Part shown: positions 1 through 64,000 of the stretch, piece by piece
Layout: every line of letters begins with the position of its first letter
Numbering within the stretch: position 1 is the stretch's first letter
NCBI RefSeq assembly: GCF_024362405.1
Contig: NZ_CP101454.1
Coordinates: 2,046,001 to 2,110,000, forward strand
Length of the DNA stretch: 64,000 nt
Source of the DNA: Halorarius litoreus
GTDB lineage: Archaea > Halobacteriota > Halobacteria > Halobacteriales > Haloarculaceae
Direction: 5' to 3'
Notes under the pieces: model-generated
Told to the model about the DNA's origin: nothing
The model's database searches: none
The model's input: the letters and a program-made list of their open reading frames with translations, nothing else
Position numbers and translations under genes: made by a program

Positions 1-68
1 GCGGCGTTGTTCGGGACGTACGCCGGGAGCATCGCCCACAGCGCGACCACGACCGTCTCGACGACCAT
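1..68 (-). CDS. carS: CDP-archaeol synthase, N-terminal fragment (runs off the window)
   Basis: Only the first 22 codons are inside the window. They read MVVETVVVALWAMLPAYVPN and continue with NAA, which matches the start of archaeal CDP-archaeol synthase (CarS, formerly DUF46), including the hydrophobic first segment and the PAYVPNN motif. The family is an integral membrane enzyme that activates unsaturated archaetidic acid with CTP during archaeal lipid synthesis. A TATA-like run (gtttttatc on the minus strand) lies about 25 bases before the start codon, shared with the divergent proline dehydrogenase promoter region. Identification rests on a short stretch, so the call is good but not certain. 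Confidence 0.75.
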   Translation of the reverse strand, partial: MVVETVVVALWAMLPAYVPNNA

Positions 69-156
69 ACGTGCTCCTCGCACCCTGTGATAAAAACGGA
101 CGGGATTCCGCCCGGATGCGAAAAGCATCATAAGCCGCCCAGCGGTAGTTGCGTGC
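69..156. promoter_or_regulatory. Divergent promoter region between carS and proline dehydrogenase
   Basis: Two TATA-like elements point in opposite directions: gataaaaac (read as gtttttatc on the minus strand) about 25 bases before the carS start, and agcatcataag about 25 bases before the proline dehydrogenase start. The spacing fits leaderless or nearly leaderless transcripts, which are common in haloarchaea. This is assigned by motif and spacing only. Confidence 0.5.
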
Positions 157-990
157 ATGATTCCCCCCATCGCGAACAACTTCGTCGCCGGCGAGGACGC
201 GCCGGCGGCGCTCAACCACGCGCGTGCACTCAACGCGGACGGGGTCGGGGCCATCCTCAACCTCCTCGGCGAGCACTACGACGAGCGGACGGAAGCAGTC
301 GCCGACGCTGCCGCCTACTGTGGGCTCGTCGACGACATCGCGGGGACCGACCTCGACGCCTGTATCTCGGTCAAACCGAGTCAGATCGGCCTCGACGTGA
401 GCGAATCGGTGTACCGCGAGAACCTCGCGGACATCGTCGACCGTGCGCGCGAGCGTGACGTGTTCGTCTGGATGGACATGGAGGGCCACACGACGACCGA
501 CACGACGCTCGATGCCTTCGAGGCCGAGGTGACCGACTATCCGAAGATGGGGCTGTGTGTCCAGTCGAACCTCAAGCGTACCCGCGAGGACCTCGAACGG
601 CTGGTCGACCTCCCGGGGACGGTGCGACTGGTGAAGGGGGCGTACACCCCACCGAAGGAGCTCGCCTACCGCGAGAAGAGCGAGGTGAACCGGCGGTATC
701 GGGCCGACCTCGAGTACCTGTTCGAACACGCCGACCACGTCGCCGTCGGGAGCCACGACCCGGAGATGATCTCGCACGCGCTCGACCTCCACGACGGGTT
801 CGGCACCGACTTCGAGATTCAGATGCTGATGGGCGTCCGCGAGACGGCGCAGTTCGCGCTCGCCGACGCCGGCTACGAGGTGAACCAGTACGTTCCCTAC
901 GGTGGCAAGTGGCTCCAGTACTTCTACCGGCGCGTGCGCGAGCGCAAGGAGAACGCCCTGTTCGCGCTGCGGGCGGTGGTGGGGAACTGA
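157..990 (+). CDS. Proline dehydrogenase (monofunctional)
   Basis: A 277-residue protein of the FAD-dependent proline dehydrogenase family, which oxidises L-proline to 1-pyrroline-5-carboxylate. The length suits the single TIM-barrel catalytic domain without the P5C dehydrogenase half of bacterial PutA. Visible family features are SVKPSQIGLD (strand with substrate and FAD contacts), WMDMEGH, VRLVKGAY, VGSHDPEMI, EIQMLMGVR and the C-terminal YGGKWLQYFYRRVRERKEN, corresponding to the arginine-rich carboxylate-binding helix. No P5C dehydrogenase gene is nearby. The ATG chosen lies about 25 bases after a TATA-like sequence; a second in-frame start is not needed. Confidence 0.9.
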   Translation: MIPPIANNFVAGEDAPAALNHARALNADGVGAILNLLGEHYDERTEAVADAAAYCGLVDDIAGTDLDACISVKPSQIGLDVSESVYRENLADIVDRARERDVFVWMDMEGHTTTDTTLDAFEAEVTDYPKMGLCVQSNLKRTREDLERLVDLPGTVRLVKGAYTPPKELAYREKSEVNRRYRADLEYLFEHADHVAVGSHDPEMISHALDLHDGFGTDFEIQMLMGVRETAQFALADAGYEVNQYVPYGGKWLQYFYRRVRERKENALFALRAVVGN

Positions 991-1626
991 TCAGTCGTCG
1001 TCGTCGGTCGCGACGACGCTGTCGCCCTCCTCGGTGATGTTGATGGGAATCGACTGGTCGCGCGACTCGCCGAACCCCGCCGAGAGGATACGGGTGAGCG
1101 CGTCCTCGACGGTCTCGTCGGTCTTCTCGTAGTTGCCGGGATCGACCTCGATGACGAATCCGGTGGTGATGTTCGGAGCCGTGGGAAGAAACAGCACGTC
1201 GCGGCCGTCTTTCGTCGACTTCCCGGTTTTGAACGCGGTCATGCGCATCCCGTTCCAGGTTTCGAGTTTGACGGGCGCTTGGAGGTCTTCGGTTCCAGAA
1301 AGCGCGGTTTCAGCCGCCATCTTGGAGGCGTTGTAAACGATACGGAGGCCGGGAAGGTGGTTGAACAGGTCGTCGAGCGTCCGTTCGACGATGTCACCGA
1401 CGGTCGTCCGCATCAGGTAGCCCACCGACAGCACGAGGAGGACGAAGATGACCATCGTCACGAGGACGATGACGGGCTGTGGGGTGTCCTGTGGGAACAC
1501 CTGCGCGAGGACGCCGATGCTCAGGATAGCCGTGTAGACGTACGCGACGACGAACGCGACGACCAGAATCGGACCGAGGACTATGAGCCCGCTGGCGAAG
1601 TCACGTTTCCACGAGGACGGCAGCAT
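991..1626 (-). CDS. DUF502 family membrane protein
   Basis: A 211-residue protein matching the DUF502 family of uncharacterised bacterial and archaeal membrane proteins. Two hydrophobic segments lie near residues 12-36 and 50-70, followed by a soluble domain with the family-like stretches [35 protein letters not shown] and TTGFVIEVD. The C terminus is acidic (ATDDDD). It converges on the proline dehydrogenase gene with no gap (stop codons abut) and is divergent from hemL. Its job is unknown; a membrane-associated role is inferred from topology. Confidence 0.85.
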
Positions 1627-1745
1627 CTATCCGAATATTACCCTCGCGCGTTATCAGCCCTTCGGGGTGCAACGCCGGTAGCGGCCACACGGCCGGTCAC
1701 CCGAAACAAGAAAGGACTAACCCGGCGCCGGTCGAACCGCCGCCC

Positions 1746-3086
1746 ATGACTCACGAGCGTACGCGCGAGCTCTACGACCGCGCGCTGTCGGTCCTCCCGG
1801 GCGGGGTCAACAGCGCGGTCCGCGCCGCGCCGCAACCCTACCCGCTGTTCGTCGAGAAGGGCATCGGCGGCCACGTCGTCGACGCCGATGGCACCCGCTA
1901 CGTCGACTGGATACAGGGGCTCGGCCCCCTGCTGCTGGGCCACGACCTGCCCGAGTCCGTGACGGCGGCCATCCAGCGACGGACGGCGGAGGGCCCGCTG
2001 TTCGGGATGCCGACCGAACTCGAGGTCGACCACGCCGAGTTCGTCGCCCGGCACGTGCCGAGCGTCGAGATGCTCCGGTTCGTCAACAGCGGTACCGAGG
2101 CCACGGTCTCGGCCGTCCGCCTCGCACGCGCGGTGACGGGACGCAACAAGGTGGTCGTGATGCAGGGCGGCTACCACGGTGCCCAGGAGTCGACGCTCGT
2201 CGAGGGCGACGCCGACCATCCGAAGCCATCGACGAACGGCATCCCGCAGTCGTTCGCGAAACACACGCTCCCGGTGCCGTTCAACGACGCAGAGGCCGCG
2301 AAACACGTCTTCGAGGAGCACGGCGACGACATCGCCTGCGTACTCGTCGAGCCGGTGCAGGCGAACGCGGGCATCGCCTACCCGGTCGACGGCTACCACG
2401 AGACGGTGCGGGAACTCTGTGACGACCACGGGTCGCTGCTGGTGTGGGACGAGGTCATCACCGGGTTTCGGGTGGGTGGCCTCCAGTGTGCGCAAGGGAA
2501 GTTCGGCATCGACCCCGACCTCACGACGTTCGGCAAGATCATCGGCGGTGGGTTTCCCGTCGGCGCTATCGGCGGGAAGACCGAGTACGTCGAGCAGTTC
2601 ACGCCCTCGGGCGACACCTTCCAGGCCGGAACCTTCTCGGGCCACCCGGTGACCATGGCCGCCGGGCTGGAGACCCTGCAGTTCGCCGCCGAGAACGACG
2701 TGTACGAGCACGTCAACGACCTCGGCCGACAGCTCCGCGAGGGGCTCTGCGACATCGTCGCCGACCAGGCGCCCGGCTACACCGTCGTCGGCACCGACTC
2801 CATCTTCAAGCTGATGTTCACTCGGGCGGACAGCCCGCCGCAGGGCGACTCGTGTTCGAACGGCTGTCGGCAGGACGCCTCGTGTGCGCGGTTCGACGAG
2901 TGTCCCAAGCGGGGGACGGACGTCGGGCGGATGGAGACCGACCGCTACGCGCGGCTGTTCCGGCCGGCGATGCGCGAGCAGGGGATTCTCGTCTCACAGA
3001 ACCAGTACGAGGCGAACTTCGTCTCGTACGGCCACACCAAAGACGACGTGGAGCGGACGCTCGAGGCGTATCGCGACTGTCTCTGA
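1746..3086 (+). CDS. hemL: Glutamate-1-semialdehyde 2,1-aminomutase
   Basis: A 446-residue PLP enzyme that converts glutamate-1-semialdehyde into 5-aminolevulinate, the last step of the C5 route to tetrapyrroles. Family features: [13 protein letters not shown] near the N terminus, [17 protein letters not shown] (cofactor phosphate), [23 protein letters not shown], and the PLP lysine K264 in [17 protein letters not shown]. An odd feature is a Cys-rich insertion near the C terminus with C370, C374, C380 and C386 (C-x3-C-x5-C-x5-C), absent from the bacterial and plant enzymes as I know them. The stop codon runs into an inverted repeat. It lies about 0.8 kb from the hemC-cobA-hemD operon, so four early tetrapyrrole genes cluster here. 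Confidence 0.96.
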
Positions 3087-3163
3087 TACGGACTACTGTC
3101 CGTCAGTTCCAAATCGACCGCCGTCGTGCAGTCCTACTGGTACACAGGGACAGCAGTCCGTAT
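3086..3163. repeat. Imperfect inverted repeat after hemL
   Basis: The left arm atacggactactgtcc (3086-3101) and right arm ggacagcagtccgtat (3148-3163) are reverse complements at 15 of 16 positions, separated by 46 bases. The left arm starts on the last base of the hemL stop codon. It could act as a transcript-end hairpin for hemL or be an intergenic repeat unit; no coding sequence fits between the arms. Confidence 0.7.
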
Positions 3164-3372
3164 GAAAGGCACCGTCGTGGGTCCCCCGATAGGGGCCACC
3201 GATTTCGGTGCGCGCTGCGAACGGCGCCATAAAGGCGTTGAGGAGGGTCCTGCCGACTGAACTGTCGGCGTGTGACCCTCACGAGTCCCGCTCGCACTAG
3301 CACCCACTACTGCGGAGAAATAAGACTTGCGCCGGCGGTTCGCGCCGATGCTGAGTAGGTCCTGACTACTGG
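3164..3372. other. Intergenic region, no gene recognised
   Basis: About 210 bases between the inverted repeat and the glutaredoxin stop codon. Both strands lack an ORF with haloarchaeal protein composition; the minus-strand ORF across 3103-3303 has an arginine- and leucine-rich composition typical of shadow frames. No tRNA fold or T-loop motif was seen. Confidence 0.5.
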
Positions 3373-3630
3373 TTAGGCGCTCGCTTCCTGCCCGTACGTC
3401 GTCTCGAGGTACTCGACGATGTCGTCGCTCTCGGGCATCCCCTCGATGCCGTGGTCGGTGTCCACGAGCACCGGAACGCCGGTCTGCCCGCTCACGTCCT
3501 TGACTTCGGTCCGCTCGCTGTGCGCGCGTGGCACCATGTGCGACTCGTACTCCAGCCCGAGCTCGTCGAGCTTCTGTTTCACCTTCGCACAGTACGGACA
3601 GCCCTCCAGCTCGTACAGTTCCAGCGTCAT
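3373..3630 (-). CDS. Glutaredoxin-like thiol-disulfide oxidoreductase
   Basis: An 85-residue single thioredoxin-fold domain with the dithiol active site C11-P-Y-C14 in ELEGCPYCAKV, the cis-proline motif TGVPVLVD and the C-terminal SDDIVEYLE helix expected of glutaredoxins and glutathione-transferase N domains. Haloarchaea use gamma-glutamylcysteine rather than glutathione, so the partner thiol is uncertain. The gene stands alone between hemL and hemC, transcribed against both, and could help keep thiols of tetrapyrrole enzymes reduced; that link is inferred only from position. Confidence 0.9.
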   Translation of the reverse strand: MTLELYELEGCPYCAKVKQKLDELGLEYESHMVPRAHSERTEVKDVSGQTGVPVLVDTDHGIEGMPESDDIVEYLETTYGQEASA

Positions 3631-3799
3631 CGCCCGACGCTACGCACTCCTGCCTGAAAGGGCTACCGAGGGGATGCGTCCCCGTCGCGCAGCCGCGAGC
3701 GGGTGAACGGCCCGCAGACGGACGCGACGAGCGGTTCTACGGGCGACTGCGCAGCGCGGGTCGAAACTCCCCGAACCGATTTCCTATCGTGGCATCTGG

Positions 3800-3807
3800 T
3801 TTATGCA
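3800..3807 (+). promoter_or_regulatory. Probable TATA box of the hemC-cobA-hemD operon
   Basis: The sequence tttatgca sits 46 bases before the chosen hemC ATG, in a locally AT-rich patch of an otherwise GC-rich leader. It supports starting hemC at the later ATG (MTEIRLATRG) rather than at an upstream ATG 150 bases earlier. Confidence 0.5.
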
Positions 3808-3852
3808 ACCCGACCCGAAGGGGGTTTCACGGTGGGCCCCCCAGGGCGACAC

Positions 3853-4917
3853 ATGACCGAAATTCGGCTCGCGACACGCGGGTCACACCTCGCGATGCGG
3901 CAGGCTGCGGCCGTCCAGGAGGCGCTCTCGACTCGCCGCCGCAGCGTCGACCTGGTCGAGGTGTCGACCGAGGGCGACCGCGTGCGCGACGAACTCATCC
4001 ACCGGCTCGGCAAGACCGGCGCGTTCGTCCGTGCGCTCGACGAGCGGGTTCTGGAGGGGGACTGCCACGGTGCCGTCCACTCCATGAAGGACATGCCCAC
4101 TGAGTTCCCCGACGGCCTCGTCGTCGCCGGTGTCCCCGAGCGCGCCGCACCGGGCGACGTACTCGTGACGCCCGACGGCGCGACGCTCGACGAACTGCCC
4201 GACGGCGCCGTCGTCGGCACCGGCAGCCTCCGCCGCCGGGCGCAACTCCTCGCGGCTCGACCGGACCTCGACATCGAGCCCATCCGGGGGAACGTCGACA
4301 CCCGCGTCGAGAAGCTGCTCGCCCCCTCGCTCCAGCGTGAGCACGAGCGCCGTGTCGACGCCGAGGAGTCGGGTGACGCCAGCTACCAGGAGACCGTCGA
4401 GCCGTGGTTTGAGGACCTCAGCGAGATCGAGCGCACGGCACTCGAACGCGAGGTCGACACCGAGTTCGACGCGCTCGTGCTCGCGGAGGCGGGTCTCGAC
4501 CGCGCGGGCCTGCTCCACCACCTCGAGTATCAGCGGCTCGACGCCACCGAGTTCGTCCCCGCGCCCGGACAGGGCGCCATCGCCGTCACCGCCGTCGACG
4601 GCGAGGACGCCGACCACATAAACCACATCGACCACTCGCGGACGCGCGTGGAGACGACCGTCGAGCGGACGGTCCTCGCCGAGCTCAACGGGGGGTGTGT
4701 CGCCCCCATCGGCGTCCACGCGACGCTCCGCGGCTCGTACGTTCACACCGTCGCCCGCGTGCTGAACCGCGACGGCACCGAGGAAGTCAAAGAGACGCGC
4801 GACCTGCCGGTCGAACGGCACCCCTCGGCGGCCCGGAAGTTCGCCGCCGACCTCGCCGACCGGGGCGCCGCCGACCTCGTCGCCGAGGCGAAACGCGAGG
4901 CTGGCGTCGACGAATGA
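3853..4917 (+). CDS. hemC: Hydroxymethylbilane synthase (porphobilinogen deaminase)
   Basis: A 354-residue enzyme that joins four porphobilinogen units into hydroxymethylbilane. The start MTEIRLATRGSHLAMRQA is the conserved N terminus of the family, which is why the 50-residue upstream extension was dropped. Other landmarks are DRVRDELIHRLGKTGAFV, GDCHGAVHSMKDMP, GTGSLRRRAQLLAARPD (arginines that hold the acetate side chains), IRGNVDTRVEKL, and the dipyrromethane cofactor cysteine C282 in LNGGCVAPIG. An acidic insertion of roughly 40 residues follows NVDTRVEKL and makes the protein longer than the bacterial enzyme. It overlaps cobA by four bases (ATGA), indicating co-transcription and translational coupling. 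Confidence 0.96.
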   Translation: MTEIRLATRGSHLAMRQAAAVQEALSTRRRSVDLVEVSTEGDRVRDELIHRLGKTGAFVRALDERVLEGDCHGAVHSMKDMPTEFPDGLVVAGVPERAAPGDVLVTPDGATLDELPDGAVVGTGSLRRRAQLLAARPDLDIEPIRGNVDTRVEKLLAPSLQREHERRVDAEESGDASYQETVEPWFEDLSEIERTALEREVDTEFDALVLAEAGLDRAGLLHHLEYQRLDATEFVPAPGQGAIAVTAVDGEDADHINHIDHSRTRVETTVERTVLAELNGGCVAPIGVHATLRGSYVHTVARVLNRDGTEEVKETRDLPVERHPSAARKFAADLADRGAADLVAEAKREAGVDE

Positions 4918-5684
4918 GCGGGAAAGTCTACCTCGTGGGCTCAGGGCCAGGCGATCCCGAGCTGCTGACGGTGAAGGCGAAGCGGCTCATCGAGACGGCG
5001 GACGTCGTCCTCCACGACAAGCTCCCCGGGCCGTCGCTCGACCTCGTCGACGACGAGAAGGCCGAGGACGTGGGCAAGCGCGCCGGTGGCGAGTGGACGC
5101 CACAGGAGTACACGAACAAGCGGCTCGTCGAACTCGCCGAGGCCGGCAAGACCATCGTCCGGCTCAAGGGCGGCGACCCGTTCGTCTTCGGGCGGGGTGG
5201 CGAGGAGATGGAACACCTCGCCGCCAACGAGATCGAGTTCGAGTACGTCCCTGGCGTGACGGCCGGCGTCGCCGGGGCGGGCGTCGCGGGCATCCCGGTG
5301 ACGCACCGCGCCCACAACTCCTCGGTGTCGTTCGTCACCGGACACGAGGACCCCACCAAGGAAGAGTCGGCGGTGAACTGGCAGGCGCTCGCCGCAACTG
5401 GGGGAACCATCGTCGTCTACATGGGCGTCGGCAAGCTCCCCGACTACACGCAGGTGCTCGCCGACGCCGGCATGGACCCCGAGACGCCCGTCGCGCTCGT
5501 CGAGCGGGCGACGTGGCCCGGCCAGCGCGTCGCGACGGGGACGCTCGATACCATCGTCGACGTGCGCGACGAGGTGGGCATCGAGCCGCCCGCGATAACG
5601 GTCATCGGGCCAGTTGCGGCCACGAGAGACCGCGTGAAGGCGTTTCTCCGGAACGACTACGAATCGTCCCACTCGCGTGAATAA
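4914..5684 (+). CDS. cobA: Uroporphyrinogen-III C-methyltransferase
   Basis: A 256-residue S-adenosylmethionine-dependent methyltransferase that adds methyl groups at C2 and C7 of uroporphyrinogen III to give precorrin-2, the branch point to siroheme, corrinoids and the archaeal heme route. Family motifs are GSGPGDPELLTVKA at the N terminus, VVLHDKL, VRLKGGDPFVFGRGGEE (SAM binding), PGVTAGVAGAGVAGIPVTHR and VSFVTGHED. It lacks the dehydrogenase/chelatase part of CysG, so precorrin-2 must be processed by another protein. It is the middle gene of hemC-cobA-hemD, overlapping hemC by four bases and ending 15 bases before hemD. Confidence 0.95.
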   Translation: MSGKVYLVGSGPGDPELLTVKAKRLIETADVVLHDKLPGPSLDLVDDEKAEDVGKRAGGEWTPQEYTNKRLVELAEAGKTIVRLKGGDPFVFGRGGEEMEHLAANEIEFEYVPGVTAGVAGAGVAGIPVTHRAHNSSVSFVTGHEDPTKEESAVNWQALAATGGTIVVYMGVGKLPDYTQVLADAGMDPETPVALVERATWPGQRVATGTLDTIVDVRDEVGIEPPAITVIGPVAATRDRVKAFLRNDYESSHSRE

Positions 5685-5699
5685 ACGGTATACGACGAT

Positions 5700-6425
5700 A
5701 TGAAAATGATCGCAATCGCCGCGTTCCGTCCCGACGACGAACGGCTCGCAGCCGCGGTCGAGCTGCTCGAATCGCTGGGCGTCGAGCCCGTCGCCGACCC
5801 GATGCTTCAGGTGGCGCCCACCGGCGTCAAACCTCGCGAGGACGCCGACTACGCCATCCTCACGTCGAAGACCGGCGTCGAACTCGCCGCGGACGCCGGC
5901 TGGATTCCCACGGGCGAACTCTGTGCCATCGGTGACTCGACGGCGGGCCAGCTCCGCGAGCACGGCTACGAGGTGGACGTCGTTCCCGAGACGTTCTCCT
6001 CGGCGGGACTGGTCGACCGGCTGGAAGCCGAGGTCGAAGGGGCCCGCGTCGAGGTGGCACGTTCGGACCACGGGAGCGACGTGTTGCTCGACGGGCTGAA
6101 CGCCGCCGGGGCGTACGTCCACGAGACCGTCCTCTACCGGCTGACCCGGCCGCCAGCGAGCGGCGAGTCGGCCGAACTCGCCGCGAGCAACGAACTCGAC
6201 GGAGCCCTGTTCACCTCCTCGCTCACCGTCGAGAACTTCCTCGACGCGGCCGAGGAACGGGGCGTCCGGGAGGCAGCCGTCGCGGGGCTGAACGACGCCG
6301 TCGTCGGCTGTATCGGTGTGCCCACGTCGGAGACGGCCGAAGCGAGGGGCATCGAGGTCGACGTCGTGCCCGACGAGGCCGACTTCGAGGCGCTCGCGCG
6401 AGCCGTCGTCGCGCGGCTGGAGTAA
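5700..6425 (+). CDS. hemD: Uroporphyrinogen-III synthase
   Basis: A 241-residue protein that inverts ring D of hydroxymethylbilane while closing the macrocycle to uroporphyrinogen III. The family is poorly conserved; supporting features are the overall length, YAILTSKTGVELAADAG, CAIGDSTAGQLREHGYEVDVVP, VLYRLTRPP and LFTSSLTVENFLDAAEERG, plus its place directly behind hemC and cobA. Codon 3 is a second ATG, so the true start may be two codons later. It is the last gene of the operon. Confidence 0.92.
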   Translation: MKMIAIAAFRPDDERLAAAVELLESLGVEPVADPMLQVAPTGVKPREDADYAILTSKTGVELAADAGWIPTGELCAIGDSTAGQLREHGYEVDVVPETFSSAGLVDRLEAEVEGARVEVARSDHGSDVLLDGLNAAGAYVHETVLYRLTRPPASGESAELAASNELDGALFTSSLTVENFLDAAEERGVREAAVAGLNDAVVGCIGVPTSETAEARGIEVDVVPDEADFEALARAVVARLE

Positions 6426-6470
6426 CAGCGATATCGAGCGCTCGGTGGCGGGGTGTCGGGAGGGGCGACG

Positions 6471-6713
6471 TTACCGGTTCTCGACGACGGTGCCGCCCGC
6501 CCCGACCGCGACCTCGACGTCGCCGTCGAGGACGGCCTTCAGGTTGTCACCGACGGGCGTCGACTCCTCCGTCCAGCCCGCGCGTCGCGGCGGAACACCG
6601 CGCCGCCACCACCGACGGTGAGGCCGGGGGTGCCCTCGACCTCGACGTCGCGGAGGCCGGTGTCGCCGGTGTCCTCGCGTCGCCACTGGCTGCCGTTCCA
6701 GTTGTAAGAACAA
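6471..6713 (-). pseudogene. Decayed C-terminal gene fragment, frameshifted
   Basis: Two minus-strand frames together give protein-like sequence that no single frame holds. The upstream part reads SYNWNGSQWRREDTGDTGLR followed by DVEVEGTPGLTVGGGGAVFR, and the downstream part, shifted by one base near 6570, reads WTEESTPVGDNLKAVLDGDV then EVAVGAGGTVVENR before a stop. The alternation of W/T-rich and G-rich strands resembles the last blades of a secreted beta-propeller, but this is inference. No start codon or intact upstream half exists, since the DUF5828-like gene begins its 3' end 25 bases upstream. It looks like the truncated, frameshifted tail of a lost gene; a sequencing error would not explain the missing 5' part. 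Confidence 0.6.
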
Positions 6714-6737
6714 GTGCCTTGGTGTCCGCCCCGGCCG

Positions 6738-7454
6738 TCAGTTCGAGGTGGGCCGTGATTCGCCGTTCGTCAGCCCGTTCTCCCCCTCTTCCTGTTCGTC
6801 GGGCACTTCCACGCCCTCCACGGCCTCGACGACGTCGACGTCCTTCTCCGTGTCGACGTGCCAGCGGTCGACGCTCTGCTCGTAGTCCGCGAGCTTGTTC
6901 GAGACGTGAATCTTCAGGTCGTCGTCGTTGACGTTCACCTCGAGCGCGTAGTCGTCGGTGCCGAGCCGCTGGACGTTCGCGCTGACGAGAGCGTTGTCGA
7001 AGTAGTACGGCGCGATCTGCGTCATGACGTTCTTGTAGACCGCCCCCTCGACCTTGCGGAGCGCCTTGCGACCCGCGGAGTCGGCCGCCCGTGCGAGGTA
7101 GTTCACCGACCGGCGGGCGTCCTCGACGGCGGTCTCCGGGTCGTCGAGCCGCTCGTAGGACTTCGCGAGCTTGTCGCCCGCGTTCTTCAGGTCCTCGTCG
7201 GGGTCGACGCCTTCGCGTTCGCCCTCACCTTCGGCGACGCTAGCCTGGTCGGCGGTCTTCTCGTTGACGTCCTCGTCGAGCCGCTCGTGCTGTTTGGGTC
7301 GCCACTCGTTCCACTCGTCGAGCGCCGTCTCGGAGACGGTCACGACGTCGCGCTCGCGATGCACGTCGCGAAACGCGCGCGTGAGTCGCTCCCCATGTTC
7401 GACTACGTCGCCCCACGATCCCCGTTCGCTGAACCCCGAAACGCTCTCCTCCAT
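6738..7454 (-). CDS. Haloarchaeal DUF5828-like protein
   Basis: A 238-residue acidic soluble protein resembling the DUF5828 family, which as I know it is restricted to haloarchaea and has no assigned function. Visible are an N-terminal domain up to about residue 65, a charged linker rich in E, G and D (about 70-90), a helical segment (SYERLDDPETAVEDARRSVN, YLARAADSAGRKALRKVEGA), the motif MTQIAPYYFDNALVSANV and a C-terminal domain with YALEVNVNDDDLKIHVSNKL. The last 30 residues are a disordered acidic tail. No membrane segment or catalytic motif is apparent. It is 52 bases downstream of the response-regulator gene on the same strand, so the two may share a transcript. Confidence 0.7.
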   Translation of the reverse strand: MEESVSGFSERGSWGDVVEHGERLTRAFRDVHRERDVVTVSETALDEWNEWRPKQHERLDEDVNEKTADQASVAEGEGEREGVDPDEDLKNAGDKLAKSYERLDDPETAVEDARRSVNYLARAADSAGRKALRKVEGAVYKNVMTQIAPYYFDNALVSANVQRLGTDDYALEVNVNDDDLKIHVSNKLADYEQSVDRWHVDTEKDVDVVEAVEGVEVPDEQEEGENGLTNGESRPTSN

Positions 7455-7506
7455 TGCGTGTCACCCCGTACGAGAGGTCCAGATATACGCCTTGTGTGTG
7501 GACATC

Positions 7507-8154
7507 TCAGTCCCCCTCCCGCTCGCGGAACGTCGCAGCCCGCTCGGGGAGGCTGTCGACGGTGGCCTCGAGCGCTTCGAGCGCGTCGCCGAGCCGCTCG
7601 GCGTGCTCGCCGCTGTCGTCGAGCAGGTCGAGATGGCCGTACGCCACCGACAGCTCCCCACGGAGCTCGTGGACAACCTCGTCGGCGAACGCTTCGACGC
7701 GGTCGGGCGCCTCGTCGCCGTCGTCGCCCGCGTCGGCCGTCGACGGTCGCTTCGCGACGCTCGTCAGGATGCGCTCGGCCAGCTTCGTCAGCTGGCCCGC
7801 GTCCCCCTTCTCGATGACCGCCGTGACGCCAGCCTCACGGGCCTCCTCCGCGACCTGCTCGTCGACGCGCCCCGAGTACAGCAGGAACGGGTGGTCGGGG
7901 TCCCGGTCGCGTATCGCCGGGAGGAGGTCGAGCCCGGAGCCCTGCGGGAAGCGGTAGTCCGCGACCACCGCGTCGAACGTCGTCTCGGCGAGCGTCTCGG
8001 TGGCGTCCTTGAGACTCCACGCGAGCGACACCTCGAACCGGGGGTCGTGTCGCTCGAGCCACTCGCGGACCAGCGGTCCGGTCTGCTGGTTGTCTTCGAC
8101 GTACAACACTCGAACCGTCTCGCCGGGGTCCGCTGTCGAACGCTGCTCGGTCAT
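7507..8154 (-). CDS. Response regulator receiver protein with a histidine-bearing C-terminal helix
   Basis: A 215-residue protein. Residues about 13-135 form a CheY-like receiver: acidic pair E20-D21 in VLYVEDNQ, phosphoacceptor D66 in VVADYRFPQGSG, the serine in LLYSGR and lysine K116 in VIEKGDAG. After an acidic linker, residues about 150-190 read EAFADEVVHELRGELSVAYG, which resembles the H-box of a histidine-kinase dimerisation domain with H162 in place. No ATP-binding (HATPase) domain follows; the protein ends after one more helix. It could be a phosphotransfer or docking module rather than a kinase. There is no cognate kinase next to it; a PAS kinase lies 7.5 kb away. Confidence 0.85.
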   Translation of the reverse strand: MTEQRSTADPGETVRVLYVEDNQQTGPLVREWLERHDPRFEVSLAWSLKDATETLAETTFDAVVADYRFPQGSGLDLLPAIRDRDPDHPFLLYSGRVDEQVAEEAREAGVTAVIEKGDAGQLTKLAERILTSVAKRPSTADAGDDGDEAPDRVEAFADEVVHELRGELSVAYGHLDLLDDSGEHAERLGDALEALEATVDSLPERAATFREREGD

Positions 8155-8216
8155 TGGCGCGCGTTCCGACCGGACGGTGTTAAGTCCGTCCCCGGTATCA
8201 GCCGTCGTGTCGTCAG

Positions 8217-8243
8217 GGTTTAAGTCGGCGGAAGTTCCGACTT
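8217..8243 (+). promoter_or_regulatory. TATA-like element and perfect inverted repeat before upp
   Basis: A TATA-like gggtttaag overlaps the left arm of a perfect 7-base inverted repeat, aagtcgg (8222-8228) and ccgactt (8237-8243), separated by eight bases. The repeat ends seven bases before the upp start codon. Because the TATA element is about 30 bases from the ATG, transcription probably begins near the start codon, so the repeat would sit in promoter DNA and suit a dimeric repressor better than an RNA hairpin. Confidence 0.45.
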
Positions 8244-8249
8244 CGAACT

Positions 8250-8924
8250 ATGACCATCGAGGACCGGGACGACGCCTACGTGGTGGGCCACGCCCTCGCG
8301 AAGCACACGCTCTCGCACCTCCGTTCGACGTCGACCGAACAGGTGAGCTTCCGCAAGGGGCTCGTGAAGCTCGGCCGCATCTGTGGCTACGAGATCATCG
8401 ACGGGCTGATGGAGACCGAGTTCGTCTCCATCACGACGCCGCTTGCGGAGACCACCGGCGAGCGCGTGAAGGGGCTCGACGACGTCGTCATCATCAACGT
8501 ACTGCGCGCGGCGACGCCGTTCGTCGAGGGACTGTTGAAGGCGTTCCCCCGCGCGAAACAGGGCGTCATCTCTGCGGGCCGCGACGAGTCGGCAGGGATG
8601 AACGAGGAGGGAGAGTTCCCCATCACCATCGACTACGTGAAGCTCCCCGAGATCAAGGACGACGACACCGTCATCGTCGCCGACCCGATGCTCGCCACCG
8701 GGAGCACGATGGTCGCCGTCCTCGAGGAGATTCTGGAGAACGGCTCCCCGGAGCGCCTGCTCGTCCTGTCGGCGGTCGCCGCCCCGCCGGGGCTCGTCCG
8801 CGTGAGCGAGGCGTACCCCGAAGTCGACATCCTGACGGTCGCCATCGACGAGCGGCTCGACGACGACGGCTTCATCGTCCCCGGGCTCGGCGACGCGGGC
8901 GACCGCGCGTTCCGCACGACCTGA
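8250..8924 (+). CDS. upp: Uracil phosphoribosyltransferase
   Basis: A 224-residue enzyme that converts uracil and PRPP into UMP in pyrimidine salvage. Family signs are [20 protein letters not shown] near the N terminus, [22 protein letters not shown] (uracil side), [20 protein letters not shown], the PRPP-binding loop [20 protein letters not shown] and the C-terminal [20 protein letters not shown] that contacts uracil. The length is normal. It is a single gene, with its own TATA-like element and an inverted repeat at the promoter, and is followed by a 470-base gap. Confidence 0.96.
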
Positions 8925-9397
8925 GCCCGGCACCGAACCGGGTGTTTCAAGAGGGGTGGTCGGGTAGACGGAACTCCCCACTGTCACGTCGTGCATGTCC
9001 CGACGCTCCGCGTGAACCCCCTGTCTTCACCTGGAAATACGCCCGACAGCGTCCCGAAACGACCTCCACCGGAATTTTTGCACGACGGGCGTCAGACACG
9101 CTTCCCTCTGGTGGTTTCACGGCTCGCATCCCAGGACTCGACGGGACCGCTCACACGAACGTTCGACCGACCGACAGCAATCGGCCCCTGTCCCGACACG
9201 CGTCCCCTGTTCAACGTCACTACCGGCCGATAACAACTGTGAATAGTTTTCGACAGCTTCGATGACACCACCGAACCGATAGTCGAAAACTACCTCAGTA
9301 GTCCTCATCTACTCAAATATCCAATAGTTTCTGAATCGGGATAGTTCGTGTAACAACATCCACACCGTTTATGACTGGTGGTTCCCATGGAGTATGT
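8925..9397. other. Intergenic region with TRAP operon promoter
   Basis: About 470 bases without a convincing gene. The first 300 are GC-rich and contain only shadow-like ORFs on both strands with no acidic haloarchaeal bias. From about 9236 the DNA becomes clearly AT-rich. The sequence tttatg at 9368-9373 lies about 28 bases before the chosen start of the TRAP binding protein and is the best TATA candidate. No tRNA or CRISPR-like repeat was seen. Confidence 0.5.
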
Positions 9398-10432
9398 ATG
9401 GCACACGAGAGTCCACTCGACCGCAGAACGTTTCTCGCAACCAGTGGCGTGGCCGGTATCGCCGCACTCGCCGGCTGTACAGGCACCGGCGGTGATGGTG
9501 GCGATGGTGGCGATGGCGGCGACGGCGGTGACGGTGGCTCCGGCGACGGCGACGGTGGCTCCGGCGACGGCGGCAGCGGTGAGACCCGCCTGTCGTGGCA
9601 CGCTGGTGGGACCGGTGGGACGTACTTCCCGCTCTCGAACGAGTTCAAGCAGGTCATCGAGTCGAACACGAGCTTCAAGATTCAGGTCCAGTCGACCGGC
9701 GCGTCCGTCGAGAACGTCGGCTCGCTGGCTAGCGGGGACGCGGACTTCGCGCTCATCCAGAACGACGTCGCCTACTTCGCGAAGAACGGCACCGGCATCG
9801 ACGCGTTCAAAGACAACGCCGTAGAGAACCTCCGCGGCGTCGCCACGCTGTACCCGGAGACCATCACCATCGTCACCCTCGCCAGCACGGGCATCAGCGA
9901 GCCCGCTGACCTCGAGGGCAAGACCATCAACACCGGTGACCTCGGCTCCGGAACGCAGGTCAACGCCGTCCAGATCCTGGAGGCGCTCGGCATCAGCGAC
10001 TACACCGAGCAGAACGCCGGGTTCTCGACCGCCGCGGACCAGCTGAAGAACGGCGACATCGACGCGGCGTTCGTCGTCGGCGGCTGGCCGGTCGGCGCGA
10101 TTTCCGACCTCGCGACCACGAACGACGTCGAGATCGTCTCCATCACGGGCGACGACCGACAGGCCGTCCTCGACGCCGCGCCGTTCTATGCCGAGGACAC
10201 CATCCCCGGTGGCACGTACAACGGCATCCCCGAGGACCGCGAGACGGTCTCCGTCCAGGCGATGATCGCGACCCGTGCCGAACTCGCGGCCGACACCGTC
10301 GAGCAGGTCACCGCCGCGATCTTCGACAACCTCGGCGACCTGACGATCAAGACGCAGTTCATCACCAAGGAGAGCGCACAGGACGGGATGTCCATCGACC
10401 TCCACGAAGGCGCCTCCGCATACTTCGGCTAG
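9398..10432 (+). CDS. TAXI-type TRAP transporter solute-binding lipoprotein
   Basis: A 344-residue extracytoplasmic binding protein of the TRAP TAXI class. The N terminus MAHESPLDRRTFLATSG then VAGIAALAGC carries a twin-arginine motif and a lipobox, so it is probably exported folded and lipid-anchored at the cysteine. A glycine-aspartate linker of about 30 residues follows. The ligand domain begins SWHAGGTGGTYFPLSNEFKQ and includes VQSTGASVENVGSLASGDADF and EGKTINTGDLGSGTQVNAV, typical of TAXI proteins that bind carboxylates such as glutamate. The ATG nine codons into the longest frame was chosen because it starts the Tat signal and fits the TATA spacing. It is first in a three-gene operon. 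Confidence 0.93.
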   Translation: MAHESPLDRRTFLATSGVAGIAALAGCTGTGGDGGDGGDGGDGGDGGSGDGDGGSGDGGSGETRLSWHAGGTGGTYFPLSNEFKQVIESNTSFKIQVQSTGASVENVGSLASGDADFALIQNDVAYFAKNGTGIDAFKDNAVENLRGVATLYPETITIVTLASTGISEPADLEGKTINTGDLGSGTQVNAVQILEALGISDYTEQNAGFSTAADQLKNGDIDAAFVVGGWPVGAISDLATTNDVEIVSITGDDRQAVLDAAPFYAEDTIPGGTYNGIPEDRETVSVQAMIATRAELAADTVEQVTAAIFDNLGDLTIKTQFITKESAQDGMSIDLHEGASAYFG

Positions 10433-10435
10433 CGG

Positions 10436-10918
10436 ATGGACGCGCGCCGTCTCGTCGTCGTCGCGCTCGTCGTCGTGGCGGGCAGTGCCGGCTTCGTGGC
10501 GGCCCAACCCGATCGCGTACTCGTCGTCGAGGACGCCGACACCGGCGATAGACTGTTGACCGTGCCCGTCGAGGACGGTTCCACGGTGACGCTCACGTAC
10601 ACCCACAGCGTCGAGAAGACCCCCGTCGAGGACGTCTACACCGTCGACGGCACCCGACTCGACAACTCGCTGATGCGCTTCGAGTCGTACGGCTGGGGGC
10701 TGCCGGCCCGTGAGGACGTCCGGCTTGAGGACGGCTGGTTCGTCTTCGATCCCGACCGGACGTACGACGAGTTCTACGTGAAGCCCGGTCGCATCGCCGG
10801 GCACACCCTGACCGTCGACGGCGAGACGTACGACCTCGTCGAGCTCTCGAACGCGAGTTCGGTCCGTATCGCCGTCGAACGCCGGTCCCCCCTCCCTGCC
10901 TTCCAGGTTTCATCATGA
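10436..10918 (+). CDS. DUF1850 family protein of the TRAP operon
   Basis: A 160-residue protein with a hydrophobic N-terminal signal (about residues 4-22) and a beta-rich domain that fits DUF1850: LTVPVEDGSTVTLTYTHSVE, PVEDVYTVDG, MRFESYGWGLPA. DUF1850 proteins are regularly encoded between TAXI binding proteins and fused TRAP permeases and are thought to be accessory; their exact job is not established. It starts three bases after the binding-protein stop codon and overlaps the permease start by four bases (ATGA), so the three are almost certainly co-translated. Confidence 0.88.
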   Translation: MDARRLVVVALVVVAGSAGFVAAQPDRVLVVEDADTGDRLLTVPVEDGSTVTLTYTHSVEKTPVEDVYTVDGTRLDNSLMRFESYGWGLPAREDVRLEDGWFVFDPDRTYDEFYVKPGRIAGHTLTVDGETYDLVELSNASSVRIAVERRSPLPAFQVSS

Positions 10919-13545
10919 GTACACGCGACGACCAACCGAACGACCCCATCGACCCGACCGAGGATCCGGACGTACTGACCGAAGAGGAGCAGGAGGAACT
11001 CCTCAAGGAGCTCGAACGCAAGCGGTCGCTCTCGGGAGCGGCGGCCATCGTCGTCTCGCTCATCGCCATCGCCTTCTCGCTGTATCAGGTGTGGCTCGCT
11101 GCCCGCGGCTTCGAGTTCGTCTTCACGCTGCCGCTCGTGGGCGAGGTCGAACTCGCCGCGCTCCAGCAGCTCCAGGTGAACGCGATTCACGTCGTGTTCG
11201 CACTCGTGGTCGCGTTCGCGCTGTTCCCACCGTCGACCGGCCAGGGGTTCGTCTCCCGCCGGCTCGCGAAGATCGTTCCCGGTGCCCGCGCGCGATTCGG
11301 TGACGACTCACCCGTCACGCGCGTGCTCGCCGCGCTCGCCGGTGCCGTCCGCTGGTTCGCCGGCGACGCCGACATGAACCGGGTGACGCCCGTCGACTTC
11401 GTGTTCATCGCCTTCGCGCTCTCGGCGGCGTACTACTACATGACGGAGTTCGACGAGATCCTCCGGATGCGTGCGCTCGGCCTCGACGCGGGGCGCACGG
11501 TGGGCGAGATATACACGTTCCTCGCGCCGCTGAACAGCGTCCCCATCCTCGGGGAGTCGTCGTGGGCGTACCTGCTCGCCATCGGCGTCGCACTCCTCGT
11601 GCTCGATGCGACCCGTCGGGTCCTCGGGTTCTACCTGATGGTCATCGTCGGCTCGTTCATCGTCTACGCGAAGTACGCGTTCCTCATCCCCCTCGACGCC
11701 CCGTTCATCTCGGTGCTGTCGACGACCGAGGCGTCGTGGGCGACCATCGCGCGGAACCTCTGGTACACCGACCAGGGGATTCTGGGCGTGCCGGTGCTGG
11801 TGTCGGTGCAGTTCATCTACATCTTCATCCTGTTCGGCGCGTTCCTCGAGATGTCGGGCGCGGGCCAGTGGCTCATCGACCTCGCGTACGCCGCGACCGG
11901 GCGCCGGAAGGGCGGCCCCGCGAAGGCGTCGATTCTCGCCTCCGGGTTCATGGGGACGATCTCGGGCTCCTCCATCGCGAACACCGTCACGACGGGGGCG
12001 TTCACCATCCCGCTGATGAAGAAGTCCGGCTACCGGGCGTCGTTCGCGGGCGCGGTCGAGGCCTCTGCGTCCTCTGGCGGGCAGATTCTCCCGCCCGTCA
12101 TGGGCGCGGCGGCGTTCCTCATCGTCGAGTACACGCTGACGCCGTACGCGGACGTGATTCTCGCGGCGGCCATCCCGGCCATCGTCTTCTTCTTCGGCGT
12201 CTGGGTGATGGTGCACCTGGAGGCGTCGCGACTCGGTATCGGTGGCGTCGAGGGCGTCGAGCTCGTGAACATGCGTAAACACCTGACCCGCGGCTGGTTC
12301 TACTTCGCGCCCATCGGCCTGTTGCTGTACTTCCTCATCATCGAGCGCCTGTCCGTGGCGCGCTCGGCGTGGTTCACCATCCTCGCCATCATGGCGCTCA
12401 TCGCGTTCGTCGCCGCCTACAGCAAGGAGACCCGCATCCCGCTCGTCGGCGCCATTGCGGTGTTCGCGGCCATCCGTGCGGGACTCGCCTCGATGAATGG
12501 CGAACCCATCGTCGCCACCGTCCTCGGTGGCCTCGGCTGGATCATGATCGGCGGCTCGCTCGCCGTCCTGCTCGCCCGGCCCGGCACCGACCCCGACCTG
12601 CTCGACTACAACGACGACGTGAACGATGCCGCCGAGACGGGCGCCGGGCTGTTCGGCCGCCCCTCGCTGGCGGGGCGGGCGGCGTTCCGCTACCTGACGT
12701 TCATCGTCAAGTCGCTCGACAACGGCGCACGGACCGCGACCACCGTGGTCATCGCGGTCGCCGCCGCCGGCATCATCCCCGGCGTCATCGCGACGACCGG
12801 GCTGGGGCCGAACCTCACGTCGCTCATCCTGAGTCTCGCAGGCGGGTCGCTCGTCGTCCTCCTGCTCATCACGGCGGTGTCGTGTATCATCCTCGGGATG
12901 GGGATGCCGACGACGGTCACCTACATCATCCTCGTCTCGCTGCTCGGCCCGGCTATCGCCGAGTTCGGGATTCCGATTCTCGCGGCGCACCTGTTCATCC
13001 TCTACTTCGGTGTCATCGCCGACATCACGCCGCCCGTCGCGGTCGCGGCGTACGCGGCCTCGGGGGTCGCGAAGTCCGACCCGTTCGAGACCGGCGTCGA
13101 GGCGTTTAGCCTGTCGCTGAACAAGGCCATCGTGCCGTTCGCGTTCGTCCTCTCGCCCGGCATCCTCCTGATTCGGGGTGTCGGGACGGGTGAGGAGGTC
13201 CACGTCCTCAACGCGGCCGACATCGCCGACCTCGGGTTCTTCATCCCCGAGGTGGTCATCCCGGTCATCGGGGTGTTCGTCGGCGTCGTCGCGCTCGCCG
13301 CGACGGTCATCGGGTACCTCTACACGGACGTCTCGCGGGCCGAGCGGCTCGGATTCGCGGTGTCGGCGCTCCTGCTCATGGCGCCCGGCATGATTCTCGG
13401 TCCCCTCTCTGGTATCGTCGGGACGGGCATCGCCATCGATCTCGGCACCCGACTGCTCGGCGGCGCGCTGTTCGCCGCGCTCGTGCTGGCGAACCGGCGC
13501 GGCGCGAGCCCGAAGCGCACCGAGGGCGAGGGCGCAGCGGCCTAG
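10915..13545 (+). CDS. TRAP transporter permease, fused 4TM/12TM subunit
   Basis: An 876-residue membrane protein in which the small (DctQ-like) and large (DctM-like) TRAP permease subunits are fused, as is usual for TAXI systems. The first 40 residues are cytosolic and very acidic. Many hydrophobic segments follow; landmarks are the family stretch ASILASGFMGTISGSSIANT, VEASASSGGQILPPVMGAAA, and a second copy of the transport motif in the C-terminal half with ILGMGMPTTVTYIILVSLLG and FGVIADITPPVAVAAYAASG. It would import the solute caught by the binding protein, driven by an ion gradient, sodium being usual for TRAP systems. The stop codon overlaps that of the convergent IMPACT gene. Confidence 0.94.
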   Translation: MSTRDDQPNDPIDPTEDPDVLTEEEQEELLKELERKRSLSGAAAIVVSLIAIAFSLYQVWLAARGFEFVFTLPLVGEVELAALQQLQVNAIHVVFALVVAFALFPPSTGQGFVSRRLAKIVPGARARFGDDSPVTRVLAALAGAVRWFAGDADMNRVTPVDFVFIAFALSAAYYYMTEFDEILRMRALGLDAGRTVGEIYTFLAPLNSVPILGESSWAYLLAIGVALLVLDATRRVLGFYLMVIVGSFIVYAKYAFLIPLDAPFISVLSTTEASWATIARNLWYTDQGILGVPVLVSVQFIYIFILFGAFLEMSGAGQWLIDLAYAATGRRKGGPAKASILASGFMGTISGSSIANTVTTGAFTIPLMKKSGYRASFAGAVEASASSGGQILPPVMGAAAFLIVEYTLTPYADVILAAAIPAIVFFFGVWVMVHLEASRLGIGGVEGVELVNMRKHLTRGWFYFAPIGLLLYFLIIERLSVARSAWFTILAIMALIAFVAAYSKETRIPLVGAIAVFAAIRAGLASMNGEPIVATVLGGLGWIMIGGSLAVLLARPGTDPDLLDYNDDVNDAAETGAGLFGRPSLAGRAAFRYLTFIVKSLDNGARTATTVVIAVAAAGIIPGVIATTGLGPNLTSLILSLAGGSLVVLLLITAVSCIILGMGMPTTVTYIILVSLLGPAIAEFGIPILAAHLFILYFGVIADITPPVAVAAYAASGVAKSDPFETGVEAFSLSLNKAIVPFAFVLSPGILLIRGVGTGEEVHVLNAADIADLGFFIPEVVIPVIGVFVGVVALAATVIGYLYTDVSRAERLGFAVSALLLMAPGMILGPLSGIVGTGIAIDLGTRLLGGALFAALVLANRRGASPKRTEGEGAAA

Positions 13546-14147
13546 AACTCTAGCTCCGCGCGCCCACTCGTCGCACTCCTGATTCTGTCGCGCAGGCCAC
13601 TCGCCTCGGCGACGGGCACGCGCACCGCGAACGTGACGCGTTCGTCGTAGTCGGCGTCGAACTCGACGCCCGTCGATTCGAGCAGTCCCCGGACGGTCCC
13701 TGAGTCGTCGTAGTCGACGGTGATGCCGAGCCGTTCGTGGGGGACCTCCTCGACGACTCCTGCGGCGTCGACGGCGTCCTTCACGGCCTGTCCGTACGCG
13801 CGGACCAGCCCGCCGACGCCGAGGTTCGTCCCGCCGTAGTAGCGCGTGACGACGACGGCGGCGTTCTCGAGTGACTGGCCCTGCAGCACGTTGAGGGCGG
13901 GCTTGCCGGCGCTCCCAGAGGGCTCGCCGTCGTCGCTCGAATATTCGCGGAACGGCGAGGCACGGACGCGGTACGCGGGGACGTTGTGGGTCGCGTCGGC
14001 GTACTCGGCTTCGATCTCTTGGATGAACGCCTCGGCCGCCTCGACGGTCTCGACGGGCCGGGCGTGGCCGATGAACTCGGAGCCCTGTACCGTGAACTCC
14101 GCCCGGGCGGGGCCAGCCAGCGTGCGATACGGCTCGGTGTCGGGCAT
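13542..14147 (-). CDS. IMPACT/YigZ family protein
   Basis: A 201-residue member of the UPF0029/IMPACT family. The N-terminal domain shows the family signature SSDDGEPSGSAGKPALNVLQ and AAVVVTRYYGGTNLGVGGLV followed by RAYGQAVKDAV; the C-terminal ferredoxin-like domain covers about residues 140-200. Eukaryotic IMPACT regulates translation through GCN1, while the prokaryotic role is unclear. Its start codon abuts the stop codon of the ACT-domain gene, so the two probably form an operon. It converges on the TRAP permease gene with a four-base overlap. Confidence 0.93.
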   Translation of the reverse strand: MPDTEPYRTLAGPARAEFTVQGSEFIGHARPVETVEAAEAFIQEIEAEYADATHNVPAYRVRASPFREYSSDDGEPSGSAGKPALNVLQGQSLENAAVVVTRYYGGTNLGVGGLVRAYGQAVKDAVDAAGVVEEVPHERLGITVDYDDSGTVRGLLESTGVEFDADYDERVTFAVRVPVAEASGLRDRIRSATSGRAELEF

Positions 14148-14651
14148 CTACTCGAGTTCGACCTTCCGGACGAACTCGAGGCTCGTGAGCTGGTTCAGCA
14201 GGTCGCCGGGGAGCGGTTCGTCCGTGATGATGTGCAGTTTGGGCTCGTCGGTGAACTCGGGGTCCTCGCTGATGGTCTGGCGGATGGAGATTCCGTGGTT
14301 CGCGATGAGCGTCGTCACCTTCGCGACGATGCCGGGTTCGTCCGCGGCGGCGACGTGGACGGTGAGAACGGTCAAATCGAGCACCGGCGCGAGGTCCATC
14401 AGCGATGGGATGGAGGAGATGTTCCGGAAGATCTGCTCCAGTTCGGGGTCCGCGAGGATGGCGTCGGTCGTCGCGTCGACCACCCGGCGGTCGACTCCCA
14501 CCTCGCGGGCGATGCCGGTGTTCGGAATCTCGATGCCGCCGGAGACCACCCGTCCGGCCTCGTTGACCGAGAAGCCGCGTTCGAGCAGCAGCCTGACGAC
14601 CTCCCGCTGCCCGGGGGAGTCGGCGAACTTCCCCATGATTTCGTCGAACAT
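14148..14651 (-). CDS. HTH and ACT-domain amino-acid-responsive regulator
   Basis: A 167-residue protein with two parts. Residues about 1-80 hold helices including IPNTGIAREVGVDRRVVDAT, which looks like a winged-helix or helix-turn-helix segment. Residues about 93-167 form an ACT domain: LTVLTVHVAAADEPGIVAKV, TLIANHGISIRQTISEDPEF and the final strand RKVELE. ACT domains bind amino acids, so a regulator of amino acid metabolism is likely; the ligand is unknown. The start MFDEIMGKFADSPGQREVV was chosen over a 78-residue extension because the extension is low-quality sequence that runs into a short inverted-repeat element. Confidence 0.85.
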   Translation of the reverse strand: MFDEIMGKFADSPGQREVVRLLLERGFSVNEAGRVVSGGIEIPNTGIAREVGVDRRVVDATTDAILADPELEQIFRNISSIPSLMDLAPVLDLTVLTVHVAAADEPGIVAKVTTLIANHGISIRQTISEDPEFTDEPKLHIITDEPLPGDLLNQLTSLEFVRKVELE

Positions 14652-14738
14652 GCCTGCGTGGTGGCGGCCCGGGGTTTTGGTGTTTCCGGGCGAGGTGTTG
14701 TTTCTCGCTCGTGGGGTGCGACACGCAGGACGGACGAC

Positions 14739-14809
14739 ACCTCGAACGCCCCCGTTCGCTCCGGTCGCGCAGCCAGTCGAACCGTCGAGCGCGTCGGGGC
14801 GTTCGAGGT
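14739..14809. repeat. Short foldback element (71 bp), relative of the 276-bp element near 24 kb
   Basis: A perfect 14-base terminal inverted repeat, acctcgaacgcccc (14739-14752) and ggggcgttcgaggt (14796-14809), encloses 43 bases with no ORF. The arms differ from those of the element at 23844-24119 at a single position per arm, and the right flank inside the element (gagcgcgtcggggc) is identical in both. It lies between the ACT regulator and the zinc-ribbon gene. Confidence 0.7.
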
Positions 14810-14907
14810 GGTGCTCTCGGCCGCTCTGTCCCATGCTGAGTCCCCCACACCACCTCCACGTCCTGCTAGCCGATGGCGTTTTCACGGAGCCTGTTCATCC
14901 ACGTTGC

Positions 14908-15510
14908 ATGCGCCAGCTCTCCGGTTGCGACTTCTGTGGCGGCACCGCCAGCGGCACGTTCGAGGTCCTCCCCGCCGAGTACGACCCCGAGGGGAAGGGG
15001 AAGCGGATGCTGCTGTGTGACCACTGCCGTGACGCGCTCTCGTCCATCCTCGACCCGCTGCTCGACGCCAAGGCCGAGGCCGGGGGCCGTAACCTCGGGG
15101 GCGACGTGGAGCCGGACATCTCGCCGGTTTCCGACGAACGCGAGGACACGGCCGACGAGAGCGACGACTCCATCGACGCGGACGCCGAATCGTCGGGTGC
15201 GCCCGGCGACCACCTCGAAGCGAACGGGGGCACCGAGAGCGAGTCGGCCGACCAGCCGGCTGCCGACGACGAATCGACCGGCTCCCAGATGGCCGCGACC
15301 GGTGCGGGCGCCTCCTCGCGGGTACCGAAGGGCTACCGGAAGGTGCTGCGCTTCCTGGAGAACCGCGAGATGCCGATGGACCGGCAGGAGGCCATCGAGA
15401 TGACCGCGGGCGCGTACGGCATGGACGAGTCGGCGGTCGACGCGGCCATCGACCACGCCGTGAGCCACGGGCGGCTGAAGTCCTACGACGGCGAGATTCG
15501 GCGGGCCTGA
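14908..15510 (+). CDS. Zinc-ribbon protein with C-terminal helical domain, unknown function
   Basis: A 200-residue protein not assigned to a named family. Residues 1-50 contain two CxxC pairs, C7-D-F-C10 (in SGCDFCGG) and CDHC in MLLCDHCRDALS, which should bind one zinc. Residues about 65-135 are a disordered acidic and serine-rich linker. The last 65 residues form a compact helical domain, GYRKVLRFLENREMPMDRQE then AIEMTAGAYGMDESAVDAAI, ending VSHGRLKSYDGEIRR, which resembles a small winged-helix domain. A DNA- or RNA-associated role is plausible. The first ATG after the short foldback element was used as start because the cysteine motif follows at once. Confidence 0.75.
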   Translation: MRQLSGCDFCGGTASGTFEVLPAEYDPEGKGKRMLLCDHCRDALSSILDPLLDAKAEAGGRNLGGDVEPDISPVSDEREDTADESDDSIDADAESSGAPGDHLEANGGTESESADQPAADDESTGSQMAATGAGASSRVPKGYRKVLRFLENREMPMDRQEAIEMTAGAYGMDESAVDAAIDHAVSHGRLKSYDGEIRRA

Positions 15511-15596
15511 GCCTGATTGGCCGTCGCAACCGCCGGATACGGCGGCCGATACGGCCCGCAGTTTCTTCTATCGTGAGTCGTACGTCCGACTGACCG

Positions 15597-17000
15597 ATGG
15601 CCGCGCCGCACGAGTATCCGGGGCTGCTCGACCACGCGCAGGACCTCTTTCTGGTGCTGGCGGCCGACGGCGAAATCCAGTACGCGAACGCCGCCACGGA
15701 GCGCATCCTCGGCTACCCGCCGCGGGCGCTGGTCGGGCAGGACGCGTTCGCGTTCGTCCACCCCGAGGACCGCGCGGCGACCCGCGAGACGTTCGACCGG
15801 CTCGTGGCAAGCGACGGGGCGGTCGACGAGGTGGAGTACCGCACGCTCGCGGCCGACGGCTCGTGGGTCTGGCTCCAGAGCCGGATGGAGGGGGTGACGA
15901 GCCCCGACCTCGACGGCTACGTCGTCAGCGCTCGCGACGTGGCCGACCGGAAACACGCCGAGGCCGAGCGGGAAGCGAGCCGGGCGCAACTCCAGGAGAT
16001 CGCCGAGCAGGCGAACGACGTGCTGTGGATGTTCTCCGCCGACTGGGCCGAACTGCTGTTCGTGAACCCCGCCTACGAAGAGATCTGGGGGCAGTCGGTG
16101 GCCGACCTCCGCGAGGACCCGACCTCGTTCCTCGACGGCGTTCACCCCGACGACCGCGAGCAGGTCGTCGCGGAGATGGCCCGGCTCTCGGCGGGCGAGG
16201 AGGTGAGCGTCGAGTACCGGGTGAACCCCGACCGGGAGTTCCGGCGCTGGGTGCAGGTCGAGGGGGTCCCCGTGTTCGAAGACGGTGAGGTGGCACGAAT
16301 CGTCGGCTACGCCCGCGACGTGACCGACCGCCGCCGCCGCGAACGCCAGTTGCGGGTGATGGACCGGCTGCTCCGGCACAACCTCAACAACGACATGAAC
16401 GTCATCCTCGGGCACGCCGAGCTGGCACAGGAGGCGACGAGGGCCGACCTCCAGGGGCACCTCGACACCATCGTTCGCACCGGCGAGTCGCTGCTGGCGA
16501 CCGCCGCCAAGGAGCGAGACATCGTCGACGTGCTCGTCGAGCCGCTGGCGCGCACCCCGGTGGCGGTGGCGCCCCTCGTCCGCGAAGCCGTCGCGGCGGC
16601 ACGCGAGAGCCATCCGGCCGCGACGGTCGAACTGTCGTGTCCGGACGACGTGGGCGTGACCGTTCCGGCGCTCCGGCTCGCGTTCGACGAACTCGTCGAG
16701 AACGCGATCGCGCACACACCCGGGCCGGCACCGACCGTGCGGGTGGTCGTCGACTGCTCGCCGACGCACGTCGACATCGCGGTCCACGACGACGGCCCAC
16801 CGATTCCGACGAACGAGTACCGGCCGCTGTTCGACGACGAGTTCCGCGCCAGCTACCACGGGACGGGACTGGGGCTCACGCTCGCCTGCTGGGTGGTCGA
16901 CCTCGCGGACGGCGACATCGCGTTCGAGCGGGCCGACGGCGGCAACCGGGTCGTCGTCACGCTCCCACGCGACGAGTCGGCGGCGGTGCTCGGTGACTAA
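15597..17000 (+). CDS. PAS-domain sensor histidine kinase
   Basis: A 467-residue soluble sensor kinase. Two PAS domains are visible, about residues 8-115 ([32 protein letters not shown]) and about 130-245 ([34 protein letters not shown]), each ending in a DxTxRK/R-like linker. The dimerisation helix follows with phosphoacceptor H261 in [19 protein letters not shown], a haloarchaeal type of H-box. The ATPase domain has the N box [12 protein letters not shown], the G1 box VHDDGPPIP and the G2 box [15 protein letters not shown]. There are no membrane segments, so it senses a cytosolic or diffusible signal. No response regulator is adjacent. Its 3' end overlaps convergent hisB by four bases. Confidence 0.92.
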
Positions 17001-17584
17001 AGTTCGCCCTTCGTGCTCGGGGTGTCGGAGCGCCGGTCGTCGACGCGGGTGGCGTCGTCGAGCGCCCGCGTCAGGCACTTGAACAGCGCCTCGATCTCGT
17101 GGTGGGCGTTGCGACCCTCGACCGACGCGTGGAGCGTCACGTCGGCGTGCATCGCGAACGACTCACAGAAGTGGCGGGCCATGTCGCTCGTGAACTCTCC
17201 CACCGACGGCTGTGAGAACTCGCCGTCCCACTCGAAGTAGGGGCGACCCGAGATGTCGAGGACCACGCTCGCGACGGCTTCGTCGAGCGGCACCTTCCGG
17301 TCGGCGTAGCGCGTGATGGCTCGCTTGTCGCCGAGCGCCTCGGCGAAGGCGTCGCCGAGCGTGATGCCCACGTCCTCGACGGTGTGGTGGTCGTCGATGG
17401 CGAGGTCGCCGTCACAGCGCACCGTCAGATCGAACAGCCCGTGTTTGGCGAACGCTTCGAGCATGTGGTCGAAGAAGCCGACGCCCGTCTCGATGGTCGC
17501 GTCGCCGTCGCCGTCGATGTCCAGGACGACTTCGATGTCCGTCTCCGCCGTCTCGCGCGTGACGGCGGCGCTTCGGTCGCTCAT
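16997..17584 (-). CDS. hisB: Imidazoleglycerol-phosphate dehydratase
   Basis: A 195-residue monofunctional IGP dehydratase, catalysing the sixth step of histidine synthesis (imidazole-glycerol phosphate to imidazole-acetol phosphate). Metal-binding motifs are present: [25 protein letters not shown] and [14 protein letters not shown]. The start [20 protein letters not shown] was chosen; the upstream 21-codon extension is proline- and arginine-rich and not family-like. The histidinol phosphatase half of enteric HisB is absent, as usual outside proteobacteria. Other histidine genes (hisA, hisI) lie 3 and 8 kb away as separate units, so the pathway is dispersed. Confidence 0.96.
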
Positions 17585-17687
17585 ACCTGCTCCTATCGGG
17601 GCTCGCACAAGCCCGTTTCGGGCGCGTGGGGTCGCGTCACGCGCCACCGGTCACAAGCTACTCGACCCGCCCGGGTATGTAGCCGGT

Positions 17688-18487
17688 ATGGTCTCGCTCG
17701 CCCTCCCCGAGTCTCGTGGTCGGCAGGCGGCGCTCGCCGTCGCTATCGGGCTCCTGCTCGTCGTCGGCCTCCAGCTCGCTGACCCCGGCGGTCTCCCGGC
17801 CGACACCTCCCCCGAGAGTCTCGACGGGCTGGCGGCCGACCTCGCCGAGGCGATGGCCGCGAGCGAACGCACGAACCACGTCCAGCGGGAGGTCCGCGAG
17901 TCGTGGAACGCGACGACTGGCTCGTGGGAGGCGACGGGGGTGGGTACGCCCGACTCGCCTACGAGCCTGCGGACCGCGAACTGGTCACGGCAGGGTTCGA
18001 GAAGCGGCCGCTCGGGCCGGACCCACGGTGGATAAGCTACACCACCGAGGACGCCCAGTGGACGCGGCTCACCGCCGACGGGAACTGGGAACTCCGACGG
18101 GCGGGCACGACGTACGCGGACGTGACGCCGTTCGAACGTGGGGCCCTCGCCGACGCGACGGTGACGCGGCACGCGTTCGAGAACGGCACCATCGAGTACG
18201 ACCTGCACAACGACACCGGTGCCATCACGACCGTCGTGGGCGAGCCGTTCACCGACCACGGCGACCCACGCGTGACGGTCTGGGTCGACACCGAGACGGG
18301 GCTGGTCGAGCGGGCTCGCATCGTCCGACCGGCACCCGCCGACGGCGGCCCCGCTCCCGTTCGACTGACGATGTACTACGAGGCGTACGGCGAGACCGAC
18401 GTCGAGCGGCCCGACGGCGTCTCGCGGTTCAGTGGGGGGTTCCTGCTCCGCGACCTTCTGCGCGGTCCGCTGTTCACGGTCGACTGA
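17688..18487 (+). pseudogene. LolA/RseB-like secreted protein interrupted by a frameshift
   Basis: The first part begins MVSLALPESRGRQAALAVAI with a signal peptide or anchor (about residues 14-32), then LDGLAADLAEAMAASERTNH and VQREVRESWNATTGSWEATG. At the run ggggg-t-ggg near 17935-17943 the sense continues one frame over as GGGYARLAYEPADRELVTAG and goes on to RFSGGFLLRDLLRGPLFTVD at the stop. One added G would restore a single protein of about 266 residues. The domain resembles the outer-membrane-lipoprotein-sorting or RseB-like fold used by haloarchaeal cell-surface proteins. The break may be a sequencing or assembly error in a G-run, a real mutation, or minus-one slippage; the intact sequence on both sides argues for a recent or artificial break. 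Confidence 0.7.
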
Positions 18488-18495
18488 CTGACGCC

Positions 18496-19839
18496 CTATG
18501 CCACCGGCTCCAGCTCGGCCGAGAAGTGCCGAAGCTCCTTCATCGGCGGCTCCCACACCACGTCCAGCCCGACGTACTCCTCGCGCTGCTCTCGCACTGT
18601 CGCGGCGGTCTCCGCGACGTGTTCGAGGTGCTCACGCCAGTACGTCCGCCGTGGGAGCGCGAGCCGAACGAACTCCGGGCGGTCGGTGTCGGGGAACGCA
18701 AACGAGCCGAGTTCGACGGTGCGCACGCCGCCCTCACGATAGAGTTCGCAGACGAGCCGCTGGCCCGGGTACTCCCCCGTGGGGATGTGCGGGAACAGTT
18801 CGGCGGCGTCGATGTAGACTGCGTGCCCGCCGGTCGGCGTGACGATGGGAATCCCCTCGTCTTCGAGGAGGGTGCCGAGGGTGGCGACCTGTTCGATGCG
18901 CTCCTGGACGTAGGGTGGTTCGACCGCCTCGCGGAGGCCGACGGCCATCGCCTCCAGATCCCTGCCTGCCAGCCCGCCGTAGGTGGGGAAGCCCTCGTAG
19001 AGGATGGCTCGCTGCTTGCAGCGCTCGAACAGCTCGGGGTCGCGCATCGCGGTGAACCCGCCGATGTTCGCGAGCGCGTCCTTCTTCCCGCTCATGGTGA
19101 TGGCCTCGGCGTACGAGAGCTGTTCGCGGGCGACCTCGGCGAGCGGGGTGTCCGCGAACTCGGGGTCGCGCTGGGTGATGAAGTGGGCGTTCTCGGCGAA
19201 CCGGCAGGCGTCGATGACGAAGGTGGCGCCGATCTCCTCGGCGAACGCCGCGGTCTCGCGGACGTTCTGCATCGACACCGGCTGGCCCGCCGCGGAGTTG
19301 TTCGTGATGGTCAACACGACGACCGGGATGGACGCCGCACCGTACGCCTCGACGGCCTCCCAGCCGCGCTCGAGAGAGAAGTTGCCGGCGAAGTCGCCGG
19401 AGTCGCCCGCGGACCACGGCGCCTCGACGGGGCAGTCGACGGCCTCGGCACCCTGGTTGACGACGTGTGCCCGGGTCGTGTCGAAGTGGGTGTTGTTGAG
19501 GACGACGTCGCCCGCCTCGAGCATCGCCCCGAACAGGACGTTCTCGGCGCCGCGGCCCTGGTGGGTGGGAACGACGTGATCGAACCCCATCACGTCCGAC
19601 ACCGACTGCTGGAACCGTCGGAAGGAGCGCGAGCCGGCGTACGCCTCGTCGCCCTGAATCATCCCGGCCCACTGCTCCTGGCTCATCGTGCCGGTGCCGG
19701 AGTCGGTGAGCAGGTCGATGTAGACGTCGTCGGACGAGAGATTGAACACGTTGTAGCCGGCGTCGTCGAGCGCCGCCTCCCGCCGGTCACGTGGCGGGAG
19801 CCGAATCGGCTCGACGGACTTGGCCTTGTACGAGCGCAT
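18496..19839 (-). CDS. tnaA: Tryptophanase (tryptophan indole-lyase)
   Basis: A 447-residue PLP lyase of the tryptophanase/tyrosine phenol-lyase family, which splits tryptophan into indole, pyruvate and ammonia. Landmarks: VFNLSSDDVYIDLLTDSGTG, VPTHQGRGAENVLFGAML, LTITNNSAAGQPVSMQNVRE, VIDACRFAENAHFI, the PLP lysine in TMSGKKDALANIGG (K252 or K253), FPTYGGLAGRDLEAMAVGLR and VTPTGGHAVYIDAAELFPHI. The length fits the family. Tyrosine phenol-lyase is a close alternative; overall similarity to archaeal sequences called tryptophanase favours TnaA but substrate cannot be proven here. There is no tnaC-like leader or TnaB permease nearby, so regulation differs from that of enteric bacteria. Confidence 0.88.
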   Translation of the reverse strand: MRSYKAKSVEPIRLPPRDRREAALDDAGYNVFNLSSDDVYIDLLTDSGTGTMSQEQWAGMIQGDEAYAGSRSFRRFQQSVSDVMGFDHVVPTHQGRGAENVLFGAMLEAGDVVLNNTHFDTTRAHVVNQGAEAVDCPVEAPWSAGDSGDFAGNFSLERGWEAVEAYGAASIPVVVLTITNNSAAGQPVSMQNVRETAAFAEEIGATFVIDACRFAENAHFITQRDPEFADTPLAEVAREQLSYAEAITMSGKKDALANIGGFTAMRDPELFERCKQRAILYEGFPTYGGLAGRDLEAMAVGLREAVEPPYVQERIEQVATLGTLLEDEGIPIVTPTGGHAVYIDAAELFPHIPTGEYPGQRLVCELYREGGVRTVELGSFAFPDTDRPEFVRLALPRRTYWREHLEHVAETAATVREQREEYVGLDVVWEPPMKELRHFSAELEPVA

Positions 19840-20017
19840 AGCGGTTCCTGCGCCCCGAGCGCCTTAGTTCCGTGCCGACAGGCCCGTACACGAACGTCCG
19901 AAGCTGTCCGTCGGAACCCGGACCAGCACAGCGATACCCACCGGCCAGCACCGTCACGCGCGCGGCATGCGAGCGTCTGCCACGGGTTTATGCTCCCCGT
20001 GTGTGAACACGGGGGCC

Positions 20018-20149
20018 ATGAGCGCCCGAGACGCACTCCCGACCGGCCTCGCGCTCGGCGCCGGCCACCTCCCGAACGTCGACCTTCCGCGACTGCTCGG
20101 TGCCGTGGTGACGCTCGGCGTCCTGCTGTATCTCGGCCGCAACCGGTAG
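20018..20149 (+). CDS. Small 43-residue hydrophobic protein
   Basis: A tiny ORF, MSARDALPTGLALGAGHLPN then VDLPRLLGAVVTLGVLLYLG and RNR at the end. It has one likely membrane helix (about residues 24-40) and a basic C terminus. A TATA-like gtttatgct lies about 30 bases before the ATG, which supports real expression. No family is recognised. It precedes another ORF of exactly the same length by 54 bases. Confidence 0.5.
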   Translation: MSARDALPTGLALGAGHLPNVDLPRLLGAVVTLGVLLYLGRNR

Positions 20150-20203
20150 CTATCTCGAAGTGAACCGGGGTTTTATTGGCAAGTAGTTGTAACGCTGGCT
20201 CCG

Positions 20204-20335
20204 ATGGGAGGGAGCTACGGCCTCGGGCCACTCGTGGCGCGGCTCGCGGAGACGGCGTTCGCGCTCTCTGCGACCGCGCCGGGGACGGCGGCGGCCGTCG
20301 GGCTCTGCTGTGCGTTGCTGGTTCGGTACTACTGA
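20204..20335 (+). CDS. Small 43-residue hydrophobic protein, convergent with hisA
   Basis: A tiny ORF starting MGGSYGLGPLVARLAETAFA, continuing LSATAPGTAAAVGLCCALLV and ending RYY. One hydrophobic segment covers about residues 26-41. A TATA-like ttttattgg stands about 30 bases before the ATG. Its stop codon overlaps the 3' end of hisA by seven bases, an arrangement unlikely to be left by chance in a long spacer. No family recognised. Confidence 0.5.
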   Translation: MGGSYGLGPLVARLAETAFALSATAPGTAAAVGLCCALLVRYY

Positions 20336-21051
20336 ACCGCCGCCATCGCCTCTCGGAGGGTGAACCGCCCCTCGTACAGCGCCGTCCCGACGACGACGGC
20401 CGCTGCACCCGCGTCCGCGAGCGCCCGCACGTCGTCGAGCGTCGCCACGCCCCCGGAGGCGACGACCGGGATGTCGACGGCGTCGACAAGTCGCTCGACC
20501 GGTGCCCTTCGCACGCCCTCGAGCTGGCCTTCCACGTCGACGTCGGTGAACAGAATCGCGCCAGCCCCCAGCTCCTCGTAGCGGACAGCGGCCTCTGCGG
20601 GGTCGAGCCCCGTTCCCTCGGTCCACCCCGAGACGACGACTTCGCCACCCTTGGCGTCGAGGCTCACCATCACGCTCCCCGGATACTCGGCCGAGATGTC
20701 GGCGACGATGTCGGGGGTCTCCACGGCGGCGGTCCCGAGGATGACGCGGTCGAGCCCGCGGTCGAGGAGGTCGACGGCGTCCGCGGCGGTGCGGATGCCC
20801 CCACCCAGCTGGAGGTCGACGTCGACGGCCTCGACGATGGCTTCGACCGCCGGCGCGTTCGCCCGCTCACCCTCGAACGCGCCGTCGAGGTCGACGAGGT
20901 GGAGCGTGTCCGCGCCCGCCTCGACCCATCGTTCGGCGGCCTCGACGGGGTCGCCGTACTGTTTGCCGGTGCCGCGTTCCCCGCCGACGAGCTGGACCAC
21001 CTGCCCGTCCTGCATGTCGACCGCAGGGACGACCGCGAACTGCTCGAACAT
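20329..21051 (-). CDS. hisA: Phosphoribosylformimino-5-aminoimidazole carboxamide ribotide isomerase
   Basis: A 240-residue TIM-barrel isomerase for the fourth step of histidine synthesis. Typical features are the N-terminal VVPAVDMQDGQVVQLVGG with the catalytic aspartate, HLVDLDGAFEGERAN, LQLGGGIRTAADAVDLLDRG (first phosphate site), VILGTAAVETPDIVADI, and the second half repeat VVASGGVATLDDVRALADAG with AAAVVVGTALYEGRF (second phosphate site). The start MFEQFAVVPAVD is the family start; the longer upstream frame is antisense to the phosphate permease and was dropped. It is divergent from the permease gene and stands apart from hisB and hisI. Confidence 0.96.
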   Translation of the reverse strand: MFEQFAVVPAVDMQDGQVVQLVGGERGTGKQYGDPVEAAERWVEAGADTLHLVDLDGAFEGERANAPAVEAIVEAVDVDLQLGGGIRTAADAVDLLDRGLDRVILGTAAVETPDIVADISAEYPGSVMVSLDAKGGEVVVSGWTEGTGLDPAEAAVRYEELGAGAILFTDVDVEGQLEGVRRAPVERLVDAVDIPVVASGGVATLDDVRALADAGAAAVVVGTALYEGRFTLREAMAAVQ

Positions 21052-21154
21052 GCCCGCGAGTTCGCGTCCCTGGGGGTAAAACCGTCGGATGTGGCAGGGG
21101 TCACGCGGTCGGCGGGGGCACCGCTTATCTGGACCCGCCTCGAACCAGAGCCAA

Positions 21155-22279
21155 ATGCTGTCGTGGTTGCTCGTCGTCGGAATCGGAGTGGCCGCCTTCG
21201 TCGGGTTCAACATCGGCGGCTCCTCGACGGGGGTGGCGTTCGGTCCTGCGGTGGGGAGCGGGACGGTCAAGAAGACTGCGGCCGCCGGCCTGATGACGGG
21301 GTTCGCGCTGCTCGGGGGGTGGACGGTCGGCCGCAACGTCGTCGAGACGATGGGTGGCGAGATCGTTCCGGCGTCGTACTTCACGCTGACCGCGAGCGTC
21401 GCCATCCTCTTCTTCATCGGCTTCGCGCTGCTCATCTCGAACCTGTTCGGCGTCCCCGCGTCCACGTCGATGACTGCGGTGGGCGCCATCGCCGGCCTCG
21501 GGGTCGCCCGCGCCGCGCTCGACTGGGAGGTGATGGGTCGCATCGTCTCGTGGTGGCTCGTCGCGCCCATCATCGCGTTCTGGGTGTGTGCGGTCATCGG
21601 CCGCTACCTCTTCCCCTATCTCGACGCCTGGTTCGAGCTCGACGAGGCGACCGGCACGAAGGCCCTCGTGACGAAGCTGCTCGTCGTCGGCATCGGCTGT
21701 TACATGGCGTTCTCCGCGGGCGCGTCGAACGTCGCCAACGCCGTCGCCCCGCTGGTGGGCTCGGGCGCCATCTCCATCGACGCCGGCGTCCTCCTCGCGG
21801 GCGGTGCTATCGGTCTGGGCGCGTTCACCATCGCCCGACGCACCCTCGATACGGTCGGCAACGACCTCACTGACCTCCCGCTCCTGGCGGCGCTCATCGT
21901 CGAGGTGGTGTCGGCGAGCCTCATCACGTTCCTCTCGCAGATCGGGATTCCCGCGTCGCTCGCGGTGTCGGCCACCATGTGTATCGTCGGGCTCGGATGG
22001 GGGCGAGCGAGCCGGACGACTCGGCTCTCGGACGCCGCGAGCGCCGCGATGCGTGGCGACCCCGCCCCCGACGAGGCGGGCGCCGACTCGGTCTCAGCGG
22101 ACGGCCGCGGGTCGGGCGACGGACCGACGGTCCCGAAGATCGGCGACGAGGACCCTGACGACGTCTCCGCGCGCGACCTGTTCGACCCCTCGACCACGGG
22201 CCGGGTCATCGTCCTCTGGATTCTCACCCCGACCATCTCGGCCGTCGCCTCGTACCTGGTGTTCCGGTTCGCGCTGTGA
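21155..22279 (+). CDS. Inorganic phosphate transporter, Pit family
   Basis: A 374-residue membrane permease of the Pit family, importing phosphate by ion symport. The protein shows the twofold family repeat: VGFNIGGSSTGVAFGPAVGS near the N terminus and AFSAGASNVANAVAPLVGSG in the second half, each with the conserved asparagine motif (the first copy reads FNIGGSS in place of the usual GANDVAN). Around ten hydrophobic segments are visible, with an acidic cytosolic loop at about residues 295-345 (DAASAAMRGDPAPDEAGADS onwards) before the last two helices. The ATG after a poor upstream stretch was chosen. No PhoU-like regulator gene is adjacent. Confidence 0.9.
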   Translation: MLSWLLVVGIGVAAFVGFNIGGSSTGVAFGPAVGSGTVKKTAAAGLMTGFALLGGWTVGRNVVETMGGEIVPASYFTLTASVAILFFIGFALLISNLFGVPASTSMTAVGAIAGLGVARAALDWEVMGRIVSWWLVAPIIAFWVCAVIGRYLFPYLDAWFELDEATGTKALVTKLLVVGIGCYMAFSAGASNVANAVAPLVGSGAISIDAGVLLAGGAIGLGAFTIARRTLDTVGNDLTDLPLLAALIVEVVSASLITFLSQIGIPASLAVSATMCIVGLGWGRASRTTRLSDAASAAMRGDPAPDEAGADSVSADGRGSGDGPTVPKIGDEDPDDVSARDLFDPSTTGRVIVLWILTPTISAVASYLVFRFAL

Positions 22280-22372
22280 ACCACGGTCGCCGCCGTGAGA
22301 CCGGCCGAATCCGCGGAAATCCGGCGTATCGTTACCGGTTTTTCATTGGATAGCGGCCCACGAAAGGGCACC

Positions 22373-22380
22373 CTTTAACA
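22373..22380 (+). promoter_or_regulatory. TATA box of the ferredoxin gene
   Basis: The sequence ctttaaca lies 26 bases before the ferredoxin ATG, preceded by the purine-rich stretch cgaaagggc at the place expected for a BRE. The spacing fits a leaderless transcript of a strongly expressed gene. Confidence 0.55.
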
Positions 22381-22405
22381 GGGCGGGGGGCGTACTCCCG
22401 CGGTG

Positions 22406-22795
22406 ATGCCCACGGTAGAATACCTCAACTACGAAGTGCTGGACGACCACGGCTGGTCGATGGACGACGACGACCTGTTCGACAACGCGGCGGACGCCGG
22501 CCTCGGCGACGAGGACTACGGCTCGCTGGACGTCAACGAGGGCGAGTACATCCTCGAGGCCGCCGAGGCCCAGGGCTACGACTGGCCCTTCTCCTGCCGT
22601 GCGGGCGCCTGTGCGAACTGCGCGGCCATCGTCACGGAGGGTGACATCGACATGGACATGCAGCAGATCCTCTCCGACGAGGAGGTCGAAGAGAAGAACG
22701 TGCGGCTGACCTGCATCGGTTCGCCGGCGGCCGACACGGTCCAGATCGTCTACAACGCGAAGCACCTCGACTACCTGCAGAACCGCGTCATCTAA
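22406..22795 (+). CDS. fer: Halobacterial-type 2Fe-2S ferredoxin
   Basis: A 129-residue plant-type ferredoxin with the halobacterial acidic N-terminal extension. Cluster ligands are C64, C69 and C72 in [14 protein letters not shown] and C103 in RLTCIGSP. The start [17 protein letters not shown] and end LDYLQNRVI match the well-known halobacterial ferredoxin almost residue for residue. It accepts electrons from 2-oxoacid:ferredoxin oxidoreductases in these organisms. A GTG one codon earlier is less likely. It is monocistronic, with a clear TATA box. Confidence 0.97.
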
Positions 22796-22894
22796 CGCGG
22801 CTCGACTTCTCCCCCGCTTTTCCGACCCGAGCCACGCGTCCCGTCATCCAGGATTGGCAGCGGTGGCTATGCACACGGACGTCGTAGCTACCAC

Positions 22895-23194
22895 ATGGCA
22901 TCGAGAACCAGCACTCCGGGCGCTGTGACCAGTCGCTACCCGGTCGGCACCGGCTGGCTCGCGGGATTCACTGCCGGCCTCTTCGTCGGTATCGCCGCGT
23001 GGCTGGTGTCGGGTGAGGTTACTGTCGGGCTCGTCCTGTTCGTGGCGACGGGCACTGCACTCGGCGTCGCGGTCGAACAGACCCTTGACGGCCGGGCGCT
23101 CACGCCGCGTGAACGGCGCATCGTCCGGCTCGCACTCGTCGCGGGTATCGTCGCCGGTGCGGCCACCGTCGGATACATCCTCCTGTTCGCCTAA
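22895..23194 (+). CDS. Small membrane protein, unknown function
   Basis: A 99-residue protein with three hydrophobic stretches (about residues 20-38, 42-60 and 80-98) joined by a charged loop, [20 protein letters not shown]. No family is recognised. The 3' end overlaps the convergent isochorismatase-like gene by four bases, which together with the start context suggests a real gene. Nothing in the sequence hints at a substrate. Confidence 0.65.
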
Positions 23195-23757
23195 CGCTCG
23201 CTGGATTCGACAGTCGCCAGCAACTCGTCGCTCGTCACGACCGTCGCGAACTCGCCCGACAGCTGGGCGAGCGCTGCCCGGTGGTTCTCGTCGGCCGACA
23301 GCGTCGCGCCGTCGAACGCCCGGGCGAACGTCGCCGTCGCGTCCCGAACCACGAACGTCTCGAACCCTAGGTTTTCCGCCATCCGCGTCGTCGTCGACAC
23401 GCAGTGGTCGGTGGTGAGTCCGCAGACCACGACGGTCTCGACGCCCGCGGCGCGCAGTCGCTCCTCTAAATCTGTCCCGATGAACCCGCTGTTGACCCGC
23501 TTGCGAATCATGGGTTCACCCTCCTGGGGCTCGGCCTCGGGCTTGGGGGCGAACCCGGGGCGGTCTCCGCGCAGGGGCGAGTCCGATTCGGTGGAGTCGT
23601 GGTGGACGTGGAACAGCGGCCACCCGGCCTCGCGCCATGCCGCGAGCAAGTCCGCCACGCAGGCTTCGGCGTCGGGGTTGTTGCGCTCGCCCCACGCCGG
23701 GTCGTCGAACCCCTGCTGGACGTCGACGACGAGGAGGGCCGCGCGGTCGGAAAGCAT
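23191..23757 (-). CDS. Isochorismatase-family cysteine hydrolase
   Basis: A 188-residue enzyme of the isochorismatase/nicotinamidase superfamily. The catalytic triad positions are visible: aspartate in [14 protein letters not shown], lysine in [15 protein letters not shown] and the nucleophile cysteine in [20 protein letters not shown], which also contains the cis-peptide region. Family members hydrolyse isochorismate, nicotinamide, N-carbamoyl amines or similar compounds; the sequence alone does not show which. Neighbours give no pathway clue. It is followed upstream (in the 5' direction) by the large foldback element. Confidence 0.88.
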
Positions 23758-23843
23758 GGCTAGCCTCTGTGCGCCAGAGAGGAAAACGACTGCGATGAGC
23801 CGGTTAGTGCTGCGGCAACGACCGGGGCGACGGAACTGATACC

Positions 23844-24119
23844 ACCTCGAAAGCCCCCGGTCGCCCGACTACTCGCCTCGCTGTGCGCCTCGGGGTTCGC
23901 TCTCGTCCGTTCGCTCACTACCTGCGGTGCTTGCGTCGGCTCCCAACGCCGAGCGACCGGCCCCTTTCAGTCCCTGCCACGCCGCTTGACTGGTCAGTCG
24001 GTGCGGGTGGGACTGAAAGGGGCGACGCGCTCGTTAGCCGAGACGACGCAAGCACCGCAGGCCGAAGGCTGAGGAGCGCAGCGAGTCACAGGCAACGAGC
24101 GCGTCGGGGCTTTCGAGGT
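23844..24119. repeat. 276-bp nested foldback (cruciform-forming) element
   Basis: Four nested inverted repeats share nearly the same centre: terminal acctcgaaagcccc / ggggctttcgaggt (23844-23857 and 24106-24119), an 18-base perfect pair beginning cctgcggtgcttgcgtcg at 23921 with its complement at 24044-24061, a 15-base perfect pair gcccctttcagtccc / gggactgaaaggggc (23960-23974 and 24009-24023), and an inner gactg-gt-cagtc hairpin at 23988-23999. No ORF with protein-like composition lies inside. No transposase is nearby and no clear target duplication is visible. The ends match the 71-bp element at 14739-14809, which points to a small mobile or dispersed repeat family. Confidence 0.85.
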
Positions 24120-24219
24120 GTCGTTACCTACTCCGAGGCTGTGGCTGTGCACGACGATGGGGTCGCGCACAGTTCCTAGCGACCGAAACCTCTTGTAGGG
24201 GCGCGCGGCCAGTAGGGGT

Positions 24220-25257
24220 GTGCAACCCCTGTCGGCCGTCGGGACGCTGCTCGCGAGCCCGCCGACGGACCTGCTTCGCCTGCTCGTCGTCCCCATCTTC
24301 GGGTGGGCGGCGGCCCGCGACATCGCCACCCGCCGGGTGCCGAACCAGACGTGGCTGCCGCTCGTCGTCCTCGGCGTGCTCCTGCTGGCCGTCGACGTGG
24401 TCGCCGTCCTCGGTGCCGACCCGTTCCGCCAGCGGCTGTTCGTCATCCATCTCGTCGTCAGTCTGGGGCTCGTCGCGCCGCTCGGCTACGTGTTCTGGCG
24501 GCTCGGTGGGTTCGGCGGCGCGGACGCGAAGGCCGTGATGGTGCTCGCGCTGCTGTTCCCGGAGTTCCCGCGCTACTTCCTGCCGGGTGAGGTGCTGCCG
24601 CTCGTCCAGCCACCGCTCGGGGTGTTCTCGCTGACCATCCTCTCGAACACGGTGCTGTTGGGGCTCGGGTACCCGCTCGTGCTCGCCGCCCGGAACGCCG
24701 CCCGGGGCCACCGGTCGCTCGTGATGTTCGTCGGGAAATCCGTTCCCGTCTCCGCACTCTCCACGGCGTACGGAAGCCTGCTGGAGACCCCGGCGGGGTT
24801 CACCCGCAACGGTCTCGACCTTGACGCGCTCCGGATGTATCTCCGGTGGCGGGGGCTGACGCTCTCGGAACTTCGTGGCGACCCAGACACGTACCGCGAC
24901 CCTGCCTCGTTGCCCCCCGAGGACGAACGCGCCGACCCCGGTGACGGCGCGCTCGCGGACGGAATGCCCATCGCGGACGGTGGGTCGGTGGCCCCCGGCA
25001 CCGGGGCGGACGCCCCGGCGGCCGATCCGGTCGACGAGTGGGGGGCGGCGACGTTCCTCGCGAGCATCGAGGGCGACGCCTACGGCACCACGCCAGAGAA
25101 GCTCCGCGGCGGGCTCGAAGTCATCTCCCACGAGGAGGAGGTGTGGCTCACGCCCGGTATGCCGTTCATCGTCCCGATGTTCGTGGGGCTAGTCGTCGCG
25201 CTCGGCTTCGGCGACCTGCTGTACGCCGTCCTGCAGGTCGCCGGACTCGTCCCCTGA
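24220..25257 (+). CDS. pibD: Prepilin/preflagellin peptidase (A24 family)
   Basis: A 345-residue membrane aspartic peptidase that trims type IV pilin-like signal peptides of archaellins and adhesion pilins. The catalytic aspartates are D34 in AAARDIATRRVPN and D102 in the GxGD-like motif FGGADAKAVM. At least five hydrophobic segments lie in the first 170 residues, and a last one at about 318-340. Between them is a long hydrophilic region (about 190-310) rich in acidic residues, containing PEKLRGGLEVISHEEEVWLT, which seems normal for haloarchaeal members. The start codon is GTG. No pilin genes are adjacent. Confidence 0.9.
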   Translation: MQPLSAVGTLLASPPTDLLRLLVVPIFGWAAARDIATRRVPNQTWLPLVVLGVLLLAVDVVAVLGADPFRQRLFVIHLVVSLGLVAPLGYVFWRLGGFGGADAKAVMVLALLFPEFPRYFLPGEVLPLVQPPLGVFSLTILSNTVLLGLGYPLVLAARNAARGHRSLVMFVGKSVPVSALSTAYGSLLETPAGFTRNGLDLDALRMYLRWRGLTLSELRGDPDTYRDPASLPPEDERADPGDGALADGMPIADGGSVAPGTGADAPAADPVDEWGAATFLASIEGDAYGTTPEKLRGGLEVISHEEEVWLTPGMPFIVPMFVGLVVALGFGDLLYAVLQVAGLVP

Positions 25258-25299
25258 CCCGACAGAAGGCCTATCCGCGCCCCGTCCGTCAGCCCGACC

Positions 25300-25677
25300 A
25301 TGACCATCGACGTCGACTTCGGCGACGACGGCCTCGTCCCTGCCGTCACCCAGGACGCCGACTCGGGGACGGTGCTGATGCTCGCGTACGTGAACCGCGA
25401 GGCGCTCGAGGCGACCCGCGAGACGGGCCTGGCGCACTACTACTCCCGCTCGCGCGACGAACTCTGGCAGAAGGGTGGCTCCTCGGGCCACACCCAGTCG
25501 GTTCAGGAGGTCCGCGTCGACTGCGACGCCGACGCGCTCCTCTACGTCGTCGAACAGACCGGCGGGGCCTGCCACACCGGCTACGAGTCCTGTTTCCACC
25601 GGACGCTCGACGGCGAGGTGGTGGGCGAGCAGGTGTTCGATCCCGACGACGTGTACGCCGACGATGACGACGACTGA
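25300..25677 (+). CDS. hisI: Phosphoribosyl-AMP cyclohydrolase
   Basis: A 125-residue zinc and magnesium enzyme for the third step of histidine synthesis. Diagnostic stretches are [40 protein letters not shown], and the metal-binding [22 protein letters not shown]. The phosphoribosyl-ATP pyrophosphatase domain found fused in many bacteria is absent. The last 14 bases overlap the start of the next gene in another frame, so the two are probably co-transcribed. Confidence 0.96.
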
Positions 25678-26803
25678 GTCCGCGCCCGACCCGGCGGGCA
25701 CACTGGCGGCTCTCGACCGGGCCGTGACCGAGTACGAGCGGGTTCGCGACCGCATCGAGGCGGCGGGCGGCGAGAGCGCCGTCCGCAAGACGACGGGCGC
25801 GTTCCGGACCTTTCATCGGTTGCTCGACGACAACGAGGAGGCCGCGACCGGCTCCGGCTTCGAGGCGTACATCAACTTCCAGGAGGCGGTCGCCGACCAC
25901 GTCGACGACCTCGACGAGTCGCTGCCCGCCTACGACGCGTTCGAGGCGGCCGACGACGCCGTCCACAAGAAGCGTCTGTCGAGCACCGACTTCGACCGCG
26001 CCCGCGAGCTGCTGGACCCGGCCCGCGAGTACGCCGACCTGCTCGTCGAGTGGGAGGCCGCACAGGACCTCCTTCGGGAGGCGCGAAGCGACGCCCGTAG
26101 GCGACTCCAGACGCTCGATGACGATATCGAGCGCCTCGAACGGCTGCAGGAACTCGCGGACGTGGACATCGACGCGCCCGTCGAGGAGATTCGCGAGCCG
26201 ATCGAGACGTACAACGAGGCCGTCATGGATGCGTTCCGGACGTTCAAACGCGAGGCGTCGGCCCGCGAGGTGCTCGAGGTGGTCGCCGCCGCCGACGCCT
26301 ATCCGCTGGTCGCGTTCCGGTCACCGCCCAGCCGGATGGCCGAGTTCGTCCACGAGGATCCGGTCGGCGAGGAGTCCATCACGACCCTCCTCGAGTACGC
26401 CGACTACTCCGCCTCGAAGCTCGGCCACTACGTCGACAACCCCGGCGACCTCAAACGGCATATCGCCACCAACACGACCTACCTCACGGGCCTCGACGCC
26501 TCGCCGCTCACGGTCGCCTATCCGCCACCGGCAGCCGAGACGCTCCGCTACGAGTGCAAGGAGTACACGTCGGTCTGTAACCGCTTCGCCCCCGAGGACG
26601 TTCAGGCGCGACTGCGCGAGGTCCGGTCGCTCCCCGAGACCACCGACTACGAGCGGCTCCGGACCGCGGCGATGGCCCGCGAGGAACTCGGCGAGGAGGG
26701 CCGCGAGCGGCTGGCGAGCGGTGGGGTCGCCCGTGACCTCCAGCGCCGCCGGGCCGAACGCGAGGCGCTCGAGCGCCAGCTCGACACCGTACCGGAACCG
26801 TAG
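25664..26803 (+). CDS. Coiled-coil protein of unknown function downstream of hisI
   Basis: A 379-residue acidic, mostly helical protein. The helix-rich middle (about residues 110-195) has heptad-like spacing: [40 protein letters not shown]. Two cysteines occur late, in [14 protein letters not shown]. No signal peptide, membrane segment or catalytic motif is seen. Long acidic coiled-coil proteins of this kind are widespread in haloarchaea; some have DUF numbers but I cannot name this one with confidence. The start [17 protein letters not shown] overlaps hisI by 14 bases. Confidence 0.75.
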
Positions 26804-26996
26804 CCGATACGGACCGAAAGCTCGCCTTTCACTGCGAGACGACCGCCACCGCAGCGTCGTTGGCCCGCCGTTACCTGCAGCACGGCCCGGATTACTGGCG
26901 CATACTGCTCGAATAACAAAGCCCCTCCCGACCCAGCGTCCGGAAGTCGATTGGTATGACCACGACAGTAACACGACGACGGCGAGGTGACGGACG

Positions 26997-27818
26997 ATGA
27001 CCGCCGGTGACGGCTTGCCGATGAATCGGCGGACGGCACTCGGACTCGGTGGGGCGACGCTCGGCGGGCTCACGCTCGGGAGCGGGTGGACGGCCGCCCA
27101 GGAGGGGGGTGAGAACGGCGAGGGGGAGAACGGCGAGGGGGAGAACGGGAACGGCGGCGACGGTGGTGGTGGCGCCCGTCGCTACCGCGTGACGGTCGCG
27201 AACCTCACGACGGGCCAGCCGTTCACCCCGCCGGCGGCGGCCGCTCACCGACCGAGCGTCGAGGTGTTCTCCGTCGGCGACCCGGCGAACGAGCCGACCC
27301 AGCAGCTCGCGGAGAACGGGAACCTCACCCCGCTCGTGGGGCTCATCGAGGAGACGGACGCCATCCGGGCTGCGGCCGTCGGCAACGCCCCGCTCGTGCC
27401 GCAGGCCGACCCCGGTGAGACGGGCAACCCGTACTTCACGACGCTCGAACTCGACTCCGACGCGAGCGCGACCCACCTGACCGTCGTCGCGATGCTCATC
27501 GCGACGAACGACGGCATCGTGGGGCTCGACACCGTCCCGCTCCCACAGGCGGTCAACGCGTCGCGGACGTACTACGCCAACGGCTACGACGTCGGGACCG
27601 AGGAGAACACCGAACTGTTCGAGGACCTCGTGCCGCCCGCCCAGTCGCTCATCCAGGGTGGCGAGCCCGACGGGGGCACGACCGAGAGCGACCCCGACCT
27701 CGCCGAAGACGGCGTCATCACACCGCACCCCGGTATTCAGGGCGTCGGCGACCTCGACCCCGAGGTGTACGGGTGGGACGAACCGGCGGCGCTCGTGCAA
27801 GTCGAACGGCTTGAGTGA
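26997..27818 (+). CDS. Secreted spondin-domain-like protein
   Basis: A 273-residue exported protein. The N terminus holds a twin-arginine signal, MNRRTALGLGGATLGGLTLG then SGWTAAQ, starting at codon 9 of the frame, followed by a G/E/N repeat linker of about 35 residues with three copies of a GENGE-like unit. The domain from about residue 62 begins YRVTVANLTTGQPFTPPAAA and contains VFSVGDPANEPTQQLAENGN and TVVAMLIATNDGIVGLDTVP, which matches the spondin N-terminal-like domain found in bacterial and haloarchaeal secreted proteins. The usual role is matrix or metal-linked adhesion, but in archaea it is not established. The stop codon abuts that of the convergent glmM-like gene. Confidence 0.82.
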   Translation: MTAGDGLPMNRRTALGLGGATLGGLTLGSGWTAAQEGGENGEGENGEGENGNGGDGGGGARRYRVTVANLTTGQPFTPPAAAAHRPSVEVFSVGDPANEPTQQLAENGNLTPLVGLIEETDAIRAAAVGNAPLVPQADPGETGNPYFTTLELDSDASATHLTVVAMLIATNDGIVGLDTVPLPQAVNASRTYYANGYDVGTEENTELFEDLVPPAQSLIQGGEPDGGTTESDPDLAEDGVITPHPGIQGVGDLDPEVYGWDEPAALVQVERLE

Positions 27819-29183
27819 CTAGGCGTCTGCTCGCGCGTCTGCCAGCGCCGCGCGGACCTCCTCGGCCAGCGCAGACGCGCGGTCGGGGCCGCGCGCCTCC
27901 GCGTACACCCGGACGACGGGTTCCGTCCCCGAGGGGCGGACGAGCACCCAGGCGTCGCCGTAGTCGAGCCGGTAGCCGTCGATGGTCGTCGGCTGCGCGT
28001 CGGCCTCGCTCGCGTACTGCTCGGCGGCGGCGAGCATCGCCTCCCGCTCGTCCTCGGACTCGTACTCGAGGTTGACGCGGACGTTCTCGTAGCCGTCGTA
28101 CGGGTCGACGACCTCACTCGCGGTAGCGTCCGCCAGCAGTTCGAGGAAGCGGGCGGCGGTGTATGCGCCGTCGCGCGCCAGTCGGTAGTCCGGGAAGAGG
28201 ACACCGCCGTTCCCCTCGCCGGCGACGGGGACGTGTTCGTCCGCGCGGTGAAGCTCGCGGATGCGGGTGATGATGTTCGTCGAGCCGATGGGCGTCAGGT
28301 CGAGTGCTGCCTCGTTCGCCTCCGCCACGTCGACGAGTCGCTGAGAGACGTTGACCGCCGAGACGGTCGTGTCGCCGGAGCCGAGGTCGGCCGCGGCGAG
28401 CGCCGCGAGCGTCGCGTCGCCCTCCATGTACTCGCCGTGCTCGTCGAAGAAGATGGCGCGGTCGGCGTCGCCGTCGTGGGCGATGCCGACGTCCGCCTCG
28501 GTCGCCCGGACGAGTCGGCCGAGGTCCTCGAGGTTCCCGGGGACGGGCTCGGGGTCGCGCCCCGGGAAGTGGCCGTCGGGCTGGGCGTTGACGGTGACGA
28601 CGCGGCAGCCGAGCTTTCGGAAGAACGTCGGTGAGGTGAGCGAGCCCGCGCCGTGACCGGGGTCGAGCGCGACCGTGAGGTCGGCGTCGGCGATGGTCTC
28701 GCGGTCGACGGCCGCGAGCAGCTCCTCGATGTAGCGTCGACGCGCGGACTCGACGACGACCGTCTCGCCCGTCTCGTCCCACGTCGCCGTGTCGAACTGC
28801 TCGGCGAGCAGTCGCTCCTCGACGCGCTCGAGCGCGTCGCGAGAGAGTTCGACGCCGTCCGCCCCGACGAGTTTCACACCGTTGTACTCCGGGGGGTTGT
28901 GGCTCGCGGTCACCATCACGACGGGGACGCCCTCGCGTTCGGCGTACGCCTGTGCGCCGGGTGTCGGAATGACGCCGAGCCGGTGGACGTCGAGCCCGGT
29001 GGCGGCGAGGCCGGACGCGGCGCTGTCGGCGAGCATCCGGCCGGTGGTCCGGGTGTCACGGGCGACCGCGGCCGCGTCGGCAGACCAGACCGTGCCCGCC
29101 GCGAGTGCGATCCGGTGGACGAACGCGGGTGTCAACTCCTCGTTGGCGACACCGCGGACGCCGCTGGACCCGAAAACCTTCAT
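27819..29183 (-). CDS. glmM: Phosphohexomutase, phosphoglucosamine mutase type
   Basis: A 454-residue alpha-D-phosphohexomutase. The catalytic serine S94 is in VTASHNPPEYNGVKLV, the metal-binding loop is HDGDADRAIFFDEHGEYMEG, the sugar-binding loop is GEGNGGVLFPDYRLARDG, and the phosphate-binding loop is VRPSGTEPVVRVYAEA. The start MKVFGSSGVRG is the family start; a longer frame would add nine codons. The overall pattern is closest to archaeal GlmM/phosphomannomutase proteins that interconvert sugar 1- and 6-phosphates for UDP-GlcNAc or GDP-mannose, hence S-layer glycan precursors. The exact sugar cannot be read from the sequence. Confidence 0.88.
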   Translation of the reverse strand: MKVFGSSGVRGVANEELTPAFVHRIALAAGTVWSADAAAVARDTRTTGRMLADSAASGLAATGLDVHRLGVIPTPGAQAYAEREGVPVVMVTASHNPPEYNGVKLVGADGVELSRDALERVEERLLAEQFDTATWDETGETVVVESARRRYIEELLAAVDRETIADADLTVALDPGHGAGSLTSPTFFRKLGCRVVTVNAQPDGHFPGRDPEPVPGNLEDLGRLVRATEADVGIAHDGDADRAIFFDEHGEYMEGDATLAALAAADLGSGDTTVSAVNVSQRLVDVAEANEAALDLTPIGSTNIITRIRELHRADEHVPVAGEGNGGVLFPDYRLARDGAYTAARFLELLADATASEVVDPYDGYENVRVNLEYESEDEREAMLAAAEQYASEADAQPTTIDGYRLDYGDAWVLVRPSGTEPVVRVYAEARGPDRASALAEEVRAALADARADA

Positions 29184-29276
29184 GCGACAGCTTCTGTCGC
29201 CGGCACTCAAAGTGATGTCGCTCGCAGCCGACGCGTGACAACGCGCGGTCAGGAGGCGCGAAAACGGGGGTGGTGG

Positions 29277-30533
29277 TTACGCCGAGGCGTTGCGGACGAT
29301 GCGGTAGCCGAACTGGACGGTGTCCTGCGGCATGACGCGGAGCGTCCACTCGCCGGCAGCGGGGTCCTCGGCGGGGAGGCGATACTCGAAGGTGCGCTGG
29401 CCGCCGTTGACGGCGTACGCGCGGTCGGCGTCGGCGCCGCGCGGCTGGCCGCTCAGGTCGACGTGGCCGCGCTTGGTCGTGGTCGTCCGCTCGGCGTCGA
29501 CGACGGTGCCGTTGGGCGCGACGAACGCCACGTCGAAGCTGGCGGGCTCGCCGTTCTCCATCCGGTAGTAGTCACCGGCGGAGAGCTCGACTGCGACCGA
29601 CTCGTCGGTCTCGCGGACCGCGAACGTCGTCTCGAACGGCGAGTCGGGCTGTTTCCAGACCTGGAAGTTCAGGTCGAGACGCTGCCAGTAGCGGTCGTCC
29701 TGTGGGCGGTTGGGGTCTTCGAGCCCGAGGGTGAGCTCGGCGTCGTAGCGACCCCGGTCGGCGTTGGCGCTCGGCGAAACCGTCACCTCGACGGTCGCAG
29801 TGTCGCCAGCGGGAACCTCGGTGGGGGCGTCGATGGAGAGCCACGAGCGATCGAGACTCGCCGGACAGCCGGGACCGTGACAGCTGTTCCGGCGGGTCTC
29901 GATTTCGGGATTCAGCGGGACGGCCTCGTCGTCGGTGTTCTCGACGACGATGGAGTGGGTGTACGACTCGCCGGCTTCGACCTGCGAGTGGAGGTAGCGT
30001 TCGGAGCGGACGAACACGGTCGGCTCCTCGAACACCTCGACGTTGAGGTTCAGCGTGTGGACGCGCCGCGGCGGGGCGTCGCCGTACTGGACGGTCTCGT
30101 TGGTGAACGCCACCTCGCCGCGGTAGCGGGCGAGTTCGGCGTCCTCGGGGACCGCCACCGAGACGGTCACCTCGACCTCCTCGCCGGCGGCGAGTTCGGT
30201 GGTCGGGGCGTCGATGTCGACCCACGCGTCTTTGATGCGGTAGCGGGCCTGCCGGGGCTGGACGACCTCGGGCGAGAGCGTGACGGCGTGGTCGTCGTCG
30301 TTGACGACCGTCACCGTGAGGCTGTCGGACTCACCGGGCTTCAGTTCGAGGCGTTCGTATCGCGGTTCGACGAAGACCCGGGAGACGTTCCCCGGGTCGG
30401 AATCCTCTGCGATGGCGGTCGTCGTGGGCGCCGTGAGCGCGGCCGCACCGAGCGGCAACGCGGAGAGCACGAGCGCCGCGACGGCCACCAGTACAGCTGC
30501 CTTGGAGGGCCAACTGCGGCTGTCAGCGGGCAT
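29277..30533 (-). CDS. Secreted protein with repeated Ig-like (CARDB/NEW3-like) domains
   Basis: A 418-residue protein with a signal peptide (hydrophobic residues about 11-32, ending ALTAPTTT). Two beta-sandwich repeats are evident, each with a PGES-type opening and a PAGD/AAGE-type middle: LELKPGESDSLTVTVVNDDD with TTELAAGEEVEVTVSVAVPE, and SQVEAGESYTHSIVVENTDD with TEVPAGDTATVEVTVSPSAN. A third domain fills residues 310-418. A pair of cysteines in NSCHGPGCPAS could form a disulfide. No C-terminal anchor is seen. Domains of this type sit in cell-surface or exported proteins. It is divergent from an HTH regulator gene. Confidence 0.78.
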   Translation of the reverse strand: MPADSRSWPSKAAVLVAVAALVLSALPLGAAALTAPTTTAIAEDSDPGNVSRVFVEPRYERLELKPGESDSLTVTVVNDDDHAVTLSPEVVQPRQARYRIKDAWVDIDAPTTELAAGEEVEVTVSVAVPEDAELARYRGEVAFTNETVQYGDAPPRRVHTLNLNVEVFEEPTVFVRSERYLHSQVEAGESYTHSIVVENTDDEAVPLNPEIETRRNSCHGPGCPASLDRSWLSIDAPTEVPAGDTATVEVTVSPSANADRGRYDAELTLGLEDPNRPQDDRYWQRLDLNFQVWKQPDSPFETTFAVRETDESVAVELSAGDYYRMENGEPASFDVAFVAPNGTVVDAERTTTTKRGHVDLSGQPRGADADRAYAVNGGQRTFEYRLPAEDPAAGEWTLRVMPQDTVQFGYRIVRNASA

Positions 30534-30681
30534 GCGATTCGACCTGTGTGATGTGGCCTGTTTACCTCACCGACTGATTCGCTGTTCGGCGGCACTCATC
30601 GTGTTCGAGTCACGAACGAACCGCCATACCTCGCCGCTGTCGATGGGAACTTTCTTGTCCACCGACACCAACTCGCGGCGT

Positions 30682-31452
30682 ATGAGCTGGACCGACCCCG
30701 ACACGAGCGCCGAGGGGGTCGCGACCGCGCTGTCGAACCGGCGACCGCTGGTCGAGGCACTGGCCGATGGTCCGCGGTCGAAAGCCGACCTCGAAGCGAG
30801 GCTCGGCGTCGCGCGCTCCACGGTGTACAAGGGTCTGCGCGAACTGGAGACGGTGGGCGTCGTCCGGGTGACGGACGAGGGGTACGCACTGACGCAGTTC
30901 GGGCGACTCGCCCGGCGCAAACACGACGACTATCGAGCGACGGTCGAGCGACTGTGTGCGGTCCGGTCAGTGCTGTCGGCGGTGCCCGCCGACGTTCACC
31001 TCCCGCTGTCGTTCATCGAGCGGTCGCAGGTCGTCATGCCCGAGCGGCACGCCCCGGAGCGCCCCCTGACGACGTTCGAGGCGGTCGCCGACGAGGCCGA
31101 CCGCCTCTGGACGCTCTCGCCGGTCGCCATTCCCCGATTCATGCCCGACATCCACGAGGACGTCGAGTGCGGCGACCGTGACATCGAAATCGTGGTCGAG
31201 CCGGCGGCGCTCGACGCGCTGATGGCCGGGTACGACGCGTTCGACGCCGCGGTCGAGGCGGGCCTCCGGGTGTACGAGTCCCCCGGCTCGCTCCCGTTCG
31301 GGCTGACGCTGTTCGACGACGAGGCGGTGTCGCTGGCCGCGTACGCCTCCGACGGCTCGCTGCGCGGCCTCCTCCTCTGTACGTGTCCAGACGCCATGGA
31401 CTGGGCAGAAGGCGTCTACGAGCGGCACCGCGCGGCCGCCGCCGAGGTGTAA
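30682..31452 (+). CDS. Winged-helix transcriptional regulator
   Basis: A 256-residue regulator. The N-terminal domain has the helix-turn-helix SKADLEARLGVARSTVYKGL and the wing RELETVGVVRVTDEGYALTQ. The rest is a haloarchaeal-type ligand or effector domain with VMPERHAPERPLTTFEAVAD, DIEIVVEPAALDALMAGYDA and a final LRGLLLCTCPDAMDWAEGVY resembling the C-terminal domain of FilR1/DUF1724-like and related archaeal regulators. The target is unknown, though the divergent secreted-protein gene 150 bases away is a natural candidate. Between them lies a short inverted repeat, gttcg-agtca-cgaac (30603-30617), that could be an operator. Confidence 0.85.
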   Translation: MSWTDPDTSAEGVATALSNRRPLVEALADGPRSKADLEARLGVARSTVYKGLRELETVGVVRVTDEGYALTQFGRLARRKHDDYRATVERLCAVRSVLSAVPADVHLPLSFIERSQVVMPERHAPERPLTTFEAVADEADRLWTLSPVAIPRFMPDIHEDVECGDRDIEIVVEPAALDALMAGYDAFDAAVEAGLRVYESPGSLPFGLTLFDDEAVSLAAYASDGSLRGLLLCTCPDAMDWAEGVYERHRAAAAEV

Positions 31453-31484
31453 ACGCTTTCGGCGGCCACGGCCGAACCACGGGT

Positions 31485-32261
31485 ATGAGCGCCGAGCAGG
31501 ACATCACGCTGGACGAGAAGCGCGTCTACGGGTCGAAGGAGGGGTCGACGCCGGTGTTCGTCGCGACGGGAACTGGACTCGCCCGCGTCGAGGTCTCCGC
31601 GGACCTCGTCGGCGAGTTCGGACTGGCCCGCCGTGGCGACACCCGCGATGTCGTCGGGAGCGAGGGCCGCCTCGCCGTCGCGGCCGACGACGCGCTCGTG
31701 GGCACGGGCGACGACTTCGCTGAGACGGGGTTCGGCCCCGCCGCTGCTGTGGGATTCGACGACGGGCTCGTCGCCGCCGGCGAGGGTCGGGTGGCTCGTC
31801 ACGACGACGGCGAGTGGGTCACGCTCGCGGACCTCGACGACGTCCGCGCCATCGCGGGCGGGATGTGCGCGACGAAGGCGGGTGTGTTTCGACTCGACGG
31901 CGAGCACGTCGGCCTCGACGACGCCCGCGACCTCTCGACCGACGGCGAGGTGCTGGCGGCGACGGGCGACGGGCTCTACTATCTCGCGAACGGCTGGATG
32001 GACGCCCTCGACGGGGCGTTCCGAGCGGTCGCAGCCGACGGCGAGCGGGCGTACGCCGTGGCGGCCGACGGGACACTCGTCGCGCGCGAAGACGGCGAGT
32101 GGGTCGACACCGACGTCTCGGGCGACGTGGCCGACGTGACGCTCGGTCTCGATGCCGTCTACGCCGTCACCACGGACGGGCAGTTCCTCGTGAACGCCGG
32201 AGACGGGTGGCGCGACCGGCTGCTCGGGCTCCCCGAGGCGCGACGCATCGCCGTTCCATAG
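31485..32261 (+). CDS. HVO_0234-family beta-propeller protein
   Basis: A 258-residue acidic protein with four to six short repeats of about 40 residues, each having the pattern V-x-A-A-D-x-G-L/V plus W-V/T-D: GRLAVAADDALVGTGDDFAE, VTLADLDDVRAIAGGMCATK, VLAATGDGLYYLANGWMDAL, AYAVAADGTLVAREDGEWVD, AVYAVTTDGQFLVNAGDGWR. This matches the haloarchaeal beta-propeller family named after HVO_0234 as I recall it. The function is not known. There is no signal peptide, so it is cytosolic. Placement directly before prs is in line with a conserved haloarchaeal gene order. Confidence 0.85.
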   Translation: MSAEQDITLDEKRVYGSKEGSTPVFVATGTGLARVEVSADLVGEFGLARRGDTRDVVGSEGRLAVAADDALVGTGDDFAETGFGPAAAVGFDDGLVAAGEGRVARHDDGEWVTLADLDDVRAIAGGMCATKAGVFRLDGEHVGLDDARDLSTDGEVLAATGDGLYYLANGWMDALDGAFRAVAADGERAYAVAADGTLVAREDGEWVDTDVSGDVADVTLGLDAVYAVTTDGQFLVNAGDGWRDRLLGLPEARRIAVP

Positions 32262-32338
32262 GAGGCGTCTCATCACCGAGCCTGAACGAGGCGTGGTCGA
32301 AGGAAACGCTTGTTAGCCCTCGCGGGGGAGGCTCGCAC

Positions 32339-33187
32339 ATGATTATCCCCGGGTCGGCGTCGCAGTCGCTTTCGGCGTCGTTGGCAGCCGAACTGGACGA
32401 GCCGCTGGCGACGGTCGAGACCGACCGCTTCGCCGACGGCGAGTTCAAGTGCCGCGTCCCCGAGGTGGGCGGCGACCGCGCCGTCGTCGTCGCCTCGACC
32501 ACCTCGGCGGAGGCACACCTCGAACTGCTCCAGCTGCAGGACCTCGCGCGCGAGGCGTTCGACGAGGTCGTCACCGTCCTGCCGTACATGGGGTACGCGC
32601 GGCAGGACCGCGCGTTCCGTGAGGGCGAACCCGTCTCTGCGCGAGCGGTCGCCCGCGCCATCTCGACCGGCACGGACCGCGTCGTCACGGTCAACCCGCA
32701 CGAGCCCGCCGTCTGCGAGTTCTTCGACGTGCCGAGCGAGGCCGTCGACGCCGCCTCTCGGCTGGCCGACCCGCTGCCCGACCTCGAGGACCCGCTGTTT
32801 CTCGCCCCTGACGAGGGCGCCACCGAACTGGCCGCGACGGTGCGCGACGCCTACGGCGTCGGTGAGACGGACTACTTCGAGAAGACGCGCGATTACGACA
32901 CCGGCGAGGTGTCCGTCGAGCCGTCGGACACGGACGTTTCGGGTCGAGTGGTCGTGCTCGTCGACGACATCATCGCCACCGGCTCGACGATGTCCTCGGC
33001 CATCGACCAGCTCCACGAGCGCGACGTCGGAGCGGTCCACGTCACCTGCGTCCACCCGATGCTCGCGGACAACGCCCGCACGAAACTGGCGAACGCGGGG
33101 CTCGCGAGCCTCCACGGTACCGACACCATCGAACGCTCGGTCAGCACCGTCTCGGTCGCACCCGTGGTCGCCGACCACCTCCGCTAG
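32339..33187 (+). CDS. prs: Ribose-phosphate diphosphokinase (PRPP synthase)
   Basis: A 282-residue enzyme making PRPP from ribose-5-phosphate and ATP. Landmarks are FADGEFKCRVPEVGGDRAVV, the ATP region VLPYMGYARQDRAFREGEPV, VVTVNPHEPAVCEFFDVPSE with the catalytic histidine, and the PRPP loop VVVLVDDIIATGSTMSSAID. It is slightly shorter than the bacterial enzyme, normal for archaea. Its product feeds upp and the histidine genes in this window. The start codon ATG is read across 32339-32341, giving the family start MIIPGSASQSLSASLAAEL. Confidence 0.96.
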   Translation: MIIPGSASQSLSASLAAELDEPLATVETDRFADGEFKCRVPEVGGDRAVVVASTTSAEAHLELLQLQDLAREAFDEVVTVLPYMGYARQDRAFREGEPVSARAVARAISTGTDRVVTVNPHEPAVCEFFDVPSEAVDAASRLADPLPDLEDPLFLAPDEGATELAATVRDAYGVGETDYFEKTRDYDTGEVSVEPSDTDVSGRVVVLVDDIIATGSTMSSAIDQLHERDVGAVHVTCVHPMLADNARTKLANAGLASLHGTDTIERSVSTVSVAPVVADHLR

Positions 33188-33195
33188 CCATCCCG

Positions 33196-33669
33196 CTAGT
33201 CGCGCTCGACCTCGGGGAAGCAGTTGAACTCGACGACAAGCGAGTCGGCAGTCTCCCCGTCGGCGTCCACGGCGACGACCCGGTACCGTCCGTGGAACGG
33301 CCGTTCGCCGAGATACTGTTCGTAGTAGAGCTGGCCTTCGCTCACGCCGACCTTGTTCGCCATCTGCGCCGCGTCGCCGGCGGAGACGGGTATCGTGTAC
33401 GCCAGCGAGTCGGTGGCGTCGAACACCTCGATGCGGTCGAGGTCGTGCTCGCGGACGGCTTCGACGCTGAGCGGGACGCCGAGCCGCACGTCGTCGTCGA
33501 CGACGTCGGCCATCACGCCGTGTTCGAGAACCGTTCCGTCGCCGTGTTCGACCGCGAGCGTCTGGCAGTCGAGCGTGTCGGAGCCGCCGGTTGCTGAACC
33601 GCTACAGCCGGCGAGGCCGGCCGCCGTCACCGTCGTTATCGCCGTCAGAAGCTGTCGCCTGGAGGGCAT
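33196..33669 (-). CDS. Small lipoprotein, unknown function
   Basis: A 157-residue protein with a Tat-like signal MPSRRQLLTAITTVTAAGLA followed by the lipobox LAGC, so it is probably exported and lipid-anchored. The mature part is a single acidic beta-rich domain, including SVEAVREHDLDRIEVFDATD and GERPFHGRYRVVAVDADGET, with two further cysteines (DCQTLAV and FNCFPEVE) that might pair. No family is recognised. It shares strand with the metallopeptidase gene upstream, 54 bases away, and might be co-transcribed with it. Confidence 0.75.
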   Translation of the reverse strand: MPSRRQLLTAITTVTAAGLAGCSGSATGGSDTLDCQTLAVEHGDGTVLEHGVMADVVDDDVRLGVPLSVEAVREHDLDRIEVFDATDSLAYTIPVSAGDAAQMANKVGVSEGQLYYEQYLGERPFHGRYRVVAVDADGETADSLVVEFNCFPEVERD

Positions 33670-33723
33670 ATCTCCTCACTCTCCCGACTGGGGGAAAGCC
33701 GTACCGGTGGCTCGATTTGGGAC

Positions 33724-35769
33724 TTACCGGCGGCTAGCCAGCCCGCCCACGGCTAGCAGCGCCACGAGCGCGCCGAGCGCGCCGACGCCCGGGCCGCCTC
33801 CACCCGTCGGAGTCTGTCTCGCCCGCGCGCCGTCGGGCGACCGGACGGTGCCGGTCGCCGAGACTGCCGCCGTCCGGGTGACGCTCTCTGACCGGGTAGG
33901 CGTCGTCGGCGTCGTCTCGACGACCCGAATCGTCCGTTCGCGGCTCCCGGCTGTCACGCGATGTTCGCCGTCACGGAAGCTCGCCGTCGCCGTCACGGTC
34001 GTCGTCTCGTTCGGTTCGAGCCGTACCTGTTTCGTCGCGAGCGGGTCGCCGTCGACCGCGAGCGTCACCGTCCCGTTCGCCGGCCGGCCCGCGGGGTTGC
34101 CGACCGTCGCAGTCAGCGTCACGGACTCGCCGGGGGCGACCCGCCGGGGGGTGTCGATGCCGGTCACTCGCGGCGTCGCCGGCTCGCGGACGGTCACGGT
34201 CTCGCTTGCGCTCTCGACGGTGAACCGGACGCTCCCTCGCGTGTCGAACGACCGGTCGAACGTCAGCACCTCGCGAGCGCCGGGCGCCAACTGACCGTTC
34301 CGGGTCGCGACCCGCTCACCGTTCGTACGGAGGACGGCGGTGTAGTCGCCGGGCTCGCTGCCCGTGTTCTCGACGGCCACCCGCAGGCTGAGCGACTCGC
34401 CGAGGACGACCGTCGGCGTGGCCCCGACCGTGTCGCTCCGATAGGGCCCGGAGCGTTCGTAGGGTGGGACGAACTCGTAGACAAAGGCCGGCTGCGGGCC
34501 GCCGAACGCCTGTCGTTGCTCCTGCTGGCTCCACGTCTCGGGGACGGCGTCGGTCTCGGTGTAGCGCCGAGCGAACGCCCGGGGGTCCGACCCACTCGCG
34601 GCCTCGACCGCCGACAGGAACTCGTCCTGCTCGACGGTTCCGTCGTTGAAACGGCGAATCGCACCCTGGAGCGTGGCCTCGCCGTCACTGTCGAGGCGCA
34701 TCTGCCGGTCGAGCGCCGCGAACACGAGCGCGCCCTTGTCGTAGTTGGCGAACGTCCCCTCCCACGTCTCCGGCTCGGCGAGGACAGCGTCCTGGTGTTT
34801 CTCGGCGGTTTCGAGGTGGCGGCGGTAGCGGTCGTAGCTGATGCGGTCCTGCTGGTAGGTGAGGAACGCGGCGTAGTAGTCGGCCATCCCCTCGACCGAC
34901 CAGCGGGTCGCGTCGGTCGGCCGGTACACCTGCCGGGTGTGGACGTACTCGTGTATCCAGACGTTGCTCGGGCTGTCGACCCGCTGGTCGTCGAGCACCC
35001 AGAAGTCGCTCTCGCCGCGCTGGAGACCGGTCGACCCCCACTCGACCGTGGTGGGGGCGGCGATGGCGACCACCTCGGGGTCGGTCGGGCCCATGGAGAG
35101 CGACTCGGCCGCGCTCGCGAGCGTGTCGAGGACGGCGTCGGGCGAGGACTGCAGCGACGCCTCGGCAGGCACGACGAGCCGGATGGTCTGGCCGGCGGCG
35201 CTCCGCCGATGCTCCTCGAAGCGGCCGAGATAGAGGATGTCGCCGGACGTGGCCCCGTCGCCGGTGAACGCGTAGTCGGTGACGAGGTCGGGTTGGGCGC
35301 CGGTCCCCGAGTACGTCACGCCGGCACGGGGCGCGCGGGCGATGGCCCACTCGCCGGCGTCGACGTAGAGGTAGCCACCGGTCTGTTCGCCCTCGGTCCC
35401 CCGGCTGATGGTCTGGTTCACGTCGATGGCGTAGGTGATGGAGGGCGTGTCCGTGGTCCGCGTCCAGTCGTAGGTCGTTCCCGAGCGCCGCTGGAAGCCG
35501 TTCGTCGACTGGACCCGTACGCCCTCGGGGAGACGGGTCGAGAGCGTCGTCACGTCGTCGGGAATCTCGTAGGCGAGTTCGACACGAATCGTCCCGGGGT
35601 CGTCGGGCGTGAGCGACGCGGTGAACGTCTGGGCGACGGCGTCCGACTGGGTGGCGTTCGCCGTCGCGGCGTCGGTGGCGGGTGCCCCGGCCGCGGTCGC
35701 CACCCCGGGGACGGCGAGCAGGCTCACGAGGACGAGACAGGAGACGAGAAGCCGCGTCGGTCGTGACAC
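33724..35769 (-). CDS. Secreted, membrane-anchored zinc metallopeptidase (gluzincin-like)
   Basis: A 681-residue protein with a signal peptide (about residues 6-27) and a C-terminal membrane helix ending GLASRR. The catalytic core shows the zinc motif H273-E-Y-V-H277 in WIHEYVHTRQVY and the third ligand E293 in RWSVEGMADYYAAF, typical of M1/M61-like gluzincins. N-terminal residues 40-230 resemble the beta domain of glycyl aminopeptidase-like proteins. Downstream are two Ig-like repeats (GESLSLRVAVENTGSEPGDY and GESVTLTATVGNPAGRPANG) and a Thr-rich stalk before the anchor. It should act on peptides outside the cell. The start codon is GTG. The substrate is unknown. Confidence 0.85.
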   Translation of the reverse strand: MSRPTRLLVSCLVLVSLLAVPGVATAAGAPATDAATANATQSDAVAQTFTASLTPDDPGTIRVELAYEIPDDVTTLSTRLPEGVRVQSTNGFQRRSGTTYDWTRTTDTPSITYAIDVNQTISRGTEGEQTGGYLYVDAGEWAIARAPRAGVTYSGTGAQPDLVTDYAFTGDGATSGDILYLGRFEEHRRSAAGQTIRLVVPAEASLQSSPDAVLDTLASAAESLSMGPTDPEVVAIAAPTTVEWGSTGLQRGESDFWVLDDQRVDSPSNVWIHEYVHTRQVYRPTDATRWSVEGMADYYAAFLTYQQDRISYDRYRRHLETAEKHQDAVLAEPETWEGTFANYDKGALVFAALDRQMRLDSDGEATLQGAIRRFNDGTVEQDEFLSAVEAASGSDPRAFARRYTETDAVPETWSQQEQRQAFGGPQPAFVYEFVPPYERSGPYRSDTVGATPTVVLGESLSLRVAVENTGSEPGDYTAVLRTNGERVATRNGQLAPGAREVLTFDRSFDTRGSVRFTVESASETVTVREPATPRVTGIDTPRRVAPGESVTLTATVGNPAGRPANGTVTLAVDGDPLATKQVRLEPNETTTVTATASFRDGEHRVTAGSRERTIRVVETTPTTPTRSESVTRTAAVSATGTVRSPDGARARQTPTGGGGPGVGALGALVALLAVGGLASRR

Positions 35770-35811
35770 GCTTCCGGAAACGGACCGCCCGGAGTTATCG
35801 TTTCTGGGTGG

Positions 35812-38800
35812 TCAGTCGTCGGCCGATGCCGCCGCGAGCGGCTCGACGGCGATGGTCATCTGAACGCCCTCGACGTCCCACTCCTTGCGGTGGCCGTCCG
35901 AGACGTCGCCGAACTCCGCGGCACGGACCTCGCCGGCGATGAGGGCCTCGTGCTCGCGGACGAGGTCGGCCACGCGGTCGTCGGCCACGTCGAGGTCGAG
36001 GCGGATCTCGGCGTCGATGTCGAGTTCGAGTTCCTTCCGCATCTCCTGGACGCGGCGGATGACCTCTCTCGCGTACCCTTCGCTCTCGATGTCCTCGGTG
36101 AGCGTCGTGTCGACGTAGACGACGCCACCCGACTCGCCCGTGTCGCGGCCGTCGGCCGCGCGGACCCGGAACTCCGTCCCCTCGACGCCCTCGGGCGTCT
36201 GGGTGACGAACTCGATCATCTCCGGGTCGAGCTCGACCTCGCGGCCGAGCTCCTCGGCGACGGCCGCTTCGAGCTCGTCGAGGTCCTGACTGCCGACGTT
36301 GACGGCGTTGAGCGCGTTCATCACCTCGCCGGCGTCGCCACCGAAGGCCGGGCCGAGCACCGACATGTCGGCGCGGGCGCCGTACGCGAGTTCCTCCCAG
36401 CTCTCGCCGGGCTCGACGATCTCGATTTCGCGGGCGTTGAGTCGTTCACACAGGAGGTCGCGCTGGCGGTCGACCGACTCGGCGACGGCGTCGGCGTCGG
36501 CGGCGACGACCACGCGCGTGACGGGCCACCGGAGCTTGCGTTCGGCCTGCTGGCGGGCGTTCGAGCCCGCCTCCTCGACCGCGCGAACGACGTCCACGTC
36601 TGCTTCGAGCTGCGGGTCGTACCACTGCTCGTCGAAGGTCGGCCAGTCGCACATGTGGACGGTGGGGTGGCCCGCCTCGCCGGTGAGCGTCCCGTAGATG
36701 GTCTCGGAGACGAACGGCGCGTAGGGGGCGAACAGCTTGACGGTCTCCAGCAGGACGTTGTAGAACGTCGCGTAGGCGGCCTGCTTCGAGTCGCTGTCAT
36801 CCTCTTCCCACATGCGCTCGCGCACGACCTGGATGTAGAACCGCGAGACGTCTTCGACGACGAACTCCAGCAGGACGTCGAGCGCCTGGTCCTGTCGGTA
36901 GCCCTCCCACGCGGCGTCCATCTCCTCTTTGACGGTCTGGAGCCGCGAGAGGAGCCAGCGGTCGACCTGTTCGAGGTCGCAGTCCGCGAGCGTGACCTCG
37001 TCGGGAGCGAAGTCGTCCATCCGCATGTACGGCAGCGGGAAGCGGAACACGTTCCAGAGGATGTTGAGCTCCCGCTGCATGTTCTCCATCTCGTCCCAGG
37101 AGAACCGCATGTCGTCGCCCTGCGGGTTCTGCGAGAGCAGGAACAGCCGCATCGGGTCGGCGCCGTGTCTGTCGAGTGCCTCCCCTGGCGTCACGACGTT
37201 GCCGATGGACTTCGACATCTTGCGGCCGTCCTCGGCGAGCGCCCAGCCGTGCATCAGCACCTGTTCGTACGGGATCTCACCGACGGCGGCGGTGCCCATC
37301 CCGAGCTGCGACCAGAACCAGCCGCGGGTCTGATCGTGCGCCTCCATGATGAGGTCGGCGGGCCACAGCTCCTCGAACGCCTCCGTCTCGGAGGGGTAGT
37401 CGAGGGTCCCCCACGACGCCACCGAGGAGTCGAGCCAGACGTCGAAGACGTCCGGGACGCGGGTGTAGGTCGTGCCCTCCTCGGTGATGGTCAGGTCGTC
37501 GACCGTGGGTCGGTGGAGGTCGACCTCGTCGGGGTCCACGTCCTGGTCGACGCGTTCGGCGAGCTCTTCGCGGGTGGAGACGACGACGACGTCGTCCATC
37601 TCACCCGACCAGTCTTCGGGGGTCCAGATGGGGATGGGGATGCCCCAGTAGCGCTGCCGGGAGACGTTCCAGTCGGGGGAGTCCTCGACGAAGTTCTTGA
37701 ATCGGTTGTCGCGGGCCTCCTGCGGGTACCACTCGCTGTCGTCGATGTTCGCGAGCAGTTCCTCTTTGATGTCGGAGACGGTGATGAACCACTGGTCGGT
37801 CGCGAGGAAGACGATGTCCGTGTCACACCGCCAGCACTGCCCGTAGTCGTGGACGTACGACTCGGCGGCGAGGAGGTAGCCCTCGGCATCGAGGTCCGCG
37901 ATGATGTCGTCGTTGGCGTCGCGGACGAACTCGCCGGCGTATTTGCCGCCACGCTCGTCGTAGACGCCGTCGGAGCCGACGGGACAGAAGATGTCGAGGC
38001 CGAGCTCCTGCCCGCGCTCGAAGTCCTCCTGCCCGTGGCCGGGCGCGGAGTGGACGAGCCCCGTGCGGTCGACCTCGACGTAATCGGCGTGGTACACCTG
38101 CCCGGCGCCCTCGAAGCTCGGGTGGTCGGGCACCTCCTCGGCGAGCGGGTGGTCGTAGGTCCACCCGAGCATCTCCGACCCCTGCAGCTCGTCGAGCACC
38201 TCGTAGTCCTCGTACCGACCCTTCTTCAGGACGTCCTCGACGACACCCTCCGCGAGGTAAAGGACGTCCTCCTCGCCGTCCTTCTCGGCGCGAACCTGCT
38301 GGTACGTCACGTCCTCGTCGACCGCGACGAACGTGTTCGCCGGGATGGTCCACGGGGTCGTCGTCCAGATGACGAGGCTCCCCTCCTCGTCACGAAGGGG
38401 GAACTTGACGTAGATGGAGGGGTCTTCGACCTCGTGATACTCGACCTCGTTCTTCGCGATGGCGGTTTCACACCGGGGACACTGGGTGATGGAGCGTTTC
38501 CCTTGCTCGACGAGGCCGCGTTCGTGTGCCTGCGCGAACCCCCACCACGCGGCCTCCATGTACTCCGGCGAGACCGTCTTGTAGGGGTTCTCCCAGTCCA
38601 TCCAGACGCCGAAGGACTTGAAGTCGTCCTGGAGCCCCTCGAGCTGGTCGTCGGCGAACTCCTTGCACTCCTCGATGAAGTTCTCCATCCCGAACGCCTC
38701 GATGTCCTTCTTGTTCTCGAAGCCGAGCTGCTCCTCGACTTTCGTCTCGATGGGCAGCCCGTGCATGTCGTAGCCGGGGCGGTCGGTGACGTGCTTCCCC

Positions 38801-39030
38801 TGCATCCGGTGGTAGCGGATGTACGCGTCCTTCAGCGACTTGTTCCACGTCGTCCCCATGTGTGCTGCCCCCGAGGTGTACGGCGGGCCGTCGACGAAGA
38901 AGAAGTCCTCGCCGTCCGCTCTGTGGGCGACGGTTTGCTCGTAGGCGTCGACCTCGTCCCAGTAGTCGAACACGCGGTCCTCGACCGCGTCCGGGTCGTA
39001 CTGGTCGTCGACCGCTGCGAAACGTTCCAT
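35812..39030 (-). CDS. ileS: Isoleucyl-tRNA synthetase
   Basis: A 1072-residue class I aminoacyl-tRNA synthetase. The HIGH motif appears as HMGT (H57-T60) in PPYTSGAAHMGTTWNKS, and KMSKS is intact in DGRKMSKSIGNVVTPGE. The editing domain includes VIWTTTPWTIPANTFVAVDE and the active-site region VHSAPGHGQEDFERGQELGL. CxxC pairs are visible (CPRCETAI and CWRCDTD). The length and tail match archaeal and eukaryote-like IleRS. A TATA-like cttttag precedes the start by about 25 bases. A long antisense ORF on the other strand is a shadow. Confidence 0.97.
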   Translation of the reverse strand: MERFAAVDDQYDPDAVEDRVFDYWDEVDAYEQTVAHRADGEDFFFVDGPPYTSGAAHMGTTWNKSLKDAYIRYHRMQGKHVTDRPGYDMHGLPIETKVEEQLGFENKKDIEAFGMENFIEECKEFADDQLEGLQDDFKSFGVWMDWENPYKTVSPEYMEAAWWGFAQAHERGLVEQGKRSITQCPRCETAIAKNEVEYHEVEDPSIYVKFPLRDEEGSLVIWTTTPWTIPANTFVAVDEDVTYQQVRAEKDGEEDVLYLAEGVVEDVLKKGRYEDYEVLDELQGSEMLGWTYDHPLAEEVPDHPSFEGAGQVYHADYVEVDRTGLVHSAPGHGQEDFERGQELGLDIFCPVGSDGVYDERGGKYAGEFVRDANDDIIADLDAEGYLLAAESYVHDYGQCWRCDTDIVFLATDQWFITVSDIKEELLANIDDSEWYPQEARDNRFKNFVEDSPDWNVSRQRYWGIPIPIWTPEDWSGEMDDVVVVSTREELAERVDQDVDPDEVDLHRPTVDDLTITEEGTTYTRVPDVFDVWLDSSVASWGTLDYPSETEAFEELWPADLIMEAHDQTRGWFWSQLGMGTAAVGEIPYEQVLMHGWALAEDGRKMSKSIGNVVTPGEALDRHGADPMRLFLLSQNPQGDDMRFSWDEMENMQRELNILWNVFRFPLPYMRMDDFAPDEVTLADCDLEQVDRWLLSRLQTVKEEMDAAWEGYRQDQALDVLLEFVVEDVSRFYIQVVRERMWEEDDSDSKQAAYATFYNVLLETVKLFAPYAPFVSETIYGTLTGEAGHPTVHMCDWPTFDEQWYDPQLEADVDVVRAVEEAGSNARQQAERKLRWPVTRVVVAADADAVAESVDRQRDLLCERLNAREIEIVEPGESWEELAYGARADMSVLGPAFGGDAGEVMNALNAVNVGSQDLDELEAAVAEELGREVELDPEMIEFVTQTPEGVEGTEFRVRAADGRDTGESGGVVYVDTTLTEDIESEGYAREVIRRVQEMRKELELDIDAEIRLDLDVADDRVADLVREHEALIAGEVRAAEFGDVSDGHRKEWDVEGVQMTIAVEPLAAASADD

Positions 39031-39116
39031 GGGAGGGGAGTGTCGCCCCGCCCTAAAAGGCGAATCGGTCTTGCAGGTGCGGCCGTCCAGGGGTTTCCCG
39101 TGCGGCTACGCCCACG

Positions 39117-39230
39117 TCACCCGGGCGTGACCAGCATCGAGATACTCCCGACGACGACGAGCACCGTCATCACAGTGACTAGGACGAAGAGCAGGAGGGT
39201 GGCTTTCTGGACCAGCATCGATTCGGTCAT
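39117..39230 (-). CDS. Tiny 37-residue membrane protein
   Basis: A very short ORF, MTESMLVQKATLLLFVLVTV then MTVLVVVGSISMLVTPG, with one membrane helix covering most of it. A TATA-like gtttatgac lies about 27 bases before the ATG, consistent with a leaderless gene. No family recognised. It sits alone between ileS (opposite orientation of promoter, same strand) and another small membrane protein. Confidence 0.55.
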   Translation of the reverse strand: MTESMLVQKATLLLFVLVTVMTVLVVVGSISMLVTPG

Positions 39231-39345
39231 ACGACTGTCTTATCCTGTACTGTCATAAACCGGGAAGCGTCTTCTCAGCGGCTGAAATGCAGTCTCGGAG
39301 GCGATGAAAGAATGTCGGCGTGTCGTGGCCGGGGGTAGCGGCCGT

Positions 39346-39579
39346 TCAGTTGTGCTGGAGTCGGCCGAGCAGTCGCCCCTGCCCGAACACGACGAGCCCG
39401 GCGTACAGCGCGATGAGACCCATGTAGCCCAGCCACGCCGCCATCAGCGTGTCGGAGCCGAACGTCTGGGCACTCTGGAGTTCTGCACCGATTCCGGCGA
39501 GCGTCAACACGACGGCGACGAACAGGTCGAACAACAGCGTTCCAGCCTCGACGACCACGTCGGGGAGCGTTTCGCGCAT
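39346..39579 (-). CDS. Small membrane protein, unknown function
   Basis: A 77-residue protein with two hydrophobic helices, LLFDLFVAVVLTLAGIGAEL and MAAWLGYMGLIALYAGLVVF, and the end GQGRLLGRLQHN. The start MRETLPDVVVEAGTLL was chosen because upstream codons run antisense into the next divergent gene. No family is recognised. The promoter region is shared with the divergent 75-residue membrane protein. Confidence 0.65.
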   Translation of the reverse strand: MRETLPDVVVEAGTLLFDLFVAVVLTLAGIGAELQSAQTFGSDTLMAAWLGYMGLIALYAGLVVFGQGRLLGRLQHN

Positions 39580-39675
39580 GCTTCCTCTCACCAGCCATCG
39601 ACAATAGGGGTTTCGTGTCACTGTGTCGCAGGATGGCCCGGAACGTTTTTGCTCCGGATGGCCGCACTCCGGAGC

Positions 39676-39903
39676 ATGGGACGGTACGGTTCGCTCGACT
39701 ACCCGAAACTGACGAAAGCCGGTGTCGCCATCGGTTTCGCGCTGTTCGCTATCGGCGCGGGCGCAGAACTCACGGCGCACGCGCTCCACTACACGCTCCC
39801 GGCGTGGGAGGACACCCTGTTCACCGATATGGAGATCATCGGGACGCTCATGTTCCTCCTCTCGCCGTTCATCTTCGGCGTGTTCCTGCCGCTCACCGAG
39901 TAG
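39676..39903 (+). CDS. Conserved haloarchaeal small membrane protein upstream of udg
   Basis: A 75-residue protein beginning MGRYGSLDYPKLTKAGVAIG with two membrane helices (about residues 16-36 and 52-72) and ending FIFGVFLPLTE. The pattern is familiar from haloarchaeal genomes as a conserved small protein of unknown function. Its stop codon overlaps the GTG start of the uracil-DNA glycosylase gene by one base (TAGTG), so translation is likely coupled, which suggests a fixed operon rather than a shared job. Confidence 0.75.
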   Translation: MGRYGSLDYPKLTKAGVAIGFALFAIGAGAELTAHALHYTLPAWEDTLFTDMEIIGTLMFLLSPFIFGVFLPLTE

Positions 39904-40523
39904 TGCGCGACGTCGAGTTCCCCGACTCCGCGGCCCGAAACCCACTCGCCCAGGACTGCCGCCGCTGTAGCGACCTCTGTGCGGCCCGAACCCGCATCTC
40001 GTGGGGTGTCGGTCCGCTCGACGCTTCGCTCGTGGTCGTGGGAGAGGCTCCAGCCGAGGGGAATCCGGACGCCGACGACTGGCAGGGCGGCAACCTGACC
40101 GGGATGGCCTACACCTCGCGAGCCTCCGGACGGAAGATCAGAACGATGCTGTCGGATCTCGGCTACGGCGGTGACTGTTACTACACGAACGCGGTCAAGT
40201 GCCACCCACCCGGAAACCGCGACCCCACCGGTGAGGAGCGCGAGAACTGTCGGCCCTATCTGCTTGAGGAAATCGAGCAGGTCGCACCCGACGCGATTCT
40301 GACGACGGGCAAACACGCCACGACATCTGTGTTCGCCGCCGAGGGTCGAACGCTCGACAGGTTCCTCGATGCCGTGCTCACCCCTGTCGACACCGAGATC
40401 GGGACGGTGATTCCACTTCTTCACCCGTCGTATCAGGAAGTGTGGCTCTCACGACTGGGCTACACTCGGGAATCGTATCTCGAGGCACTCGCCGAGACGC
40501 TGCCGAGAGCGAGCGACCGTTAG
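39903..40523 (+). CDS. Uracil-DNA glycosylase, type 4/5-like (iron-sulfur)
   Basis: A 206-residue enzyme removing uracil from DNA. Features are the cluster cysteines C19 and C22 in QDCRRCSDLC, two later cysteines (KCHPPGNRDP and ENCRPYL), motif A in VVVGEAPAEGNPDADDWQG, and the C-terminal HPSYQEVWLS. The cluster and motifs fit iron-sulfur UDGs of archaea and thermophiles, although motif A is unusual (GEAPAEGNPDAD rather than GEAPG-E-x-G). The start is GTG, overlapping the preceding stop codon. It should start base-excision repair of deaminated cytosine. Confidence 0.9.
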   Translation: MRDVEFPDSAARNPLAQDCRRCSDLCAARTRISWGVGPLDASLVVVGEAPAEGNPDADDWQGGNLTGMAYTSRASGRKIRTMLSDLGYGGDCYYTNAVKCHPPGNRDPTGEERENCRPYLLEEIEQVAPDAILTTGKHATTSVFAAEGRTLDRFLDAVLTPVDTEIGTVIPLLHPSYQEVWLSRLGYTRESYLEALAETLPRASDR

Positions 40524-41425
40524 CTCCCGTCAGGCGTCGTCGTCGCCGTGTCGAACCCCGTGTCCGTGCCGGTGGCCGTCTCCTCGGGTGTCTCCGTCGG
40601 CATCTCCGTCTCGGTTTCCGTCGGCATCTCCGTCTCGGTTTCCGTCGGTGTCTCCTCCGGGGTTTCCTCCGGTGTCTCCTCCGGGGTTTCCTCCGGTGTC
40701 TCTTCGGGCGTCTCCTCGCTGGGGAGGAACGGCTGGATGGCTTCGAGTACCTCTCCCATCGAGAGCGCGGCGTCGAACGCGTCCGGATACGGGGCTTCAC
40801 CGAACAGGAGGTTGAGATAGCCGGCGTGACGCGCCTCGACGCTGTGGATGGACAGCGCCGCCGAGAGGATGTCAGGGCTCTCGATGGCGGGGGCCGCGCC
40901 GGCATATGCGGCGACACCTGTGTTCTCGAGCACCCGCGCCGTCTCGAGGAACTCGGTCGGTGTCTCGAAGTCGAACTCGAAGGCCGGGGCGTCTCCCGGA
41001 TCGACGCCGAGCACGTTGAGGACGCGCTCTAACTGGTCGACGTGCGTCGCCTCCTGTTGGGCGGCGATCTCGAGATACTCCGGGACGGCTTCGACGATTT
41101 CGTCGTCGAAGTCGTCGAGTATCGACGCCGACTCGAGGTCGTCTGCGTCGAACTCGTCGAGGCCAGCCTCGTAGAAACTCGCCTCCAGCCGTTCGAGCGT
41201 CAACGCGTACTGGAGCACGTCGGCGTCCGTGTTCGGCTGGTTGAACTGGTGCGGCACGTCATCGTCGTCCGACTGGGCTAACGCTGGGCTGCTGACGCCG
41301 AGGATGCCAGCACCGACGACTGCGCCGGTGCCGGCGAGAACACTCCGTCTGCTGGTTGCTCGACGCCGTACCTCTGCCATCGTCGGAATTGCTCTTTCGT
41401 CACCTGAGTCTGGTCCTGTAGTCAT
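40520..41425 (-). CDS. Secreted ferritin-like domain protein with Thr/Glu/Pro repeat tail
   Basis: A 301-residue protein. The N terminus has a twin-arginine signal (RRATSRRSVLAGTGAVVGAG) ending SSPALAQ. The domain from about residue 60 to 230 is a four-helix ferritin-like bundle: LQYALTLERLEASFYEAGLD, EIAAQQEATHVDQLERVLNV, ENTGVAAYAGAAPAIESPDI, IHSVEARHAGYLNLLFGEAP, with Glu and His at the diiron positions. The tail holds about seven ETPEE/ETPTE-type repeats and then TETEMP repeats, ending TTTPDGS, so probably a glycosylated stalk. Proteins of this sort are common on haloarchaeal surfaces; iron storage is not shown. The 3' end overlaps the uracil-DNA glycosylase stop. Confidence 0.85.
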   Translation of the reverse strand: MTTGPDSGDERAIPTMAEVRRRATSRRSVLAGTGAVVGAGILGVSSPALAQSDDDDVPHQFNQPNTDADVLQYALTLERLEASFYEAGLDEFDADDLESASILDDFDDEIVEAVPEYLEIAAQQEATHVDQLERVLNVLGVDPGDAPAFEFDFETPTEFLETARVLENTGVAAYAGAAPAIESPDILSAALSIHSVEARHAGYLNLLFGEAPYPDAFDAALSMGEVLEAIQPFLPSEETPEETPEETPEETPEETPEETPTETETEMPTETETEMPTETPEETATGTDTGFDTATTTPDGS

Positions 41426-41433
41426 TGTTGTGC

Positions 41434-41450
41434 GTCGGTATCGAACCGAC
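41434..41450 (-). promoter_or_regulatory. Inverted repeat in the leader of the ferritin-like gene
   Basis: A perfect 6-base inverted repeat, gtcggt / accgac with a 5-base loop, begins nine bases before the ferritin-like start codon. A TATA-like gtataact (minus strand, about 41478-41486) lies upstream, so the repeat would be in the transcript leader near the start codon, or act as an operator. It could regulate translation or repressor binding; nothing more can be said. Confidence 0.4.
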
Positions 41451-41660
41451 AACCGACACACAGGACAGGCAGCGATAGTTATACGTCACTTCCAATTGCT
41501 AAAGCTCGGCCATCTCTGAGAAAGCTGCCGACAGATCGCCGTAAGTCGACGTTATTTCGGGCCGATCTGGTCGTGTCGCCCGACGTAAGTTCGACCTGTC
41601 GTGAGTAAGCAGCTGATAGGTATCGCTCTCCAGCGTCGGACCCGATTCAGACGGCGGAAC

Positions 41661-41999
41661 TCAGAGGAAGCCCGTTGGCGATGCGGTCGCGGTGTACGAC
41701 TCGGCTTCGCTGTCGAGGTCGATCTCGAAGGTCACCTCGCGCCGTTCTCCACGGTCCATCGAGACGGTCCGGTCGTGTTTGCTCTGGACCGTCTGGCCCT
41801 CGCTGTAGATGGTCACCTGCACGCGGACGTCACCCGACGCGCCGGTGTTCTCTACGACCACGTCGATGGTCGTTGGGCCGAGCAGGCCGCTCCGGGCTTC
41901 GGCGCTCACGACCTCGGGGGCGGGTCGGACGTTCGAACAACCAGCGACCGCGAGCATCCCTGCCGCACCAGTCGCCGCGAGGAAACGTCGTCGTTGCAT
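41661..41999 (-). CDS. Small lipoprotein with Ig-like domain
   Basis: A 112-residue protein with a twin-arginine signal and lipobox in MQRRRFLAATGAAGMLAVAG followed by C, so it should be lipid-anchored outside the membrane. The mature domain is about 85 residues of beta structure: PTTIDVVVENTGASGDVRVQ, VTIYSEGQTVQSKHDRTVSM, REVTFEIDLDSEAESYTATA, a pattern like the FxLYD/CARDB-like haloarchaeal lipoproteins. Function unknown. The start was moved to the ATG before the twin arginine. Confidence 0.82.
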   Translation of the reverse strand: MQRRRFLAATGAAGMLAVAGCSNVRPAPEVVSAEARSGLLGPTTIDVVVENTGASGDVRVQVTIYSEGQTVQSKHDRTVSMDRGERREVTFEIDLDSEAESYTATASPTGFL

Positions 42000-42129
42000 A
42001 CTCGGGGCCAGTGCCGTGAGCCCCAAGTTCGCTGTGGCCGATTCCACGGACTGTTCAGCTCGATGACTGGTTGGTGGGGTCGGTGAGACGGCACACGGCT
42101 AAGTTCCCCCCCCGGTCGTGTGCGACGGT

Positions 42130-42822
42130 ATGTCATTCGACCCCGACCGTATCGAGACGATCACCGTCGACTCCTACGGCACCCTCGTCGACCCGTACGC
42201 CACCGTCGCCAAGCTCGGCGAGTACGTCGACGCCTCGCGTGTCGAACGCATCGCCGTCGAGTGGCGTGCCCGCTCGATCATGTACACGATGGTCGGCAAC
42301 GCCATCGGCTTCTACCAGCCGTTCTACGAGATGAACCGCGACGCACTCTCGTATGCGGCCGCCGCGAACGGCCAGGAACTCACCGACCAGGACATCGCGG
42401 ACATCCTCTCGGTCTACCACGAACTCGACGTGTTCCCGGACGTTCGCGACGGGCTCGACCGGCTCGTCGACGGCGGCTACGACGTCTACGTCGTCTCGAA
42501 CGGGAACCCAGAGATGCTCGACTCGATGGTCGAGCACGCCGACATCGGAGGGCTCGTCTCGGACACCATCAGCGCCGACGAGGTACAGACGTTCAAGCCC
42601 GCACCCGAAATCTATCGGCACGCGGCCGCCAGAGTGGGCACGCCCATCGACCGTGTCTGTCACGTCGCCGGCCCCTCGTTCGACGTGCTCGGCTGCACGA
42701 ACGCCGGGATGCAGTCGACGTGGCTCAATCGTGAGGGGGGGCCGTGGGAGGCGTTCGCGGGTGACTGTCCGGGCTTCGAAGCCGCGACGTTCCACGACCT
42801 CGCGGACGAACTCGGCGTCTGA
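42130..42822 (+). CDS. Haloacid dehalogenase type II-like HAD hydrolase
   Basis: A 230-residue HAD-superfamily enzyme. Motif I is TITVDSYGTLVD with nucleophile D in the VDSYGT context (serine where DFDGT-type proteins have F), motif II is VYVVSNGNPEM, motif III lysine is in TFKPAPEIYRHAA, and motif IV is HVAGPSFDVLGCTNAGM. The cap region between matches L-2-haloacid dehalogenases. Members hydrolyse 2-haloacids or small phosphate esters; which one cannot be told. It lies beside a convergent MFS permease gene. Confidence 0.9.
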   Translation: MSFDPDRIETITVDSYGTLVDPYATVAKLGEYVDASRVERIAVEWRARSIMYTMVGNAIGFYQPFYEMNRDALSYAAAANGQELTDQDIADILSVYHELDVFPDVRDGLDRLVDGGYDVYVVSNGNPEMLDSMVEHADIGGLVSDTISADEVQTFKPAPEIYRHAAARVGTPIDRVCHVAGPSFDVLGCTNAGMQSTWLNREGGPWEAFAGDCPGFEAATFHDLADELGV

Positions 42823-42830
42823 TCCCGAAC

Positions 42831-44129
42831 TCAGTCGTCCGCGACTGTCGTCGCCTGCCTCGTCGTCGGGCCGGTCGTCCGGCGGTGGAGCCACAGCGCA
42901 CAGCCCGCCGCGAGCACGCCAGCGGCGGTCGCGATGCCGAACGCGACGCGGTAGCCCGCGACCGTGTAGACCCGTGCGCCGGCGATGGTCTCGCCCGTCC
43001 AGTAGGCGTCGAGGACGACGCCCATCAGCGCAGGGAACACGGCCGCGCCGAAGTAGCCGAGGCTGTTGATGACGCCCGTGATGGTCCCCCCGACTTTGGG
43101 TGCGTGCCGCTCCTTCCCGACCGTGAACGTGAGCGCGACCCCACCGTTCGCGAACAGCGCGAACAGCAGGCTGGCGCCGACGACGGGCAGCGGCGGGACG
43201 AGGATGAGCACCGCGTACGCGAGCGTGAAGGCGACGGCCGAGACGACGATGAGCCCCGTTCGCATCTCCAGCCGGTCGGAGAGCGCGCCGAACGCCGGCG
43301 GGCCGAGCACGAACCCGAGGTTGCCGAGCAGGACGTACGTCGAGGCGCTCGCCACCGAGACGCCGTAGGTGTCGACGATGAACGGGACGCCCCACAGCCC
43401 GAGGACGGTGACGTTCACCCCCAGGACGAAGAACAGCATGAGGCCCATCAGCCACGTCTCGGGTTCGCGGAGCACCTGCTTGGTGTTCGCCACCACCTCG
43501 CCGAGCGACGCGGTCGCCTGGTCGGGCGCGCCGACGCTCTCGTAGCCGACGTCGCTCGGCGTGTCCCGGACGAGCAGGAGGACGGCGACGGCGGTGACGC
43601 CACCGACCGCTCCCGCGGTGAGCAGCGAGACGCGCCACCCCGTCGCCTCGATGGCCAGTGCGAGCGGCGTCGTCGCCAGTATCCCGCCGATGCCCGCCGC
43701 GGCGATGGTCCATCCCGTCATCGTGGCGTACTCCTCCGGGAGATACCACGACGCGAGAAACCGCAGGGTGGCGACGTACATGACGCTCCCGCCGAGGCCG
43801 ACGACCGCCCGGGCGACGAGCGCCATCGTGTACGTCTCGGTGAGCGCGAACCATACGACGCCACCGCTCATGAGCGCCAGCCCGACGGCACCGACCCATC
43901 GCGGACCGTAGCGGTCGACCACGAGCCCCGCCGGGAGCTGGAGGGCGGCGTAGATGTAGAAGAACGAGGCATGGAGGACGCCCAGTTCGGCGGCCGTCGT
44001 GTCGAACGACCGCGCGAGCGTGTCCGCGAGCACCGCGGTCGCCGTCCGGTGGAAGTTCACCAGGAGGAAGGCCGCGGCGAGCAGGGCCCACAGCAGGAGA
44101 CGATGGCGACGCATCCGGCGACTAGTCAT
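42831..44129 (-). CDS. Major facilitator superfamily permease
   Basis: A 432-residue membrane transporter with about twelve hydrophobic segments in two halves. Family signs are DRYGPRWVGAVGLALMSGG between helices 2 and 3 (the conserved loop), ALVARAVVGLGGSVMYVATL, and the second-half loop GALSDRLEMRTGLIVV. The central loop between helices 6 and 7 (RDTPSDVGYESVGAPDQATA) matches the nitrate/oxalate-formate antiporter-like or sugar-phosphate groups only loosely. The substrate is unknown. The short N-terminal MTSRRMRRHRLLLW is basic and cytosolic. Confidence 0.88.
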   Translation of the reverse strand: MTSRRMRRHRLLLWALLAAAFLLVNFHRTATAVLADTLARSFDTTAAELGVLHASFFYIYAALQLPAGLVVDRYGPRWVGAVGLALMSGGVVWFALTETYTMALVARAVVGLGGSVMYVATLRFLASWYLPEEYATMTGWTIAAAGIGGILATTPLALAIEATGWRVSLLTAGAVGGVTAVAVLLLVRDTPSDVGYESVGAPDQATASLGEVVANTKQVLREPETWLMGLMLFFVLGVNVTVLGLWGVPFIVDTYGVSVASASTYVLLGNLGFVLGPPAFGALSDRLEMRTGLIVVSAVAFTLAYAVLILVPPLPVVGASLLFALFANGGVALTFTVGKERHAPKVGGTITGVINSLGYFGAAVFPALMGVVLDAYWTGETIAGARVYTVAGYRVAFGIATAAGVLAAGCALWLHRRTTGPTTRQATTVADD

Positions 44130-44232
44130 ACGTTACACTCTGCCGATGGTCACAAATACCTCCTGAGTTCCCGGCAGTTTATCAGTGGGTCGACGCCCAC
44201 CGTTATGCCTGTGGGGATTGTCGCCACTCCAC

Positions 44233-45048
44233 ATGCCGTACGAGACCATCACGGTCGACGCGCCCGACGACGACCGCCTCACGCGCATTCGGCTCGCGCG
44301 CCCCGAGACGGGCAACCTCGTCACCGGGCGACTGCTCGACGAACTCACCGACGCCATCGTCACGGCGGACCGCGACGACGACGTGCGCGGCATCCTGCTG
44401 TCGTCGACGGACGAGCCGTTCTGCTCGGGCGCGTCGCTCGACGAACTCCGCGACCTCTCGTGGGAGGAGGGTTCTCGCTGGCTCACCGCCTACTTCGAGA
44501 CGCTCGACCTCATCCGGGATACTGGCAAGCCCGTCATCGCGGGCGTCGAGGGGACGTGTGTCGCCGGTGGGAACGAACTCGTCTCGGCGTGTGACATCAT
44601 CGTCGCCGGGAAATCGGCGCGGTTCGGCCAGCCCGAGGTCAACGTCGGGTCGACCGCGGCGGGCGGCGGCGTCCAACTTCTCCCACTGATGGTCGGCGAG
44701 AAGCGCGCGAAGGACCTGCTGTTGACGGGTCGCTTGCTCGACGCCGAGGAGGCGAAGGCCATCGGACTCATCACGCGCGTCGTCCCGGATGGCGAGGCCG
44801 AACAGAGAGCGGCCGACCTCCTGTCGACCATCGCCGACGAGAAGAGCCCGCAGGCGTATCGCACCATCAAGGCCATCATGAAGCCGTGGACGAACTTCGG
44901 ACTCATGGGCCAGGAGATGGCTCGCGACCTGACGGCGAGAGTCTGGGACAGCGAGGAGTTCCACGCACGGGCCGATGCGTTCGTCGCGCGTGAAGAACAG
45001 ACACCGCGGCCGTTCACCGGGACGCGGCCGCGCGAGCAGGACGACTAG
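44233..45048 (+). CDS. Enoyl-CoA hydratase/isomerase family protein
   Basis: A 271-residue crotonase-fold protein. Family signs are LLSSTDEPFCSGASLDELRD (first oxyanion-hole loop), KPVIAGVEGTCVAGGNELVS (second oxyanion loop and CoA contact) with AGKSARFGQPEVNVGSTAAG, then LLPLMVGEKRAKDLLLTGRL. The first loop has S-G-A-S where many hydratases carry S-A-G-x-D, and the catalytic glutamates of hydratases are not clearly both present, so the reaction could be isomerisation or hydrolysis. It converges on a metal-dependent hydrolase gene with a four-base overlap. Confidence 0.88.
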   Translation: MPYETITVDAPDDDRLTRIRLARPETGNLVTGRLLDELTDAIVTADRDDDVRGILLSSTDEPFCSGASLDELRDLSWEEGSRWLTAYFETLDLIRDTGKPVIAGVEGTCVAGGNELVSACDIIVAGKSARFGQPEVNVGSTAAGGGVQLLPLMVGEKRAKDLLLTGRLLDAEEAKAIGLITRVVPDGEAEQRAADLLSTIADEKSPQAYRTIKAIMKPWTNFGLMGQEMARDLTARVWDSEEFHARADAFVAREEQTPRPFTGTRPREQDD

Positions 45049-45896
45049 GCGTCGCCGAGGAACCGGTCGGCGGCAGTCCGAAACAGCCCGTCGAACGCGT
45101 CGTCGGAGAGGTCGCGCGCCAGTAGCCCCTCGCGTTCCGCCCGGTACGTGTGCGGGATGTTCGGGTAGTCGCTCCCGTACATGATGCGGCCGGCGAGGTC
45201 CTCGAACACCGCGTCGTCGATGGAGTCGGGGTCGAACTCCATCGCGTCGCCAACCGCGGTCGACATCGCGAAACAGGTGTCGAGAAAGACGTTCTCGTTG
45301 TCGTAGGCGGTCTCGATGAACGCCTCGTGTTCGAACGTGCCCATGTGCGCACAGCAGGCGTGCACGTCGGGGTACGACGCGAGAAACTGTCGGAACTGGT
45401 CGATACCGACGTGCGGGGAGTCGCGGAACATCGGCGCGGTCCCGGCGTGAAAGAGGATGGGCCGGTCGTACGCGGCGGCGAGTTCGAACGCCGGGTCGAG
45501 CCGCGGGTCCGCGGGCCCGCACCCCTGGACCGGACACTGGAACTTCAGGCCGCGCGCGCCGGACTCGAAGGCGTCGCGGACGACCTCGTGGACGGAATCG
45601 TCGCCGTGGACCGTGGCGAACGGCACCGCCAGCTCCGACTCCTCGGCGCGGGCGAGCACCCAGTCGTTGAGGTCGGCGGCGACGTCCGGCTTGTGTGCGT
45701 ACGGCAGCGCGACGTACCGCTCGACGCCCGCCTTCCGGAGGTTCGACTCGATTGCCTCGCGCTCGACCGGGTGGGGAAACTCCCAGCCGGCGGCGTCGTT
45801 GAGCGCGTCGCGGATGGCTGCCATCAGGCGCCCAGGCATGAGGTGGACGTGAACGTCGGTGATGGGGCCGTCGAGGTCGGCCAGTTGCAGTTGCAT
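45045..45896 (-). CDS. Amidohydrolase-family metal-dependent hydrolase
   Basis: A 283-residue TIM-barrel hydrolase of the amidohydrolase-2 type. Metal and catalytic residues: HxH in ITDVHVHLMPG, the histidine in PILFHAGTAPMF, the histidines in ACCAHMGTFEHEAFIE and the aspartate in IMYGSDYPNIPHTY. Relatives include decarboxylases (ACMSD-like) and lactonases; the substrate is not predicted. The start MQLQLADLDGPITDV was chosen over an ATG four codons upstream. It is transcribed in the same direction as the GalT-like gene, 40 bases downstream of it, so an operon is likely. Confidence 0.88.
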   Translation of the reverse strand: MQLQLADLDGPITDVHVHLMPGRLMAAIRDALNDAAGWEFPHPVEREAIESNLRKAGVERYVALPYAHKPDVAADLNDWVLARAEESELAVPFATVHGDDSVHEVVRDAFESGARGLKFQCPVQGCGPADPRLDPAFELAAAYDRPILFHAGTAPMFRDSPHVGIDQFRQFLASYPDVHACCAHMGTFEHEAFIETAYDNENVFLDTCFAMSTAVGDAMEFDPDSIDDAVFEDLAGRIMYGSDYPNIPHTYRAEREGLLARDLSDDAFDGLFRTAADRFLGDA

Positions 45897-45936
45897 ACCG
45901 TCCCACACGTGGCGACCGCGAAAGGCGTTGCGTCGG

Positions 45937-46929
45937 TCAGAACTGCTCGTGGGCGTCGGCCGCGTACGCCTCGGGCGCGGTGGTGACGACCCCCTCGTCG
46001 TGGAGTACCGTGAAGTACGGCGAATCCGACCAGTAGTACTCGTCGAACACCGACCGGGCGATTACGTTCACGACGGGCGTCTGGTGGTCCGCCGTGAGAT
46101 GGATGGCGACGTTGAACGCGTTGAGTCCGGCCTCGGCGTACGACGCGAGTACGTGCGTCAGCCCCTCGCTGATACCGTCGACGGCTGCCCCATCGGGGCT
46201 GGGAACGCCCTCGCGGTCGACCACGCCGAGGACGTGCCGGTGGTGTTTCGGGGCGAACGCGGCCAGCCAGTCGACCGGCCCCGTCTCGCCGATCCACCGC
46301 TCGCCATCGCGCTCGGCGTCAACGAGGTCCTGCCAGTAGTCGCTCCCCTCGCGGCTCCGGTAGTCTGCCGCAGCCTCGGCGAGTCGACGCCCCTCGTTCG
46401 TCCCGCGGTCGTCGACGAGCGCCTGCATGTGCGGGTGGACGATACTCGACCCCGCCGACTTGAGGAAGTTCATGTTCACCGAGGCGTACTGCGCCGTCTC
46501 GTCGTGGTCGAACGCCGCGTGGACGAACTCCAGGGCCGCGTTCAGGCCGTCGGCGAACTGACGGGGGGTGAACGCCTCCATCGGCTGGAAGTGCGTCTCC
46601 GTCAGCGCCACGACGTTCGAGTGGGCGGCGTAGGGGTTGAGGTTCGGGAACGACGTCGCCTCGCCCCACGACCCGCGTTCGACGTCCATCCACTCGGGGT
46701 ACGTCGGCGTGGCCTCCTCGACCGTGCCGGGACAGAAGAAACAGCCCTCGGCGTCCGAGACCACGGAGTCGATGTCGTAGTCGTCGGGGGTCGCGAACGC
46801 GCCATCGGCGATACGCGCCGTGCGACCGGTCAGCGGGTCGGTCCGTACCTCGATGGTCTCGGTGACCTCCTCGAAGTCGGCCAACGGGCTGTGGAACGTC
46901 GACTCCTGGATATGCGTCTCGAACTCCAT
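45937..46929 (-). CDS. Galactose-1-phosphate uridylyltransferase-like protein (HIT superfamily)
   Basis: A 330-residue protein with the GalT-like arrangement of two HIT folds. The nucleotidyl-transfer motif is HPHMQAL in SSIVHPHMQALVDD, preceded by NFLKSAGSS. A zinc-type pair is CFFC in EGCFFCPGTVEEA. Further family stretches are SFPNLNPYAAHSNVVALTET and HLTADHQTPVVNVIARSVFD. The family moves nucleotidyl groups between sugar phosphates; the standard H-P-H-x-Q triad is intact, so activity is likely. Interestingly it is divergent from a second, smaller HIT protein. The alternative is a galT-like enzyme of another sugar. Confidence 0.82.
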   Translation of the reverse strand: MEFETHIQESTFHSPLADFEEVTETIEVRTDPLTGRTARIADGAFATPDDYDIDSVVSDAEGCFFCPGTVEEATPTYPEWMDVERGSWGEATSFPNLNPYAAHSNVVALTETHFQPMEAFTPRQFADGLNAALEFVHAAFDHDETAQYASVNMNFLKSAGSSIVHPHMQALVDDRGTNEGRRLAEAAADYRSREGSDYWQDLVDAERDGERWIGETGPVDWLAAFAPKHHRHVLGVVDREGVPSPDGAAVDGISEGLTHVLASYAEAGLNAFNVAIHLTADHQTPVVNVIARSVFDEYYWSDSPYFTVLHDEGVVTTAPEAYAADAHEQF

Positions 46930-47007
46930 GGTCTCTGTTGGCACGCTCCGGGGCAAAAGCCTAGTCCCAGTCGGGACGCTTTTCGGCCAGTGTGCCGACC
47001 CCCGTCC

Positions 47008-47433
47008 ATGAACGACGACTGCATCTTCTGCCGCATCGTCGCGGGGGAACTCCCCTCGCGAACCGTCCACGAGGACGACGAGACGCTGGCGTTCCTCGAC
47101 GCCAACCCGCTCGCGCCCGGTCACACGCTCGTCGTCCCGAAAGCGCACCACGAGCACGTCGAGGACATGGACGGGGAGACGGCCGCCGCCGTGTTCGAGA
47201 CCCTCCACGGGCTCGTCGGCCCCGTACAGGACGCCGTCGATGCCGAGGGGTCGACCATCGCGTTCAACAACGGCGAGGCTGCTGGCCAGGAGGTTCCGCA
47301 TACCCACGCCCACATCGTCCCGCGATTCGAGGGCGACGGGGGCGGTCCCATCCACGCCGTCGCGGGCTCACGGCCCAGTCTCGCGGACGGCGAGTTGGAC
47401 GAGATCCGCGACGACATCTCAGAGCGAGTCTGA
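47008..47433 (+). CDS. HIT family protein (histidine-triad nucleotide hydrolase)
   Basis: A 141-residue single-domain HIT protein. The triad is in VPHTHAHIVPRF (H-T-H-A-H-I), with N-terminal CIFCRIVAGELPSRTVHEDD and LAFLDANPLAPGHTLVVPKA typical of the Hint/Fhit branch. The C-terminal extension with DGGGPIHAV fits archaeal members. Such proteins hydrolyse AMP-amino conjugates or dinucleoside polyphosphates. It is divergent from the GalT-like gene, which carries the same fold. Confidence 0.93.
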   Translation: MNDDCIFCRIVAGELPSRTVHEDDETLAFLDANPLAPGHTLVVPKAHHEHVEDMDGETAAAVFETLHGLVGPVQDAVDAEGSTIAFNNGEAAGQEVPHTHAHIVPRFEGDGGGPIHAVAGSRPSLADGELDEIRDDISERV

Positions 47434-47434
47434 A

Positions 47435-47623
47435 CTACCGCCCGCCGGCTTCCTGCAGCAGCGAGTAGCTTTTCAGCGTCAGCCCCGCGAGGACCACGAC
47501 GCCCGCGAGGAGAAACAGCGCCGCAGCTCCGATACCGAACTCGCCCCACACGAGGTTCGTGTAGCCGAGCAGGAGCCACACCAGCGCCACGAGGAGTGGA
47601 AGCCCGAGGATGAGCGCGATCAT
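47435..47623 (-). CDS. Small 62-residue membrane protein
   Basis: A short protein starting MIALILGLPLLVALVWLLLG with two membrane helices (about residues 2-20 and 30-50) and the end SYSLLQEAGGR. It lies tail-to-tail with the HIT gene, one base apart, which suggests real coding sequence. The ATG was chosen because the two helices start right after it. No family is recognised. Confidence 0.65.
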   Translation of the reverse strand: MIALILGLPLLVALVWLLLGYTNLVWGEFGIGAAALFLLAGVVVLAGLTLKSYSLLQEAGGR

Positions 47624-47764
47624 GGACTTGACCTCGTCGTAGGGGCGGCGCGACGGCACGCTCGGGGGGTGGGTCGGAGCGAAGTTCAACGCTCCGGTCA
47701 CTCTCCGATTCCTTTCGACACCAGGAACAGTAATTTTTTGTCGGAACCGCCGACCACCAGGAGT

Positions 47765-48478
47765 ATGAGCGATATCACGGCGTTCGTCGGCACGACCGGC
47801 GGCGCGGGGACGACGCGGGTGACGGTGGAGGTCGCGGCGACGCTCGCCCGCGACGGTGACGACGTGGCGATACTCGATGCGGCGTACGCGACACAGGGGC
47901 TCGCCGACCACGTCCAGGGCCGCATCGACCCGGACGTGACCGCGCTCGTCACCGAGGAGTGGCCGCTCGACGACGGACTCGTCGAACTCCCGGTCGAGAC
48001 GAGCGGTCGGGTCGTCGCCGCACCGGCGTACGCGCCGTTCGAGCGGCTGGCGCGGGCGAAGACGCCCGACGCCGCACGGCGGTTCGAACGCCTCGCGGAG
48101 ACCGCCGCCCGCGAGTACGACGCCGTGCTCGTCGACACGCCGCCAATCGCGGCGAACCAGGCGGTCGCGGCGGTGACCGTCGCCGACCGGGTCGCGCTCG
48201 TCACGCCCGGAACAACGCGGGGGACGGACGCCCTCGCCCGGATGCGGGACCGACTGGCAGATGTCGGCTGCGAAGTCGACGCGTCGGTCGCCACCCGCAC
48301 GACCGAGACGGGCGTCGCGGACGTCGCCGTTCCCGAGAGCGACACGACCGACCCGGGGGCGGTCCCGGTGTGTGACACGGCCGACGGCGCGCTCGCTGCT
48401 GCGGTCGTCGAGGCGACCGAGACCACACTCGACCGCGACCTCGACGTCGAGTTCGACGACGGACTCCTCGGCCTATAG
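47765..48478 (+). CDS. MinD/ParA-like protein lacking the P-loop lysines
   Basis: A 237-residue protein with the SIMIBI-class fold of MinD/ParA: N-terminal strand and loop ITAFVGTTGGAGTTRVTVEV, the switch-type AILDAAYATQGLADHV, Walker B-like AVLVDTPPIAANQAV and the later strand RVALVTPGTTRGTDALARMR. The loop equivalent to KGGVGKTT reads TGGAGTTR (T10 and T16 at the two lysine positions), so both lysines that mark deviant Walker A ATPases are gone. It may still bind nucleotide, but hydrolysis is doubtful. A TATA-like gtaattttttg lies about 30 bases upstream. Its 3' end overlaps the next, convergent gene by six bases. Confidence 0.82.
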   Translation: MSDITAFVGTTGGAGTTRVTVEVAATLARDGDDVAILDAAYATQGLADHVQGRIDPDVTALVTEEWPLDDGLVELPVETSGRVVAAPAYAPFERLARAKTPDAARRFERLAETAAREYDAVLVDTPPIAANQAVAAVTVADRVALVTPGTTRGTDALARMRDRLADVGCEVDASVATRTTETGVADVAVPESDTTDPGAVPVCDTADGALAAAVVEATETTLDRDLDVEFDDGLLGL

Positions 48479-48967
48479 GAACTCGTCGGCGTCCGAGCGA
48501 GCGTCGTCGAGCGGGTCCGCCAGTTCGACTGCGAGCGCTCCTTCGAGCGCCTCGCGCGCCTCGGGGAGCGGGTCGTGTGTCTCGACGAACACCGCGAGTG
48601 CGAACTCGGCGTCGTCACACTGTGTTAGCTCCAGGGCGTCCGCTCGCGAGAGTCGGGCATCGAGCCAGTCGCGCACGACTCGCTGGCCAGTGGGGCCGAG
48701 TGGATGGACCGACTCGCCGAGCAGGTGGAGCGCCTTCGCTCCGGTCACGGGCGCGATACCAGCCTCACGAGCGGCGGCCCCGACGCTCGTTCCCGTCGCG
48801 TAGCTGTCGACGAGCGTCGCCGCCGCAGCCGGGGTACACGGCAGGGCGTCGGCGAACGGCTCGAGTCGCTCGACGAGCGGCGTGTCGGTGTCGTCGACCA
48901 CCGCCACCCCGCGCGCCTCCTGTTCGGCAGTCACCTCCAGCCCTGCGGCCAACTCCGAGAGCGTCAC
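48473..48967 (-). CDS. Conserved helical protein between the MinD-like and TFB genes
   Basis: A 164-residue mostly helical acidic protein, not assigned to a named family. It starts with GTG (MTLSELAAGLEVTAEQEARG), has the helix-rich core CTPAAAATLVDSYATGTSVG then AAAREAGIAPVTGAKALHLL, which looks like a helix-turn-helix, and ends DPLDDARSDADEFL. A DNA-linked role is a reasonable guess from the HTH-like pattern and neighbours. It is divergent from the TFB gene. Confidence 0.7.
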   Translation of the reverse strand: MTLSELAAGLEVTAEQEARGVAVVDDTDTPLVERLEPFADALPCTPAAAATLVDSYATGTSVGAAAREAGIAPVTGAKALHLLGESVHPLGPTGQRVVRDWLDARLSRADALELTQCDDAEFALAVFVETHDPLPEAREALEGALAVELADPLDDARSDADEFL

Positions 48968-49085
48968 AGGCGCTCTGGTGGGTTCATTTCACTAAAAACT
49001 ACGCCAGAGAGAACTCGCCGAACCTACCGGTCACCGGTGGGTTCCCGTCGGTGCGTCGGTGGTCACTCGCGGCCTCACGACTCCG

Positions 49086-49093
49086 TTTTTAAC
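49086..49093 (+). promoter_or_regulatory. TATA box of the TFB gene
   Basis: The run tttttaac lies 25 bases before the TFB ATG, with the GC-rich ctccg immediately upstream where a BRE would be. The spacing suits a leaderless transcript. Confidence 0.5.
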
Positions 49094-49117
49094 CCCCATC
49101 GCGAGCCAGTTTCAGAT

Positions 49118-49981
49118 ATGAGCACGACGGCAACTGCGTGCCCCGAGTGTGACGGTCGACTACACAGCGACGGAACCGAGACCATCTGTGGCGAGTGCGG
49201 GCTCGTCGTCGGTGAGGACGCGCTCGACCGCGGCCCCGAGTGGCGGTCGTTCGCGGACGACGACACGAACCCGAAGCGGTGTGGGGCACCGCTCACGCGG
49301 TCGCGACACGACCGGGGGCTCTCGACCGAAATCGGCCGGTCGACGCGGCTCAAAGGTCGCAAACGCCGGCGGGTCGCGCGGATGCGAACACAGCACCGGC
49401 GCGCGCAGATCTCGTCGAAGACGGACCGGAACCAGGTCTACTCGTTCACGGAGATTCGACGCATCGTGAGCGCACTCGAACTCGGCGACCCTGTCCGCGA
49501 GCAGGCGTGTACGCTGTTCGAGTCGGCACAGGACGCGGACCTCCTCCGCGGGCGCTCGCTGGAGGGGTTCGCCGCGGCGACCGTCTACGCGGTCTGCCGG
49601 GTGAACGGTGTCGCCCGGACGGTCGAGGAGATAACGCGACGGGCGAAGGCCGACGCGGACGAACTCCGAGTGGCGTACGATGCGCTCAACCGCGAACTCG
49701 GCCTTCCAACGGGACCAATCGACCCGCGCTCGTATCTCGCGCGGTTCACCTCGGCGCTCGACCTGCCGCGCGAGGTGGAGGCCGCCGCCCGCGAGCTCGC
49801 CGAACGGGCCGACGACGAGGGGCTGACCGTCGGTCGAAATCCCTGTGGCGTGGCAGCGGCCTGTCTCTACGCGGCGGCGACCGAGCGGGGCCACTCACTG
49901 ACGCAGGCCGAGGCCGCCGACGTGGCCGACGTGACACCCGTCACGCTCCGGTCGACGTATCACGAACTGACCGACCGCTGA
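49118..49981 (+). CDS. tfb: Transcription initiation factor IIB
   Basis: A 287-residue archaeal TFB that bridges TBP-bound promoters and RNA polymerase. The N-terminal zinc ribbon has C8, C11, C24 and C27 (ACPECDGRL and ICGECGLV). The B-finger/linker region follows with DRGPEWRSF and the basic LKGRKRRRVARMRTQHRRAQ. Two cyclin repeats are seen, about residues 105-195 (GRSLEGFAAATVYAVCRVNG) and 200-285 (VGRNPCGVAAACLYAAATER, with DVTPVTLRSTYHELTDR). Haloarchaea usually have several TFBs; this one is somewhat shorter (usual length about 310-330). It overlaps the convergent MinD-type ATPase by 22 bases. Confidence 0.94.
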   Translation: MSTTATACPECDGRLHSDGTETICGECGLVVGEDALDRGPEWRSFADDDTNPKRCGAPLTRSRHDRGLSTEIGRSTRLKGRKRRRVARMRTQHRRAQISSKTDRNQVYSFTEIRRIVSALELGDPVREQACTLFESAQDADLLRGRSLEGFAAATVYAVCRVNGVARTVEEITRRAKADADELRVAYDALNRELGLPTGPIDPRSYLARFTSALDLPREVEAAARELAERADDEGLTVGRNPCGVAAACLYAAATERGHSLTQAEAADVADVTPVTLRSTYHELTDR

Positions 49982-50622
49982 ACGCCCGCGGCCAGTTCCT
50001 CGAACCGCTCCGCTGCGGTCGCGTCGGGTGCGAGCGCGGCGACCGGCTGGCCGTGTGCCATCGCCCGCGAGACGTGCGCTGCGTTCGGTATCTCGACGAC
50101 AGGCGCGCCCAACGCATCCCGGACCGCCTCGGTTTCCTGTCCGTCGCTTCTGTTGACGACGACCCGTGCCAGTCCTGCGTCGAGTGCGCGAGCGAGCGCT
50201 CGCGCTCGGAGCGCGTCCGCGAGTGCGACTCGCGACGGGGTGGTCACGACCACGCAGGCGTCCGCGGCGAGCAACGCCGCCCCCGAGTCGCTCGCGAGGC
50301 CGGCCGGACAGTCGACGACCACTCGCCCGTACGCTCGCTCGACAGCTGTGAGTGCCTCGGGCAGCCGTCGAACGTCGCAGGCACGGGCCCCCGCGAGCGT
50401 CCGCCCACAGGGGAGCAGGTCGACCGGGCCGGACTCGTCGACCGCCTCGATCGCCGAAGCGCGCCCCGCGAGCACGTCGTGGAGGTCCGGGCCACGGGAC
50501 TCGGGGAGGTCGGCCATCCCGAGGTCCGCGTCGACCGCCACGGCGTCTACTTCGGCGGCGAGGTTGTACGCCACGGTCGTCTTGCCGACGCCACCCTTCC
50601 CGCCGACGACTGCGAGAATCAC
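49960..50622 (-). CDS. MinD/ParA-type ATPase
   Basis: A 220-residue ATPase of the MinD/ParA group with an intact deviant Walker A, GGKGGVGKTT (K9 signature lysine and K14), Walker A' VAVDADLGMADLPESRG, Walker B VVVDCPAGLASDSGA and the base-contact VVVNRSDGQETEAV. No C-terminal amphipathic MinD-type membrane helix is obvious; the end is short (GVQRSVSS). The start codon is GTG, overlapping the stop codon of the preceding gene by four bases (GTGA). As I recall, one haloarchaeal MinD homologue in Haloferax also lies near tfb and mcm, so the neighbourhood may be conserved. Confidence 0.92.
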   Translation of the reverse strand: MILAVVGGKGGVGKTTVAYNLAAEVDAVAVDADLGMADLPESRGPDLHDVLAGRASAIEAVDESGPVDLLPCGRTLAGARACDVRRLPEALTAVERAYGRVVVDCPAGLASDSGAALLAADACVVVTTPSRVALADALRARALARALDAGLARVVVNRSDGQETEAVRDALGAPVVEIPNAAHVSRAMAHGQPVAALAPDATAAERFEELAAGVQRSVSS

Positions 50623-51359
50623 GCGAGTCGCTCCAGCGTCTCGATGGGGACGTTCGCCGCCTCGATTCGCCCCGCGAGCGTCTCCGCCCGCGCCGCGAGC
50701 CTGAGCAGCCGGTCGCGGTCTCGCTCGGTTCGCGCACACAGGTCGCGGACCCCGGCGAGTCCGTCGGCGTCCGCGACGGCGACCGTCGCCTCGGGAACTG
50801 TCCGTACGGCGTCGAGTGCTTCGAGACGGTCGACGCGAACGTCGACCGCGTCGAGGAGCGCCTCGGGGTCGTGCGGGATGTCCCCGGTCGGGTAGCCTGT
50901 GGGGGTCACTGCACCCGTTTCTTCACCGAACGCCTGCCCACTGTCGTCGGCGGTTTCGCACCCGGTCGTCTCCGTGTCGGCGGTCGGTTCGAACAGTCCC
51001 GCACGCGGCGGCCGTGGGTCGGTCAACTCCCGAGCCACGTCGTCAGGGGTCGGCTCCTGCCCGAACCGGCCGTTCTGGTCGCCGGCCTCGTCCAGCGACT
51101 CGACGTGAACGGGATCCTCGAGCGGTGGCGCGGGCGATGCGAACCCGACGCCGACCGTTCCCTCCGGCGGCAGCCGACTCGTCCACTCGCCGTCGTCCCA
51201 GCCGTGGGCTGCGTGGCTGCCGTCGCGCGGCGGCCAGGTCGGCCCGTTCAATCGGCTCCGGAGTCGAGCGCGCATCGCCGTCTCGTGGTCGTTCGTGAGC
51301 CGACACTCGACCAGCGTGACGCCGTCCGCGCGGCGACACTCGGCGGCTACCGTCACCAT
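50619..51359 (-). CDS. Unrecognised protein upstream of the MinD-type ATPase
   Basis: A 246-residue acidic protein. The first 75 residues form a small beta-rich domain (VTLVECRLTNDHETAMRARL, PPEGTVGVGFASPAPPLEDP). Residues 80-165 are a disordered Pro/Thr/Asp-rich linker. The last 80 residues are helical with coiled-coil character, ATVAVADADGLAGVRDLCAR then TERDRDRLLRLAARAETLAG. No family is recognised. It overlaps the ATPase gene by four bases, so it may be a partner of the ATPase; the coiled-coil end could be the contact site. Confidence 0.7.
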   Translation of the reverse strand: MVTVAAECRRADGVTLVECRLTNDHETAMRARLRSRLNGPTWPPRDGSHAAHGWDDGEWTSRLPPEGTVGVGFASPAPPLEDPVHVESLDEAGDQNGRFGQEPTPDDVARELTDPRPPRAGLFEPTADTETTGCETADDSGQAFGEETGAVTPTGYPTGDIPHDPEALLDAVDVRVDRLEALDAVRTVPEATVAVADADGLAGVRDLCARTERDRDRLLRLAARAETLAGRIEAANVPIETLERLA

Positions 51360-51389
51360 GGCGGCGGTGGCCGCGCCATCGGTGATAAA

Positions 51390-52187
51390 CTACAGCCGGA
51401 CGACCGGCACGTCGAACGCACGAGCGAGGTGCGCCGTGTCGACCGCCTCGAGTTCCACGACCACCGGGGCGTCGAACGCGGCGACCGTCGCGGCCGCGAG
51501 CGCCACGGTCGGGTCCGTCGCGTCGTCGAGGTCGGGGGCATCCAGGTCGTCGAGTGCGGTGACCACGTCGGGGCGAACCCGCTCGGCGAGCGTCGCTCGT
51601 GCCTCGCGCTGGAGGTTCGCGGCCCGGTCCTGCAGTTCGAGCCGGCGTTCCCGGCGGTCGTAGGCGTCGCGGGCCCTCGTCCGTTCGCGGTCGAGCGCCT
51701 GGCGGGCGGCCTCGCGCTCGGTCGTCGCCTCCGAGAGCTTCCGGCCGACTGCGACGAGTTCGTCGGCCGCCTCGGTGGCGTCGAGTCCGGCCTCGCGTCG
51801 CGCCCGGACCGCACCTCGCAGCGTCGCGGCCCGTTCGCGGAGGCGGTCGCGTTCGCTCCCCGCTGTCGCGACCTGCTCCCGCGCATCGGCGAGCGCGGTC
51901 GGACCGGCGTCGAGGTCACGAAGCTGTCGGGCGACCGCGACGAGTTCGTCCAGTTGCGGGGCCGTCCAGCCGCGGGAGCGCGCCACCGCGGCGAACGCTG
52001 CCCGACGGTTCAGGGGCATCCCGTGCCGGAGCCAGCCGAGCTGCTCGTGGGCTGGGCCGGGCGTCGGACAGTCAATCAAGTCGGCTGCAGGGTCGCGAAT
52101 CGCCGTCACCAGCCGTTCGGGGGGCACGTCATCGCTGCGCCGGTCGAGGAGCCCCGCGCCCGAATCGAACGATGGTACGTCGGTCAC
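51390..52187 (-). CDS. Unrecognised coiled-coil protein of the MinD/TFB cluster
   Basis: A 265-residue protein whose middle (about residues 85-205) is a long coiled coil: SERDRLRERAATLRGAVRAR, VGRKLSEATTEREAARQALD, AYDRRERRLELQDRAANLQR. The N-terminal 80 residues are a compact domain with HEQLGWLRHGMPLNRRAAFA, and the C-terminal 45 residues end DVPVVRL as a possible strand. The start is GTG, overlapping the stop of the preceding gene by four bases (GTGA), and a spacer of 30 bases precedes the next gene. Function unknown. Confidence 0.72.
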   Translation of the reverse strand: MTDVPSFDSGAGLLDRRSDDVPPERLVTAIRDPAADLIDCPTPGPAHEQLGWLRHGMPLNRRAAFAAVARSRGWTAPQLDELVAVARQLRDLDAGPTALADAREQVATAGSERDRLRERAATLRGAVRARREAGLDATEAADELVAVGRKLSEATTEREAARQALDRERTRARDAYDRRERRLELQDRAANLQREARATLAERVRPDVVTALDDLDAPDLDDATDPTVALAAATVAAFDAPVVVELEAVDTAHLARAFDVPVVRL

Positions 52188-52522
52188 AGCTCTCGGTCCC
52201 GGAGCTCCTCGGGTGCGGGGTGGTCGGTTCCGGCCGCGAACTTTTCGTACGGGGTGTACGTCCCGCTCTCTCGTTCGTAGGCGACGGCCGCCTCACGGAC
52301 GTCGTCGGGCGCGTCGGCGAACTCGTTGAACGGGCGGGTCCGTTCGACCTGCACGTCGTCCGGGTGGCGTTCCCGGAGCCGGCAGGCGAGGAACGCGCCT
52401 GCGGCGGTGGCCTCGAACAGCGCCGCCCGGCCGAACGTCCGGACGACGCTCTCCTCGTGGCTCCGGCAGACGTTCCGGAGCGTGGTCCGCGCCGCCCGCG
52501 AGTACGTCACGACCAGCAGCAC
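52184..52522 (-). CDS. Unrecognised small protein of the MinD/TFB cluster
   Basis: A 112-residue protein beginning with GTG: MLLVVTYSRAARTTLRNVCR, then SHEESVVRTFGRAALFEATA and AGAFLACRLRERHPDDVQVE. It ends APEELRDREL. It is an alpha/beta protein with no membrane segment; the N-terminal strand and the conserved-looking cysteine do not match a known catalytic set. It overlaps the coiled-coil gene by four bases and is the second gene of the apparent five-gene chain. Confidence 0.7.
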   Translation of the reverse strand: MLLVVTYSRAARTTLRNVCRSHEESVVRTFGRAALFEATAAGAFLACRLRERHPDDVQVERTRPFNEFADAPDDVREAAVAYERESGTYTPYEKFAAGTDHPAPEELRDREL

Positions 52523-52571
52523 GGCTGGTTCTGTGCCAGCTTCGAACTATAAAATTAATCGTCGTGGCGAA

Positions 52572-52844
52572 CTATTCGATCCGGTCCACGTCGAACGACG
52601 GCTCGGCGGAGAGGAGGTCGGTGAGGCGGTCGCGGGCCGCCCCCGCCGACGGCGCGAGCACGACCATGCCGTCGGCGGGGTCGTCGCCCGTCGCCCGGTA
52701 GGCGTGGAGGTCGCCCTCGAACTCCGTCGCGTACGTTCTGAGGACGCCCCGGACCTGCCGTTCGAGCCCTGCGAGGTCCGTCTCGCCGGCCTCGAAGTCG
52801 GCGAGCGCGTCCTCGACGTTCCGGAGCGCGCTGATACGGTCCAT
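52572..52844 (-). CDS. Unrecognised small helical protein, first gene of the cluster
   Basis: A 90-residue acidic protein, MDRISALRNVEDALADFEAG followed by ETDLAGLERQVRGVLRTYAT and ending DLLSAEPSFDVDRIE. It appears as two helices and a small strand region (DGMVVLAPSAGAARDRLTDL). It starts the chain of same-strand genes ending at the MinD-type ATPase. The start was placed at the ATG that gives the helical N terminus; a longer frame adds 25 low-quality codons. Confidence 0.68.
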   Translation of the reverse strand: MDRISALRNVEDALADFEAGETDLAGLERQVRGVLRTYATEFEGDLHAYRATGDDPADGMVVLAPSAGAARDRLTDLLSAEPSFDVDRIE

Positions 52845-52954
52845 ACGAAAACTCGTGCCGGCCGCCGTAATATGTCCTCGGCTCCCGCCGCGAGGTCCCC
52901 GCCGGTCGGCGTCGCCCACGGCTTTTTGCTCACAGCCGTCGTACCGGTGTGGAT

Positions 52955-53440
52955 ATGGCCGCCGAGTTCGCCCGACAGTTCGACCCCCGAACGTCGCTCA
53001 CACCTGCGGTACTCGCGTTCCTCGTCGGGCTCGCTGGCCACGCCGTCGACCAGTCACTCTTCGTCCGTGCGGGTCCGATGCCCGCGGTCCTGACGGCGGC
53101 GGTCGTCGCGACGGTCTGCTACCTCCACCGCCGCGATACCCCCCGCTTGCAGGCGCTCGCCCTCCTCGTGTGGGGGGTCGTCGCGTCCGGGGCGGGTGTG
53201 CTCGGTGTGTACCTCCTCACGGTCGGCGACCAGCTCCCCCGGGCCCTGACCGAGACCGAGATAGTCCTGTACGACTTCGGGCTGTTCCTGTGGTTCGTCC
53301 TCACGCTCGCTGTGGCCTACTGGGTCGCGGCTGGCCGTGAGCGACGCACCGCGGCTGTCGCCCTCCTGCTCGCGCCGGTCCTGCAAGCGGTGTACGGGCT
53401 GCTCCTGGTGGCGCTCGTCGCCATCGGGCTGTTCGCCTGA
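52955..53440 (+). CDS. Membrane protein, unknown function
   Basis: A 161-residue protein with about four hydrophobic helices (residues 19-35, 43-60, 69-90 and 105-160). The stretch LTPAVLAFLVGLAGHAVDQS and RRDTPRLQALALLVWGVVAS alternate membrane and charged loops. No family recognised. It is divergent from the MinD/TFB cluster and converges on the mcm gene with a three-base gap between stop codons. A GTG two codons upstream is an alternative start. Confidence 0.72.
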   Translation: MAAEFARQFDPRTSLTPAVLAFLVGLAGHAVDQSLFVRAGPMPAVLTAAVVATVCYLHRRDTPRLQALALLVWGVVASGAGVLGVYLLTVGDQLPRALTETEIVLYDFGLFLWFVLTLAVAYWVAAGRERRTAAVALLLAPVLQAVYGLLLVALVAIGLFA

Positions 53441-53443
53441 CGC

Positions 53444-56400
53444 TCAGGTCGTCCGCAGGTGCCCCTGCTTCGGTTCGTAAATCTCGCCCTTCTGCCGGAG
53501 CTTCTGAATCTCGTGTTCGGCCTTGTCGCGGTCCATGCCGACGGCCTCGGCGCGCTCGAACACCTCGTCTTCGGGGGCGCCGTCCTCGTACTCGTCTTCG
53601 AGCTCTCGGATGATGCCCCGGATGTTCTTGATGCGGTCGCGCTGGGTCTTCGAGGTGCCGGCCTCGACGATGTCGGCGTCGAACTCGCCGGTCTCGGGGT
53701 CGACACCGATGTCCCGGAGGGAGTTCCGAACGATGTCGATGACCCGGTCGGCGTCCCCCTTCTCGACGGTGTCGGAGAGCCGGACCCGCGCCGAGGCCTC
53801 CCCGAGCCGCACGAGCGCCTCCAGTTTCCGGGCGGTGACCGGCACCGGCGCGTCGTCGTCGGCCCCCTGGGCGCGCAGACTCACGTAGAAGTCCCGAATG
53901 GCTTCCTTCGCCTCCTCGGTCATCGTCGGGAAGCAGTTGCGTTTGGCGTAGGCGATGTACTTCCGCAGGAGGTCCGCTTCGATCTCGGGGATGACGTCCT
54001 CGGTGACGTTGTCGACCTCCTCCTGTGAGACGTTCGAGGTGGCGACGTTGTTCCGGTGGGTGAACAGCTCGCCCGCGTAGTTCGTGTTGATGATGTGCTC
54101 GGCGAGGTCGCTGTCCTTCTCCTTGTCCGGCTTGTCCGTCACCGTGAAGATGAGGTCGAACCGCGAGATGAGCGCGGGCTCGAGGTCGATCTGCTCGCCC
54201 ATCGGCTCGTACTGGTCGAATCGTCCATATTTGGGGTTCGCCGCGCCGAGGAGCGAACAGCGGGACTTGAGGGTGGCGTTGATGCCGGCTTTCGAGATGG
54301 AGATGGAGTTGTGGAGGAGAACGCCCTGGCTGACGAACGTGTTGGTCGGTTCGACGGTGACGTCGTACACCCAGTCGGTCGCGTACTCGCCCTCGTTCGG
54401 CACCGTCTCTACATCGGTCACCCGGTAGTACCTGAGGTCGCAGCGGGCTTCGAGCGCGTCGGCCCGCCGCTCGGCTTCGTCCATCGCATTGTGAATCGCA
54501 GCGCGTGCACGGTCTGCGAGTTCTGCCCGCGCTTCGGCGTCGTAGCCTCCGTCTTCGGCGTCGTGGATGCGACTCGTCGTCGTCCCATCCATCCGCTCGG
54601 CTAACTGGCGCCCGGACCAGCCAATGGCCTCTCGAACGCCCGCGAGACCGTCGGTCGCGTCGATCGATCGCAGGACCTCGGTGATACGTTCGCGAACTGT
54701 CTTCACTTGGGATTCGACAGACTCGATCTGGACGCCGAACCCTTCATCGAGGTTCGGGCGGAACTGCCCGGTTTTCCGAAGGCCGACGAGCGAGCGAAGT
54801 TCGCGAATCTCCCGGGCGGCACTGGTCGGCAGCACGTCGTGATGCCGGAGCGTCTCGTTGCTCCGCTCGACGAACGCCTGTGCTTTCTCGTGACGGTCGT
54901 CAGCCGGTTCGACGACGGCATCGACGAACCGCTCTGTCGAGTCACCCATCACGTACACCTTCCACGAATCTTCGGCGGTGTCGTGGTGGATGCGTGAGGC
55001 GACGCCGATTTTTGCGAGGGCATCCGCGTAGTCCTCGGCGAGCCCCTCCGAGGCGGTCGAGAACGACATCGCTTCGCTCTCGACCCCGCCGTCACCGGCG
55101 AACGCCCCGACGAGGAACCGGCGGATGTGCTCCTCCGAGGCGCCGAGTACGCGAGCCGGGATGCGTTTGTCCCGGGCGGTGTGCATGAACTCGGGGAAGT
55201 TCTCCTCGAACCAGCGGTAGAGCTTCGTCGACACCCAGCGCTTCGTCACGGTTCCTGCCGCGTTCGTGGTGTCGGTACTCTGGAAGCTGAACTCGCGCCG
55301 CATCAACTCGTCTACTCTTGCTAGCAGGCGGTCATCCTGATTCGAGAACCCGATTTCGTGTGACGAGCCGGCGTAGGAGTGTCCTTCGGCGACGAGGAAG
55401 CCGAGAATTTCTGCGAGGTCCTCGCTCAGTTCGTCGGGGAGGTCCACATCCCGCTCCTTTCCGACGTGTGGCTCGTCGTCGAGGTTGACCGGCGCACTCG
55501 AGTTCGGGAGCTTCCGTGGTGCAGGGACGAATGCGCCTTTCTCGATATCACGTGCCTCGACCGTGCCAACCTCGCCGTCGATGTCTGCGAACATCGGGTG
55601 TTCGGGTGTCACGAGTACGTCGCGGCCGTTGGAGAACGTCACGCGGACGAACTCGTCGGGAGCCTCGTGTCGACTCACGCGGTCGACCGGCTGCTTCGTC
55701 GTCTCGTTCGTCTCGAGGTCGACCGAGTGAACGCGTACGTCGTCTACCGGTAATATCTCACAGTCGACGCCATCGACTATCTCATCCGAGCGGGCCGCCA
55801 TCTGCTCGTCAACGAACTCCCCGATTTTGACGCGGCGACCATCCGCGAGCAGTACCTCCGAGTTCGGATGGTACGACTGCTGCTCGAGCGCTTCGTGCAT
55901 CGCAGAACGGTCCTCCGGCCGCATCTTGTCGAGTTCGTCCACCGCGGCGATGCCCTGGTCGGCGAGCACGAGCGCGCCGGCTTCGAGCGTCCACTGCTGG
56001 CCGTCGCCGAAGTCGTCGCGGACCGCAGCTGCGGTGAGACCTGCGCTCGACGAGCCTTTCCCGGAGGTGTAGACGGAGCGCGGGGCCAACTTCTTCACGT
56101 ACTGAAGCATCTGGGAGTTGTGCGAGACGACGTTGTTCCCGATGTACGTGTGCGTGCCCGCGACTTCGAGGTCGTACACCCAGTCGTAGTCGGGTTCGAC
56201 AGTCTCGATGGACTCGATTGAATCAGCCCGCGCCGTTCGAATGCCACCGGACTGCGCCGAGTGAGTGGATTGACTCTCAATCATCACGCCACCATCGGTC
56301 GCAACCGGCTGCGAGTCACTCACGAGGATTTCCTGACCGACAGCGAGGTTCTCGGCACGGACTGCCTGTGGCTCACCTTCTGTTGCAAGGAACAGCGGGT

Positions 56401-57652
56401 GTGACGGTGTCACCTCGACATCGTACCCACTCGCTGTCTGAATCTGGTACATCCGGTCGGGAGCCTCACGCTTCCAGACTTTCGTCGCACGCCGTTCGGT
56501 GATACTCCCGTCTGCTTCCATCGAGGGAAGTGGGAGATCGACCTCGTCGTACACGCCATCGTCTATCGGTTTCGGGTCTGTGAGATTCGACTCTACGAGT
56601 TCTCCTAACTCCCGTTCGGTTCCGTCTGCTAACTCGACTCTGGTATCATATTTCTGGCACTTCCCCGTCCCGGGGTCCCCAATCAGCAGCATGTGCAGGT
56701 CGCCGCGAATCCGCGACCCGTCTGGGAGGTCCTTCTTCACCCCCGAGAACAGTTGCATGATGATGGCGAGCTTCTGTTCCTCGTAGCCGAAGATGGAGGG
56801 AGCCATCGAGCCGACCATCTTCTCGTAGATGTCGGGGTCGTTCGACAGCTCGATGATCTCCTTCTTGTCGGCCTCGGTGATGTCCATCTCCTCGAACTGC
56901 TCGTCCTCGACCATCACCGTCATCCCCTGCATGTAGAAGTCGAAGACGGGGGACTTCTCCTGCTGGTTCCCCTGCTGTTCGAGGCGGAGGATCCCCGTGA
57001 CGGTGACGTGGTCGCCCGCCGTCACCTCGCCGGTGATGTCGTCTTCGATGTGGATGTCGATGGCCTGCGGCGTCTCGCCGCCACGGAGCCCTTCAGGGGA
57101 CTCCTGGACCCGAATCTTCTGGGCGTCGACGAACTCCGACTGGTCGAAGTTAATCTGGAAGGGGCCCTGCCGTTCACAGCCCTGACACTCGTGCGGCTCT
57201 TGAAACGTGCCGTCCGACTGGGGGACGCGGGTCATCGTGCCGCAGCGCTGGCACTCGAAGGCGGCGTTCTGGATCTTCGGGCGGACGTCCGTCGCCTTGC
57301 GGACGATACCCTGGACGGAGATGAGGTTACCGACGTGGTCGGCACGGATTTCGCGGATGCCCGTGGCGTCGGTGAGGTTGTGGACGCGGACGTGTGCCTG
57401 TCCGAGTTTCACGTCCACGGGGAGGTCGTAGAGCCGGAGGGCCTCCTCGGCGTAGTCTTGCATCTGGCCCGGTTGTGCGACGAAGTCGTCGGCGATGTCG
57501 GGGTCGAAGCGGTAGAGGTCGTCGTAATCGACGAGCAGCGACTTCTGTTCGCCGGGGTACTTCTGCGCGAGTTCGCCGATCTCGTTCCGGTAGTAGTTGC
57601 GGTAGAACTCCTCGAAGCGGTCGATGATCTCGGCGTTCTCCGCGCGTGCCAT
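53444..57652 (-). CDS. mcm: MCM replicative DNA helicase containing two inteins
   Basis: A 1402-residue precursor. Exteins sum to 698 residues, the normal size for archaeal MCM. Domains in order: N-terminal A domain; zinc ribbon with C134, C137, C156 and C159; OB fold; AAA+ domain with Walker A GDPGTGK (325-331), Walker B VDELDK (from 571), arginine finger LISRF (about 1161-1165); and a C-terminal winged helix ending QGHLRTT. Intein 1 follows K331 and intein 2 follows Q592 (before the SISISKAG extein motif). The start MARAENAEIIDRFEEF was chosen over a 15-codon longer frame. The protein unwinds DNA at replication forks. The upstream DNA has a palindrome. Confidence 0.97.
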   Translation of the reverse strand: MARAENAEIIDRFEEFYRNYYRNEIGELAQKYPGEQKSLLVDYDDLYRFDPDIADDFVAQPGQMQDYAEEALRLYDLPVDVKLGQAHVRVHNLTDATGIREIRADHVGNLISVQGIVRKATDVRPKIQNAAFECQRCGTMTRVPQSDGTFQEPHECQGCERQGPFQINFDQSEFVDAQKIRVQESPEGLRGGETPQAIDIHIEDDITGEVTAGDHVTVTGILRLEQQGNQQEKSPVFDFYMQGMTVMVEDEQFEEMDITEADKKEIIELSNDPDIYEKMVGSMAPSIFGYEEQKLAIIMQLFSGVKKDLPDGSRIRGDLHMLLIGDPGTGKCQKYDTRVELADGTERELGELVESNLTDPKPIDDGVYDEVDLPLPSMEADGSITERRATKVWKREAPDRMYQIQTASGYDVEVTPSHPLFLATEGEPQAVRAENLAVGQEILVSDSQPVATDGGVMIESQSTHSAQSGGIRTARADSIESIETVEPDYDWVYDLEVAGTHTYIGNNVVSHNSQMLQYVKKLAPRSVYTSGKGSSSAGLTAAAVRDDFGDGQQWTLEAGALVLADQGIAAVDELDKMRPEDRSAMHEALEQQSYHPNSEVLLADGRRVKIGEFVDEQMAARSDEIVDGVDCEILPVDDVRVHSVDLETNETTKQPVDRVSRHEAPDEFVRVTFSNGRDVLVTPEHPMFADIDGEVGTVEARDIEKGAFVPAPRKLPNSSAPVNLDDEPHVGKERDVDLPDELSEDLAEILGFLVAEGHSYAGSSHEIGFSNQDDRLLARVDELMRREFSFQSTDTTNAAGTVTKRWVSTKLYRWFEENFPEFMHTARDKRIPARVLGASEEHIRRFLVGAFAGDGGVESEAMSFSTASEGLAEDYADALAKIGVASRIHHDTAEDSWKVYVMGDSTERFVDAVVEPADDRHEKAQAFVERSNETLRHHDVLPTSAAREIRELRSLVGLRKTGQFRPNLDEGFGVQIESVESQVKTVRERITEVLRSIDATDGLAGVREAIGWSGRQLAERMDGTTTSRIHDAEDGGYDAEARAELADRARAAIHNAMDEAERRADALEARCDLRYYRVTDVETVPNEGEYATDWVYDVTVEPTNTFVSQGVLLHNSISISKAGINATLKSRCSLLGAANPKYGRFDQYEPMGEQIDLEPALISRFDLIFTVTDKPDKEKDSDLAEHIINTNYAGELFTHRNNVATSNVSQEEVDNVTEDVIPEIEADLLRKYIAYAKRNCFPTMTEEAKEAIRDFYVSLRAQGADDDAPVPVTARKLEALVRLGEASARVRLSDTVEKGDADRVIDIVRNSLRDIGVDPETGEFDADIVEAGTSKTQRDRIKNIRGIIRELEDEYEDGAPEDEVFERAEAVGMDRDKAEHEIQKLRQKGEIYEPKQGHLRTT
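54308..55876 (-). other. Intein 2 of MCM, LAGLIDADG endonuclease-bearing, Ser-1 type
   Basis: A 523-residue intein inserted after EALEQQ and before SISISKAG. Its first residue is serine (SYHPNSEVLLADGRR) rather than the more usual cysteine, and it ends VLLHN with the C-extein serine next. Block B is DVLVTPEHPMF. Two endonuclease dodecapeptides are LAEILGFLVAEG (residues 746-757 of the precursor) and RRFLVGAFAGDG (844-855). A region around residues 1001-1055 looks like a helix-turn-helix (VREAIGWSGRQLAERMDGTT). Blocks F and G are DWVYDVTVEPTNTFVSQGVL and LHN. All blocks look intact, so splicing and homing are likely functional. Confidence 0.9.
56117..56659 (-). other. Intein 1 of MCM, mini-intein within the Walker A motif
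   Basis: A 181-residue intein directly after the P-loop lysine (GDPGTGK|C). It begins CQKYDTRVELADGTEREL, has block B GYDVEVTPSHPLFL, and ends WVYDLEVAGTHTYIGNNVVS then HN, with serine of SQMLQYVKKL as the first C-extein residue. No LAGLIDADG motif or endonuclease-sized insert is present; the space between blocks B and F is only about 65 residues. It is a mini-intein that depends on splicing competence alone. Confidence 0.92.
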
Positions 57653-57676
57653 GTGAGTATCCAGGGTTGGTGCCTG

Positions 57677-57703
57677 CTCCGCTAAGAAGTTTCGCAAGCG
57701 GAG
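57677..57703 (-). promoter_or_regulatory. Palindrome in the mcm promoter
   Basis: A perfect 7-base inverted repeat, ctccgct / agcggag, with a 13-base spacer holding aagaagtttcgca (minus strand: tgcgaaacttctt). The spacer is the most AT-rich part of the upstream region and could be the TATA element, about 38 bases before the start codon. The arrangement suits a dimeric regulator sitting over the TATA box. Confidence 0.45.
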
Positions 57704-57776
57704 TGGAAGTGTTCACGTCCCCCGGCTGTCACCGGGCAGTCGGGTGGACGCGCAGGCGAAGCGACGGGGGGTTGGG

Positions 57777-58076
57777 TCACCGACCCGACGAGACGAGTCG
57801 GACGACGACGTAGGGGGCGACCACCAGGAGGGCGACCGTCGCGACGAACAGGCCGAGGAACGCCGCGAGCGCCGGGGGGACGACGGCGACCGCCACGACC
57901 AGCGCGACCAGCAGCGCGAGCACGGCGAGCTGTCCGGGCCGCAGGTGTCGGAGGGCACGGAGTCGGGTTCGGAGCGCCTCGAACGCCGTTCCCGGCAGTC
58001 GTTCGGTCGCGGTCTCGGGGATCGTCGTCGGCTCGGTCAACGGTTCGGTCGGGGTGTCGGATATCTCGTGGCTCAT
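57777..58076 (-). CDS. Small membrane protein, unknown function
   Basis: A 99-residue protein with an acidic, Thr/Pro-rich N terminus (MSHEISDTPTEPLTEPTTIP) and two membrane helices near its C terminus (QLAVLALLVALVVAVAVVPP and ALAAFLGLFVATVALLVVAP). The ATG chosen is the second in the frame because a TATA-like stretch (about 58115-58125) is only some ten bases before the first. No family is recognised. It is divergent from the TauE/SafE exporter across an interesting promoter region. Confidence 0.6.
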   Translation of the reverse strand: MSHEISDTPTEPLTEPTTIPETATERLPGTAFEALRTRLRALRHLRPGQLAVLALLVALVVAVAVVPPALAAFLGLFVATVALLVVAPYVVVRLVSSGR

Positions 58077-58333
58077 CGCTTCCACCTCGACTGTTGCTAC
58101 GGCACTCACGACGATAAGTGTAAGCTGAAAAACAGTTCTGTACGATGGCCAACTGAAATTCAGTTCACCGAGCTGAAAAGGAGCAAAACCGACCGGAGGG
58201 GCCGGAACGCGAACACAAGGCTTTTAGAATACACCCGGTTACCAGCGCGGCACCAACAGTGGTTCACCCCTTTGCTCCCAATCCCACCCAGTGTAGCGAC
58301 TGCCGACGACTTCCACACGGGGGGCCGACCTAG
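58077..58333. promoter_or_regulatory. Divergent promoter region with CTGAAA-type repeats and a palindrome
   Basis: A 15-base palindrome aactgaa-a-ttcagtt lies at 58151-58165. Two further related half-sites, agctgaaaa, occur at 58123-58131 and 58170-58178; the first is followed by acagtt, the complement of aactgt. The repeats are spaced by about 20-28 bases. A TATA-like cttttagaatac lies near 58220 on the plus strand, about 110 bases before the TauE/SafE start, leaving a long leader. The cluster looks like an operator array for a regulator serving one or both genes. Confidence 0.5.
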
Positions 58334-59416
58334 ATGGCGTCGCAGTCCCAGCGCGTCCAGAAGTCGTTCCTGAAGTACCAGCACCTGTTCGTGCTGAGCG
58401 CCCCCGCGTTGTTCGTCGTAGCTCTTCTGCTGTTCGCGCCCACTGACGGTGCCACGGGGACCGACTACTGGCTGGAGTACTGGTGGCTGTTCCCCTTCTT
58501 CCTGCTCGGCGCGACCATCGTGAACACGGTGGGTATCAGCGGCTCGGCGCTGTTCGTCCCGTATCTCATCTTCATCTTCCCGCTCATCGCGGGACAGGGG
58601 CTCACCCCCGAGACCATCGTGAAGGTGGGGCTCATAAGCGAGTCGTTCGGCCTGTCGAGTTCCTCTATCGCGTTCATCCAGTACGGGCTCGTCGACCGCC
58701 GGCTGGCGCTCACGCTCGTCGGCGGCGCCGTCCCGTTCGTCATCGCGGGAGCGCTGCTCTCGTTCGTCATCCCCGAGCCGCTGTTCCACGCGCTACTCGG
58801 GATTGCGCTGCTCGCGGCGTCGTACCTGCTGTTCACCGCGGACCTCGGCCACGGCAGCGAGAGCGACAGTGGCACCGAGGCGGCGACGGCGACCGACGGC
58901 GGCCGCGAACTCCCGAACGACGCCGGCAAACTCGGTCCGGCGGGCGTCCGCACCGACGACGACGGCACCGTCACCCGCGTCGACCGCGACGGTGACGACT
59001 ACACGTACACCCGCGGCGGCTACCTCCGCCGGTTCGCCAACTACAGCGTCGGCGGCACGTTCCAGGGGCTCGCTGGCTTCGGTGTGGGCGAACTCGGCAT
59101 CGTCTCGATGCTCTCCACGAAGGTTCCCGTGCGCGTGGCCATCGGCACGAACCACATCGTCGTCGCGATGACGGCCGTGCTGGCGTCGGTGGTGCATATC
59201 TTTGGCGGTGGGCTCGTCGGCGGCCACTCGCTGAGCCTCGCCACCACGCCGTGGAACATGGTTATTTTCACTGCTCCCGCCGCGGCACTCGGCGGCCAGA
59301 TCGCTCCCTACGTCTCGAACGCGCTGGAGACGAGCACCATCAAGAAGGGCGTCGGTGGCCTGTTCGCCATCATCTCCGTCGCGCTGTTCCTGATGGCCGC
59401 GGGCGGCGTCCTCTGA
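58334..59416 (+). CDS. TauE/SafE family sulfite exporter-like permease
   Basis: A 360-residue membrane protein with about eight helices in two halves. Family stretches are FLLGATIVNTVGISGSALFV and IKVG-type LTPETIVKVGLISESFGLSS in the first half and YSVGGTFQGLAGFGVGELGI plus LSTKVPVRVAIGTNHIVVAM in the second. A cytosolic acidic loop of about 65 residues separates the halves (ESDSGTEAATATDGGRELPN onwards), longer than usual. Such proteins move sulfite, organosulfonates or similar anions; the substrate is unknown. It is followed at 60 bases by a universal stress protein. Confidence 0.88.
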   Translation: MASQSQRVQKSFLKYQHLFVLSAPALFVVALLLFAPTDGATGTDYWLEYWWLFPFFLLGATIVNTVGISGSALFVPYLIFIFPLIAGQGLTPETIVKVGLISESFGLSSSSIAFIQYGLVDRRLALTLVGGAVPFVIAGALLSFVIPEPLFHALLGIALLAASYLLFTADLGHGSESDSGTEAATATDGGRELPNDAGKLGPAGVRTDDDGTVTRVDRDGDDYTYTRGGYLRRFANYSVGGTFQGLAGFGVGELGIVSMLSTKVPVRVAIGTNHIVVAMTAVLASVVHIFGGGLVGGHSLSLATTPWNMVIFTAPAAALGGQIAPYVSNALETSTIKKGVGGLFAIISVALFLMAAGGVL

Positions 59417-59475
59417 CCTCGCACGCGCCTCCATTAGCCCGCGCTTTTTCAAGTCTCGCGCCGGTAGTCGACGGT

Positions 59476-59925
59476 ATGTACGACGACATCCTGTTGGCGA
59501 CCGACGGGAGCGACGGAACCACGACCGCCGTCACCCACGCCGGAACGCTCGCGGAGACGTACGGCGCGACGGTCCACGTCCTGTCGGTGATCGACACCCG
59601 AAACCGGTTCGAGAGCCCGACGAGCGGCATCGCGCCCGAGGCGTGGAACGAGGCCGAACGTGACCGCGCGGAGACCGCGACCGAAGCCGCGGTCGCAGCG
59701 CTCCCCGACGGTGTCACCACCGAACGCGTCCACCCCTCGGGCGTCCCACAGACCGAGATTCTGGCGTACGCCGAGGCGGCGGACGTCGACGTCATCGTGA
59801 TGGGCACCCACGGGCGGACCGGGCTGGACCACTATCTCATCGGGAGCGTCACCGAGAAGGTCGTCCGGCGGTCGCCGGTGCAGGTGCTGACCGTCAAACT
59901 GGACGAGGACGACGCGGAGACGTAG
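59476..59925 (+). CDS. Universal stress protein
   Basis: A 149-residue UspA-fold protein. It begins MYDDILLATDGSDGTTTAVT, has HVLSVIDTR after the first strands, and the ATP-binding signature VDVIVMGTHGRTGLDHYLIG with SVTEKVVRRSPVQVLTV, matching the G-x2-G-x9-G-S pattern of ATP-binding members. A TATA-like ctttttcaag (59444-59453) stands about 25 bases upstream, so it has its own promoter despite lying behind the permease. The role is stress-linked signalling; details are unknown. Confidence 0.93.
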   Translation: MYDDILLATDGSDGTTTAVTHAGTLAETYGATVHVLSVIDTRNRFESPTSGIAPEAWNEAERDRAETATEAAVAALPDGVTTERVHPSGVPQTEILAYAEAADVDVIVMGTHGRTGLDHYLIGSVTEKVVRRSPVQVLTVKLDEDDAET

Positions 59926-59934
59926 TCGGTTCGT

Positions 59935-60093
59935 TCAGTTGTCGCCGAACGCTTCGGCCTGCATCTCGACGTAGCGGCGCGGCCACGTCGCGACGTGGTG
60001 ACGGTATCGGTTGACGACGTTTCGTACTGCCGACGCGACCCTCGTCAGGGGGCCACGGCGTGGCTCCCCGGTCGGTCGCTTCCGATAACTCAT
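59935..60093 (-). CDS. Small basic 52-residue protein, unknown function
   Basis: A short ORF reading MSYRKRPTGEPRRGPLTRVA, then SAVRNVVNRYRHHVATWPRR, then YVEMQAEAFGDN. It is strongly basic, which is unusual for a haloarchaeal cytosolic protein and suggests nucleic-acid or ribosome contact. A TATA-like gtttatgac lies about 30 bases before the ATG. No family is recognised. It ends ten bases from the universal stress protein stop codon. Confidence 0.55.
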   Translation of the reverse strand: MSYRKRPTGEPRRGPLTRVASAVRNVVNRYRHHVATWPRRYVEMQAEAFGDN

Positions 60094-60213
60094 GTGTGGG
60101 TGTATAGCACGGGTTTGTCATAAACGTTGGTGCTTCTCTCGTCGCTCGCCGCTCGTCAACCGCTCGACCGGGGGCGCGGTAGGTTTTCCCGCGCTCGCCC
60201 CCTACGTCGGCCG

Positions 60214-60939
60214 ATGACGGCACTCGATGCGGTCTGTACCGACCTCCGGTCGCGGGGGTACACCATCGACCGGTCGGCTGACCGAGGGGTGCCACCTGCG
60301 ATTGCTCGTGGCGGTGACGCGCCCACGGCGTTCACCAACCTCTCCATCGCGGTCGAACCCGTAACCGGCGACCCGACGACGCTCGTCGAGCGAGCCGCCC
60401 ACGCTGCGCGCTCTGACCGCGCGGTGCTGTACGTGATGGGGTCCGAGACCGCCGCCGCAGTCCGGGACGTGCTCGCGGAACCGCGGTTCGTCCGCGAGGA
60501 ACGCGACGGCTGCCGCAGCTTCTACCACGTCCCCGACCGCATTCGACTCGGCGACGGGTTCGCCTGCGTCCGGGCGGACGGCCCACAGACGTGGCGCGAG
60601 GACCCGCCCGGCGAACTCGGCGACGGTGAGACCCACCCGCTGGTCCTGCTGGCCGACGGCGAACCACTGGCTGCGCTCGATTCGGTGGCTGCCCTCACCT
60701 GTCCCAGTCCCGACGTGACAGCGTTCCCGTACCGCTATCGCCGTGTCGACGGGACGTTCCGGGTCGAGCGCCACGACGGCCGCGAGGTCGGCCGATATCG
60801 AACGCTACGGGCGATGAAGGCGAACGCTTACCGGCCGGTTCCGGTGCCGCTGGTCCCCGAGCACCACCTGCAGTGGGGAACCCCCGCGATGGCGCTCGCC
60901 GTCGTCGACGGCGGCATCGAGTACGAGCGGTACCGCTGA
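60214..60939 (+). CDS. Conserved-looking cytosolic protein, unknown function
   Basis: A 241-residue acidic protein. Residues 1-95 resemble a small alpha/beta domain (DAVCTDLRSRGYTIDRSADR, DRAVLYVMGSETAAAVRDVL). The later part contains RSFYHVPDRIRLGDGFACVR, FRVERHDGREVGRYRTLRAM and the end MALAVVDGGIEYERYR. No catalytic motif or membrane segment is visible. The start MTALDAVCTDLRSRG was chosen after a TATA-like aggttttccc. It could be a haloarchaea-specific family; I do not recognise it with certainty. Confidence 0.72.
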   Translation: MTALDAVCTDLRSRGYTIDRSADRGVPPAIARGGDAPTAFTNLSIAVEPVTGDPTTLVERAAHAARSDRAVLYVMGSETAAAVRDVLAEPRFVREERDGCRSFYHVPDRIRLGDGFACVRADGPQTWREDPPGELGDGETHPLVLLADGEPLAALDSVAALTCPSPDVTAFPYRYRRVDGTFRVERHDGREVGRYRTLRAMKANAYRPVPVPLVPEHHLQWGTPAMALAVVDGGIEYERYR

Positions 60940-61108
60940 CCGTTCACTCCGAAGTAGTCACCTGCTTCCGCACGCAGTCGGTTGGTCCCGAGCCGTGTGA
61001 TAGCGCTGTCCCCCGGTGGGCCGGTCGAGGTCGCGGACTGTGTCCCGTGCTGTCAGGTGGCAGCTATTCAAATACCCGTCCACCGTTCGGGTGGGCAGGT
61101 GTTCCAGA

Positions 61109-61303
61109 ATGGCTGCCGCTGACCACAGCGACCTCCCCGTCTCCCCCGCCGACACGTACGAGCTGTCCGCGACGCTCCACCGGACCGACGACGGGACCGT
61201 CCTCTGTACGATCTACCCGACGGATGCCGAGCCGGACGCACAGCAAACCACGTGGGTCTGTGCGAAGGAAGGGTTCTTCGTCTCACTCGACGCGATTCGG
61301 TAG
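61109..61303 (+). CDS. Small DUF7511-like protein
   Basis: A 64-residue protein, MAAADHSDLPVSPADTYELS then ATLHRTDDGTVLCTIYPTDA then TTWVCAKEGFFVSLDAIR. The pattern TYEL-x-A-x-L-x-R-x-DDG, CTIYP and TTW-x-x-A/C-x-EG-x-FV is familiar from the small haloarchaeal family DUF7511 as I recall it. A TATA-like attcaaatac lies about 32 bases upstream. Function unknown. A short hairpin (ccacc / ggtgg) sits in the leader. Confidence 0.65.
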   Translation: MAAADHSDLPVSPADTYELSATLHRTDDGTVLCTIYPTDAEPDAQQTTWVCAKEGFFVSLDAIR

Positions 61304-61313
61304 GCGGCGGGAG

Positions 61314-62066
61314 CTATCGCCCGCGACGGACGACGAGCACGCCCGACAGCAGCGCGACAGCGAGGAGGCGACCCAGTTGCTGGAGGGCGGACAGGAGCCC
61401 ACTCACCAGCCCCGCGTAGGCCATACTGTTCTGGCTCTGATTGAAGCCCGAACTGGTCGACGTGGGCGTCGGCGTAGTCGTCGCCGTTGCCGTCGGCGTC
61501 GGTGAACTTGTCGGCGTCGGGGTCGGCGTCGGGGTCGGCGTCGCCGAACTCGTCTGGGTCGGCGTCGGGGTCGGTGTTGATGTCGGTGTCGCCGTGTCGT
61601 CGTCACCACCGATGTCGATGACGCCACCGTCGTCCTCCGTCGACGTGGGCGAGGACGTGGGCGTCGGACTGGTCCCCGTCCCCGTCGACGTCGCCGTGTC
61701 GTTGCCGAACAGGCCGCCACCGTCCGTCGGCGTGGACGTGGGCGTCGGGGTGGGAGCGGGCGTGGCGGTGGGTGACGCGGTCGGCGTCGCCGTGGTGTCG
61801 GTCGACTGGACGGTGCCCGATGCGGCGTCGGTCGGCGTCGCCGTGTCGTTCACCACCGGGCCCTGCGGTGCGACCGCGCCCATGCCCGAGATACCGACGA
61901 CGACGCCCAGTCCGATGACGAACAGTGCCGTCCCGATCAGGAACAGCACCGCCTGTCCGGGAACCTTCGATGGCGTTCCACCGCGCGCGGCGAGCGGGTC
62001 GCTCTCCTCGCCGGCGTCGGCAGCTGGGGCGGGTCGGTCGTCGTCGGTTGCCACGTCCATCGTCAC
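61314..62066 (-). CDS. Membrane-anchored Thr/Pro-rich surface protein
   Basis: A 250-residue protein with an acidic cytosolic N terminus, a first membrane helix (about residues 38-62, GQAVLFLIGTALFVIGLGVV), a long stalk of TPTPTSTP-type repeats with G/D-rich interruptions (about 80-205), and a second hydrophobic segment near the C terminus (LVSGLLSALQQLGRLLAVAL) ending VLVVRRGR. The stalk is likely O-glycosylated and extracellular. There is no enzymatic domain. A truncated gene at the window edge has the same stalk-plus-helix ending, and both flank the CapA-like gene. Confidence 0.78.
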   Translation of the reverse strand: MTMDVATDDDRPAPAADAGEESDPLAARGGTPSKVPGQAVLFLIGTALFVIGLGVVVGISGMGAVAPQGPVVNDTATPTDAASGTVQSTDTTATPTASPTATPAPTPTPTSTPTDGGGLFGNDTATSTGTGTSPTPTSSPTSTEDDGGVIDIGGDDDTATPTSTPTPTPTQTSSATPTPTPTPTPTSSPTPTATATTTPTPTSTSSGFNQSQNSMAYAGLVSGLLSALQQLGRLLAVALLSGVLVVRRGR

Positions 62067-62211
62067 TGGTCGGTCGCGTCATAGCCGCATTATTATCTGT
62101 TGGATAAATTGAACGAGCTACCCCCCAACTACCGTTTCGTGCGGCGAGCATGCGGGATTGTGGGCTGCGTAACTAAGATGCTCTGTAGGGTAGCCCGTCG
62201 TGAGACCATCT

Positions 62212-63585
62212 ATGACGCAACCGCCCCCAGCAGGGCAGACTGACGCGGACCACCGCCTGTTCGTCGCTGGCGACGTCATCTGTCCCCCGGAGCTGTCAGC
62301 CCCGTTCGTCGCTCCGGCTCTCCAGCAGCGCATCGAGCAGGCGGACCTGTCGGTCGTGAACCTCGAAGCGCCGGTCGACCCGAAATCCGACCCCATCGAG
62401 AAGTCGGGGCCCGCCAAGCGCTCGGCGGCGGACACGACCCCGTTGCTCCGGGAGGCCGGGTTCGACCTCGCGACGCTCGCGAACAACCACGTGATGGACT
62501 ACGGAGCCGATGGGCTCCGGCGAACGATTCGCGAGTGCGACCGCGAGGACATCGCGACCTGTGGGGCTGGCGGCGACCACGACGCCGCGCTGGAGCCCCA
62601 CCGAACGACGCTGGGAGACACGTCCCTCGCGGTGTTCAGCGTCTGTGAACAGGAGTTCGGGGTGGCCGACGCGGCCTCGCCGGGCACGGCGTGGGGGTCA
62701 CATCCGTCCGTGCGTCGGCGCATCGCCGAGGAGTCGCGACGCTCGGACGTGGTCGTCGTCGTCGCGCACGGCGGCGTCGAGTACGTCCCCTTCCCGCCGC
62801 CGCAGCGCCAGACGCGCCTTCGCGAGTTCGTCGAGGCCGGCGCGGACCTCGTCGTCGGCCACCACCCGCACGTCCCACAGGGATGGGAAGTCCACAAAGG
62901 GACGCCCATCTTCTACAGCCTCGGCAACTTCCGGTTCGACCAGCCGAACCGCCCGAAGACGAGCTGGGGGCTCGCCCTCGACGTCGGCATCGCGGACGGC
63001 GAGACCCTCGACGTCGACCTCGTGCCCACGGAACTGGTCGACGGGACGGTCCAGGAGGTCGACACCGACCGCGCCGTCGACGAACACCTCCAGTACCTCT
63101 ACCGGGTGACCGAGCGCACCGCCCCGCAGGACACGCTGCGAGGCTACTGGCAGGAGACCGCGATGCAGTTGTTCGACCAGCGGTACTCGAACTGGCTCCG
63201 CCGCGGGACCGGCGCGCGGGCTCGCGACCAGGTCACGACGCCGACTCAGCACGTCAGCACCGAAGCCGCGTGGGGCGAGGGTCGCCGCGACGAGATGCTC
63301 GTCCTGTTGAACCTGTTCCGCAACGAGTCGCATCGGTCGGTCGTCGAGACGGCGCTCGCGCTCAAGACGGGCGACTGCGTGGACCACCGCACCGAAGAGA
63401 TCCGCGAGGAGGTCCGTGAGCTCGTCGCCTGGACGGAGGACCGACCCTTCTACGACACCCCGTCGCCGCCGCGGGCGAAGCTCGCTGCACTCGGGTCGCT
63501 ACTCTCCGAGCGGCTGCCGACCGGCTCGGAGAACACGTCCGACGACTCGTACCTCCCGCACAGCGGTGACGGCGGGAGCGCCTGA
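62212..63585 (+). CDS. CapA-like poly-gamma-glutamate-synthesis-family metallophosphoesterase
   Basis: A 457-residue protein with a CapA-type calcineurin-like domain in the first 270 residues: DHRLFVAGDVICPPELSAPF, VVNLEAPVDPKSDPIEKSGP, FDLATLANNHVMDYGADGLR, VVVVAHGGVEYVPFPPPQRQ and the metal-site ADLVVGHHPHVPQGWEVHKG with IFYSLGNFRFD. There is no signal peptide or membrane helix, unlike anchored CapA of bacilli. The last 185 residues are helical with acidic loops. CapA is needed for poly-gamma-glutamate capsules in bacilli, but the other capsule genes (capB, capC) are not here. A GTG four codons upstream is a second start candidate. Confidence 0.85.
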   Translation: MTQPPPAGQTDADHRLFVAGDVICPPELSAPFVAPALQQRIEQADLSVVNLEAPVDPKSDPIEKSGPAKRSAADTTPLLREAGFDLATLANNHVMDYGADGLRRTIRECDREDIATCGAGGDHDAALEPHRTTLGDTSLAVFSVCEQEFGVADAASPGTAWGSHPSVRRRIAEESRRSDVVVVVAHGGVEYVPFPPPQRQTRLREFVEAGADLVVGHHPHVPQGWEVHKGTPIFYSLGNFRFDQPNRPKTSWGLALDVGIADGETLDVDLVPTELVDGTVQEVDTDRAVDEHLQYLYRVTERTAPQDTLRGYWQETAMQLFDQRYSNWLRRGTGARARDQVTTPTQHVSTEAAWGEGRRDEMLVLLNLFRNESHRSVVETALALKTGDCVDHRTEEIREEVRELVAWTEDRPFYDTPSPPRAKLAALGSLLSERLPTGSENTSDDSYLPHSGDGGSA

Positions 63586-63678
63586 AACTGGACTGCTCGA
63601 CGTCTCGCGTCCGATCTGTCTCGACGCTAGCCCGTTTCGATTCTCCGCATCTGAGAGGGGGCTCCTCGTCCGATAGCC

Positions 63679-64000
63679 TCAGCCCCGCCGCCCGGCCAGC
63701 ACGAGCGCCGCGACGCCCCCAGTCCACGGAACGAGCGTGCGTACCAGGCTCCAGAGTCCACCCAGCATGGCGCTGGGAGAGGACGTGCCGGTGGCCGTGG
63801 CGGTCGGCGTCGAGGTCGGCGTCGACGTGGGAGTAGCCGTCGCTGTCGCCGTAGCGGTCGGTGTCGAGCTAGGGGTCGCCGTCTCGGTTGCCGTTGCCGT
63901 GGGGGTCGCCGAGGCGGTCGGCGTCTGGCTTTCGGTCGGTGTCGGCGAGGCGGTCGGGGTTGGGGAGGGAGTCGCCGTCGGCTCCGGCGTATCCGGCGGA
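63679..64000 (-). CDS. Thr/Pro-rich surface protein, C-terminal part (runs off the window)
   Basis: The minus strand reads a long TATPTSTP-type repeat stalk without stops from the window edge, then a hydrophobic anchor [20 protein letters not shown] followed by [16 protein letters not shown] and a TGA stop. The layout matches the ending of the Thr/Pro-rich protein on the other side of the CapA-like gene. The start lies outside the window, so the globular part cannot be judged. Codon use is strongly biased to ACC/ACG and CCG, which makes the DNA look repetitive. Confidence 0.8.

Follow-up and report, generated by a model that had tools for sequence, protein, structure and literature searches.

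We suggest that eight genes beside mcm in Halorarius litoreus form a co-inherited haloarchaeal module that may link a MinD-type ATPase to a dedicated general transcription factor (TFB), a reading drawn from sequence comparison to which, together with the mechanism proposed below, we assign a probability of roughly 0.4. The genes lie in a 64,000-nucleotide stretch of contig NZ_CP101454.1, here called the window. Haloarchaea carry numerous TFBs and a handful of MinD paralogues, few of which have an assigned role; the module unites one TFB, one true MinD (MinD1), one lysine-free MinD-like protein and five function-less DUF families with a predicted regulator and its DNA site, and provides MinD1, so far without phenotype, with candidate partners. 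MinD1 itself is already known as HVO_0225, and the module and its palindrome are undescribed in the literature searched.

Five of the genes run along the minus strand. DUF7854 (90 aa; 52572..52844; Pfam PF25252, E 4.8e-37) comes first, followed by a TATA-like element, TTTTATAG (52547..52554, minus strand), which we read from the sequence about 28 bp 5' of the DUF7855 start, and which is a probable promoter of its own for an operon of DUF7855 (112 aa; 52184..52522; PF25253, E 3e-55), DUF7856 (265 aa; 51390..52187; PF25254, E 9.1e-60), DUF7857 (246 aa; 50619..51359; PF25256, E 1e-26) and MinD1, a MinD-type ATPase (220 aa; 49960..50622; TIGR01969 minD_arch, E 8e-40). Two junctions are GTGA overlaps, the DUF7856 GTG start at 52187 meeting the DUF7855 stop at 52186-52184 and the MinD1 GTG start at 50622 meeting the DUF7857 stop at 50621-50619; at the remaining two the genes lie 49 and 30 bp apart. 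Both overlaps are too widely conserved to be due to chance: 143 of 146 loci retain the 4-bp overlap of DUF7857 with MinD1, and 111 of 151 retain that of DUF7855 with DUF7856. The gap between DUF7854 and DUF7855 ranges from 31 to 3296 bp across loci, and no other member is tied to the block as loosely as DUF7854. Convergent with MinD1, and sharing 22 bp with it, is the TFB gene (49118..49981, plus strand; PF00382 and PF08271); divergent from the TFB gene is DUF7858 (164 aa; 48473..48967, minus strand; PF25257, E 2.1e-65), a candidate helix-turn-helix (HTH) DNA-binding protein, whose end is overlapped by 6 bp by the convergent gene of the MinD-like protein without P-loop lysines (47765..48478, plus strand; AAA_31, E 8e-9). 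The original prediction, of a five-gene minus-strand run (52844-49960) with GTGA at two junctions, ending in an intact MinD/ParA-type ATPase and adjoined by a TFB, an HTH-like gene and a second MinD-like gene, is borne out in each respect, the MinD1 P-loop GGKGGVGKTT being complete. Its statement that the four upstream proteins fit no recognised family has to be corrected: these and the HTH protein all match Pfam DUF7854-DUF7858 above cut-off, families without function that are named in none of the papers in the literature searched.

The order mcm–DUF7854–DUF7855–DUF7856–DUF7857–MinD1–(TFB)–DUF7858–(MinD-like) recurs through the Halobacteriales, and the loci compared there showed only interruptions or splits and no shuffling of the block, so the predicted fixed order holds. 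In a survey of 195 genomes, in which named and unnamed loci partly overlap, DUF7855, DUF7856 and DUF7858 co-occur in 120 (raw counts, kinship ignored), and the MinD-like gene is found in 118 of these 120 module-bearing genomes and in only 3 others (kinship again ignored). DUF7855 and DUF7856 are present in exactly the DUF7858-bearing genomes, even where they lie far apart. Relocated parts are retained though more than 80 kb away, as with the TFB-DUF7858-MinD-like trio in Halorubrum-like genomes and the DUF7857-MinD1 pair in G013 and G065. The module is missing from about 40% of haloarchaeal genomes; whole-module losses have occurred within six genera, some leaving leftovers, such as a DUF7856-DUF7858 fusion remnant in G101 and pieces of DUF7854, DUF7855 or DUF7858 in G126, G012 and G056. 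These patterns support the view that the block is a functional unit beyond synteny, mostly inherited and lost together. An unlikely alternative is that two independent neighbours, a regulatory circuit of DUF7858 and TFB and, behind mcm, a MinD1 operon that has nothing to do with it, have been held in place by slow rearrangement; it would account for the physical separation of trio and MinD1 operon in Halorubrum-like genomes and for MinD1-DUF7857 pairs without DUF7854, DUF7855, DUF7856 or DUF7858 in Natrialbaceae-like and g6/g8 genomes, but not for the exact tracking of DUF7858 by DUF7855 and DUF7856 at long distance. For the single module that we favor, it is only co-inheritance that points to a common role of the MinD1 operon and the trio.

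The MinD1 ATPase is not a constant part of the module and travels with DUF7857: seven genomes have DUF7855, DUF7856 and DUF7858 and lack a MinD1 orthologue. The expectation that the four unnamed genes always accompany the ATPase fails for all but DUF7857, as the Natrialbaceae-like and g6/g8 genomes above show, and the idea of a single machine survives in that the set is kept or lost together as a functional unit, not in the sense that the four are constant companions of the ATPase. MinD1 has the deviant Walker A motif KGGVGK[ST]T, with both lysines in 163 of 167 sequences, the source protein included. It matches Pyrococcus MinD (1g3q) at E 9e-24, and scores 136.5 bits against TIGR01969, below the curated cut-off of 201.75; by best match it is MinD-type, outside that named subfamily. 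A basic amphipathic helix is not apparent by eye at its C-terminus (...FEELAAGVQRSVSS), and Pfam and profile searches of the block's proteins returned no match to MinC or MinE. Among the four Haloferax volcanii paralogues, MinD1-MinD4, it is syntenic with MinD1 (HVO_0225; mcm is HVO_0220 and the TFB HVO_0226). The Haloferax MinD literature concerns MinD2 and MinD4, and the papers found do not describe the partners, their joint inheritance or the lysine-free paralogue. MinD2 is likewise a MinD ATPase whose operon also encodes a small, conserved partner; this partner, HVO_0596, is not DUF7857, and its deletion has no phenotype (PMC11588486).

Could the module be a positioning machine, with MinD1 as the motor of Min- or ParA-like patterning, the DUF proteins as cargo adaptors at the pole or nucleoid and the TFB as passenger? 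The intact motifs of MinD1, its coupling to DUF7857 in nearly all loci and its probable coiled-coil partners are consistent with this, as is the action of Haloferax MinD4 and MinD2 on the motility machinery and cell shape (PMC11588486, PMC11621097). We nevertheless consider it improbable, as the seven genomes above keep the remainder of the module without its motor, no MinD1 phenotype has been reported, and Haloferax lacking all four MinD proteins has the motility of the MinD2/MinD4 double mutant (PMC11588486, PMC11621097). That quadruple mutant also divides and grows normally (PMC11588486, PMC11621097), and nothing in our analysis indicates the cell pole that the original prediction suggested. 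Archaellin is slightly more frequent in module-bearing (105/120) than in module-free genomes (55/75; Fisher p 0.02, ancestry uncorrected); a dependence of the module on archaella was considered and rejected, because 15 module-bearing genomes, the source genome included, are without archaellin, which also counts against the positioning machine.

DUF7855 is the best conserved member of the block. Its AlphaFold2 model (pLDDT 94.7 in the best of five models, 71-89 in the others) predicts a ferredoxin-like beta-alpha-beta-beta-alpha-beta core with C-terminal helices. This predicted core resembles those of the ferredoxin-like nucleases VapD and Cas2, although the match is below significance (best Foldseek match VapD, E 0.015, TM 0.39; several Cas2). 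In these nucleases an acidic residue is expected after the first strand, whereas in DUF7855 that strand ends in a conserved TYS (consensus MLLVVTYS, 64 sequences). DUF7856 is probably a coiled-coil protein, with only marginal SMC-like matches (E 0.05); compared by profile with solved structures, neither it nor DUF7857 had a significant match. DUF7857 consists of an N-terminal DUF7857 domain, a linker and a C-terminal helical domain. The distribution of the N-terminal domain follows MinD1; the C-terminal domain mostly follows the module, being present in 138 of 153 module-bearing and 1 of 22 module-free loci, with 15 module-bearing loci lacking it. A natural DUF7856-DUF7857 fusion (G036) looks real, but occurs in a single species, and we set it aside as evidence of interaction; a 749-aa frame running from DUF7856 to MinD1 in another genome (G177) looks instead like frameshift read-through across DUF7857, and we rejected it as a fusion.

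At the other end of the block, a 25-bp palindrome, GAACCTACCGGTCACCGGTGGGTTC (49020..49044, no strand), is the putative operator of the TFB gene, and of DUF7858. It lies 72-79 bp upstream of the TFB start across loci, is present at 126 of the 132 TFB loci that have DUF7858 and at none of the 8 that lack it (raw counts, kinship ignored), and stays at the TFB gene where DUF7858 is located elsewhere. DUF7858 is an HTH protein, and a candidate DNA-binding one, by profile and model: HTH_28 was detected in 20 of 76 homologues (best E 2.8e-4), and the AlphaFold2 model is all-helical with a tri-helical core at residues 46-82 (pLDDT above 90). In two genomes (G018 and G054) weak palindromes coincide with a strongly diverged DUF7858 HTH. 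Two g11 genomes have an altered palindrome and no clear change in the DUF7858 recognition helix, and we rejected covariation of DNA specificity there.

The same observations bear on two other readings of the site. In the ParABS/KorB and SegAB partition systems, too, a ParA- or MinD-type ATPase has an HTH protein and a palindromic site in its vicinity. On a partition reading, DUF7858 would resemble ParB, the palindrome would play the part of parS, and either MinD1 or the MinD-like protein would serve as ParA. The site is palindromic, mcm adjoins, and the HTH and subsequent helices of DUF7858 resemble KorB, Spo0J and Noc; these, however, appear in the Foldseek list at non-significant E of 2-6, and the identification with ParB that the pattern after the HTH suggested was dropped, as neither sequence nor fold searches returned a significant match. 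Partition is highly unlikely also because a pattern search found one strong site only in the source genome, a broad pattern scan of the 195 genomes for multi-copy parS-like sites returned mostly background, the single site is tied to the TFB promoter by its fixed spacing and stays with the TFB gene rather than DUF7858, and so many haloarchaea lack the module. Alternatively, another co-inherited regulator could bind the palindrome, DUF7858 having a different DNA target, since two stand-alone DUF7858 genes (L174 and L185) have no such site in their own promoter. A CsmR-like TATCA-N4-TGATA motif 17 bp from the palindrome in several Halobellus-like loci suggests that other regulators act there. 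The palindrome does not resemble the CsmR motif as published (PMC13286277), its decay coincides with loss or divergence of DUF7858, and we regard this alternative as quite unlikely. DUF7858 stays our candidate for the protein that binds the site.

The MinD-like protein belongs to the MinD/ParA fold family (AAA_31 above cut-off, with profile matches to MinD, McdA and Soj structures) and tracks DUF7858 across genomes. Its P-loop region reads GTTGGAGTTR; the P-loop lysine is absent in 104 of 104 homologues, and Asp38 and Asp124 are invariant. McdA, which positions carboxysomes, is also without the signature lysine. The protein here matches McdA structures 6noo and 6nop and differs in that the P-loop lysine is additionally gone, with TTR in place.

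In the module as we propose it, DUF7858 would bind the palindrome as a dimeric HTH regulator between two divergent promoters, and would control the TFB gene and itself. The lysine-free MinD-like protein may have no ATPase cycle and serve as a binding partner of DUF7858. DUF7857 would be an adaptor, coupling MinD1 to the coiled-coil DUF7856 and to DUF7855, and MinD1 an optional input whose nucleotide state or position the assembly would sense; the end result would be the choice of promoters read via this TFB. A bacterial analogy for such an effect on the TFB is FleN, a MinD-type ATPase acting on FleQ, a regulator. A more specific version is doubtful: that a MinD-type spatial or nucleotide-state switch is wired to basal transcription, DUF7858 and the catalytically dead MinD setting the level of the dedicated TFB and MinD1 feeding in via DUF7857 and DUF7856. 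If true, cell geometry or a positioning cycle would pick a general transcription factor. Because several lineages keep the module without MinD1, deletion of minD1 alone may be silent; the genetic model Haloferax volcanii carries the DUF families of the module.

Five genes, encoding DUF7854, DUF7855, DUF7856, DUF7857 and a MinD-type ATPase with an intact P-loop (MinD1), run in that order on the minus strand (52844-49960), followed by a TFB, DUF7858 and a second, MinD-like gene. Inspection of the gene junctions bore out the two GTGA overlaps of the original prediction. MinD1 starts at a GTG at 50622, within the DUF7857 stop; a longer frame from 50739 is a mere upstream extension. The sequence has a TATA-like box 28 bp upstream of DUF7855, suggesting that DUF7855-56-57-MinD1 form a separate operon. 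The spacing is exactly -4 between DUF7857 and MinD1 in 143/146 loci, and likewise -4 between DUF7855 and DUF7856 in 111/151. The whole order, with TFB and the MinD-like gene each on the opposite strand, recurs in ~120 regions fetched around DUF7855, complete or with parts absent or moved, and none of them has a shuffled order; genera include Halorarius, Halobellus, Halogeometricum, Halorussus, Halorientalis, Halorubellus, Halobaculum and Haloarcula. Two loci, L117 and L130, are only apparent exceptions caused by overlapping or fused frames. At L117 (genome G036, 9700-11001), from a species lacking MinD1, DUF7856 and DUF7857 form a single continuous 433-aa frame; at L106 (G177, 5333-7582) an apparent DUF7856 frameshift produces a spurious 749-aa frame into MinD1. 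The DUF7855 of the genome carrying the window (4.17 Mb, two contigs) shares 85% identity with its Halorarius halobius counterpart. Between mcm and DUF7854 lies a predicted 163-aa membrane protein (52949-53440, plus strand), which has no Pfam family and no match in any fetched relative locus, and is apparently private to this lineage.

The module is inherited and lost largely as a block. DUF7856 and DUF7858 occur in an identical 120 of the class's 195 genomes, DUF7855 in all 120, DUF7854 in 117 and the MinD-like gene in 118, with joint occurrence tested on raw genome counts that ignore ancestry. Beyond these genomes DUF7855 has three distant copies, in the Natrialbaceae-like family f3; among the matches listed in a phylum sample, every DUF7855 falls in the same taxonomic order and none outside it. 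One of the 120, G101, is a remnant (L084): DUF7856 and DUF7858 are fused in frame (5333-5947), a deletion took DUF7857, MinD1 and TFB, and the lysine-free MinD gene remains. Decayed pieces persist in G126 (DUF7854 and the DUF7855 start), G012 (the first 30 positions of DUF7854) and G056 (the DUF7858 end). Because the module is both present and absent within each of genera g15, g21, g31, g41, g45 and g57, we conclude that block loss occurred several times.

The divergent DUF7858-TFB spacer (48968-49117) holds a palindromic putative operator, GAACCTACCGGTCACCGGTGGGTTC (49020-49044); a pattern drawn up after the site was seen matched once in the window at up to 3 mismatches, versus 0.01 expected. 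Of 115 spacers, 102 supplied the 89 distinct sequences of the matrix, whose consensus is GAACSTACCGGTNACCGGTASGTTC; most of the other 13 are shortened by a mis-called TFB start, yet carry the palindrome. Its end is 72-79 bp before the TFB start, TTTAAATA follows after ~42 bp, and DUF7858 is 61-93 bp away. In counts where some named and unnamed loci are duplicates of each other, the palindrome is present at 126/132 TFB loci in DUF7858-bearing genomes and at 0/8 from DUF7858-less genomes (six of the eight syntenic), and only 3/132 matches in 2.98 Mb of fetched loci, all weak, lie away from a TFB 5′ end. Where TFB is apart from DUF7858, the palindrome stays by TFB (L038, L039, L135; weaker in L100). 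The six exceptions comprise L041 (an odd TFB call), the L185 TFB, which is probably a paralogue, G018 and G054, whose DUF7858 is strongly diverged, and two genomes with an altered palindrome. In genus g11 (L142, L147) the site is changed to a different, CACGTGTCGGTNACCGACACGTG-like palindrome of the same layout. Two genomes of genus g29, G142 and G033, have 13 and 9 broad-pattern matches versus mostly 0-5 elsewhere, possibly additional operator copies.

The DUF7858 model is all-helical, with a helix-turn-helix at 46-82 and core pLDDT above 90. Its N-terminus is modeled with low confidence, yet is conserved (invariant Gln16 and Asp25), and is a plausible partner-binding segment. Foldseek gave no DUF7858 match below E 0.001; weak matches were HTH proteins including KorB, Spo0J and Noc. 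In the MinD-like protein the motif reads G-x-x-G-G-[AV]-G-[TA]-T-R; neither the catalytic nor the signature P-loop lysine is present in any of 104 homologs (101 by pattern, 3 by eye), and Asp38 (Walker A′ position) and Asp124 (Walker B position) never vary. Its gene follows DUF7858, not MinD1, and is kept in all seven MinD1-less genomes except G054. From this tracking and the lysine loss, it is likely a non-hydrolyzing partner of DUF7858.

MinD1 itself accompanies DUF7857. Twenty genomes from f3 and genera g6/g8, picked for having a DUF7857 match, have MinD1 adjoining a short DUF7857 (119-125 aa) and lack DUF7854/55/56/58; the two genes have relocated jointly in G013 and G065, >130 kb away. 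The MinD1 orthologue is absent from G018, G036, G037, G049, G054, G100 and G184 (best matches 66-83 bits versus 188-235 in controls), which keep DUF7855/56/58. DUF7857 is two-part, its C-terminal helical half occurring in 138/153 module-bearing and 1/22 module-free loci; the g4 lineage lost MinD1 and kept both halves. This distribution fits a possible adaptor role, although 15 module-bearing loci lack the C-terminal half. Both MinD1 lysines are retained in 163/167 sequences; P-loop lysines are lost at L128, L146 and L149 (GGNGGVGVST and GGKGGVGTST). DUF7855 is modeled with a ferredoxin-like core (best matches, VapD and Cas2, below significance), and DUF7856 and DUF7857 have no relative among solved structures.

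We favor reading this as a transcription-coupled MinD module. In it, DUF7858 would act at the palindrome to set expression of TFB and of itself, the lysine-free MinD would modulate DUF7858, and MinD1, via DUF7857, would act on DUF7856/DUF7855. Control of TFB through DUF7858 and the palindrome is the best-supported step; the case for joining the two halves comes from co-inheritance. The module would work somewhat like MinD-type transcription regulators and has parts in common with positioning systems, but lacks, or does not clearly show, the features that define Min and ParABS.

In Haloferax volcanii, mcm is HVO_0220 (PMC3972481) and MinD1 is HVO_0225 (PMC11588486); matching the locus to HVO_0221-0228 from gene order, the TFB at the module position would therefore be HVO_0226, which PMC13286277 names as a TFB variant that may act in controlling motility and shape. 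Besides mcm and MinD1, the literature searched yielded a single locus tag from this region, HVO_0226, in two papers, and does not mention DUF7854-7858. A CsmR-like motif near the palindrome in 12/97 spacers, versus 0.6% of shuffles, agrees with published work that groups this TFB with motility regulation. Archaella are not required: the window's own genome has a complete module, and archaellin (PF01917) was not found there. The neighboring mcm (53444-57697, minus strand) contains a short and a longer intein; haloarchaeal MCM intein sites are already known (PMC10643990).
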